Shown one piece after another: positions 1 through 33,499 of a stretch of DNA of 33,499 bases (position 1 is its first letter; every line of letters begins with the position of its first letter). Under the pieces are notes generated by a model. That model ran no database searches. It was not told where the DNA came from and was given only the letters and a program-made list of their open reading frames with translations. Position numbers and translations under genes: made by a program. The stretch covers positions 1 through 33,499 of IMG/VR virus record IMGVR_UViG_3300024518_003365. The stretch is one strand, 5' to 3'. This DNA is from a virus.

Positions 1-127
1 CTGTGAGGAGGCGAGCCACTTCCCGGGATACACCGACAACGTGGTGGCGCGGTGGGACCGACCCGAGGCGCCGACGACAATCATCATGGACGGAGAGGAG
101 GTCGAGGTTTGAGCCTGACGAACGACA
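1..127. repeat. Left copy of 127-bp direct repeat closing the genome unit
   Basis: These 127 bases are identical to 32870-32996, and the first mismatch falls at base 128 (g here, c at 32997). The segment covers the 3' end of the exonuclease gene and the first codons of the SSB-like gene. A repeat starting at base 1 and lasting exactly 127 bases looks like a k-mer overlap from a de Bruijn assembly of a circular or permuted genome (inference). A true tandem gene duplication is the alternative. Confidence 0.9.
2..112 (+). CDS. RecE-like exonuclease, C-terminal fragment cut by window start
   Basis: This open frame enters from the window edge, encodes 36 residues ending GEEVEV, and stops at TGA 110-112. 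It is identical to the C-terminus of the complete gene at 31719-32981, so it is the same gene met again on a circular map rather than a separate gene. It contains no catalytic residues. The stop overlaps the TTG start of the next gene (TTGA), and the coding sequence carries that gene's ribosome site (GGAGAGGAGG). Confidence 0.85.
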   Translation, partial: CEEASHFPGYTDNVVARWDRPEAPTTIIMDGEEVEV

Positions 128-498
128 GTACCTACGACGGGGTCATCGCGGAGGCCACGCTCAACCTCGCCTACCAGAGTGAGCACGCTTTGGATGCGGT
201 CTTCACCGTCGAGATCGAGGGCGTCGGCGGGGCGGTCGACAGGATCAAGTGCAAGCACCACCTGTTCGGCGATAAACTCGAGCAGACGAAGGAGATCCTC
301 GACTCGCTCGACGTGCCGTGGCCCCCGGACCTGCTGGAGATGGAGAAGGCGGACGGCAAGAGCGTTCGTGTGTGGATCAGTGAGTTCAACGGGCGCCAGT
401 TCGGCAAGATCAACCGAGGCGGTGCACGGGCCGACGATCCCGAAGCCATCGAGGCCGCGATCAGAAAGCTGAAGGGCGAAGATGAGCCTCCCTTCTAA
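109..498 (+). CDS. SSB-like single-stranded DNA-binding protein (version A)
   Basis: A 129-residue protein starting at TTG 109, chosen because it overlaps the upstream stop as TTGA and follows a strong GGAGG site; an ATG at 52 would lie inside the exonuclease gene in another frame. It is predicted beta-rich in its first ~100 residues and ends in the acidic tip GEDEPPF. That tip resembles the DDDIPF tip by which bacterial SSB recruits partners, and the gene follows a RecE-like exonuclease. I infer a role in binding single-stranded DNA during recombination or replication. No named family match was possible from sequence alone; a DUF669-type phage protein is the alternative. A diverged homologue lies at 32978-33376. 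Confidence 0.55.
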   Translation: MSLTNDSTYDGVIAEATLNLAYQSEHALDAVFTVEIEGVGGAVDRIKCKHHLFGDKLEQTKEILDSLDVPWPPDLLEMEKADGKSVRVWISEFNGRQFGKINRGGARADDPEAIEAAIRKLKGEDEPPF

Positions 499-739
499 CT
501 GCGCCGGCTGCGGTGCTGACACCACCGAGGGCTTCTCGCTGGACGAGGCGGTCGAGGCGTGGAATCAGGTCGACGATACGTCGAAGGTCTACGGGCTGAA
601 CTGCTGCTGGACGCTGATGGAACTGATGGGAGCCGACCGCGCCTACAAGACCGAGTGTGGACGTGATCTGTACAACTTCTACCCGGTCGCCCACCCCGGC
701 GACTTGCAGCGGGACAAACCGGGGACAGGTAGGGCATAG
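482..739 (+). CDS. Small CxxC protein, possibly Lar-like
   Basis: An 85-residue protein starting at ATG 482, inside the last codons of the SSB-like gene (17-base overlap). It has CAGC near the N-terminus, then EAVEAWNQ, then a CCW and a further Cys. The CxxCG plus EAxEAWN pattern recalls Lar-type restriction-alleviation zinc ribbons, but the usual second CxxC pair is not in the usual place, so the assignment is weak. A nearly identical start is seen in the truncated gene at 33360, which supports it as a real gene. Confidence 0.6.
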   Translation: MSLPSNCAGCGADTTEGFSLDEAVEAWNQVDDTSKVYGLNCCWTLMELMGADRAYKTECGRDLYNFYPVAHPGDLQRDKPGTGRA

Positions 740-772
740 ACAGTGCGCTATTGCTGGACACAAGACGCTCGC

Positions 773-804
773 CTCGCCTGCCGGGTGCTGCCTCGGCGGG
801 TGAG
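773..804 (+). promoter_or_regulatory. 11-bp stem hairpin before a small gene
   Basis: CTCGCCTGCCG (773-783) pairs with CGGCGGGTGAG (794-804) around a 10-base loop, with two G-U wobbles. It sits between the stop at 739 and the ribosome site AAAGGAGAG at about 823. There is no U-tract, so a classical intrinsic terminator is unlikely; an mRNA-stability or attenuation element is possible. The rest of 740-833 shows nothing else recognisable. Confidence 0.5.
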
Positions 805-833
805 TCGAATCTAACAACAACAAAGGAGAGACC

Positions 834-956
834 GTGGCACTACCCGAGAACCTGAAAGTGTTGGCGCAGATCATGGAGAGGGCGGACAAGTTGAACACCA
901 CCGACCTCAACTACCTGATCGACCTGATCCGCGAGAAGATCGACAAGAGAGCCTGA
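834..956 (+). CDS. Small alpha-helical hypothetical protein (40 aa)
   Basis: GTG 834 follows a strong ribosome site (AAAGGAGAG, about 8 bases upstream) and the frame ends at TGA 954-956, overlapping the next ATG as TGATG. The product is short, charged and likely helical, with LNYLIDLIREKID at its C-terminus, and contains no cysteines or membrane segment. I do not recognise a family. The strong ribosome site and coupling to the nuclease gene make it a credible gene. Confidence 0.7.
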   Translation: MALPENLKVLAQIMERADKLNTTDLNYLIDLIREKIDKRA

Positions 957-1249
957 TGAGTCAACACCACGCCTACCCCAAGACCGACGCGAACCACGAC
1001 GAGATCGTCAACGGGCTTCGCGCTCGCGGGCTGGGCGTGGTCTCGCTGGCCTCGCTCGGCGACGGTGCTCCGGACATACTCGTGGGGGTGCCGTGTGGCG
1101 TCACCGGGGACAACGTGCTGATCGAGATCAAGGTGCCGGGGAAGGCGCTGAACGCCGTGCAGGTCAAGTGGCACGAGGAATGGCCGGGGCCGGTCTACAC
1201 CGCCTGGACGCTGAAGCAGGCGCTCAACATCTGCGGGCTGACGCCGTGA
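956..1249 (+). CDS. VRR-NUC-type PD-(D/E)XK nuclease
   Basis: A 97-residue protein with the minimal VRR-NUC nuclease core: GAPD with D40, then LIEIK giving E57 and K59, then Q69 in the following helix. This stand-alone phage form is the usual length for the family, whose members cut branched or flap DNA in a metal-dependent way. It probably processes recombination or packaging intermediates alongside the exonuclease and SSB-like protein upstream. The ATG overlaps the previous stop (TGATG). All key residues are present. The remainder up to 1302 holds only a 15-codon frame and the ribosome site AGGAG for the next gene. Confidence 0.8.
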   Translation: MSQHHAYPKTDANHDEIVNGLRARGLGVVSLASLGDGAPDILVGVPCGVTGDNVLIEIKVPGKALNAVQVKWHEEWPGPVYTAWTLKQALNICGLTP

Positions 1250-1302
1250 GATTCACGGACGGCCCCGATTGGACTCGAGCAGTAATCGGATAGGAGACAA
1301 TC

Positions 1303-1854
1303 ATGCGACCCGTAATCATCATCTTCGCCCTTCTCCTGACCGGCCTCGCCGGGGCGGGGGAACCCGGCACCTGCCGCGACTTCACCGACGCTGCGGGGTT
1401 CCAGCACCGAAAGTGCCGCGCCCACGAGGTAGCAACGCCGCTCTACTGCGTCCTCACCCCCGACCGCACGGGCGAGGTCTGCATCGAAGGAGTCCCACCG
1501 ACCCGCACGTCCCCGTCAGGCTGGCGCGAGCAGAAGCGGAAGGGCGTCTGGGTGTCGGTGCCTGCGGGCTGTACAGAAGTGCAGTGCCACGATCAGGCCG
1601 CTCGTACGTGTGGCATACGGGGCCTATCGCGGTTCCTCTACGACGGGCCGAACTCGCAACTCTGCGGCTTCATGTGCCCCGGAGACACGGCGTGGCGGAA
1701 CATCACGAACTGCGGTGGAGGGGGCGGCAACATCCCCGCGACATGCTGTGGCTATTGTCCGGGAGGTTGCGTCGATGCCGAGACGGGCGTCCCGTCCACG
1801 CTGCCGTGCTGCCCTGCCCCGCCTGACGATGACGATGTAACGAGGCCGTTGTGA
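1303..1854 (+). CDS. Secreted cysteine-rich protein with DDDDVTRPL tail
   Basis: A 183-residue protein with a clear signal peptide (MRPVIIIFALLLTGLAGAG, cleavage likely before EPG). The mature part contains 16 cysteines, including clusters CCGYCPGGC and PCC near the end, consistent with a disulfide-rich extracytoplasmic protein. No phage structural or lysis family is recognisable. It leads an operon of small overlapping genes. Its last residues DDDDVTRPL are shared with the next two proteins, and the DNA encoding them contains the start codon of the next gene (GTGA overlap at 1851-1854). A role at the host envelope, such as superinfection exclusion, is speculation. Confidence 0.8.
   Translation: MRPVIIIFALLLTGLAGAGEPGTCRDFTDAAGFQHRKCRAHEVATPLYCVLTPDRTGEVCIEGVPPTRTSPSGWREQKRKGVWVSVPAGCTEVQCHDQAARTCGIRGLSRFLYDGPNSQLCGFMCPGDTAWRNITNCGGGGGNIPATCCGYCPGGCVDAETGVPSTLPCCPAPPDDDDVTRPL
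1825..1854 (+). repeat. Gene-junction repeat A, copy 1
   Basis: This copy encodes DDDDVTRPL and the stop of the 183-aa gene, and embeds the GTG start of the next gene. The shared core is GACGATGTAACGAGGCC here and GACGACGTGACGAGGCC in copies 2 and 3. The ACGAGG part may act as a weak ribosome site for the downstream start, about 8 bases away. Confidence 0.85.
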
Positions 1855-2138
1855 ACTCACCACGAATCTGGATCGTCCTGTTCCTCGGTCTCGTACTTGG
1901 CTTCTGCTTAGGCTTGTTCTACATGAGTACCCGAGTCGAGGCCGCTGAGTATCGCTACGACAATCACATCCACGTGCAAGCCAACGGGACTTGCAACGAC
2001 GACAACGCACATTGCAGGTGGCCCGATGAGTACATGCTTGAATGGTGCGCTGAACGCATGGTGATGGAGGAGTTGGATGCTAGGTTAAAAGGAGGAGGCC
2101 CCGACCCCGACGATGACGACGTGACGAGGCCATTATGA
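1851..2138 (+). CDS. Membrane-anchored small protein with DDDDVTRPL tail
   Basis: A 95-residue protein starting at GTG 1851, overlapping the previous stop by four bases. Residues ~6-26 (IWIVLFLGLVLGFCLGLFYM) form one membrane segment or uncleaved signal anchor. The rest is hydrophilic, contains three cysteines (TCNDD, HCRW, WCAE) and would face the periplasm. It ends in the same DDDDVTRPL as its neighbours. Function unknown; the export signals shared with the upstream protein suggest that the pair acts in the envelope. Confidence 0.7.
   Translation: MNSPRIWIVLFLGLVLGFCLGLFYMSTRVEAAEYRYDNHIHVQANGTCNDDNAHCRWPDEYMLEWCAERMVMEELDARLKGGGPDPDDDDVTRPL
2109..2138 (+). repeat. Gene-junction repeat A, copy 2
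   Basis: The core GACGACGTGACGAGGCC is followed by the ATGA stop-start overlap at 2135-2138. It encodes the C-terminal DDDDVTRPL of the 95-aa protein. It differs from copy 1 mostly at third codon positions and in the start codon. Confidence 0.85.
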
Positions 2139-2332
2139 AACTCAGCGAACTATCGAACAGGAATGGCACGGTGACTAGATTCCGCGTGTTCATCGGGGAG
2201 GGGCAGAAGTCGATCAGGGCGAACTCCCGAGAGGCGTTGATTACGGCCGTCGAGGATGAACTCTCCGGGGGCCGCGGCTTTTCCGTTGACGTGGACCTTC
2301 CATCCGATGACGACGTGACGAGGCCGCTGTGA
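2135..2332 (+). CDS. Small hypothetical protein with DDDVTRPL tail
   Basis: A 65-residue protein starting at ATG 2135 within the junction repeat. It has no signal peptide or membrane segment and looks like a small alpha/beta cytoplasmic protein (TRFRVFIGEGQKSIRANS). The C-terminus is again DDDVTRPL although the body is unrelated to the two upstream proteins. I do not recognise a family. Confidence 0.65.
   Translation: MKLSELSNRNGTVTRFRVFIGEGQKSIRANSREALITAVEDELSGGRGFSVDVDLPSDDDVTRPL
2305..2332 (+). repeat. Gene-junction repeat A, copy 3
   Basis: GATGACGACGTGACGAGGCC followed by GCTGTGA; the GTG start of the next gene is at 2329-2331. This is the last copy seen; the junctions after it use a different repeat. 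Confidence 0.85.
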
Positions 2333-2559
2333 GTAAAACCATCGGGCAGTTGCGGAGAGAGATCGAGGGCGACCAAGAGAACTCCCCAGAGTGGATCCCG
2401 ATTCATGACGAGGTATCCCTTCGCAGGTACTGCCTCGCCCTCTTGGCGGAGCACGAGGCGGTGGGGCATCACATTGTAGTGTGCTCATGTCCGCAAATCG
2501 CGCTAAGGGGAACGCACGCCGCCGCCGAGAAGGCGCTGGGGGTGGACAGTGGCAAGTAG
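2329..2559 (+). CDS. Small hypothetical protein (76 aa)
   Basis: GTG 2329 overlaps the previous stop (GTGA). The product is 76 residues, helical and charged, with two cysteines (VCSCP) and no export signal. It does not carry the DDDVTRPL tail; instead it ends KALGVDSGK, and the DNA for KALGV recurs at the end of the next gene. Function unknown. Confidence 0.65.
   Translation: MSKTIGQLRREIEGDQENSPEWIPIHDEVSLRRYCLALLAEHEAVGHHIVVCSCPQIALRGTHAAAEKALGVDSGK
2530..2545 (+). repeat. Gene-junction repeat B, copy 1
   Basis: AAGGCGCTGGGGGTGG, 16 bases, recurs exactly at 2738-2753. It encodes ALGV near the end of the 76-aa protein and ends three bases before the next start (GTG 2549). The GGGGGTGG part can serve as ribosome site. 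Confidence 0.8.
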
Positions 2560-2764
2560 ATTCAACGTGCTTACATCCGGCCGGGCCAGCACAGACGGCC
2601 ACGGCCATCGGTTCGTGACGGTCAAAGTATCTATGCCCAAAACCGTTACCCATAACGAGCGCGTCAATCTCGTGGTCCAGTGGAAACCAACAGGCAGAGA
2701 CTACACGACCGACCGGCCCGTGAAGCCAGGAAAGCGAAAGGCGCTGGGGGTGGGGGATGAGTGA
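2549..2764 (+). CDS. Small basic hypothetical protein (71 aa)
   Basis: GTG 2549 lies 11 bases inside the end of the previous gene, directly after repeat B. The product is basic, likely beta-rich (HRFVTVKVSM, NLVVQWKPTG) and ends KALGVGDE. No family recognised. Its 3' end carries the second copy of repeat B, and the ATG of the coiled-coil gene overlaps it at 2757. Confidence 0.6.
   Translation: MASRFNVLTSGRASTDGHGHRFVTVKVSMPKTVTHNERVNLVVQWKPTGRDYTTDRPVKPGKRKALGVGDE
2738..2753 (+). repeat. Gene-junction repeat B, copy 2
   Basis: An exact copy of the 16-base sequence at 2530-2545, again ending three bases before the next start codon (ATG 2757). Confidence 0.8.
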
Positions 2765-3281
2765 CTGCTGCAAGCACTGTCGGCAAGTCATCGAAGAACT
2801 GGAAGCCGAACTCCGCCGCCGGGAGGAGGAGATCGAGGGGCTCGACAAGACGGTCGCTAGGATCATCACGCAGAACATCGACCTGACCAGCCGCGCCGAG
2901 GCCGCCGAGAAGGAGCGGGACGAGTGGAGGGGAATCGCGATCAACGCCCAAGCCAAGGCGAACGTGCTGAGTGAAGAACTAAAGGCGGCACACACAACCG
3001 AAGGCAGCGCGGTTAAGTGCAGCATCGCAGCATACGAGAAACTCGCCGCCGCCGAGGAGCGGGTGGGGGAGTTGGAGGAGAAATATTGCGACTGGTCAGT
3101 CAATGACAGAGATAAGGTCAAGGTCGCAATCGCCGTGTCTCCAAAAGGGTGGGTAGTCAAACGCGATGAAGCCGACATAGAGCACAGGTGGTCGCGTTAC
3201 AACGAAGACGGCCAGCGGATTTTGTATGCTGTCCGCCGCGCCCTGGAGCGGGCCGACGAGGGAGGGGATGATGGGGAGTGA
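2757..3281 (+). CDS. Coiled-coil protein with N-terminal CCxxC
   Basis: A 174-residue protein starting at ATG 2757 (8-base overlap upstream). The N-terminus MSDCCKHCRQ is followed by a strongly charged heptad-like coiled coil over residues ~10-110 (EELEAELRRREEEIEGL). A compact C-terminal part (KGWVVKRDEADIEHRW) is followed by an acidic tail. The architecture suggests an oligomeric or scaffold-like accessory protein; no enzyme motif is visible. Function unknown. Confidence 0.7.
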   Translation: MSDCCKHCRQVIEELEAELRRREEEIEGLDKTVARIITQNIDLTSRAEAAEKERDEWRGIAINAQAKANVLSEELKAAHTTEGSAVKCSIAAYEKLAAAEERVGELEEKYCDWSVNDRDKVKVAIAVSPKGWVVKRDEADIEHRWSRYNEDGQRILYAVRRALERADEGGDDGE

Positions 3282-3372
3282 CTGGACCTTGGAAGGCGTA
3301 GAGCCTCTCACTTCCCCGCCTTCTGCCACGGCCACCCCCGCTTCCAAATCAGAGACGGGAGATGAGAAGTGA
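3271..3372 (+). CDS. Very small protein (33 aa) bridging two genes
   Basis: ATG 3271 lies inside the end of the coiled-coil gene, and the frame stops at TGA 3370-3372, overlapping the GTG of the next gene as GTGA. The product is rich in Ser, Thr and Pro and ends SETGDEK. The exact coupling at both ends, without which an 87-base gap would break the operon, is the main support. No known family. Confidence 0.5.
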   Translation: MGSDWTLEGVEPLTSPPSATATPASKSETGDEK

Positions 3373-3692
3373 GCGAGATTCGATGTCCATGCGGAGACCT
3401 GAGCCACGAGTGGAACAACCATCACGACGAGCCGTATGCGTGGGATACCTGCGTCGAGATTGGCCGTCTCAAAGAAGACAACAGCAGGCTAAGAGAGGAA
3501 CTTAGCAAGGTGGGCAGGCATTTCCCTACCTGTATGCTCTTTATGGGGAGGGACTGTGACTGCGGCCTCCACGAGACTCTCACCGCTTCCGCCCCCGACG
3601 CCACAGATACAGCGCAATCAGACCCACCCCGCAAAAGAACACCCAATACGGATGAGGCGCAAAGCCCGCCAGCCACCCGCCGAACCTCATAA
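3369..3692 (+). CDS. Cys/His-rich hypothetical protein, 3' end antisense to a late gene
   Basis: A 107-residue protein from GTG 3369. The first ~70 residues look genuine: CPCGDLSHEWNNH suggests metal binding, and a short charged helix is followed by CMLFMGRDCDCG. The last ~35 residues (Pro, Thr and Ser rich) lie on the opposite strand of the - strand gene at 3580-3735 and look like an antisense read of it. This is the final gene of the rightward arm. Confidence 0.55.
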   Translation: MSEIRCPCGDLSHEWNNHHDEPYAWDTCVEIGRLKEDNSRLREELSKVGRHFPTCMLFMGRDCDCGLHETLTASAPDATDTAQSDPPRKRTPNTDEAQSPPATRRTS

Positions 3693-3735
3693 GCGAGTCG
3701 ACCGCCGCGGGGAACCATTCACTCGGCTGGTCCAT
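3580..3735 (-). CDS. Small single-span membrane protein, last gene of the late operon
   Basis: Reading leftward from ATG 3735 (TGATG overlap with the Cys-rich gene) gives 51 residues: an amphipathic N-terminus, one membrane segment (YWVFFCGVGLIALYLW) and a basic tail RRGRKR. Its position after the lysozyme and holin-like genes suggests a lysis accessory (holin, antiholin or spanin-like), but there is no lipobox or diagnostic motif. It overlaps the + strand gene tail-to-tail by 113 bases. Confidence 0.6.
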   Translation of the reverse strand: MDQPSEWFPAAVDSLMRFGGWLAGFAPHPYWVFFCGVGLIALYLWRRGRKR

Positions 3736-3875
3736 CACGCCTCCGGGTGGTGGTCCACGCCGGGGTCACAGCCGCAGGCGCCGCAGCACGCGCACTGAGG
3801 GCAGATCCCTTTGATGGCATTGTGACAGACCCGGCAGACCCCGGCCTTCACGCAGGCTTCGATGCTGGCGCTCAC
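3735..3875 (-). CDS. Cysteine-rich mini-protein, probable zinc binding
   Basis: From GTG 3875 (GTGA overlap with the upstream stop), 46 residues hold nine cysteines: CVKAGVCRVCHNAIKG, CPQCACCGACGC, then a His pair. The CxxC spacing suggests a zinc ribbon or double knuckle. It is coupled on both sides within the lysis region. No family name can be assigned. Strict end-to-end coupling and the ordered CxxC pattern argue against chance. Confidence 0.65.
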   Translation of the reverse strand: MSASIEACVKAGVCRVCHNAIKGICPQCACCGACGCDPGVDHHPEA

Positions 3876-4156
3876 AGCCCGCGAATCTTCTTCTTCAGCT
3901 CCCGGCCGGTCTTCCTGATGAGATCGTGGGCGGCGTGGATCGCCAGCAGCTCGGCGTGCGTGAATCGCACATCGTAGGTCTCCACGTCCGGGGCGGCCTC
4001 GAGCGCGTCGATCTTCATCCGCGCCGACTTGTACGCCATCAACTGACCGTCCACGTCGTCGAGGATCTTCGCGATCTTCGCCGCGCGACCCCCGCGCCCG
4101 AACAGCGCCGCGATCAGGTTGATGATTCCGACTGCCTCGCCGATGTTGATCCTCAT
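3872..4156 (-). CDS. Hypothetical protein in the lysis region (94 aa)
   Basis: ATG 4156 overlaps the holin-like gene stop (TGATG). The N-terminus is hydrophobic (AVGIINLIAALFG), and the remainder is helical and charged, ending RELKKKIRGL. It may associate with the membrane. Comparable small genes follow holins in many siphophages, but I see no motif that fixes a role. Confidence 0.65.
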   Translation of the reverse strand: MRINIGEAVGIINLIAALFGRGGRAAKIAKILDDVDGQLMAYKSARMKIDALEAAPDVETYDVRFTHAELLAIHAAHDLIRKTGRELKKKIRGL

Positions 4157-4476
4157 CAGTCCACCACCTTCCCGCCTTTAACGCGCTTCAGAAGTTTCTC
4201 GGGCGTCTGCCCCACGTCGTGCCCCTTCGCCGCCAGGCCGTACGCCAGCAGCCCGTAGACCACCACGAGGGCATAGGTCCACGGCGTAGCGTTCGCCACG
4301 TCGGCCCCGTCCAGCTTCACCATGCCCATCTGCCAGAAGATCATCGTGGCCGCCTGGCCGAGGATCACGGCGATGAGATCCTGGGACACGCTCGGCAGTG
4401 CCCGCTTCAGCCCCTGGGTGGCGATCCACACGAGGCCCATAAGGGACACCAGGCTCATCAGAGTATTTTCGATCAT
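4156..4476 (-). CDS. Holin-like membrane protein
   Basis: A 106-residue protein whose start ATG 4476 follows GGGGAGG, better than an in-frame ATG at 4521. Hydrophobic segments lie at about residues 5-20, 33-50 and 68-85, with a basic C-terminal tail (KLLKRVKGGK). Size, multi-span topology and position just after the lysozyme fit a class I-type holin that opens the inner membrane. The family cannot be named from sequence alone. Confidence 0.65.
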   Translation of the reverse strand: MIENTLMSLVSLMGLVWIATQGLKRALPSVSQDLIAVILGQAATMIFWQMGMVKLDGADVANATPWTYALVVVYGLLAYGLAAKGHDVGQTPEKLLKRVKGGKVVD

Positions 4477-4478
4477 GT

Positions 4479-4835
4479 CTACCTCCCCGCCCTGTCGAGG
4501 CGGTCCTGAATGATCGCGCATTCGCGCTCCAGGTCGGACAGCCTACCGGCCACGTCGCCGTGGGGCTTCTGGAGATGGCCGTCCTTCCACGCAGCGAACT
4601 CCGCCCCGGTGACGAAGATCGAGTCCTTCTGGAGAATGGTCTGGTGGATCTCGGGGTTGCTGTTGTGGGCTTCGATGGCGGCCTTCACCGCCTCGAATTT
4701 CAGATCGACGATGTAGATCATAATCGAGACCATGACCCCGCAGACGGTCGCAACGATTGTCGTTATCGTCGCGTACTCTTTGAATCCAAATCGCACCACG
4801 CCACCACCGTTCCCGTCGCTCTCGACCTTTGCCAT
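4479..4835 (-). CDS. Membrane-anchored coiled-coil protein (lysis accessory)
   Basis: The start ATG 4835 is preferred over 4913 because GGAAGG lies upstream. The 118-residue product has one membrane segment (ATITTIVATVCGVMVSIMIYIVDL, written here as two parts ATITTIVATVCG and VMVSIMIYIV) at about 21-44 and then a helical soluble domain ending in RLSDLERECAIIQDRLDRAGR-like heptads. This resembles phage inner-membrane proteins paired with holins. It ends two bases before the holin-like start. A spanin role is possible but unproven. Confidence 0.65.
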   Translation of the reverse strand: MAKVESDGNGGGVVRFGFKEYATITTIVATVCGVMVSIMIYIVDLKFEAVKAAIEAHNSNPEIHQTILQKDSIFVTGAEFAAWKDGHLQKPHGDVAGRLSDLERECAIIQDRLDRAGR

Positions 4836-4884
4836 CGCTTCGACCTTCCTGGTCCAGTTACGCCCGGCTTTGTGCCGTGTGCGG

Positions 4885-5322
4885 TTAAGTGTGCGTCCTC
4901 GCGAGATCACCATCTCGCATCTGCCTGGACAACCTATCGGCGCGCTGCCCGACCTGCAGCGCCCACTTGGAATCCAGCATCTCGACCGAGGCGGCCGTGA
5001 AGTCTCCGCGCTCGAGCGCTGCCATGAAACGCACGAAGCCCGCGAGCCTCGGCCAGCCGAGATTGAAGATCATCTCCACGATGACTTCCTGCCGCGCGTG
5101 GTCCAGCAGCGGCCAGCACGGGACGCGCATCGCCGCCTCGCCCACGGCCCTCGAGATGTCGTTGTCGAGCAGGAGCTCGGCCTCTTCCTCGCTGATGCCC
5201 ACGTCGGTCAGGTTGCGGCCGAAGCCTATCGTGGTCTTCCCGACCTGGTCCTCGTAGGGCAGCAGGCGCTTCCCCTCGTGGCGCTTCAACGACTTCCGAA
5301 GCCGGTTGATCTTCACCGCCAC
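4885..5322 (-). CDS. Endolysin, T4-type lysozyme (GH24)
   Basis: A 145-residue muramidase that hydrolyses the MurNAc-GlcNAc bond of peptidoglycan at the end of infection. The catalytic triad is visible with T4-lysozyme spacing: E16 in RHEGK, D25 in PYEDQ and T31 in GKTTIGFG. There is no signal peptide or signal anchor, so release should depend on a holin, matching the membrane proteins just downstream. The start is GTG 5322 or GTG 5316; the latter gives a GTGA overlap with the upstream stop. Length is close to the family norm and all key residues are intact. Confidence 0.93.
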   Translation of the reverse strand: MAVKINRLRKSLKRHEGKRLLPYEDQVGKTTIGFGRNLTDVGISEEEAELLLDNDISRAVGEAAMRVPCWPLLDHARQEVIVEMIFNLGWPRLAGFVRFMAALERGDFTAASVEMLDSKWALQVGQRADRLSRQMRDGDLARTHT

Positions 5323-5924
5323 ACCGGATTCGCCGGCGGGGTCGGCAGCACCACCGGGGAGATGACCACGAAGTCCTGGAGCACTACGGGGTCCAGCGTG
5401 CCCTGCGTCAGGATCAGGTCGGACGGCCCGGGCTGCGTGGTCCCGGGGATCGTGTACTCCACCACGGCCTCCCGGGAGCTGTTCCGGGTCACCCGGGTAG
5501 TGGTCACGCCGACCGTGCCGAAGGCCACGCCCAGGTCAGGCGCGAAGTTGAAGCCCGCCAGCGTGCCGGTACAGGCCACGTCCGACCCGGGGCCGGGTGC
5601 GCACGAGCTCGGCATGTCCACGGCCTCGGGCCGCGGGAAGCTCGACACCTCGGTGGAGTACCCGGACTCCCCGGCTCCGTTGTACGCCGAGACGACACAG
5701 AAGAACTCGACGCCCTCGGCCTGGAAAGCGACCATGCGCTCGGTGACCAGGCCCACGTCCAGCGGGTAGCCCGGCGCGTTGTAATTGCCCGCCTGCGTGC
5801 CGCAGTAGATCCGATAGCCCCGAGCGCCGACTGAGGCATCCCACGAGAGGAGCGCCTCGTTCGTCTGGGCGAGGGCCGCCGGCGCCAGCATCAGGATCAG
5901 AAACAGGACCGCGAGTGTCTTCAT
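5313..5924 (-). CDS. Secreted fibronectin type III-like protein
   Basis: A 203-residue protein from ATG 5924. The N-terminus MKTLAVLFLILMLAPAALAQ is a textbook signal peptide. Residues ~22-100 have FN3 features (LLSWDASVGARGYRIYCG, then FFCVVSAYNGAGESGYS). The C-terminal half is beta-rich and may be a second Ig-like domain. FN3 domains are common on phage tails, but an export signal on one is unusual. It lies between the beta-helix protein and the lysozyme. Confidence 0.75.
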   Translation of the reverse strand: MKTLAVLFLILMLAPAALAQTNEALLSWDASVGARGYRIYCGTQAGNYNAPGYPLDVGLVTERMVAFQAEGVEFFCVVSAYNGAGESGYSTEVSSFPRPEAVDMPSSCAPGPGSDVACTGTLAGFNFAPDLGVAFGTVGVTTTRVTRNSSREAVVEYTIPGTTQPGPSDLILTQGTLDPVVLQDFVVISPVVLPTPPANPVWR

Positions 5925-5926
5925 GG

Positions 5927-8317
5927 CTAATTGTTCTCCAGGGCCGTCCAGGTGTCGGTCGCCGTGCACAAGCACAGGGAGTTGTCTGCGGTCGTGGTGC
6001 AGTTCGTGTCGACCGTTTCGTCGGTGTCGATGAATATCTCGTAGGGCGTGCAGGTCGCTGGCGGGAAGGCCCCGCCAGCGCTCGGCGGCTTCACGGTGCC
6101 GTCCTTCAGCACTACGCTGTCGATCGTCACGCCAGCGGCGCTCGTGTACTCCGCGACGGTGTCGGTGTAGAGCGTCCCGGAGATGTAGGCCGAGGCCCAT
6201 GCAAGCGCCGCGGTGCCGAGGGCGTACGTGTTCGTGACCGTGGGCAGGAAATCAAACGCCGAGCGAAGACTGGCCATAATCGGAGAAGAGGAGTTGTCCG
6301 TAAATTGCAGCCCCCACGTACCGTCTGCGAACCCTGAGTATGACAGCATCCCTTGATTCGTCGGCACGCTATTCCAGGTGAGGGCAATCGCGCCCTCTTC
6401 AAACGTGGAATTCTCGACGCCAAACACAAGCAGACGCGGGGCCTTAACCCCGTTAGAAATGGTATTGAAGTCAAAGCGCGACTCCTCGTCGCCTGCGGTT
6501 GTGTCGTTCATAAAGATCGAGAACGATGCATCGATCGCTGCTGTCGTGGTCGTCGCGTCAAACGCGAAGATCGGTATGGCGTTTGCGATACGCACGTTCG
6601 GAGAGAACAGTAGCGCATCCTCGCCCTCATCCCAGGTGACCGTCTTGTTCGAGTCGAGATCAATCGTCAGCGCCGTCACGTCCTGCGCGGTGCCGTCGCC
6701 TACCTGGAGGCCGTCGTCGGCCTCGACGGTGCCGAGGACCCGGAGGATCTTCCGCGTGGACGCGCCCGAGTTGTTGTCGTCGAGTTGCAGGACGTTCGTC
6801 GTCGCCGGGGCCAGCGAGATATCGAAGGTCGCATCTTCGTCGTAGTCCCATCTATGAGCCCCGGATACCGGCAAACGGAAGGCGTATGAAGTGCCGCCAT
6901 CGGTCGATGACTGGAGAACGATATCGGACGACGCATCGCCGAATCGGTTCATCGCCCCGCTGGCTGCGCCCATCTTCAGGAAGTCGGCCTCGTCGTACCC
7001 GAACACAACAGGCCCGGCAAAGTGAGTATCGGCGACGGACTCCTCGAATCCTGTATCGAAGCTGACAGGGTCGGTCTGTGCCGTGCCGCGTTGGCTATTC
7101 GAGAATACAGATATATCCGTGATCGTCCCGCCGTCGCACGTTCCACTCTCGAAGCCATCGCAGCAGGCGCAAGGCACCCCCGCTGCCGTGCAGTTCGAGT
7201 TATCGAGACAGGTGTCGCCGATCGACAGGAACCGCCCAGTCGTGGCGCCCACCGCTGTATTCCCCGAGAAGGTGACGCCTGTAATCGCCCCGTCCAGGGC
7301 ATTCAATCTGAAGCCCGGGTGTTCCGCTGTCGCGTCCTGCGAGCACGAATCTACGACGTTGCCGGTCACTACCGTATCGGTAGTTCCTGCGGTCAGGTAG
7401 ATCCCGGACACCCCGGCGTCCGTAACGAGGTTGTTCGCAACGACGCTGTTCGTGCAGGTGCAGGTTATCCCCTCGGACTCGGCCCATGAGATCCCAACGT
7501 TTCCTGTCGTGTCTACCTCGTTTCCTATGATCTGGATGTTGTCCGGGACCACCCCGCCGCTCGACGTGACACGTATCCCGTTCCGGTTGGACGATACGAC
7601 CAGGTTGCTCTCGATGCTGATGCTGTTCGTTGTGGGCGAACCGCCCCCGAATACGGTGATCCCGCCGCGAGCCGTCTGCGCCGAGTCGTCCACCGGATCA
7701 TTGATGACGTTGCTCTTGATTACGCCCTCGGACGCGCCATTCGAGACCGTGATGCCGCCATGCTCGGGGCCGTCGATGAAGTTGCGCTCGATCCAGAACC
7801 GGGCGCAGTTGTTGACCGAGATTCCCTCTTTGCCGGCCAGCGTAATCGTGACGTGGTTGACGCGGAAGTCTGTCGCCCCGGAGCAGAAGACCCCGTGACC
7901 CTCGTTGGTGTTCCCGCTGTTGCCAACGATGGACATCCCGTACAAGGTGAAGCCGCTACCTGTGACGTTGAACCCGGCGCTCGCACTGTCCGCCGTGGCG
8001 TTGAAGATCGTCACGCCCTGCCCGTCGCCGGTCAGCAGCATGTTGTTGTTGGAGATGTCCAACCGTCCGAGGTATTCCCCCGCCGGGAAATGGACGTGCG
8101 AATCAGATAGCGCCTCTATCGCAGCCTCGAACCCCGTCCAGGGGTCGCCGTTCGTACCCGCGCCGCCGGTCGCCAGTTTGTGGGCATAGGCGACTTCGTT
8201 GATGTACTTCGACTGAAGATCGGACCATTCCGAATCGCCGGGGACCTGCCCGCGAACGACAAGGCCCCATCCGATACCAAGGACGAAGGCGAGCAGCGTA
8301 ATCAGGAGTTTCTTCAT
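5927..8317 (-). CDS. Parallel beta-helix protein with signal peptide (tailspike or depolymerase-like)
   Basis: A 796-residue protein whose start ATG 8317 overlaps the upstream stop (ATGA); the longer start at 8350 would lie inside that gene. The N-terminus MKKLLITLLAFVLGIGWG reads as a signal peptide. Residues ~45-400 show pectate-lyase-like right-handed beta-helix coils with repeated IxxNxVxxxxxxGI units. A Cys-rich insertion (CTAAGVPCACCDG) follows, then long beta-rich repeats and a C-terminal Cys-containing cap. The position after the tail-tip genes suggests host polysaccharide recognition or degradation. No catalytic site could be identified. Confidence 0.7.
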   Translation of the reverse strand: MKKLLITLLAFVLGIGWGLVVRGQVPGDSEWSDLQSKYINEVAYAHKLATGGAGTNGDPWTGFEAAIEALSDSHVHFPAGEYLGRLDISNNNMLLTGDGQGVTIFNATADSASAGFNVTGSGFTLYGMSIVGNSGNTNEGHGVFCSGATDFRVNHVTITLAGKEGISVNNCARFWIERNFIDGPEHGGITVSNGASEGVIKSNVINDPVDDSAQTARGGITVFGGGSPTTNSISIESNLVVSSNRNGIRVTSSGGVVPDNIQIIGNEVDTTGNVGISWAESEGITCTCTNSVVANNLVTDAGVSGIYLTAGTTDTVVTGNVVDSCSQDATAEHPGFRLNALDGAITGVTFSGNTAVGATTGRFLSIGDTCLDNSNCTAAGVPCACCDGFESGTCDGGTITDISVFSNSQRGTAQTDPVSFDTGFEESVADTHFAGPVVFGYDEADFLKMGAASGAMNRFGDASSDIVLQSSTDGGTSYAFRLPVSGAHRWDYDEDATFDISLAPATTNVLQLDDNNSGASTRKILRVLGTVEADDGLQVGDGTAQDVTALTIDLDSNKTVTWDEGEDALLFSPNVRIANAIPIFAFDATTTTAAIDASFSIFMNDTTAGDEESRFDFNTISNGVKAPRLLVFGVENSTFEEGAIALTWNSVPTNQGMLSYSGFADGTWGLQFTDNSSSPIMASLRSAFDFLPTVTNTYALGTAALAWASAYISGTLYTDTVAEYTSAAGVTIDSVVLKDGTVKPPSAGGAFPPATCTPYEIFIDTDETVDTNCTTTADNSLCLCTATDTWTALENN

Positions 8318-8607
8318 GACGATGGCCCCTGTGCAATCGGCCCGACCCACTGGGGTGTCCCCCCGGAATCATTCAGTAGCATGTAGACCTTCTCGGGGTT
8401 CCCGCTGTTGTCTGTCCATTTCGAGTACGTCCCGTCCGTGGTCGGCGCGCTGCCCTGCTTGATCTCTTTCGACGCCGACGCGACCCCGCTACCGATGAGG
8501 TCCGAGACGGCCTGGGCCGCCCAGTCCTTCCCGCCGATGTCCCTCTTCGCCAGCAGAATCCGCATGGCGTTGACGAGCTGATTCACTTCCGCGACGGTGA
8601 GCGCCAT
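8314..8607 (-). CDS. Small tail-region hypothetical protein (97 aa)
   Basis: ATG 8607 follows the previous stop with no gap. The first half is helical (ALTVAEVNQLVNAMRILLAKRD), and the second half is polar and aromatic (KWTDNSGNPEKVYMLLND). It ends in a four-base overlap with the beta-helix gene. Position suggests a tail-fibre connector or chaperone. No family recognised. Confidence 0.6.
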   Translation of the reverse strand: MALTVAEVNQLVNAMRILLAKRDIGGKDWAAQAVSDLIGSGVASASKEIKQGSAPTTDGTYSKWTDNSGNPEKVYMLLNDSGGTPQWVGPIAQGPSS

Positions 8608-9102
8608 TCACCACCTCGCCACGAGACTCGACCCGTCCGGGTCCATGTACGGGATCTCGTCTATCAGATCGACGCAGCGGAGCGTCAGATCGAACGCTGC
8701 GCCCACGACGGTCTTCCCCGAGATGCTGTTGGGGCCGCCGTGGGATCCCATCACGACGCGTCGATAGGTCTGCTCGTTGTCCAGCGACAGGAAAACCCCG
8801 GCGCCGAAGTCGTTCTCGCGCCCCATCCTCGGGTCCGCGAGCCAATTCAGGATCTTGGAGTAGTTCTGGTGGTCGCTCATCGTGAAGACGAGCATGCGCA
8901 GCGTGACCACGGGCCGGAAGCCGAAGGAGATCGGCCTGGCGGCGCGGTTGATGTCGTCCGCCCCGTCGATCTCGGGGAGGTAACTCACGTCGTGGGATTG
9001 CGGCCCCGACAGGTCGGAGAAGACCACCAGCAGGTCCAGCGTCTCGGTCGCGCCGTCGTACGGGATCATCTTTATCCACGGATGCCACTTGTAGCCTGCC
9101 AT
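8608..9102 (-). CDS. Putative minor tail protein (164 aa)
   Basis: ATG 9102 overlaps the tail-hub stop. The product is beta-rich with a mixed sequence (KWHPWIKMIPYDGATETLDLL, shown in part) and no export signal or enzyme motif. It lies between the tail hub and the fibre genes, where siphophages encode distal tail or baseplate parts. Assignment rests on gene order only. Confidence 0.55.
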   Translation of the reverse strand: MAGYKWHPWIKMIPYDGATETLDLLVVFSDLSGPQSHDVSYLPEIDGADDINRAARPISFGFRPVVTLRMLVFTMSDHQNYSKILNWLADPRMGRENDFGAGVFLSLDNEQTYRRVVMGSHGGPNSISGKTVVGAAFDLTLRCVDLIDEIPYMDPDGSSLVARW

Positions 9103-11279
9103 CAGAGAGCCTCCGCGAATTCGATCAGCCGCAATTCCTGCCGCTCATCGCCGAGCGCGGACTCCGTGCTGACCACGAGGTATGTGACGTCGTCGAGAAT
9201 CACCTGATCGAGCGGGCGGATCACACGCAGCCCTTCGCGGATCTCCACCTGCTCCTCGCTGCGGACCCGGCCCAGCAGATCGTAGTAGATGTTCGCGATG
9301 GCCAGCGCGAGCGACTCGTTGAAGATCAGCGAGCCCGAGATGGACAGCCGGCGGGCGCTGTCCCCGGCCGCCCCAGCCGTCTCATCGATCTCGTTCCCGT
9401 CCGGGTCTTCTCCGGTGATCCTGACGCTGCCCCTGTACCAGTCGGAGACGGGCCGACTCTTCCGCTCGAGCGGCGTGTCCAGTGTGTCGGGCACCTGCTG
9501 GAGCGGATCGCCCAGCCGCGATTTGATGAACCCGACGCGGTACTGATCCACGGTGAACATCGCAGCCGAAGCCATCGCCAGTTCGGACATGGCCGACGCG
9601 CAGGACTGCCCCTGAAAGTCGGCATAGTCCACGACGCCGTCGAAGTAGGGCGACAGCACGAAGTAGTCGTTGCCCGCGGCGCACCCGACCATGATGTCGT
9701 GAGTGGCCTCGGAGAAGACCGAGAGGAAGTTCCCGAAGTTGCTTCGCAGGCTGCTGACCCGGTAGTCCGCGACCTGGCCCCAGCGTTCCACGCCCTTCGC
9801 GTTTGTATCGATGGTCCATACACGCGCGCGAGTCTCCGACCCGGTATGGTAGAGCGCGACGATGTGGTCGCCAAAGTGCTTCAGCGTCCACATAATCAGG
9901 CCCGCGGGAACCGTGATCGTGTTGATGGTTTCGATGGCCGTCTTCGTTGCCGTGGCAAGGCTGTAGAACGTTAGCGTCGTGCCCTCGTAGTCGAGAAACG
10001 CCATGAAACCCAGCGAACGGATGCACCGCAACGAACCTGCGTCCCCGATGTCCGATCCCAGAGAGGCCCCTCCCGCGTCGTAAATCTTGAGGTGCGCCGC
10101 GCCCGCGTCGCGCTTGTAGCTGATCCAAACGAAGTCGTTAACGTCGTCATATTCCAGCTTGGCGATGTCGTACCCGCTGAGGCCGAGGGCGCTCGTCCAG
10201 GTGTCCACCTCAACCAGTTGCACCCCGTCAGCCCGGAGGTAGAGTTGCGTGCGGTCGGTCCCCGGTACGGGGGTATCCGCGGTGATGATCTCTTCAAGAT
10301 CGTAGTAAATCCCGTTCGTGTGATCCCACGCGATCAGTCCTTCGTCCTTGGCGCTCGGCGCAGCGAGGACCGTCGGCTCCGTGGTGAGATACGGTCGCCA
10401 GTCCCCGTTCCCGTTGTTCTTCGCGGATCCGTCCACCCAGCCGTCGCGCGGGTTGTCCGCAACCTGCTCGTTTCCGCTCAGGTAGGTGATGACGATCTGC
10501 CCGAGCTGCTCGACGATGGACCGGATCGCCAGCGATGGGTCAGGGATGCCGTCCACCGACATCTTCGTCTCGACCGGATACCCGGCCAGCCGTTCGGTGA
10601 TGCTCACCTCATAGTCCGGGATGCTGGCCTCGGTGAAGATCAGATCCGCGAGGAAGGCGATGGACTTGTCACGGTAATACGGCGTCTCCAGCGTGAACGC
10701 CGCCGCGGCGAAGGTGTTCGTGAAGTCGTCTTCGAGCGTGATCTGTGTGGCCGAGTCGATAGATTGGATCACCCCCTCTTCGTTGTTGTTCGAGTCCACG
10801 AGCGAGACCGTGTCCCCGGTCTGGAGCATAGAGGTGTCGGTCAGGCTGCTCATCACAGCGGCCCCTGACGTGATCGAGGCGGTCTGCGTGCCTTCGTCCC
10901 GCTTGATGCTGTCCGCGTCGCCACGCTCCAGCAGCTTCGTGTGGGAGAAGACCTGGACAGACGCCGTCTTATCCTTCCGGTCGTACTTCAGCGACCACGG
11001 GAGGTCGATCAGCCCGGCCCAGACGAGATCCCACTTCGGTCGGCGCTTCCCGGTCTCCCGGTAGACCTTGACCGTGTACTCGTCGTTCGGCTCGGCCCCG
11101 AGGAAGAACTTCTCCACCTCGCCGTCCTGGTCCGCGAGGTCGAAGTCCATATCGCCGTGGGTGAAGTCGAGGACGTCTTCCTCGGTGCCCTCGGACAAGC
11201 GGCTGACGTCTTCGATCCTGCCGGTGACGTCGAGCTCGACGCCGTTGGGGTCGGTGAAGATGACGGAGAGCGTCTTCAT
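9102..11279 (-). CDS. Tail tip/hub protein with probable beta-propeller insertion
   Basis: A 725-residue protein directly after the tape measure, where siphophages encode the distal tail or hub proteins. The N-terminus (LSVIFTDPNGVELDVTGRIE) and C-terminus (EGLRVIRPLDQVILDDVTYLV) resemble baseplate hub folds. Residues ~300-520 contain repeated short beta-strand blocks with aromatic and Asp residues (DDVNDFVWISYKRD, GDHIVALYHTGSETRARVW), suggesting a WD or kelch-like propeller. That insertion could bind a receptor (inference). Overlaps the tape measure gene by four bases. Confidence 0.6.
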   Translation of the reverse strand: MKTLSVIFTDPNGVELDVTGRIEDVSRLSEGTEEDVLDFTHGDMDFDLADQDGEVEKFFLGAEPNDEYTVKVYRETGKRRPKWDLVWAGLIDLPWSLKYDRKDKTASVQVFSHTKLLERGDADSIKRDEGTQTASITSGAAVMSSLTDTSMLQTGDTVSLVDSNNNEEGVIQSIDSATQITLEDDFTNTFAAAAFTLETPYYRDKSIAFLADLIFTEASIPDYEVSITERLAGYPVETKMSVDGIPDPSLAIRSIVEQLGQIVITYLSGNEQVADNPRDGWVDGSAKNNGNGDWRPYLTTEPTVLAAPSAKDEGLIAWDHTNGIYYDLEEIITADTPVPGTDRTQLYLRADGVQLVEVDTWTSALGLSGYDIAKLEYDDVNDFVWISYKRDAGAAHLKIYDAGGASLGSDIGDAGSLRCIRSLGFMAFLDYEGTTLTFYSLATATKTAIETINTITVPAGLIMWTLKHFGDHIVALYHTGSETRARVWTIDTNAKGVERWGQVADYRVSSLRSNFGNFLSVFSEATHDIMVGCAAGNDYFVLSPYFDGVVDYADFQGQSCASAMSELAMASAAMFTVDQYRVGFIKSRLGDPLQQVPDTLDTPLERKSRPVSDWYRGSVRITGEDPDGNEIDETAGAAGDSARRLSISGSLIFNESLALAIANIYYDLLGRVRSEEQVEIREGLRVIRPLDQVILDDVTYLVVSTESALGDERQELRLIEFAEAL

Positions 11280-13348
11280 CGCTGCCGCCGGGCTTGATCC
11301 TGCCTTCTCGCCCTGTCGGCGGCGCGTACGAATCGACGCATGGACGAATCGCTGATGATGTTCGGGCCCTGGATGATGATCGGGGCCCCAGCGGCCTGCG
11401 TGGTGCCTTCCTGCTGCTGGTCTTCAGTGACCACACCGTTCGCGGGGCCGCTGGTTGACTGCTGCGTCGGGATTGATCCGCCGAGGGATGGCGCACTGGC
11501 CGAGCCGATGTTCGTCTGGGAGATCGTGGCGAGTTGCACGGCACCGGCTGCGGCGATGGCGGCGACCTGATACCAGTTCCCGAGATGCGCGGTGATCTGT
11601 CGTGCGATGTTGATGACGGCGATGGCGTAGGCTGCGGCCTTGGACTCACCGAAGACCGCCTGCCCGAGTTGGACCGACGCCGACGCGAGGGCGAACTTGG
11701 AATCAAGCTCCGCTGCGTCTGCGGCCTTCTGGAATTCCAGCCTCCCGGCTGCGATGTCCTTCTCCGCGTTGGAGATGATCTGCGCCCACTTAATCGCGAT
11801 CTTCCACTTGCCGATCCATGTCCCTTCGTACTCGGACAGTTCCTTGTCCCGCTGGGCCTTCAGGCTCTTTATTTCAAGTTCGAGCGTGTCCTGCCCGGCG
11901 ATGTCCCTGGCATCCATCAGCGCGTCAAGCAGACCCAGCGTAGCCTCGAACTCCGCTTCGGCGATGACCCTGTTTCGTTCCGCTGCATCCTCGATCAACT
12001 GCGCGTTGTGATCCGCTCGCAGCTTCTGCTCGGCCAGGCGGAACGCCTCGTTTAGCTCAGCCTCGCCGCTCTTGATTTCCTCCGCGCTCTTGAGCGCCCG
12101 TTCCTTGAGCAGCGCAAGGATCTCCAGTTCCTTCGCGAGCCGTTCCCGCGAGCCCTCTTCGGTCAGCGCCAGCTCGGCGCGTAGTTGGGATTCCTTGGCC
12201 TTGAGGGCGAAGTCGGCCTTCTTCGCTTCCTCTTCTGCGGCCTTGGCGAGTTCCTTCGCCAGTCGCTCCTCGGCCTTCTTAGCCGAGCGGGCCGCTGCTG
12301 CATCGCGCAACTTCTGGCGCGCGTCGAGTTGCTGCTGGACAGTGAGCGTTACGGCCTTCTCGGCTTCCCCGGAGATCCGCTTCTGCTCCGCTGCGCCATC
12401 GGCGAAGATGTCGCCAATCAGCGCCAACTCTTTCTCGGCCGTCTCACGGAGCGTCGTGAACGTGCCGCCTGCGCCGCCAGTCCTGATCGCATCCCACGCC
12501 GCAGTGATGACGCGCCCCAGACTAGTGAAGCCCTGAATCCCTGCGGACACAAACGTACCGATCCCGGCCCACGCCTTCTGGAGTACAATGATGAAACCAG
12601 CGAAGAAATCGGACAATCGCCCAATGGCAGGCGCCAGCGCCTCCCCCACGCTGATCCTGACCTTGTTCGTGCTCGCGGCCATCGAATCGAGCGAGCCGCG
12701 CGCGTCGTCGGCTGCGTCCCCGTAGTCCAGGAACTTGTCGAGCGCCTGGTCCAGCACCTCGGCCTGCTGCTCTGCCGAGTCCTTCGTCTGGTCGAACGCC
12801 AGGCCGAGCGACTTCGCGGGTTCGATCACCTCGCCCTGGAGGATGCCGCCGAGCAGGTTCGCCGCTGTGGCGACGTCCTTGTACTGCTTTTCCTGCGCTC
12901 CGACTGCCGCGTTGAGAAGGATCGTCGCCTGCTCTACGTCGCCGGTAAGCCCGAGGAACTTGTTAAAGATCGGCGTGGTGTCCTGCCGCAGGATGCCGGT
13001 CTGTTCCTCGATTGCCGCGGTCATGGCCTTCACGCGGCCGACCGTGTCGTCTACGTCCAGCCCGAGGTTCCTGGCCTCGCTCCCTGTCGATGATAGTTGC
13101 CGCTCCCAATCCGCGAACGCCGTGATGGACTGCTGCACGAACCGCGCGATAACAGCCGCGCCGAGGAATCGGGTGAGGGTACTGCCGAGCTTGCCCGCAC
13201 TTTTCTCTGCCCGGTCGAGGGACTTCGCCGCCTTCGCGGCGTCCTTGTCCATCTCTTTCAGGAGCTTGTCGGCCTTCTTTATCGCGGCGCCGCTATCCTT
13301 GAGCAGGATGTCGATCTGGGCGCGGATTCTGAGGTCTTCGCCTGCCAT
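11276..13348 (-). CDS. Tape measure protein
   Basis: A 690-residue, strongly helical protein that sets tail length and is ejected with the DNA. It has N-terminal coiled coil (KKADKLLKEMDKDAAKAAKSL-like), hydrophobic stretches in the middle (ALAPAIGRLSDFFAGFIIVL), a second long coiled coil at ~330-480 and a hydrophobic Ala-rich C-terminal part. By the usual ~0.15 nm per residue this predicts a tail near 100 nm. It follows the tail chaperone (TAATG overlap), as expected. No peptidase or lytic transglycosylase motif was seen. Confidence 0.88.
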   Translation of the reverse strand: MAGEDLRIRAQIDILLKDSGAAIKKADKLLKEMDKDAAKAAKSLDRAEKSAGKLGSTLTRFLGAAVIARFVQQSITAFADWERQLSSTGSEARNLGLDVDDTVGRVKAMTAAIEEQTGILRQDTTPIFNKFLGLTGDVEQATILLNAAVGAQEKQYKDVATAANLLGGILQGEVIEPAKSLGLAFDQTKDSAEQQAEVLDQALDKFLDYGDAADDARGSLDSMAASTNKVRISVGEALAPAIGRLSDFFAGFIIVLQKAWAGIGTFVSAGIQGFTSLGRVITAAWDAIRTGGAGGTFTTLRETAEKELALIGDIFADGAAEQKRISGEAEKAVTLTVQQQLDARQKLRDAAAARSAKKAEERLAKELAKAAEEEAKKADFALKAKESQLRAELALTEEGSRERLAKELEILALLKERALKSAEEIKSGEAELNEAFRLAEQKLRADHNAQLIEDAAERNRVIAEAEFEATLGLLDALMDARDIAGQDTLELEIKSLKAQRDKELSEYEGTWIGKWKIAIKWAQIISNAEKDIAAGRLEFQKAADAAELDSKFALASASVQLGQAVFGESKAAAYAIAVINIARQITAHLGNWYQVAAIAAAGAVQLATISQTNIGSASAPSLGGSIPTQQSTSGPANGVVTEDQQQEGTTQAAGAPIIIQGPNIISDSSMRRFVRAADRARRQDQARRQR

Positions 13349-13923
13349 TACTGCAGCTTACCTTCCGCCTGAAGCCTGCACAGCTTCTCGAAATCGCTCT
13401 CTTGCGGCTGCCCCTCGGGTGTCGCCGTCATCACGTTGACGCACTCCAGCGCGCCGAGGAACGTCTCGTACGGCCAGTCCGCTACCGTGTGAGGCGGCAC
13501 TCCGAACTTCTGCGCCAGCGCGACCAGGCTGATCTCCTGATCGGTCGGCCCTTCCTGCACAACCTCGCTGCCCGCGCCGGCCTCCTCCATTCCGGGTAGC
13601 GACAGCGAGTCGAAGATCCTCGGGATGTCGGCCATCCCCACAGCGGCGCGCGCCAGCGTCTCCAGCGGCCAGTGCGCGCTGTCCGACTCGACGCAGGTCT
13701 CCAGGACCAGCCGCATCCGGTCGTCGCACTGGACCACCTTGAAGGCCGAGTCCAGCGACAGGCAGCCCGGGTGCATCTTCTCGGCCTCGTTCATCGCGAT
13801 CACCTCGACGCCGTACAGCTCGAGGAACCGATGGACCGTCGCGAAGGTCGGCCGACGCACCACGTACCGCCCGGCCCCATCGTGGAGGACGCGACGGCAC
13901 GCGATGAAGTCGGAGACCGACAT
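13348..13923 (-). CDS. Tail assembly chaperone-like protein
   Basis: A 191-residue protein from ATG 13923 (TAATG overlap with the major tail protein gene). It sits exactly between the major tail protein and the tape measure, where chaperones such as lambda gpG/GT are encoded. The C-terminal part (ADWPYETFLGALECVN) fits this class. Unlike many relatives there is no room for a frameshifted second product, because the tape measure ATG overlaps its stop. Confidence 0.7.
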   Translation of the reverse strand: MSVSDFIACRRVLHDGAGRYVVRRPTFATVHRFLELYGVEVIAMNEAEKMHPGCLSLDSAFKVVQCDDRMRLVLETCVESDSAHWPLETLARAAVGMADIPRIFDSLSLPGMEEAGAGSEVVQEGPTDQEISLVALAQKFGVPPHTVADWPYETFLGALECVNVMTATPEGQPQESDFEKLCRLQAEGKLQ

Positions 13924-14453
13924 TAGGTGTCGGCCTGGTTGAAGTGCTTGTCCGCGGTCGAGACGGAATCGTCCCGCAGGATGCGGAAGGTCACGTTGTA
14001 CGACTGCTCGACGGCCTTGCCGATCAGCACCGGCTCGAGCGAGATCACCTGGAGCCGCCAGAACGTCCAGGTGCGTACCGCCGTGGTGCCGATGCCCGTC
14101 CCGACGATGGTCGCCTGGTGGTAACGCTCCGAGCGGTCGCCGACGAGCAGCGTCTCGTCCGGGGCCGTCCCGGTGAGGTTCGCGTCGGGCTGTCCCAGCG
14201 CGAATCCCAGCCACTCCGGGTCCGCTTCGTGGAAGTGGACCTTGAGCGTGTAGTCGTCTTTCGTGGGCGTGGTCTTCACGATCCCGATAGCCCGTTCGGT
14301 CTCGACGTCGAAGTTCTCCATCGCAACGCCGATTTCAAACGGGGACTTGATGTGCCCCACGTCCGCAAGCGAGCCAGCCCCACCGGCAGTAACCCAATCG
14401 CCGATGGAGAAGACGCCAGATCCGACTTCGATCTTAGTCGCATCGGTAGCCAT
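13923..14453 (-). CDS. Major tail (tube) protein
   Basis: A 176-residue protein with the size and beta-rich pattern of siphophage tube proteins: GHIKSPFEIGVAMENFDVET near the N-terminus and TWTFWRLQVISLEPVLIGKA near the C-terminus. It polymerises into the hollow tail. A strong ribosome site (GAAGGGGAAG) precedes ATG 14453, consistent with high expression. Upstream is the tail terminator, downstream the chaperone, the canonical order. Confidence 0.85.
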   Translation of the reverse strand: MATDATKIEVGSGVFSIGDWVTAGGAGSLADVGHIKSPFEIGVAMENFDVETERAIGIVKTTPTKDDYTLKVHFHEADPEWLGFALGQPDANLTGTAPDETLLVGDRSERYHQATIVGTGIGTTAVRTWTFWRLQVISLEPVLIGKAVEQSYNVTFRILRDDSVSTADKHFNQADT

Positions 14454-14469
14454 TTATTCTTCCCCTTCT

Positions 14470-14484
14470 GCCAGCGCGGCTGGC
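14470..14484 (-). promoter_or_regulatory. Compact hairpin just before the major tail protein start
   Basis: On the - strand GCCAGC pairs perfectly with GCTGGC across the three-base loop CGC. It lies in the 53-base gap before the major tail gene, just upstream of its ribosome site. No U-tract follows, so it is more likely an mRNA 5' stabiliser or translational element than a terminator. Confidence 0.5.
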
Positions 14485-14506
14485 TCTTGTAACGTGAGGC
14501 TCGGGC

Positions 14507-14746
14507 CTATTCCTTCGCCTCGTCTTTCGTCTGTTTTCTCTGCGTGACGTACTCGGCCATCCCGGACATCACGTAATATTCGGCAGCGTTGGACGGGCCA
14601 TCGACGCCCCAGCGCATCACCTCGGATACGGGGACGGTGAGGCCGGGGTCGGCCCTGACCTTGATCCTTCGGCCGTCGCGCGGCGTCTCGTACCACGTCG
14701 AGCGCCCCTTGGGCAGTTTCGGTCCGCCAAACTTCAGCATCTTCAC
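14507..14746 (-). CDS. Small hypothetical virion-region protein (79 aa)
   Basis: ATG 14746 starts right after the tail terminator stop. The product is basic and hydrophilic (KFGGPKLPKGRSTWYETPRDG) with an acidic, Lys-rich end. Lying between tail terminator and major tail protein, it may be a minor virion or assembly protein. No family recognised. Confidence 0.6.
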   Translation of the reverse strand: MKMLKFGGPKLPKGRSTWYETPRDGRRIKVRADPGLTVPVSEVMRWGVDGPSNAAEYYVMSGMAEYVTQRKQTKDEAKE

Positions 14747-14747
14747 G

Positions 14748-15701
14748 TCATACCCCCAGGTCGGAGCGTTGGAATATCTGCTTTAGTCGCAGGTCCATCA
14801 CCAGCTCGCCGTATGAATCGTCTTCGAGGGCGGCGCAGAACGTGTTGCTGCCCTCGATCGTCAGGTCGTTCACCGTGCCGCCGAGCGTGAAGTCTTCCAT
14901 CAGCGCCTTGACCAGATCATCGTGCGCGTCGGCGAGCAGCGTCGCGGCGCTCGTCTGGGTCTTCGTCGGGTTCAACTCATCGACGAACAGGTGGATGCGA
15001 TGCCGCCATTCCGTCGTGATCGAGTACTCCTCGTGCTCGTACGTCTGCTCCTCGTTCAGCAGCGGCATACACATATACGGGCGAGGGATCTCGGCACCGT
15101 CTTCCGGGGTAGTCAGCCGGTCGTAGACCCTGCTGCCGAGGTCCGTCCGGTAGCCCGCACCCGAGCCGAGGATCTTTTTAAACTGCGTCTTCAGCGCCGC
15201 GATGGCGGACCACTTACGAACGGCCATATCGCCCTCCACGGAGAGGTAGACGAAATCGACATACCAGCGGTCGTTGATGACTGAGACGGCCCCGGCCTCC
15301 TCGACGCGAAACCTGACCCGGGCGATGCTGCCTGTCGGGGACGGCGTGTACGGGCCATCCGATGTCCAGTCGACGCCCTTCGCGGCCTGAGTGATCCGCG
15401 CAACTTCGACCCACGCGCCCGGAGCGAGCGTATACTTCACTTCCAGCACGAGATCCGATGCCGTGCTCGTCGCTTCGTCGGCGTGATAGAAGTAGAACAG
15501 CCGGTACGTTTCGGCCGCGTCGATGTCGACGGCATCCCACTCGATCTGGGAGACGCCGTCCGACTGCCCGAATACGTTCTTCCGTAGACGCAGCAGCCCC
15601 GAGTACGTGCCCGAGAACGCCTGCGCGGTGCTGATCTCCGCAAGGCCCGAGCGGGTGATCCCGGTGTCGCCATTCTCCAGGCTGTAGTTTGGGAGCAGCA
15701 C
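14748..15701 (-). CDS. Tail terminator fused to an N-terminal jelly-roll-like domain
   Basis: A 317-residue protein. Residues 1-158 look like a carbohydrate-binding-type beta-sandwich (NYSLENGDTGITRSGLAEIS, then SGLLRLRKN and RVRFRVEEAG). Residues 159-317 have the size and gene position of the tail terminator that caps the tube below the neck. Met159 is preceded by a strong in-frame ribosome site, so a separate 159-residue terminator may also be made. The N-terminal domain could decorate the neck or bind host glycans (inference). Confidence 0.65.
   Translation of the reverse strand: MLLPNYSLENGDTGITRSGLAEISTAQAFSGTYSGLLRLRKNVFGQSDGVSQIEWDAVDIDAAETYRLFYFYHADEATSTASDLVLEVKYTLAPGAWVEVARITQAAKGVDWTSDGPYTPSPTGSIARVRFRVEEAGAVSVINDRWYVDFVYLSVEGDMAVRKWSAIAALKTQFKKILGSGAGYRTDLGSRVYDRLTTPEDGAEIPRPYMCMPLLNEEQTYEHEEYSITTEWRHRIHLFVDELNPTKTQTSAATLLADAHDDLVKALMEDFTLGGTVNDLTIEGSNTFCAALEDDSYGELVMDLRLKQIFQRSDLGV
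15225..15237 (-). promoter_or_regulatory. Internal ribosome site and start inside the tail terminator gene
   Basis: On the - strand GGAGGG (15237-15232) lies four bases before ATG (15227-15225), in frame with the long gene. It would yield a protein of 159 residues starting MAVRKWSAI, the length expected of a tail terminator alone. Confidence 0.6.
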
Positions 15702-15704
15702 GCA

Positions 15705-16211
15705 TCACACCCCCAGCTCGCCGGCCCGCGGTATCCGGCCCTGCTTCGCTGCGATGCGCAGCGCCTTGACGATGCGGCGGGTCAGCTTCGACCCGCTGCC
15801 GCCTCGGGTCTCTTTCGAGAGGCTGTTCCGCATGAAGTGGCGCGCGCGAATATTGACGTTGCGGGTGTGCGCCCTGACCGGGTGCGTCGTGCTGCCTCGG
15901 GTGCGCTCGTGGGCGCGGACGCCGACGGGACCGTGGAAGCCGATCTCGTGCGCGCGGACGTACCCGAGCGGGGAGCCGAACTCTCCGACCACCCTTCGGG
16001 AATTCTCCCAGGTGCGGCCACGCATCGACCGCCTGGCCGTGCCTGTGACCACGCCCAACTCCTGCCCGGTCATCCGGTTGAGGATCACGTCCCGCATCAT
16101 CGCCTGGACGGACGCCTGCATGGCGGCCCGGATGGACGAATCGGCCGCGGGCTCGCTGACGGCAGCGATGGCGCGCTTGATCTCCTGGAGATCCGTGAGA
16201 ACCTTCGCCAT
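15705..16211 (-). CDS. HK97 gp10-like neck/tail completion protein
   Basis: A 168-residue basic protein with the pattern of the HK97 gp10-like family: a helical N-terminus, GTARRSMRGRTW, YVRAHEIGFHGPV and a C-terminal ARHFMRNSL helix. Proteins of this type complete the head-tail joint. It follows the connector gene (TGATG overlap at 16211) and precedes the tail terminator, the canonical order. Confidence 0.8.
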   Translation of the reverse strand: MAKVLTDLQEIKRAIAAVSEPAADSSIRAAMQASVQAMMRDVILNRMTGQELGVVTGTARRSMRGRTWENSRRVVGEFGSPLGYVRAHEIGFHGPVGVRAHERTRGSTTHPVRAHTRNVNIRARHFMRNSLSKETRGGSGSKLTRRIVKALRIAAKQGRIPRAGELGV

Positions 16212-16798
16212 CAGAAAGCCTCGCGCAGTCGTTCGAGCGTCATCAGGGATAGCGGCGTCAGCGCCTTATCGATGGTCGCCGCGTGCCCGGCCTTCGTGAC
16301 CGTCGAGCGCCCGATGGACATCGGTGCCTTGAAGAAGATCCAGGCCACCTCGTTCGCGAGCTGCTCGATGTCCGCCGGGATCGACCCGGCGGCATACCCG
16401 GCCACGTAGGTGACGGCGATGTTCTGGAGCCCTGCCGACCACGAGCCGCGGCGCTGGAGCCTCGCCTGCTCGTTGCGGTCCAGCAGGCCTGTGGCGATCA
16501 CGTCCGCCGAGGTGTCGTAGCCCGTGGCGATCGTGAGCGCGGTCCCGTTCTCCGTGATGGCTGACGGCGTTGCCACGTAGCGGTGCCGGGTGGGCAGGAA
16601 GAGGTTCGGGCCGCGGATCTCGTCGCCATCGAACGCCTTCGCCGTGTACGTCACCGTGCCGATGACCCACGAGGATTGCTCCTCGACCCAGACGGACGCC
16701 CGGGTGACGCACAGCGCAATCTCGGCGTCGCGGTCTGCGGCGAGGGCGGGCGAGGCCCACGCCTTGAGAATCGCCGTCGTTGTCAGGTCGGTGGCCAT
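16211..16798 (-). CDS. Head-tail connector (gp6-like adaptor)
   Basis: A 195-residue protein with the features of phage head-tail adaptors: a helical N-terminus, a central beta segment (GLQNIAVTYVAGYA) and the helix PADIEQLANEVAWIFFKA. It would form the ring beneath the portal. Position between the virion protein at 16802 and the gp10-like gene supports this. Confidence 0.8.
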   Translation of the reverse strand: MATDLTTTAILKAWASPALAADRDAEIALCVTRASVWVEEQSSWVIGTVTYTAKAFDGDEIRGPNLFLPTRHRYVATPSAITENGTALTIATGYDTSADVIATGLLDRNEQARLQRRGSWSAGLQNIAVTYVAGYAAGSIPADIEQLANEVAWIFFKAPMSIGRSTVTKAGHAATIDKALTPLSLMTLERLREAF

Positions 16799-16801
16799 GA
16801 T

Positions 16802-17194
16802 TCACTTCCCGACGAGAACGGCGGAGAACGTGAACGAGGGCGTAGTCCCCGAGATGATCCACTTGATCCGGACGTACCGATACGGCAGGTGCTTGTAGAT
16901 CGCGGTGGCCTTGACGACCGCCGTAACACCGTCCGCGATGTCACGGGCGTTGGTCGTGACCGTGCCCTCCGCTGCGGCGTTCGCGGTCTCGATCACGCTG
17001 TCGGCGACAACGTCGAACCATTCCGTATCGTCGTCGGAGCCCTGGAGGAACAGGTCGAGCACGGGCGTGGTCCCGGAGACGGCCGTCACGTCGAGGTTCA
17101 GCGCGGCCATCGTCAGCGTGTTGATGGCGCTCGAGGCCGAATTGCTCGAGGCCGTCTGTGCGGCGCTGTCCTGGATCTCAATTCTTGTGGCCAC
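16802..17194 (-). CDS. Probable virion decoration or head protein (130 aa)
   Basis: A 130-residue beta-rich protein: VLDLFLQGSDDDTEWFDV and PYRYVRIKWIISG with a Thr and Ala rich N-terminus. Proteins of this look are common between capsid and connector genes in siphophages and may decorate the head. The name is not certain. Overlaps the upstream 73-aa gene by 17 bases. Confidence 0.55.
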   Translation of the reverse strand: MATRIEIQDSAAQTASSNSASSAINTLTMAALNLDVTAVSGTTPVLDLFLQGSDDDTEWFDVVADSVIETANAAAEGTVTTNARDIADGVTAVVKATAIYKHLPYRYVRIKWIISGTTPSFTFSAVLVGK

Positions 17195-17399
17195 GGGTCA
17201 CCCCCTTTTTGACCGCTGGCGACTTGACGGCCCGGTCAACCGGCGGCGCGTCGAGCGACTTCGCCGGGGCCTTCTTCGTCTTCTCCACCGGCTCGATCCA
17301 CCCCGCCTTGAGCCAAACCTGCGTCGCCCCCCCCGGACTCAGCCATTCCACCTGTCCCGCCGTTCGGCCCACCTTCGACACCAGCCACTTGTAATTCAT
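17178..17399 (-). CDS. Small basic protein encoded inside the glycosyltransferase 3' end
   Basis: ATG 17399 follows AAAGGGAA, a good ribosome site. The 73-residue product has a compact N-terminus (YKWLVSKVGRTAGQVEWLS) and a Lys and Pro rich tail. It reads in a different frame from the glycosyltransferase gene for 164 bases. I think this is the genuine gene of the overlap, because its sequence has normal composition while the other frame becomes Gly-rich. Confidence 0.6.
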   Translation of the reverse strand: MNYKWLVSKVGRTAGQVEWLSPGGATQVWLKAGWIEPVEKTKKAPAKSLDAPPVDRAVKSPAVKKGVTRGHKN

Positions 17400-18168
17400 C
17401 GGGGTTCCCTTTCTGATTCTGGTCGTAGAGGAGCTGGGCCTTCATGCCGTCCATGAACGAACCTTTGGCGAAGAAGTCGATGTCGTTGAGATTCACCCGC
17501 TTGTAGTGACCCACCTCGACGGCCCAATTCACCATGACTTTGTACCCGAGGTCGCCAGCTCTCCAGCAGAAGTCGATGTCCAGGCCGCGCAGGCGCTTCC
17601 CGTTTCTGTCGTAGCGGTTCTTGAAGAACGCAGGCGGGTCCATGTTTTTCTTGACCATCAACCGGCGGTCAAGCAGCACCTCGCGCTTGATCGCCATGAC
17701 GCCGGAGCCCACCGCGGCAACCTCGCTGACCGTGCCCTCGCCCATGACGGGCCAGCACGGGAGCGTCTGACTGCCGATCGGGGCCGACTTGTCCCGATTG
17801 AAGGCGCACGGATACGCTTCGGGCTTCATCCTACCGCGCTCGGGATTCGCGGGCTGGAACATGTACTGAAGCGGCCCGACAATGTGCCAATCCCCCGGAG
17901 TCTCGAGCAGCTCGATGGCCTTCCCGGTAAGGATCATGTCGTCGTCGACCATCATCAGGATGTCGCACTCGCTGTCGAGGAATTCTTTGATGATCTTGTT
18001 GCGCGCGAACTCCTGCGGAGACGTGCCAGCCTCGATCCATAGCGTGAAACTGTACGGGCAGTTCGGCGAGGCCGACCAGATCGGGAGTTGATGCGCGAGG
18101 ATCACCTGCGAGGCGTGGATCATGAACCCGCCCGTCAGCATCCCGATCATCACTTTCGTCTTTTCCAC
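17236..18168 (-). CDS. GT-A fold glycosyltransferase (GT2-like) next to the capsid gene
   Basis: A 310-residue protein from GTG 18168 (GGAG upstream). The pattern is that of nucleotide-sugar-dependent GT-A enzymes: N-terminal Rossmann-like start, RNKIIKEFLDSECDILMMV, the metal-binding DDD at 75-77, and an acceptor-side GLDIDFCWRAG at ~195-205. Residues from ~255 onward are Gly-rich and overlap the next gene, so they may be read-through. Its place just downstream of the major capsid gene suggests modification of virion proteins, host envelope sugars or DNA; the sequence does not decide which. Confidence 0.8.
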   Translation of the reverse strand: MEKTKVMIGMLTGGFMIHASQVILAHQLPIWSASPNCPYSFTLWIEAGTSPQEFARNKIIKEFLDSECDILMMVDDDMILTGKAIELLETPGDWHIVGPLQYMFQPANPERGRMKPEAYPCAFNRDKSAPIGSQTLPCWPVMGEGTVSEVAAVGSGVMAIKREVLLDRRLMVKKNMDPPAFFKNRYDRNGKRLRGLDIDFCWRAGDLGYKVMVNWAVEVGHYKRVNLNDIDFFAKGSFMDGMKAQLLYDQNQKGNPDELQVAGVEGGPNGGTGGMAESGGGDAGLAQGGVDRAGGEDEEGPGEVARRAAG

Positions 18169-18182
18169 AGTCGCTCCGTGAT

Positions 18183-18211
18183 GGGCGGCCCGGAGTAGAT
18201 CCGAGCCGCCC
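18183..18211 (-). terminator. 12-bp stem hairpin after the major capsid gene
   Basis: GGGCGGCCCGGA (18183-18194) pairs with TCCGAGCCGCCC (18200-18211) with one wobble and a five-base loop. It fills the 50-base gap between capsid stop and glycosyltransferase start. No U-tract follows on the - strand, so it may be a weak terminator or a 3' stabiliser that keeps capsid mRNA abundant. Confidence 0.55.
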
Positions 18212-18218
18212 GGTTGCG

Positions 18219-19649
18219 TTACGGGTAGGTCAGGAAGCCGAGGTAGGTCCACGCCGCCGGGACGGTGACGCGGCCACCGAAGCGCCCGACGAGGCGAGCG
18301 TCCATCTGGAAGTTCGCCCAGCCCACCTGATCGGTCACGTCCCACGACATGCCCATCCGGGTTCCCGCCGTGAAGGTCGACAGCGACCCGAAGAGGATCT
18401 CCGTGTTCGTCCCGTCGTCGAGGGTCGAGGCCCCGCCGAGTGCTGCGGAGACGATGATCGGACGGCCAAGGATCGTCCCGGCCGGAGCACCCTGCGTCGC
18501 GGTGGCGCCGAAGTGAACGATGGGCATCCCGTTGGAGTCCACCAGGCCGAGCGCGAGCGCGTAGCCCGCCGGGGACATGATCCATACGGCGTCATCGCGG
18601 GCGCTCTGTTCGCTCGCTCCGGTGAACGTCTGGACCAGCAGCGACCACGAAAGCGACCGACCGGCGGCCGTGCCCGAGGTGAGCGCGTTGATCCCGGTGC
18701 CGTTGCGAACCCCGAGGAGCTCGGGAAGCGTGCCGTCGCCGAGGACCACCTGCTTGTCGAGCTCGCGCGCCATCTTCTCGGAGAAGACACGCAGGAGCCA
18801 CGCCAGCAGTCCGACGCTGGAGTCCTGCACCACCTCAACGGACATCTTCGCCCGGCCGTACAGCTTGTCCGCCGTGATGTCCACCTGCGCCCAGGTCGGG
18901 TCCTGCTGAGTCAGCGCCGCGGCCTCGATGGCCCACGCCACGGTCAGCGCGGTGTCCTCGCTGGGGATGCTGTGCGTCTTCGTCTGCATCGGCAGCTGAC
19001 GACACAGCGGCCAGAGTTTGCCCGCATCGCCCATCAGCCGAGCTACGTCCGCCTCGACCATCGTGGGAACGAGATTGCCGCCCGTCCCGGCGACATCCTC
19101 GGCGATGTCCGCCTTGGTCTGCCACTCCGACGCGGCCTTGTCCTGGAGCGCCTTGAACGCCTTTGCGGTGTGCTCGGCGTGCTGGCCGACATTGGCCATG
19201 ATCTCGAACTTGCCGGGCACCTGGATCATGGTGGAACCCTTCCACCACTCGTACATTGCGGCGTAGTTGACCGGCTCTTTCGCGTTCTTGGCCTGCTCGG
19301 GGAGCGAGTTGCAGAGCATCTCCACCTGGCGCATGCTCTTCTTCGTCTCGGGCGAAAGGACTTCCTTCAGCCCGTCGTCGTTGTACTCGACGTTGACGAG
19401 TTTCCCGAGCACGGTGGAGCCCTTCGCGAGCCTGTCGATCCGCTCGATCATGGACTCCACGGTCTTGTTGGTCTTCGCGGCGAGGTCTTCGATTCCTCGC
19501 TCCTGTTTCTTGTCCAGTTCGTCGACCTTTTCGGTAACGCGCTTCTCGCTGGCCGTCACGCTCTCGGCGATCTTCTGGACCCCCTCGACGATCGGCGCCA
19601 GCTCTGCGGTGGATTTCACCTCCGCGGCTGCCTTTTCTGCATCGGTCAT
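18219..19649 (-). CDS. Major capsid protein, HK97 fold with delta domain
   Basis: A 476-residue protein. Residues 1-~80 are a charged coiled coil (SEKRVTEKVDELDKKQERG), the delta or scaffolding domain normally removed by the prohead protease encoded just upstream. The rest matches the HK97 capsid pattern, including the N-arm, a central WAIEAAALTQQDPTW segment, MSVEVVQDSS, and a C-terminal LVGRFGGRVTVPAAWTYLGF. It assembles the icosahedral head. Start ATG 19649 overlaps the protease stop (ATGA). Confidence 0.92.
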   Translation of the reverse strand: MTDAEKAAAEVKSTAELAPIVEGVQKIAESVTASEKRVTEKVDELDKKQERGIEDLAAKTNKTVESMIERIDRLAKGSTVLGKLVNVEYNDDGLKEVLSPETKKSMRQVEMLCNSLPEQAKNAKEPVNYAAMYEWWKGSTMIQVPGKFEIMANVGQHAEHTAKAFKALQDKAASEWQTKADIAEDVAGTGGNLVPTMVEADVARLMGDAGKLWPLCRQLPMQTKTHSIPSEDTALTVAWAIEAAALTQQDPTWAQVDITADKLYGRAKMSVEVVQDSSVGLLAWLLRVFSEKMARELDKQVVLGDGTLPELLGVRNGTGINALTSGTAAGRSLSWSLLVQTFTGASEQSARDDAVWIMSPAGYALALGLVDSNGMPIVHFGATATQGAPAGTILGRPIIVSAALGGASTLDDGTNTEILFGSLSTFTAGTRMGMSWDVTDQVGWANFQMDARLVGRFGGRVTVPAAWTYLGFLTYP

Positions 19650-20452
19650 AGTTTCACCTTCCTCAGCTCGATCCCTGCTTCGCCGAGGCGCAGCGTGCGC
19701 AACGCCCCGTCGATGGCCGTCATGGCCGGGTGGATGTCGACTTCGGCAGGCTCGACTTTCGGACTCGTGCCCGCGGCAGGTGCCGGTGTCGCCTGTGTCG
19801 TCGGGTTCAGAATCTTGTTGACCAGCGCATCCATGGCGTCACGCTGGACGATCCGGAAGAGATCCGGCACCGTCTCCCGTGTGACGAATCCGCGCTGGAC
19901 CGCCTCGGTTACGGCGTCCGGGTTCATCGGGACGGCCACGAGGCTGTATTCGAGTAGCTGCTGCTTCGTGAAGTGCAGGCCGCGAATCCACACGTCTTCC
20001 GGGTCGCGGCCCTGAAGCTGCGCGTCGCGTGCCTTACGGCATTTCTTGCAGCCGTCTTTCGCACCCTTCCTGATGGCGTGATGGTCCTGCGGCGCGAAGC
20101 CCACGGACCATGCCTTCGCCATCCCGGACTGCACGAGATTGAAGGCCGCGAAGCCGGGACCGATGTCCGCGAACTGCGTCGTAGCCTCCAGCGTGTTCTT
20201 GTTCTTCGTGATCGAGATCGCCTTGCCGATGATCTTCTCGATGCGGTAGTCGTGATCGACGAGCACCACCGGGTTGCGCTGGTAGTGATCGAGATCCCAC
20301 CCCTCGACGTCGACGATGTCCCCGCCACGATCCATCGAATCGCTGGAGATGACGTGTGTCGCCGTGCGAGCCTCGGCGTCAATCGCCTTCAGTTCGGGAA
20401 TGAACCCGACTTTCGTCAGCGGAGCGGGCTCGGGCTGCGTCTGCTTGTCCAT
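19646..20452 (-). CDS. Prohead maturation protease (HK97 type)
   Basis: A 268-residue serine protease starting at ATG 20452 (adjacent to the portal stop). Likely catalytic residues are H67 in LVDHDYR and S170 in LEYSLVAVPMNP, the family signature. Between them an insertion carries CKKCRKARD, a possible metal site not universal in the family. It removes the capsid delta domain during maturation. The C-terminal ~70 residues are Pro and Ala rich and may be removed or act as a tether. Confidence 0.9.
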   Translation of the reverse strand: MDKQTQPEPAPLTKVGFIPELKAIDAEARTATHVISSDSMDRGGDIVDVEGWDLDHYQRNPVVLVDHDYRIEKIIGKAISITKNKNTLEATTQFADIGPGFAAFNLVQSGMAKAWSVGFAPQDHHAIRKGAKDGCKKCRKARDAQLQGRDPEDVWIRGLHFTKQQLLEYSLVAVPMNPDAVTEAVQRGFVTRETVPDLFRIVQRDAMDALVNKILNPTTQATPAPAAGTSPKVEPAEVDIHPAMTAIDGALRTLRLGEAGIELRKVKL

Positions 20453-22662
20453 TACGTCTCTCCCTCCAGCACCGGAATAGCTACGCACCGGCAGTTGATG
20501 ATCTCTCCGGGCGGCCCGGACGGGTCCTGCGGATAGAGCAGCTTCGTAATCGGGAACGGCTCCCCGACATCCGTCACATGGCCGTCTTCCGCGACATGGG
20601 TCTCCCGCACCTTCGGGTCGCGCGCGGTCAGCCATTCGTGCCTCGTGATCCCGGCCTGCTTCATGCCCTCGTTACGGCCCGTGTTGAACGCGAAGCCGGT
20701 CTCCGTGCGGGCAATGGTCATCGAGCGGGACACGCTGGCGTCCATCACGTCACGGACGCGCGCGGCGAGCTGCTGCGGGGACTCGCCCTCGCCGAGACCA
20801 ATGACCAGCGACTCGCGCAAGGCCAGTTCTATCGTGTCGTCGATCCGAGTGATCTTGTGCGACAGTTCGGCCAGCTTCGCCGCCACCCTCGGGTCCTGGA
20901 GGTTGAAGTTGATCCCTATGCCGATGTCCGCGATGACCGACTCGCCGCCACGGGTCACGGCCTGGCGGTGGATCGGGGCGGTCAGCTCTTGCAGGAGCCG
21001 CTTGAACGCCTCGACGTCGAAGAAGTCAGGGCCATCCTGTTTGAGCACAACCTCTCTGTTGAACTTGCCGACGGACGTCAAGCGCTGCCGATCCAGCCAC
21101 CCCTTCAGCCCGTCGACGTACTCCAGCGCCTCCCGGCGGATGGCGTTCATGTGCTTCCGGATGACCGTATCCAGCCGCAGCTCGATGTCCCGTGTCCTGA
21201 CGATGATCCCTTTCCAGACCATCGTGCGGCGCTGCTCCCGGCCACCGTCGGAGAGCGCCTTTCGTTCGCGGCGTTTACGGTTGACTGTACGAAAGAATTT
21301 CTCGGCCTTCTCTTCCTGCTCTTCGGTCATGTCGTCAGGATCACCAGCAGGCCCGGCTGGCGTCCGCGGCTCGCTCAGCAGGTCCACGGGCGCGAGGGCG
21401 AAACCGAGGTAGCCCTGCTCGTAATCCTCGATCTGGTCGGGATCCCAGCCCATGTCCAGCCGCTCGTTGATGACCTGTTTCGACAGGCCCATCGCGAACC
21501 ATTCCTTGGCTACCGTGGTCTTCTCGTTCAGGTTCTCCAGTAGCGCCTTGACAAGATCCCAATTCGGGAAGACCCGATCGGTCACACCGACCTTCGGCAG
21601 GAAGTCCTCGTTGAGAACCGCCTGCTCCTCGGTGATGAAATTCGTGATCGTGGACTCCCAGTACACCTCTTTCTGCTCGCTGGCGTTGTACGTCACGGAG
21701 CGGGTGAGGTAGCCCGCGACCAGCGGGGGCACGCCACCAGCGGCAAGGAATTCGTCACGGCCGAACTGCCGCAGCTCGTTGAAGTCCATGTCCCGTTGGG
21801 AGATGCCGAGATCGACCACGTCCCATCCGCCTGGCATCACACCGATTCCGCGCCTGCCTGCGTGCTTCTGATTCCAGCGACGGGCGAAGTCGTCGCGCTT
21901 GTTCTGGTCGGCCTGGGACTTCTCGCCTGGCTTGAACACCAGCGTCGGGACGCCGTTCTGGTCGCCGAAGAACCGCTTGTTCCACTCGGCTGCGGCGTAG
22001 TAGCCCGCCAGATCGGCCATGATCGCCGTGGACAGCGGGAGGCCGCGCAGCGGGTTGTACGGGTTGTAACGCTTGGACATGGTGATCCGGTCGGAGTCGA
22101 GCTGTGTCTCTACCCCGGTCTTCGCGTCCCGGTGCCAGTATTCGACTTCGCCTGCGTCGTTGACTTCGATTCGGATGGCTCGGGGATTCAGCAGCATGAT
22201 CTCGCCGCTGCTGGCCTGCGTGGCGCGGAGGCCGTCCCGCCGGCCGATGGTCAGATCCGGGTAGTACCAGATCCACTCGCCAAAGACCATCTTGGAGATG
22301 TACGAGCCGATAAAGAGCTGATTGCCCAGCATGTAGTCGTTCGGGCGCTTCCACAGTTGCAGTACCTGGTGGTTCGGTATCGGGTCGTCGCCGGGCTCCT
22401 GTTCGGAGTCCATGGCGAACATCTCCCACGGCACCGCAGCTGCGTCCCGGGAGATCACGGAGACCACGCGCTGGTACGGGCCGACCTGCTCGTAGGGCCG
22501 AGCGACTTCGCTGCCCGTGCGCATCATCTCCAGGCCACGGACCCAATCCTGCGACCACTGGTAGCCCGACGGGTCGGGGCCTGCGCCCCAATCGATGCCG
22601 AATAGGCCCTTCTGGAGTCGGTCCCAGGCGAGTCGGGCGTTGTGCTGGAGCCAGTTCGCCAT
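20452..22662 (-). CDS. Portal protein fused to a MuF-type C-terminal domain
   Basis: A 736-residue protein. Residues 1-~430 are an HK97-like portal, the dodecameric ring for DNA passage (FFGDQNGVPTLVF, GVPPLVAGYLT). A charged linker is followed by a helical region, and residues ~651-736 carry the MuF pattern: ARTETGFAF, HEWLTARDPKVRETHV and INCRCVAI. MuF proteins are minor head proteins normally encoded by a separate gene after the portal. Here they are joined in one frame, with no internal stop, so each portal ring would carry up to twelve copies. Confidence 0.9.
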   Translation of the reverse strand: MANWLQHNARLAWDRLQKGLFGIDWGAGPDPSGYQWSQDWVRGLEMMRTGSEVARPYEQVGPYQRVVSVISRDAAAVPWEMFAMDSEQEPGDDPIPNHQVLQLWKRPNDYMLGNQLFIGSYISKMVFGEWIWYYPDLTIGRRDGLRATQASSGEIMLLNPRAIRIEVNDAGEVEYWHRDAKTGVETQLDSDRITMSKRYNPYNPLRGLPLSTAIMADLAGYYAAAEWNKRFFGDQNGVPTLVFKPGEKSQADQNKRDDFARRWNQKHAGRRGIGVMPGGWDVVDLGISQRDMDFNELRQFGRDEFLAAGGVPPLVAGYLTRSVTYNASEQKEVYWESTITNFITEEQAVLNEDFLPKVGVTDRVFPNWDLVKALLENLNEKTTVAKEWFAMGLSKQVINERLDMGWDPDQIEDYEQGYLGFALAPVDLLSEPRTPAGPAGDPDDMTEEQEEKAEKFFRTVNRKRRERKALSDGGREQRRTMVWKGIIVRTRDIELRLDTVIRKHMNAIRREALEYVDGLKGWLDRQRLTSVGKFNREVVLKQDGPDFFDVEAFKRLLQELTAPIHRQAVTRGGESVIADIGIGINFNLQDPRVAAKLAELSHKITRIDDTIELALRESLVIGLGEGESPQQLAARVRDVMDASVSRSMTIARTETGFAFNTGRNEGMKQAGITRHEWLTARDPKVRETHVAEDGHVTDVGEPFPITKLLYPQDPSGPPGEIINCRCVAIPVLEGET

Positions 22663-22665
22663 CGT

Positions 22666-23241
22666 TTACCCCGCTTGACTCGCCAGTACGTCCGCGACTT
22701 CCGCCGCAGACGCGATGTGACCCTCGGGGCGGTACTCTGTGCCGCCGAATTCGGGCTTGGATTGCCTGTAGTTGTAGCGATAGAGGATCTTGTCGAGCGT
22801 CTTCACCGTCGGGCCCTGCGCCCGGAGCCACTTGCGGAATGCGCGATCCTCGCTCTGCCACCAGTGCGGGAAGGCGAACCGGCGGGCGAGGTCGGTGCGC
22901 ACGCAGCACAGCGGCCGGAAGTCACAGGACGGCCTGCCGAGCCTCAGCGCGCCCCAATCCACGTCGAACATGACCACGTCCGTGTCGCCGATGGCCTCGA
23001 GCAGCGTATCGACGTAGTCCTCGGAAACGTTGTCATCGTCCCCGACGCCCGACGTGTACTCCCCGCTGGCCATCTTGTAGAGCCAATTCATCTTCTCGCC
23101 GATGGTCATCTGGCCGTTGTCCGCGAGCGCGATCACTTCGACGGGCTTGCCGTCGGCCTGGCGGCACAGATCGGGAAGGATCGTGGTCATACCCTGTCGG
23201 GCGATCAGGGCCGGGCAGATGATGGTCAACTTCTTAGCCAT
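22666..23241 (-). CDS. GT2-like glycosyltransferase
   Basis: A 191-residue protein with the compact GT-A layout: IICPALIARQGMTTILPDL at the N-terminus, the DDD metal site at 68-70 within GVGDDDN, and an ED pair at 131-132 in QSEDRAFRKWL. Ends with a basic aromatic segment (ILYRYNYRQSKPEF). It is the last member of the sugar cassette between terminase and portal. Start ATG 23241 overlaps the previous stop by 8 bases. Confidence 0.75.
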   Translation of the reverse strand: MAKKLTIICPALIARQGMTTILPDLCRQADGKPVEVIALADNGQMTIGEKMNWLYKMASGEYTSGVGDDDNVSEDYVDTLLEAIGDTDVVMFDVDWGALRLGRPSCDFRPLCCVRTDLARRFAFPHWWQSEDRAFRKWLRAQGPTVKTLDKILYRYNYRQSKPEFGGTEYRPEGHIASAAEVADVLASQAG

Positions 23242-23578
23242 GGGCCACTCTCAGGCTCGGGTGATGGAAGTGCTTCCCGTCGAATTCCGGTTTCTTGTGC
23301 CGATAGTGCGCGTGGTAGAGCACCTTCGGTATGTGGGCGACCTTGAACCGCGGCGTCCAGCAGTTGTTCGGGTCGCGGATCTTCGTCTTCGTGATCCACT
23401 TCATGAATTCGCGGTCCTCGCCGTGATTCGTGTGCTCGAATACGAACTCCTGGGCGATCGCCGTTCTGACGAGCGACATGGGCGCGGGCCACGAAGGGAC
23501 CACGGCATCGGGGACGGCCTCGCGGAACGTGTCCTCAACGGTTCGATGAACGTCGAAGGTGTAGACGTCGGCCTTCAC
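23234..23578 (-). CDS. Truncated glycosyltransferase paralogue (C-terminal half only)
   Basis: A 114-residue protein from GTG 23578 that aligns with the C-terminal half of its neighbour: LVRTAIAQEFVFEH with VRTDLARRFAFPH, GEDREFMKWI with SEDRAFRKWL, and VLYHAHYRHKKPEFDG with ILYRYNYRQSKPEFGG. The donor-binding half with the DDD motif is missing. It is either a decayed duplicate or a subunit acting with the intact enzyme; overlaps at both ends show the operon is kept in register. Confidence 0.75.
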   Translation of the reverse strand: MKADVYTFDVHRTVEDTFREAVPDAVVPSWPAPMSLVRTAIAQEFVFEHTNHGEDREFMKWITKTKIRDPNNCWTPRFKVAHIPKVLYHAHYRHKKPEFDGKHFHHPSLRVAHG

Positions 23579-24123
23579 GCGCTCTTCGCCTCCCCGCGCT
23601 GCCTCGCCGGAAGCCCGTACACCACGGCATTCGGCGGCACGTCACAGGTCACGACGCACCCGGCGCCGACCACGGCGCCCTCACCAATCGTGATCTCCCC
23701 GATGAGACAGACGTTGCAGCCGATGGACGCGCCCTTTTTCACCGTGATCGGCACCAGTTCGTCCTCGATCACCGCCGACGGGTGGACGCTGTTGCAGAAC
23801 TGCACCCCGGCCCCGATATAGACGTCGTCTTCGATGACCACTTTCTTGGAGATGTTGGTGTTGTTCTGGACCCGGACGTTGTTCCCGAGCGTCCCGGCGA
23901 CCAGCACGTTCTGAGCGATCATGCAGCCGTGGCCGATGGAGCCGCCCGGGTAGATGTGCGCGAAACGCCACACCTTGCAGTCGGCCCCGATGGTGCCTTC
24001 GACGATGGCCCGGGTGACTTCGGAGCGTGCCCCGATGCGGGCGTGCCTGCCGAGTTCTGTTCCCTCGGAGACGGTTGCCGTGTCGTGCCACCAGGAGCCG
24101 ACGTGGCGGAGTGGGTCCCTCAC
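23575..24123 (-). CDS. Left-handed beta-helix N-acetyltransferase (WbpD/FdtC-like)
   Basis: A 182-residue hexapeptide-repeat acyltransferase from GTG 24123. Typical [LIV]-G-x-x-x-x repeats run through the protein (IGADCK, IGHGCMIAQNV, LGNNVRVQNN, IGAGVQFCNSVHP, IGCNVC, IGEGAVVGAG). The segment VWRFAHIYPGGSIG is typical of acetyl-CoA-dependent enzymes that N-acetylate amino sugars on nucleotide carriers in O-antigen pathways. It would act on a nucleotide-linked amino sugar. Overlaps the SDR stop (GTGA). Confidence 0.8.
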   Translation of the reverse strand: MRDPLRHVGSWWHDTATVSEGTELGRHARIGARSEVTRAIVEGTIGADCKVWRFAHIYPGGSIGHGCMIAQNVLVAGTLGNNVRVQNNTNISKKVVIEDDVYIGAGVQFCNSVHPSAVIEDELVPITVKKGASIGCNVCLIGEITIGEGAVVGAGCVVTCDVPPNAVVYGLPARQRGEAKSA

Positions 24124-24782
24124 AATCCCCCCGTGATTCCGACCACCTGGCCGGTCATGTACTCGTTCTCGATCAGCGTCCGGCACAGCCCCCATAGCTC
24201 GCCGACGCGACCGAACCGTTGCAGCGGGATAGATTCCCGGATCTGCGCCTGCTGAGGCTCGGGTATCCGATCGATCATCCCGACATCGAAGTAGCCCATC
24301 TCGATCGCGTTGATACGCAGCCCCGCGCGGGCGTATTCCTTCGCCGCGGAGCGCACCAGGCCGTGAATCCCCGCCTTGCACATCCCGTAAGAGGCTGCGC
24401 CCGGCACGCCCAGCCGTCCGACCACGCTTGAAAGGAGAGTGAGCGAAGAGCCCTGCGGGGCGACGGTCCGAAAGTGCCGGGCCAGTCTGTAAGATCCGAG
24501 GAGATTAACGGCCACGGTCTTCTCCACCTCGGCCATTTCGGCCTTGTGGATCATGCCGTTCGTGAGGTGGCCGGTTGCGTTGATGACGTGGAGAGGCGGG
24601 TCCGACAGATCGAGGCCAGCGAAGAACGCAGCCACTGAATCGTCGCTCTCAAGCTCGGCCTCGGTGCGGTATACGCCTCGACTGCCGCGAGTCTGATCCT
24701 CGCTCAGAAACCCGTAGTCCGGGCGTGCCTCTTCCAGCAGTGCCTTCCCCACCCCGCCGTTCGCGCCGAAGATCAGGAGCAT
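24120..24782 (-). CDS. Short-chain dehydrogenase/reductase
   Basis: A 220-residue SDR from ATG 24782. The NAD(P)-binding glycine motif GANGGVG is at 6-12, NATG at 68-71, structural N93, and the catalytic set S118/S119, Y132 and K136 (YGMCK). It lacks a C-terminal extension, so it is a classical SDR. With the acetyltransferase and glycosyltransferases it probably reduces or oxidises a sugar or sugar precursor (inference from context). Overlaps the small upstream gene (TGATG). Confidence 0.88.
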   Translation of the reverse strand: MLLIFGANGGVGKALLEEARPDYGFLSEDQTRGSRGVYRTEAELESDDSVAAFFAGLDLSDPPLHVINATGHLTNGMIHKAEMAEVEKTVAVNLLGSYRLARHFRTVAPQGSSLTLLSSVVGRLGVPGAASYGMCKAGIHGLVRSAAKEYARAGLRINAIEMGYFDVGMIDRIPEPQQAQIRESIPLQRFGRVGELWGLCRTLIENEYMTGQVVGITGGL

Positions 24783-24892
24783 CAGCCACCCCCGAGCGTG
24801 AACGCCGAAGCGAAGGCCTGAAGCGCGAGGAAGCCGAGCCACCCGAGGCCCGCGGCGAAAGCCCGCTCCAGCGGCTCGATCGCAGCATTCAT
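24782..24892 (-). CDS. Small hydrophobic protein (36 aa)
   Basis: ATG 24892 overlaps the upstream stop (ATGA) and its own stop overlaps the SDR start (TGATG). The product MNAAIEPLERAF... is followed by a hydrophobic segment (AGLGWLGFLALQAFASAF) that could span the membrane once. Coupling at both ends supports it. Function unknown. Confidence 0.6.
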   Translation of the reverse strand: MNAAIEPLERAFAAGLGWLGFLALQAFASAFTLGGG

Positions 24893-25062
24893 CGCGCCAT
24901 CTTTCTCGCCATCGACAGGATGACGCCAACGGCCTGCACCAACGCCGCCGGGTCATTGCGCAGGGCCTGCGTAGGATGGAACGGCACCATCATCGGTTTC
25001 TCGTACTCGCGGCGAAGCGGCGTGTGCCACCTGTACTGCGATACAAAATCATCGTCCGCCAT
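24889..25062 (-). CDS. Small hypothetical protein after terminase (57 aa)
   Basis: ATG 25062, chosen for its TGATG overlap with the terminase stop, rather than an ATG four codons upstream. The product begins with a charged aromatic stretch (DDDFVSQYRWHTPLRREYEK) and ends with a helix (LVQAVGVILSMARKMAR). No motif recognised. Confidence 0.6.
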   Translation of the reverse strand: MADDDFVSQYRWHTPLRREYEKPMMVPFHPTQALRNDPAALVQAVGVILSMARKMAR

Positions 25063-26288
25063 CACGCCACCCACCCATACCCGCTCAGGTCGCTGTCATC
25101 GTGGATCGACTGCGAGTACACCGCGTATCGGAGCGCATCCGGGCCGTGGTCGTTCTGCTTCACCGGCTTGTCCTCGCCCCGCTCGCCGGCCTTCACATCC
25201 CACGAGTAGGCCAGGATCTCGTCGATGGTCTCCTGGCAGGCCGTGGCGAACCGTATCCGGTCCCCGGCGATCGCCGTCCCGGTCACACGCAGCCCGTCAT
25301 ACACGTCGTTCTCGGCGTCCAGCACGGTCCACGGGTGATCCTGGCGCAGCTGGAGGATGAACGACGCTGCGGACGGGTCGACCCAGAAGACCGTGGGCGT
25401 CACGCCGTGCGCCTTGATCCACTCGCCGAGCGCCGCGGAGTACTGCGCGTCGGTCATCTGTCTCGATCGCGCCTTGGAATCCCAGCGCCACTCATCGACG
25501 GCCCAGAACCGGCCTTCGGCGTCGACCCCGATCAGCAGTGCAACAAGCGGGTTGCTGGTGCCGTAGTCGATGCCGACGATGTACTTGACCATCTCGGGCT
25601 GGCCCCACTTGAAGCAGTGGCCATCGAGGTCGAAGGCATCCCAGATCACCCCTTCGGCCAGGCACCACTCGCCCTTGATGAATCGGCGGTGCCACAGGCC
25701 GGTGTATTCCTTCTTGAGCGAGGCGACGTAGTCCGCATCGAGGAAGGGGTTGTCGTCGATGTTGAAGTGGAACGCCTTCAGGTCCAGGTCCTTCTCCCGA
25801 TCGATCATGTTGACCTTCAGCCAGTGCCGCGGCCCGTCGGCGTTGGTGGTCCCGAACAGCTTGGCCCCACGCACCGACAGCCGGGAGAGCAGCATCTGCC
25901 AGAAGGACTCGGGCCAGAGCGTGAGCTCGTCCCCGTAGGCGCCGGCGAACGTCCCGCCGCGGATCTTGGCCTCGGCCCGCTCGTCGTTCGCGCTGGCGAG
26001 GTAGCACCGTCGGCCGAGGATCCGAGCCTCCCCCGTGCCCTGCGAGATGTGCATACGAGAGGGCCCCAGGATCTCCTGGAGGGGGTTGAGGATGTTCCGG
26101 GCGAGCGTCCGTTCGGTCTTCCCGGCCATCAGCAGGTCGCCCCGGGGCCCATTCCTCAAATACTGCAACCATCGGACGTACGTGCACACGGTCTTGGACG
26201 CCCGGACAGACCCGTGCCAGATGTTGATCCGGGCGTCTGACCCGAGCACCGAGGCCCGCTGCTTCCCGCTGAGCCGTTCAATCTTCAT
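25062..26288 (-). CDS. terL: Terminase large subunit
   Basis: A 408-residue packaging motor: an N-terminal ATPase that drives DNA into the prohead and a C-terminal RNase H-like nuclease that cuts it. The Walker A variant GSVRASKT is at 26-33 and Walker B with D120-E121 at YGDE. Nuclease acidic residues are D241 (GIDYGTSN), D304 (WVDPSAASF) and D384 (HGPDALRYA). All motifs are present and length is near the usual ~410. It heads the late operon with the small gene upstream (11-base overlap). Confidence 0.92.
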   Translation of the reverse strand: MKIERLSGKQRASVLGSDARINIWHGSVRASKTVCTYVRWLQYLRNGPRGDLLMAGKTERTLARNILNPLQEILGPSRMHISQGTGEARILGRRCYLASANDERAEAKIRGGTFAGAYGDELTLWPESFWQMLLSRLSVRGAKLFGTTNADGPRHWLKVNMIDREKDLDLKAFHFNIDDNPFLDADYVASLKKEYTGLWHRRFIKGEWCLAEGVIWDAFDLDGHCFKWGQPEMVKYIVGIDYGTSNPLVALLIGVDAEGRFWAVDEWRWDSKARSRQMTDAQYSAALGEWIKAHGVTPTVFWVDPSAASFILQLRQDHPWTVLDAENDVYDGLRVTGTAIAGDRIRFATACQETIDEILAYSWDVKAGERGEDKPVKQNDHGPDALRYAVYSQSIHDDSDLSGYGWVA

Positions 26289-26724
26289 CGTCGGAGACCA
26301 GGTCGGCGAGGTAGCGATCCACGTCTGAGTGCTCGGTCATTGCGGGCGGGGCCTCTCGTGGGCGGCCTGCGAGCTGGTCCAGCAGCCGATTGACAGCACG
26401 AAGGCGCTCGCCGCAATGACGGCCGATGTAACCAGGCTCCCCGCGCGCCACGCAGAGCAGGATTCTGAGGCATTCCTTGACGACGGGATTCTCGAGGCCG
26501 TAGGTCTTGATGGCCTCGTTGATGGCCAGGTTGGCCTTGCGTTCGCCCTTCTTGAGGACCTCGGAACGCTGTTCGCCAATCGCCCTACCCTCCAAGATTG
26601 CGGAGGCGGCCGTCCGCGCGGGCTGTTCAATCTGTACCACTGTTGCATATGGTGTGTCAAGTTTTCCACACTGGACCATTCCCGTCCACAATCCACTTGA
26701 TTTCCACATCTGTGGAACCGACAT
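26278..26724 (-). CDS. Probable terminase small subunit
   Basis: A helical protein of up to 148 residues directly upstream of the large terminase and overlapping it by 11 bases, which is the usual place for the DNA-recognition subunit. The core NLAINEAIKTYGLENPVVKE and following helices fit, but no HTH signature is certain. The N-terminus is doubtful: ATG 26724 lacks a good ribosome site, and a perfect -35-like TTGACA lies inside the frame (26660-26655), so a later start is possible. The acidic tail (LVSDDED) could contact the large subunit. Confidence 0.6.
   Translation of the reverse strand: MSVPQMWKSSGLWTGMVQCGKLDTPYATVVQIEQPARTAASAILEGRAIGEQRSEVLKKGERKANLAINEAIKTYGLENPVVKECLRILLCVARGEPGYIGRHCGERLRAVNRLLDQLAGRPREAPPAMTEHSDVDRYLADLVSDDED
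26662..26716. promoter_or_regulatory. Cluster of TCCACA sites with a near-palindrome
   Basis: TTTTCCACA at 26662-26670 fits the DnaA box consensus TTWTNCACA. TCCACA recurs at 26685 and 26703, and an inverted TGTGGA at 26711-26716 completes TTCCACA-TC-TGTGGAA. The cluster overlaps the start of the small terminase gene. It could be a DnaA-bound origin, an operator, or a packaging site; sequence alone does not decide. Confidence 0.4.
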
Positions 26725-26731
26725 TCTCTAC

Positions 26732-26926
26732 ATGACCACCCTCACAGTCTCCGCAATCCTCGCCCTGCTCCTGATCCGGGCCTACTACCAGCCGCGGCTC
26801 CGTGCTGCTCGAGCCCGCCAGGCCCACGCGCAGGCGTGCCGGTATCTGATGACGCGCCGAGCTCCGCGGTACGTGATGAGCGGATCGGGCGGGACCCTGC
26901 CGGATTCCTACCAGTGGACCGATTGA
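26732..26926 (+). CDS. Possible small membrane protein (64 aa)
   Basis: ATG 26732 opens a rightward frame of 64 residues with an N-terminal membrane segment (LTVSAILALLLIRAYY) and a basic, Arg-rich remainder. It is divergent from the terminase gene, its ATG eight bases away. There is no clear ribosome site, so it is only plausible. Confidence 0.4.
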   Translation: MTTLTVSAILALLLIRAYYQPRLRAARARQAHAQACRYLMTRRAPRYVMSGSGGTLPDSYQWTD

Positions 26927-26949
26927 GTCCATAGTCCCGCCGAATCTGC

Positions 26950-26977
26950 TTGACCCTCACGGCGATCGGCGTATGAT
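26950..26977 (+). promoter_or_regulatory. Sigma70-like promoter for the rightward arm
   Basis: TTGACC at 26950-26955 and TATGAT at 26972-26977 are separated by 16 bases, matching the bacterial housekeeping consensus at ten of twelve positions. Transcription should begin near 26984, giving a leader of about 175 bases before the first gene at 27160. It is the strongest promoter match I found. Confidence 0.65.
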
Positions 26978-26982
26978 CGCTG

Positions 26983-27055
26983 TGTCGTGATCGTATTGAT
27001 ACAATCCCTTTTAGGCAGTTCCCGGGCGGTGATCTCTGTATCAGCGGTCACGACA
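26983..27055 (+). promoter_or_regulatory. Long interrupted inverted repeat at the presumed transcript 5' end
   Basis: TGTCGTGA (26983-26990) and TGATACA (26997-27003) are matched in inverse order by TGTATCA (27037-27043) and TCACGACA (27048-27055), giving 15 base pairs split by a short internal loop, with a 33-base apical region. Because it begins at the predicted start site it would fold at the 5' end of the transcript or form paired operator sites. The rest of 27056-27159 shows nothing recognisable. Confidence 0.55.
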
Positions 27056-27159
27056 ATCGCACCCGCCCGTTCCAACTGTGGGCCGCCCTGTAGCACCGGA
27101 ATAGCGCATTCGCGCCCGGGCGATGATCGGGGCGGCCCTTCTTCTTTCTGGAGTTCGCG

Positions 27160-27348
27160 GTGAAATGCGCCCACTGCCAAGACACGAAAATGGTTCGCTG
27201 CGACGCGGCGCCAACCGGATACATGTCCTGCATCCACTGTCTCGAAGATTCCGACCTTCAATTCCATTCGCTGACGGAACTGCGTCACGAGATGGCGTCG
27301 GTCCACGAAAAACTGGATTCGATAATCAAAACGCTCAAGAAGCCATGA
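27160..27348 (+). CDS. Small zinc-ribbon protein (62 aa)
   Basis: GTG 27160 follows TGGAG. Two Cys pairs, CAHC at residues 3-6 and CIHC at ~24-27, suggest one bound zinc. The second half is a helical segment (LTELRHEMASVHEKLDSIIK). The first gene after the strong promoter. It may be a regulator or small adaptor; not assigned. Confidence 0.7.
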   Translation: MKCAHCQDTKMVRCDAAPTGYMSCIHCLEDSDLQFHSLTELRHEMASVHEKLDSIIKTLKKP

Positions 27349-27569
27349 GACTAACCACCCTTCACGTCGTGCTCATCATCGCCGACCGCGGGGACTGCAA
27401 CCCGATCGAAGAGAGGGACGCGAAACAGCAGATCCAGTCAGCGCTTGACCGTGCTGACGGAACGTTCGATGCGGCCGGTGGGGTGGTAATCGAAGTCGCC
27501 GAGGTGACGACCCACGGCGGTATCGCGACCGACGACAACGAGACCACCCTCGTGGCAGGAAACGAATGA
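27345..27569 (+). CDS. Small hypothetical protein (74 aa)
   Basis: ATG 27345 overlaps the previous stop (ATGA). The product is soluble with a beta-alpha-beta look (LHVVLIIADRGDCN, GGVVIEVAEVTT) and an acidic end. No family recognised; it ends just before the structured non-coding region. Confidence 0.65.
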   Translation: MRLTTLHVVLIIADRGDCNPIEERDAKQQIQSALDRADGTFDAAGGVVIEVAEVTTHGGIATDDNETTLVAGNE

Positions 27570-27682
27570 CCCCCGCGGCAGATTCGCCATGTAGAGGAGC
27601 AAGCGGGCTCAGCCGCTCATCAAAGAGCCCAACTCAAGCCTCGGTCGCCCGGACTGCATTTCGCCCCCGGGAAATTCTTGGA

Positions 27683-27777
27683 CGTACGAGCCGGCTTTGC
27701 AGAGAGCCGGGCGGGGATTCGGCCCCCCGTCTCAGGGAAACGTGGCCCGGCCCCCCAACCTGAGTCCATCTCGTACG
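27683..27777 (+). ncRNA. Candidate folded RNA: compact four-way junction
   Basis: CGTACGAG (27683-27690) pairs with CTCGTACG (27770-27777) over 8 bp. Inside are three successive hairpins: CCGGCT/AGCCGG (27691-27696/27705-27710), CGGGG/CCCCG (27712-27716/27725-27729) and CTCAGG/CCTGAG (27731-27736/27759-27764). Junction linkers are 0, 1, 1 and 5 bases, like a cloverleaf but without tRNA features. It lies in the 27570-27843 gap before a small gene. Pairing was found by eye; no covariation was tested, and GC-rich DNA folds readily. Confidence 0.45.
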
Positions 27778-27781
27778 CGGT

Positions 27782-27823
27782 CTCTCTTCGGAGGGAGCGA
27801 GGGTCGGGGACGCTCCACCGACC
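27782..27823 (+). promoter_or_regulatory. Mutually exclusive hairpins just before a ribosome site
   Basis: CTCTC-TTCG-GAGGG (27782-27795) forms a UUCG tetraloop hairpin. GGAGCG (27794-27799) pairs with CGCTCC (27811-27816), and GGTCGG (27802-27807) pairs with CCGACC (27818-27823) in an interlocked order, allowing either alternative hairpins or a tight pseudoknot. The ribosome site GAGGGGAAGG at 27827-27836 follows at once. This arrangement suits translational control of the gene at 27844. Confidence 0.45.
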
Positions 27824-27843
27824 ACAGAGGGGAAGGTGTCTTC

Positions 27844-28005
27844 ATGGATAAGTTGAGGGACGAAAAAATAGAGAAGTTGATCGACGATCTGTTGATGGAC
27901 TGCGAAGAAGAGGCGCCGACCGAATTCCCGGTCGGAATAGAAGAAGGAAGCAAAGATGAAGCACATAGACATCGAGATAGAGGGCGTGACGCCGCTGCTC
28001 TGTAA
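27844..28005 (+). CDS. Small acidic hypothetical protein (53 aa)
   Basis: ATG 27844 follows GAGGGGAAGG. The product begins with a charged helix (LRDEKIEKLIDDLLMDCEEE) and overlaps the next gene by 50 bases, where its Arg and Asp rich end may be a read-through. No family recognised. Confidence 0.55.
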   Translation: MDKLRDEKIEKLIDDLLMDCEEEAPTEFPVGIEEGSKDEAHRHRDRGRDAAAL

Positions 28006-28543
28006 CAGGTTTACTGAGGAGCAGCAAGCGTCAGCGTCGAGCAACACAAGCGCGTCAGTCGTTGGAGATCGAGGCACGCCGAGGGAGCAGTCGGAGAAAA
28101 AGCTGTACCTCTCGGCTGACGGGAAACGCCACATCATCCCCGGCCCGAACCTCTTTCGATGCCTGATCGACGCGGGGAAGTTCTTCAAGGCTGGCAAGTC
28201 CAAGGTCACGACGATCAAGTCCAGCATCATCCCAGCGTGCGTCTCGATGGATAACGTCGAGGTCGACATCATCCACAAAGAGCCGTGGGAGGTGGACAGC
28301 CGCCCTATCCGAAACCCGGCTACGGGCGGGCGTAGACTCACGCACCGGCCGATGTTCAACGACTGGAAACTGAAATTCGCCGTCACTCTCGAAGAGGAGA
28401 TGATCGCCGAGAAGACCTTCCGGGAGATCGTGGACGCCGGCGGAAAGCGGATCGGCCTCGGCGACTTCAGGCCCGACTGCAAGGGGATGTTCGGGAAGTT
28501 TGTCGTCACGAAATGGAAGTCGAAGAACGGTAAATCTGTCTAA
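27956..28543 (+). CDS. Conserved phage protein with RAMP-like glycine motif
   Basis: A 195-residue protein from ATG 27956 (AAGGAAG upstream). It opens HIDIEIEGVTPLLCNRF, contains GPNLFRCLIDAGKFF, and ends with IGLGDFRPDCKGMFGKFVV. I recognise the overall layout, including GLGxxRPxxxGxFGxF near the C-terminus, from uncharacterised proteins of many phages. The Gly-rich loop and beta-alpha-beta pattern recall RAMP (Cas-type) RNA-binding folds, but no CRISPR array or cas gene is present, so this is a structural analogy only. Function unknown. Confidence 0.65.
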   Translation: MKHIDIEIEGVTPLLCNRFTEEQQASASSNTSASVVGDRGTPREQSEKKLYLSADGKRHIIPGPNLFRCLIDAGKFFKAGKSKVTTIKSSIIPACVSMDNVEVDIIHKEPWEVDSRPIRNPATGGRRLTHRPMFNDWKLKFAVTLEEEMIAEKTFREIVDAGGKRIGLGDFRPDCKGMFGKFVVTKWKSKNGKSV

Positions 28544-28554
28544 CACAACACCGC

Positions 28555-28983
28555 TTGGCAAGGCCCGGCGGGGCATGGCACGGCCCTCAGCGGCCGCCCG
28601 CCGCCATGCCGGGCCTGGCACGGCGTCGCGCGGCACGGTGTGGCACGGCATAGTAGCGAGGCAAGGTAAGGGGCGTCGCCAGGCGGCGCTTGGCGCGGCT
28701 TGACTCGGCAGGGCTAGCCCGGGCTCGGGAATCCGACGCGCTGCTCGGCACGGCACAGTAGACAGGCAAGGCCATGCTGCGCAAGGGATGGCGGGGCAAC
28801 GCCAGGCTGGGCCGGGCTTGGCAAGGTAAGGCAAGGCACAGTGGCTACGCGGCGCAAGGCGGGGCCAGGCCACGCAAGGCAAGGTCGGGCTACGCATGGC
28901 GTGGCAGGGCACGGCACAATGGCAAGGCGAGGTTGCGCAGGCGGGCGCATGGCCCAGCATGGAGCGGCGCGGTAAGGCACGGC
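28555..28983 (+). repeat. Degenerate pentanucleotide repeat tract (ANGGC/GGCAN)
   Basis: About 430 bases with a period of five, clearest at 28856-28915 where twelve successive pentamers read aaggc, ggggc, caggc, cacgc, aaggc, aaggt, cgggc, tacgc, atggc, gtggc, agggc and acggc. The second position varies freely while GGC is kept. Since five is not a multiple of three and no convincing gene overlaps it, it is probably non-coding. It runs directly into the next start codon, supplying its ribosome site, and includes GG runs that could form two-tier quadruplexes. Confidence 0.8.
28562..28615. promoter_or_regulatory. Strong dyad at the start of the repeat tract
   Basis: GGCCCGGC (28562-28569) followed by ATGGC (28575-28579) matches GCCATGCCGGGCC (28603-28615) on the opposite strand, with a five-base bulge on one side. 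It lies 18 bases after the RAMP-like gene stop, so it may act as a terminator-like or mRNA-end element although no U-tract follows. Confidence 0.45.
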
Positions 28984-29250
28984 ATGGCAATTACCTTCTC
29001 CGAATTCCGCGACCTGGTCAGGAGAATGCGCCAGTACCAGCGGGCCTACTTCCGAGGGCGCGTCAGGCACGATCTGATTCGATCGAAGGAACTGGAGCGG
29101 GAAGTGGATCTGGAGCTCATGGAGCCCGCGCTGCCGTTCGCTGGCCTGGAAGAGGAGCAGATCCGCCGGCGGACGCAGGAGATCATGGACGAGGAGTTCG
29201 TGGGCCGCCCGGCGGCGAGGCGGAAGGCGCGGAAAGAGATTACAGAATAG
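28984..29250 (+). CDS. Small helical phage protein (88 aa)
   Basis: ATG 28984 lies at the very end of the pentamer tract, with TAAGG as ribosome site. The product is almost fully helical and charged: MRQYQRAYFRGRVRHDLI, SKELEREVDLEL. This MRxxQxxYFRxR...LEREVD layout occurs in uncharacterised proteins of many phages. Function unknown. Confidence 0.7.
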   Translation: MAITFSEFRDLVRRMRQYQRAYFRGRVRHDLIRSKELEREVDLELMEPALPFAGLEEEQIRRRTQEIMDEEFVGRPAARRKARKEITE

Positions 29251-29253
29251 ATA

Positions 29254-29282
29254 TTGACTCCTGCAATGCAAAGCATTAGGAT
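29254..29282 (+). promoter_or_regulatory. Promoter of the ribbon-helix-helix gene
   Basis: TTGACT (29254-29259) and TAGGAT (29277-29282) have optimal 17-base spacing. The predicted start at about 29289 coincides with the ATG of the next gene, so the mRNA may be leaderless or nearly so. Confidence 0.6.
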
Positions 29283-29288
29283 AGGTAC

Positions 29289-29426
29289 ATGAGCTATCCC
29301 AACATCGTCTACCGCGAAGACCCCGCCATCCGGAAGGCCCTCGAGGCCATCGCTGCAAGGCGAGGGGAGAAGTTGTCCGCCGTGATCCGGAAGGCCACGG
29401 CGCAGTACGTCAAGAGGTCGGTGTGA
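29289..29426 (+). CDS. Ribbon-helix-helix (Arc/CopG-like) regulator
   Basis: A 45-residue protein. The N-terminal YPNIVYRED can form the DNA-reading beta-ribbon, followed by two helices, PAIRKALEAIAARRG and KLSAVIRKATAQYVKRS, the size and layout of a minimal RHH repressor that binds operators as paired dimers. It has its own promoter, and it is the only clear DNA-binding regulator in the window. It is coupled to the next gene by TGATG. Confidence 0.65.
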   Translation: MSYPNIVYREDPAIRKALEAIAARRGEKLSAVIRKATAQYVKRSV

Positions 29427-29524
29427 TGGAAGCGTTCCTGGTGTTCTGCCTCGGCGTGCTGATGCTCAGCATCGCAGCACTCGCATCCGCAGCGGCCTAC
29501 ATGATCTGGAAGGACAACTACTAA
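29426..29524 (+). CDS. Single-span membrane miniprotein (32 aa)
   Basis: ATG 29426 overlaps the regulator stop. Most of the product is one hydrophobic segment (AFLVFCLGVLMLSIAALASA), ending WKDNY. It could be an early membrane effector. Its stop TAA overlaps the following ATG. Confidence 0.6.
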   Translation: MEAFLVFCLGVLMLSIAALASAAAYMIWKDNY

Positions 29525-29586
29525 TGATCGCCGCCAAGCGCCTCTCTCAAACCGTGATGGACTTCGCCTCAAAGGAGACCCCATGA
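29524..29586 (+). pseudogene. Remnant of a DNA methyltransferase 3' end
   Basis: The frame MIAAKRLSQTVMDFASKETP matches IAAKRLSQTVMSFENETP at the end of the methyltransferase at 30675-31346, with matching DNA as well (GATCGCCGC, CGCCTCTC, GTGATG). Nothing of the rest of a methyltransferase precedes it. It appears to be a scar left by deletion or replacement of a second methyltransferase gene. It still carries the ribosome site (AAAGGAG) of the next gene, which may be why it is kept. Confidence 0.75.
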
Positions 29587-29813
29587 CCGACCGCGACCGC
29601 TACGACGTGATGCGCCGACGAGTCGACACCCAGAGCCACGGCGCGACGTACCGCGAGGTCCACCGCTTCGACCGGGCTGCCAGTCGGCTGAGCTGGCCGT
29701 GGTTCGTCGTCAAGGCCGGCGACTGGATCGAGGAGCACACCGCCGAGATCGTGCTGGTGGGGTGCGTTGCGGGCGTGATCGCCCTGCTGTACGGGCTGAC
29801 GAGGTGGAACTGA
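29583..29813 (+). CDS. C-terminally anchored membrane protein (76 aa)
   Basis: ATG 29583 follows AAAGGAG. The first ~50 residues are charged and soluble (YDVMRRRVDTQSHGATYREV), and residues ~53-73 (EIVLVGCVAGVIALLYGLT) form one membrane segment near the C-terminus, suggesting a tail-anchored protein facing the cytoplasm. Function unknown. Confidence 0.65.
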   Translation: MTDRDRYDVMRRRVDTQSHGATYREVHRFDRAASRLSWPWFVVKAGDWIEEHTAEIVLVGCVAGVIALLYGLTRWN

Positions 29814-30382
29814 TGGACGTTAAGGATCTTGGCTTCACAGAAGAAGAACTACAGCAGCGGGTTGTGGATCAAATCTGCGACCGCCTACTCTCGTCGAAGC
29901 GATTCAACTACGACGACGAAGAGGAGTACGTCGGCGAGTCCGACTTCCACAAAAAGCTGATCGCTCTCGTGAAGACTCGCATAGACGAGGCCGTCGAGGC
30001 GATGGGCGAGAAGCACGTTCTCCCGAACGTCAGTCGGTACGTTGAGGAGATTTGCCTTCAGGAGACAACGACGTGGGGCGAGAAGAAGGGCGAGCCGATG
30101 TCCTTCGTCGAGTACCTCGTTCAACGTGCCGACCATTACCTCCGCGAAGAGGTGGACCATAGCGGCAAGACGAAGAAAGAGAACAGCGGATATGGCTGGT
30201 CGAAGTCTGGAACCCGCGTGGCGAGTCTCATCCACAAGCATCTCGACTTCAACATCCAGAAGGCGATGAAAGAAGCGGTTGCCAACGTCAATCACAGCCT
30301 CTCCGCTGGGCTTGAGGAGACGGTCAAGATCAAGCTTGCCGAGATTTCCAATGGTCTGAAAGTGACGGTGAAGACGCGATGA
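29813..30382 (+). CDS. Hypothetical phage protein (189 aa)
   Basis: ATG 29813 overlaps the previous stop (TGATG). The product is mostly helical and charged, with a central TTTWGEKKGEPMSFVEYLVQ and a C-terminal helical part ending KVTVKTR. I have an impression of similar genes in other siphophages but know no function. No enzyme motif. Confidence 0.65.
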   Translation: MDVKDLGFTEEELQQRVVDQICDRLLSSKRFNYDDEEEYVGESDFHKKLIALVKTRIDEAVEAMGEKHVLPNVSRYVEEICLQETTTWGEKKGEPMSFVEYLVQRADHYLREEVDHSGKTKKENSGYGWSKSGTRVASLIHKHLDFNIQKAMKEAVANVNHSLSAGLEETVKIKLAEISNGLKVTVKTR

Positions 30383-30678
30383 TGCTCCACCCCGAATCAG
30401 ACGCCGAGATGGCCGAGGTAGCGAAGAACGTCCGCTCTCTGCACAAGGACGTGCGCGAGGCGAAGCGGGAAGTTCCGTTCGTGGTCAAGGCTCGGCTCTC
30501 GACGATCAAACGGGAGATGCGCGGCTTGCAGATCAGGCTACGCAGGCACCGCTACGAGGGGCCGCAACGCCGGGAGATCGACGGGGAGCTGGAGCGTGCG
30601 TTGTCGTCGGTCGAGGGCTGGATCATCGGGCTGGGCGAGGCGATGAGGCCGCCGGGGAAGGTGGAGAGCGGAGAGTGA
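30379..30678 (+). CDS. Small basic helical protein (99 aa)
   Basis: ATG 30379 overlaps the previous stop (ATGA). It is rich in Arg, Lys and Glu, forms long helices (SLHKDVREAKREVP, LEYALSSVEG-like) and may bind nucleic acid or act as a scaffold. No family assigned. The stop overlaps the methyltransferase GTG (GTGA). Confidence 0.6.
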   Translation: MMLHPESDAEMAEVAKNVRSLHKDVREAKREVPFVVKARLSTIKREMRGLQIRLRRHRYEGPQRREIDGELERALSSVEGWIIGLGEAMRPPGKVESGE

Positions 30679-31346
30679 AGCCGTACTACGAGCAGGACGG
30701 GGTGACGATCTATCACGGGGACTGTCGGGAGGTGCTGCCGTCCGTCTCGCTGCCTGACGCTGCGATCATCGCGGATCCGCCGTATGGGATCTCTTACCCC
30801 GGAAAGGGCGTCGACGGCAACGCGCCCGGGAACGATCACGGCCCGATTACGGGCGATGGGGTCGCGTTCGATCCCGGCCATATGCTGGCGCTGGACCTAC
30901 CAACGATCCTATGGGGCGGGATCTACTTTGCAGACGCGCTCCCGAGAACCGGTGGCTGGCTCGTCTGGGACAAACTGCGTCCAGAGTCGGCGTGGCACGC
31001 GCAGGCCGAGATCGCATGGACGAACTGCGTGAACACCTGCCGTGTGTTCCGCTATCTCTGGCACGGGATGATACGGCAGGGCGAGCGGAACACGAGCCAC
31101 CACCCGACGCAGAAGCCGCTCGAGTTGATGGCGTGGTGCATCCGGTTTGTGGAAGCGTCCCTGATCGTGGATCCCTACATCGGGGCTGGGGCGACTCTCG
31201 TCGCCGCCAAGAACACAGGCCGACGCGCCATCGGGATCGAGATCGAGGAACGCTACTGCGAGATCGCCGCGAAACGCCTCTCGCAGACTGTGATGAGCTT
31301 TGAGAACGAAACCCCGGCCAGCGGCGACCGGGGCAACGCGGGGTGA
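30675..31346 (+). CDS. DNA adenine/cytosine-N4 methyltransferase (DPPY class)
   Basis: A 223-residue S-adenosylmethionine-dependent enzyme that methylates an exocyclic amino group in DNA. The catalytic DPPYG is at 34-38, the HPTQKP motif at 143-148, and the AdoMet-binding DPYIGAGAT at 166-174 with GIEIEERY after it. The order (catalytic motif first) is that of the beta group. No partner restriction enzyme is present, so it is a solitary methyltransferase, probably protecting phage DNA from host restriction. All motifs intact. Start GTG 30675. Confidence 0.9.
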   Translation: MKPYYEQDGVTIYHGDCREVLPSVSLPDAAIIADPPYGISYPGKGVDGNAPGNDHGPITGDGVAFDPGHMLALDLPTILWGGIYFADALPRTGGWLVWDKLRPESAWHAQAEIAWTNCVNTCRVFRYLWHGMIRQGERNTSHHPTQKPLELMAWCIRFVEASLIVDPYIGAGATLVAAKNTGRRAIGIEIEERYCEIAAKRLSQTVMSFENETPASGDRGNAG

Positions 31347-31380
31347 GCACCCGCAAAGAAGAAAGCGAGGGAAGTATATC

Positions 31381-31716
31381 ATGGCAGCAGGACACTGGCG
31401 CAAGTGCATGGATCAAAAGTACTTAGGCTCGTGGGATGTCGAGGAGAAAGACCTCGTCGTCACGATCAAGGCCGTCGAGGCCGGCGAGGTGACGGGACCA
31501 CAGGGCAAGCAGCGCAAGCCGCTGATCTCGTTCGCGGAGGGCAAGAAACAGCTCGTCGCCAATGCCACGATCTGTAAGACCATCTCGGCCATCGCCGGGA
31601 CGAACGACGTGGCCGGTTGGGTCGGGACGAAGGTCACGCTGTACTGCACCGAGACGAGCGCGTTCGGCGAGACCGTCGACTGCATTCGAGTGCGACCGCA
31701 GGCCCCGAAGGCGTAG
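31381..31716 (+). CDS. Conserved phage protein upstream of the exonuclease (111 aa)
   Basis: ATG 31381 follows GAGGGAAG. The sequence HWRKCMDQKYLGSWDVEEKD, then WVGTKVTLYCTETSAFGETVD (given in part) and a basic end, matches a layout I know from many phages next to recombination genes. It is beta-rich and could be an OB-type nucleic-acid-binding protein. No function is known. Confidence 0.65.
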   Translation: MAAGHWRKCMDQKYLGSWDVEEKDLVVTIKAVEAGEVTGPQGKQRKPLISFAEGKKQLVANATICKTISAIAGTNDVAGWVGTKVTLYCTETSAFGETVDCIRVRPQAPKA

Positions 31717-31718
31717 CG

Positions 31719-32981
31719 GTGGAAGTGTTCTATATCGTTCAACTTGAACCGAAACACGACCCGCTCAGGATCAAGTTCGGGAAGTCTGACAAGATCGGGA
31801 GCGAGCGTGAGTTAGCCGCAAGAACATACTGCCCATACGCAGAAGTGCTCAGGCTGTATTCCGTATCCAACGGCAGCAGGATGGAGCAGTTCGCGGAGAC
31901 CCTGGCTAGAACGACTTACGGCGCATCTAGGCCGGGACAGAAGCAGGTTCTATTGTCGGATGCTCCTTGGTTGCCCAGGAATCGCAGACTGTATGCATCC
32001 AAGAACGGGAAAACTAGGGTAGCCAAGCGAGGGGTGGGCAAAGAACTGCTCAGGTTTAAGTCTTGGGCTGATCTGCAGAACTTTCTCAAAGACATCACAA
32101 AAGAGGTCGGAATGACTGGAGGACAAGTCCAGAAAAGCTCGAAGCCACAAGAGCCGAAGCAACGCAAGGCTGTGAAGATCGAGAAGAAGAAAGCGGAGCC
32201 GATAGACCGAAGCGGCGAGCCTGTCCGCTGGTCACATCTCAAGCACATGCGTACCTCCCCGGCGCACTACCTGTACTACCGGGACGTGGCGGTCGAGGAG
32301 TCGGCTGCGATGCGGGTCGGGGCGTTCGTTCACAAGATGATTCTTGGCGGGCCGAGGCAGTTCGTGGTCTTCCCCGGCAAGACACGACGCGGTAAGGCGT
32401 GGGATGTATTCGAGGGCGAGCACGTCGGGGAGACCATCCTCAACAGCCGCGAGAGCAACCTCTCGCACGCAATCGCTAACGCCCTCCACCACGACCGTCA
32501 AGCGATGGAAGTGCTCGGCCAAGGCGCCAAGGAAGAGACCCTCAACTGGACGATCAACGGCCGGCAGTGCAGCGGCACCCCCGACGTGCTCGGCGAGGGC
32601 CTGACCGAACTGAAGGTCTCGATGACCGCCGACCCGAACCGGATCTACTGGCACGCGAAGAGGATGGGCTGGCTGGGGCAACTCGGGTGGTACGCCAACG
32701 GGGCGAAGGAATCGGGCGTGATCGACGAGGAGCACCCCGGCCTGCAACACATCACACTGGTCGCTGTGGAGCCCAAGCCGCCCCACGTCGTAACGGTGTT
32801 CGATCTGACACAGGACGACATCGACGAGGCGCACGCGACGTGGTGGGCCTGCTGGGAGCGCCTGATGACCTGTGAGGAGGCGAGCCACTTCCCGGGATAC
32901 ACCGACAACGTGGTGGCGCGGTGGGACCGACCCGAGGCGCCGACGACAATCATCATGGACGGAGAGGAGGTCGAGGTTTGA
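31719..32981 (+). CDS. RecE/ExoVIII-like PD-(D/E)XK exonuclease with N-terminal GIY-YIG-like domain
   Basis: A 420-residue protein from GTG 31719. Residues ~165-420 are a RecE-type nuclease: SPAHYLYY at 180-187, H205 in GAFVHKMIL, D289 in CSGTPDVL, E297 and K299 in TELKV, and QLGWY (321-325), a RecB-family QxxxY. It would degrade one strand of double-stranded DNA for recombination with the SSB-like protein downstream. Residues 1-~130 (FYIVQLEP, RIKFGKSD, then MEQFAETLARTTYG) look like a T5orf172/GIY-YIG relative, joined by a Lys/Gln-rich linker. That N-terminal part is visibly lower in GC and richer in AGG/AGA codons. Confidence 0.8.
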   Translation: MEVFYIVQLEPKHDPLRIKFGKSDKIGSERELAARTYCPYAEVLRLYSVSNGSRMEQFAETLARTTYGASRPGQKQVLLSDAPWLPRNRRLYASKNGKTRVAKRGVGKELLRFKSWADLQNFLKDITKEVGMTGGQVQKSSKPQEPKQRKAVKIEKKKAEPIDRSGEPVRWSHLKHMRTSPAHYLYYRDVAVEESAAMRVGAFVHKMILGGPRQFVVFPGKTRRGKAWDVFEGEHVGETILNSRESNLSHAIANALHHDRQAMEVLGQGAKEETLNWTINGRQCSGTPDVLGEGLTELKVSMTADPNRIYWHAKRMGWLGQLGWYANGAKESGVIDEEHPGLQHITLVAVEPKPPHVVTVFDLTQDDIDEAHATWWACWERLMTCEEASHFPGYTDNVVARWDRPEAPTTIIMDGEEVEV

Positions 32982-32996
32982 GCCTGACGAACGACA
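32870..32996. repeat. Right copy of 127-bp direct repeat
   Basis: Identical to bases 1-127 at an offset of 32869. After it the two copies differ: the next ~370 bases are only partly similar before similarity rises again in the following gene. It marks the length of the genome unit. Confidence 0.9.
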
Positions 32997-33376
32997 CGGT
33001 ATACACGGGGCAGATCGTCTCGGCCAAACTGAGGATGGCCTACAAGAGCGGCGGTGATCTCGACGCTGTCTTCGATGTGAACATCTCCCACGAAGACGGC
33101 ACGGTCGACAAGATCAGGTGCAAGCACCCGTGCTACGGCGAGAAACTCGACCGCACGAAAGAGGTGCTGGACTTGCTGAACGTCGACTACCCCGACGAAC
33201 TCGAGGGCATCCACATGACCGAGGGCGAAGAGGTCCAGGTGTGGATCGGCGAGTACAGCGGGCACCAGTACGGGAAGATCAACGTCGGCGGGGACAGGGT
33301 CAGTCCTGACGACCCCGAGGCTATCGCTGCGGCGCTGAAGAAACTGAAAGGTGACACCGATGGAAGCCAGTTCTAG
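32978..33376 (+). CDS. SSB-like protein (version B), diverged homologue of the gene at 109
   Basis: A 132-residue protein with TTG start 32978 (TTGA overlap, GGAGAGGAGG upstream). It shares MSLTND, DAVF, DKIRCKH, KLDRTKEVLD, QYGKINVGG and the DDPEAI end with version A, but differs at many positions. It ends GDTDGSQF, so the SSB-like acidic tip of version A (EDEPPF) is changed. Two strains' alleles, or recombination between related phages, would explain it better than a functional gene pair. Confidence 0.55.
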   Translation: MSLTNDTVYTGQIVSAKLRMAYKSGGDLDAVFDVNISHEDGTVDKIRCKHPCYGEKLDRTKEVLDLLNVDYPDELEGIHMTEGEEVQVWIGEYSGHQYGKINVGGDRVSPDDPEAIAAALKKLKGDTDGSQF

Positions 33377-33499
33377 GGAGTGCGCCGGCTGCGGTGCCGA
33401 CACCACCGAGGGCTTCTCGCCGGACGAGGCCGTCGAGGCGTTCAACCAGATCGACGACACGTCGAAGGTCTACGGGCTGAACTGCTGCTGGACGCTGAT
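33360..33499 (+). CDS. Small CxxC protein (version B), cut by window end
   Basis: ATG 33360 overlaps the SSB-like stop region. The frame encodes MEASSRECAGCGADTTEGFS and runs off the window. It matches the 85-aa protein at 482-739 closely from CAGCG onward, with DNA identity rising to a 41-base exact match at the end. Only its first ~46 residues are visible. Confidence 0.6.
   Translation, partial: MEASSRECAGCGADTTEGFSPDEAVEAFNQIDDTSKVYGLNCCWTL

Follow-up and report, generated by a model that had tools for sequence, protein, structure and literature searches.

The DNA which we have analysed, called the window below, is the IMG/VR record IMGVR_UViG_3300024518_003365. It has 33,499 bases with 63% G+C and belongs to an uncultured tailed phage, as judged by its portal and terminase genes. 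Four small genes, defined from their open reading frames and translations, are chained at positions 1303–2559, and a fifth gene follows them. The features of this region are:

1303–1854, plus strand: gene 1, 183 aa, with a predicted signal peptide (by eye) and a Cys-rich body
1822–1855, plus strand: junction repeat copy 1, with the tail codons, GAGG and a GTGA stop/start overlap
1851–2138, plus strand: gene 2, 95 aa, with a single N-terminal hydrophobic (membrane) stretch (by eye)
2106–2139, plus strand: junction repeat copy 2, with an ATGA overlap, 85% identical to copy 1
2135–2332, plus strand: gene 3, 65 aa, without membrane stretch or signal peptide (by eye)
2300–2333, plus strand: junction repeat copy 3, with a GTGA overlap, 79% identical to copy 1
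2329–2559, plus strand: gene 4, 76 aa, without the DDDVTRPL tail
2530–2545, plus strand: first copy of the second junction repeat, AAGGCGCTGGGGGTGG; the start at 2549 is 19 nt downstream
2549–2764, plus strand: gene 5, 71 aa, with the C-terminus KALGVGDE
2738–2753, plus strand: second copy of the same repeat, AAGGCGCTGGGGGTGG; the start at 2757 is 19 nt downstream

The proteins of genes 1, 2 and 3 end in PPDDDDVTRPL, DPDDDDVTRPL and LPSDDDVTRPL. Their common end is encoded by a direct repeat, about 34 nt long and found in three copies at three consecutive junctions, always in the same register. Each copy encodes DDDVTRPL and contains the stop codon, an overlapping RTGA start and a GAGG Shine-Dalgarno core, which ends 5 nt ahead of the start codon in every case. 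Thus the GTG start of gene 2 overlaps the stop of gene 1, the ATG start of gene 3 overlaps the stop of gene 2 and the GTG start of gene 4 overlaps the stop of gene 3. The likeness of the three gene ends, in nucleotides and in peptide, runs through the stop codon. Pairwise BLASTP found no similarity between the bodies of the three proteins beyond the tail. The first-pass annotation had described three consecutive proteins with different bodies and one C-terminal end, encoded by a repeat which also holds the stop, the next start and a possible ribosome site. This anatomy is confirmed in all its parts, and so is the view that the bodies are unrelated. The genes are thus not the product of simple tandem duplication.

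The repeat is longer than expected from base composition and neighbour frequencies: copies 2 and 3 have an exact run of 21 nt in common, while the longest exact repeat in 300 dinucleotide shuffles of positions 1–3900 was at most 15 nt. A survey of junctions gave a similar picture: 21–22 of the 25 nt before the stop match in the three junction pairs, against at most 18 of 25 in any other nearby pair. A strong SD-like sequence, AAAGGAGGAGG, is found within gene 2 at 2088–2099, just upstream of the tail repeat and about 36 nt before the next start; it may be what is left of a former start site. None of genes 1–4 has an accepted Pfam or PHROGs match or belongs to a recognisable family. A Nudix match of gene 1 was weak and under Pfam's cut-off, and it was disregarded.

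The first-pass annotation did not include the second repeat, AAGGCGCTGGGGGTGG, which gives gene 4 the end KALGVDSGK and gene 5 the end KALGVGDE. Two different repeats, at three and two junctions, thus cover five consecutive junctions. Apart from a repeat between the ends of the contig, described below, only two other exact repeats of at least 15 nt are found on the plus strand, with their copies far apart.

We searched for the tail and for relatives of the genes in several collections. The degenerate pattern of tail plus stop, GAYGAYGTNACNMGNCCNYTRTGA, is absent from 2.9 million viral contigs. The eight-residue tail, searched with a relaxed stop, is likewise absent from about 85,000 species, each represented by a single genome. 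The repeat core, made degenerate, has 21 matches in viral contigs, no more than a rough chance estimate, and nearly all of them lie in other coding contexts or frames. Only one, in locus L016, reads DDVTRPV with an ATGA overlap; it is probably due to chance and was rejected. Seeded searches, which reach close relatives only, gave no relatives of genes 1–3 in phages, of genes 1, 3 and 4 in viral contigs or of gene 2 in species genomes. Distant DNA searches found nothing in phages with positions 1–5000 and nothing in plasmids with positions 1290–2360. The tail is also missing from phages with related terminases, and the gene 3 protein, a query without a positive control, had no match among these terminase relatives. 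The terminase search itself returned one identical contig, which spans only positions 18587–26493, and a next best match with 55% identity. The identical contig is L036 of IMG/VR (7,907 bases), 100% identical to this part of the window.

A comparable organization recurs in other viruses. We scanned 163 de-duplicated viral loci (2.2 Mb) and scored all junction pairs up to 5 kb apart for an ungapped common block anchored at the start codon; the genes in this survey were called mechanically as open reading frames and were not curated. A score of at least 15 was reached by 23 of 58,632 nearby junction pairs, compared with 1 among 171,919 control pairs, formed in the same contigs at displaced positions; for a score of at least 13 the counts were 39 and 7. 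Junction pairs from different contigs reached 13 in only 5 of about 119,000 cases, so that a common ribosome site is not a sufficient explanation by itself. At a score of at least 15 the same architecture is found in about 8 of the 162 other loci, each with its own sequence. The shared ends are PGREKEG in L174, ARAAIA[KQ]AEGG in L200, LRGGE in three genes of L166, AVVG.E in three genes of L146 and RGEA in L031; L149, L134 and L116 are likewise cases. L053 (EEVGA) is a further case from the first pass of the scan. L116 and L053 are phages with terminases related to that of the window. In one pair of L149 the likeness extends into the next gene: a partial duplication is visible there.

Some of these loci deserve a comment. 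Three junctions with a common tail-encoding repeat are present in L166 at 11085–12391 (LRGGE), in L146 at 416–1512 (AVVG.E) and in L174 at 10558–11417 (PG..KE). In several such loci the copies stand at distances from the start codon which differ by exactly 3 nt, so that the frame is kept. In L116 the upstream gene has two possible open reading frames, and the longer one (129 aa, ..REEAGDE) reads one copy in another frame; this suggests, without proof, that the copied unit there is DNA rather than peptide. Two loci were left out of the cases: L169, which involves other frames and is doubtful, and L143, where the duplicated gene end is longer. In the latter (8100–9664) two consecutive genes have in common a longer near-identical 3' end and the start of the next gene, MNPKGETM; the first of them is a methylase related to positions 30675–31346 of the window.

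According to the first-pass annotation, no element of this kind had been described. Here it has to be corrected, since there are precedents in the cluster I mycobacteriophages Island3 and Brujita, in lambdoid boundary sequences and in the nin region of lambda: its interpretation keeps the anatomy and the unrelated bodies and loses the absence of any described element. The closest precedent is the pair of neighbours gp67 and gp68 of Island3, which have their last 18 residues in common through a 60-bp repeat of the 3' end (Pope et al. 2011, PMC3029335). Otherwise gp68 has no homologues; Brujita lacks gene 68 and has a single copy, a recombinant of both (PMC3029335, Fig. 5C). Pope et al. see in this repeat a likeness to boundary sequences, short and conserved, which had been proposed in other phages (PMC3029335). 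The deposited sequences confirm the tails RYQLAHVR[ED]VAGRK[RS]RRR in Island3, the stop within ATGA and the single copy in Brujita. As in the window, the genes are neighbours with unrelated bodies, and their C-terminal residues are common at the DNA and protein level. The differences are that Island3 has two copies of about 60 bp, unrelated in sequence to those of the window, and a close relative which demonstrates gene presence and absence; in the window there are three copies, which at about 34 nt are shorter, a second repeat and a divergence which is only synonymous.

Boundary sequences of lambdoid phages and the interlinked gene chain of the lambda/P22 nin region go back to Kroger & Hobom 1982 and Clark et al. 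2001, here as they are cited in PMC8022706, PMC3233612 and PMC2327257. In the nin regions of lambda, P22 and HK97 the junctions repeat a purine-rich block with GCNGCATGA behind it, which gives several unrelated proteins the common end ..AA. The window has the same layout of consecutive small genes, with overlapping stop and start and the SD within the end of the upstream gene. The nin junctions are a shorter form, with only about 8–14 nt in common as compared with about 34 nt, and genes 1–4 have no nin homology by accepted Pfam or PHROGs matches. We conclude that the window holds an unusually clear example, with three copies and a second set, of a known, little-catalogued type of phage gene-junction boundary repeat.

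The unit found in the window is probably a copied gene-junction sequence, a boundary sequence in the sense just described. It carries, in fixed register, the last 8–10 codons of the upstream gene, a weak SD core (GAGG) and the RTGA overlap, which is predicted to couple the translation of the next gene. An overlap of stop and start, in many cases preceded by an SD within the upstream gene, is an established layout for translational coupling (PMC6728339), and coupling is predicted for the window junctions from their sequence. With the register identical in every copy, crossing over between one copy and another would remove or add exactly one gene, leaving the upstream tail and stop intact and the downstream gene still coupled. 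The extra copies may have arisen by recombination-mediated gene gain, either duplication or insertion at a homologous boundary. The common tail would then be mainly a by-product of the copied DNA and not its reason: the RTGA overlap in the repeat fixes the upstream frame, so that copying the DNA necessarily copies the tail. This reading is favoured by the three in-register copies, the unrelated bodies, the second repeat at the two junctions that follow, the reappearance of the layout in other phages under different sequences, the gene presence and absence in Island3/Brujita and a candidate recombination gene:

31617–32981, plus strand: ExoVIII/RecE-like ORF (phrog_412, E=6.7e-29; PF12684)

This ORF has a PDDEXK domain and lies in the early operon; it is a candidate recombination exonuclease, with its true start probably further in, and it perhaps helped the exchange. 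RecET can recombine homologies of 5–13 bp at low frequency (PMC2327257). Several points count against a copied boundary sequence. An annealing partner (RecT, Red-beta or Erf) was not identified in the phage. For RecA-type recombination, mismatched repeats of 21–34 nt are poor substrates. Neither the tail nor the genes had a relative in our searches, so that there is no pair of genomes with and without one of the genes, and the synonymous-only divergence of the tail is not predicted for a pure by-product of DNA. By analogy with Island3 and Brujita, recombination at a repeat of this kind could plausibly add or remove genes, as the first-pass annotation had suggested.

The 3' end of the ExoVIII-like gene is also part of the repeat between the contig ends, positions 1–618 and 32870–33499, which are 78% identical over the whole overlap. 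It includes 120 identical nt, which comprise this gene end and the next start; they are followed by a clearly diverged gene of 127 aa and by another gene which is close again. The contig ends may correspond either to a circular genome with two strain variants or to a duplication in tandem that follows a copied gene end.

The rival explanation which survives best is that the tail is a functional C-terminal tag, as the first-pass annotation had also proposed; we consider it unlikely. In this case P-x-DDDVTRPL would have been selected for stability, localisation or one binding partner and used by three proteins. What remains in support of that proposal is the divergence of the last eight codons: there are five variable sites among the three copies and all five are synonymous, which has P about 0.001–0.003 under random placement, in a post hoc test with five sites only. 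This hints at a constraint at the peptide level. A proline also precedes the tail in the three copies, with a third base different in each of them. Against a tag, the tail is matched nowhere else in the viral contigs and species genomes searched, and a single partner is unlikely for two proteins which look exported or membrane-bound and one which looks cytosolic. In the other phages each shared tail has its own sequence, and some of the changes between copies are nonsynonymous: by codon position there are 11 changes in the third, 8 in the first and 3 in the second, and several alter the residue, so that a general tag function is unsupported.

The repeat could also be a shared translational control element, which is improbable: it would act in cis where ribosomes bind genes 2–4 and place them under common regulation, with the tail incidental. 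It would resemble the SAS of cluster K mycobacteriophages, a 13-bp motif found over half the genome and accompanied in about half of the cases by inverted repeats (PMC3203893). SAS and ESAS have in common with the window repeat their small size, their SD core and their place, close before the starts of unrelated genes in the non-structural region; the repeat of the window ends at the start codon, in the same position as SAS (PMC3203893). They differ from it by not being defined by common ends of the upstream proteins. In the window the SAS motif GGGATAGGAGCCC, which in SAS lies just before starts, has no match with up to 2 mismatches allowed. Near the three junctions we found no inverted repeat of at least 8 nt, and hence none like the 17-bp imperfect inverted repeats of ESAS. 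There was no unusual RNA structure either. Moreover, the divergence tracks the codon positions of the upstream gene and no fixed motif is spared, and only three local copies are present.

A combination of the two ideas of exchange and tag appears still less probable: homology-driven arrays of gene cassettes, each with a body and an in-frame connector of tail, stop and start, in which the tail has been selected here as a portable C-terminal tag that places unrelated accessory proteins under one partner. Finally, plain tandem duplication with later divergence, or a chance likeness forced by the SD and the stop/start overlap, is very improbable: the genes do adjoin and these signals constrain about 8 nt, but the tails are 79–85% identical over 34 nt while the bodies share nothing, which speaks against simple duplication of one gene, and neither the junctions from different contigs nor the shuffles described above support chance.

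The interest of a copied boundary sequence lies in a long-standing question on phage gene mosaics: how their joints come to fall exactly at gene ends. In the published view conserved boundary sequences are seldom visible, and illegitimate recombination followed by selection is mostly responsible (PMC3233612, PMC3029335). A class of joint that can be seen is formed by repeats within a genome which keep the frame, the stop, the start and the ribosome site. Their recurrence in unrelated sequences, at about 8 of 162 other loci, is a more useful result than the window itself, since it makes the boundary-sequence model testable at scale. Annotators should also be aware that a C-terminal tail common to adjacent phage proteins is not necessarily a sign of common function.
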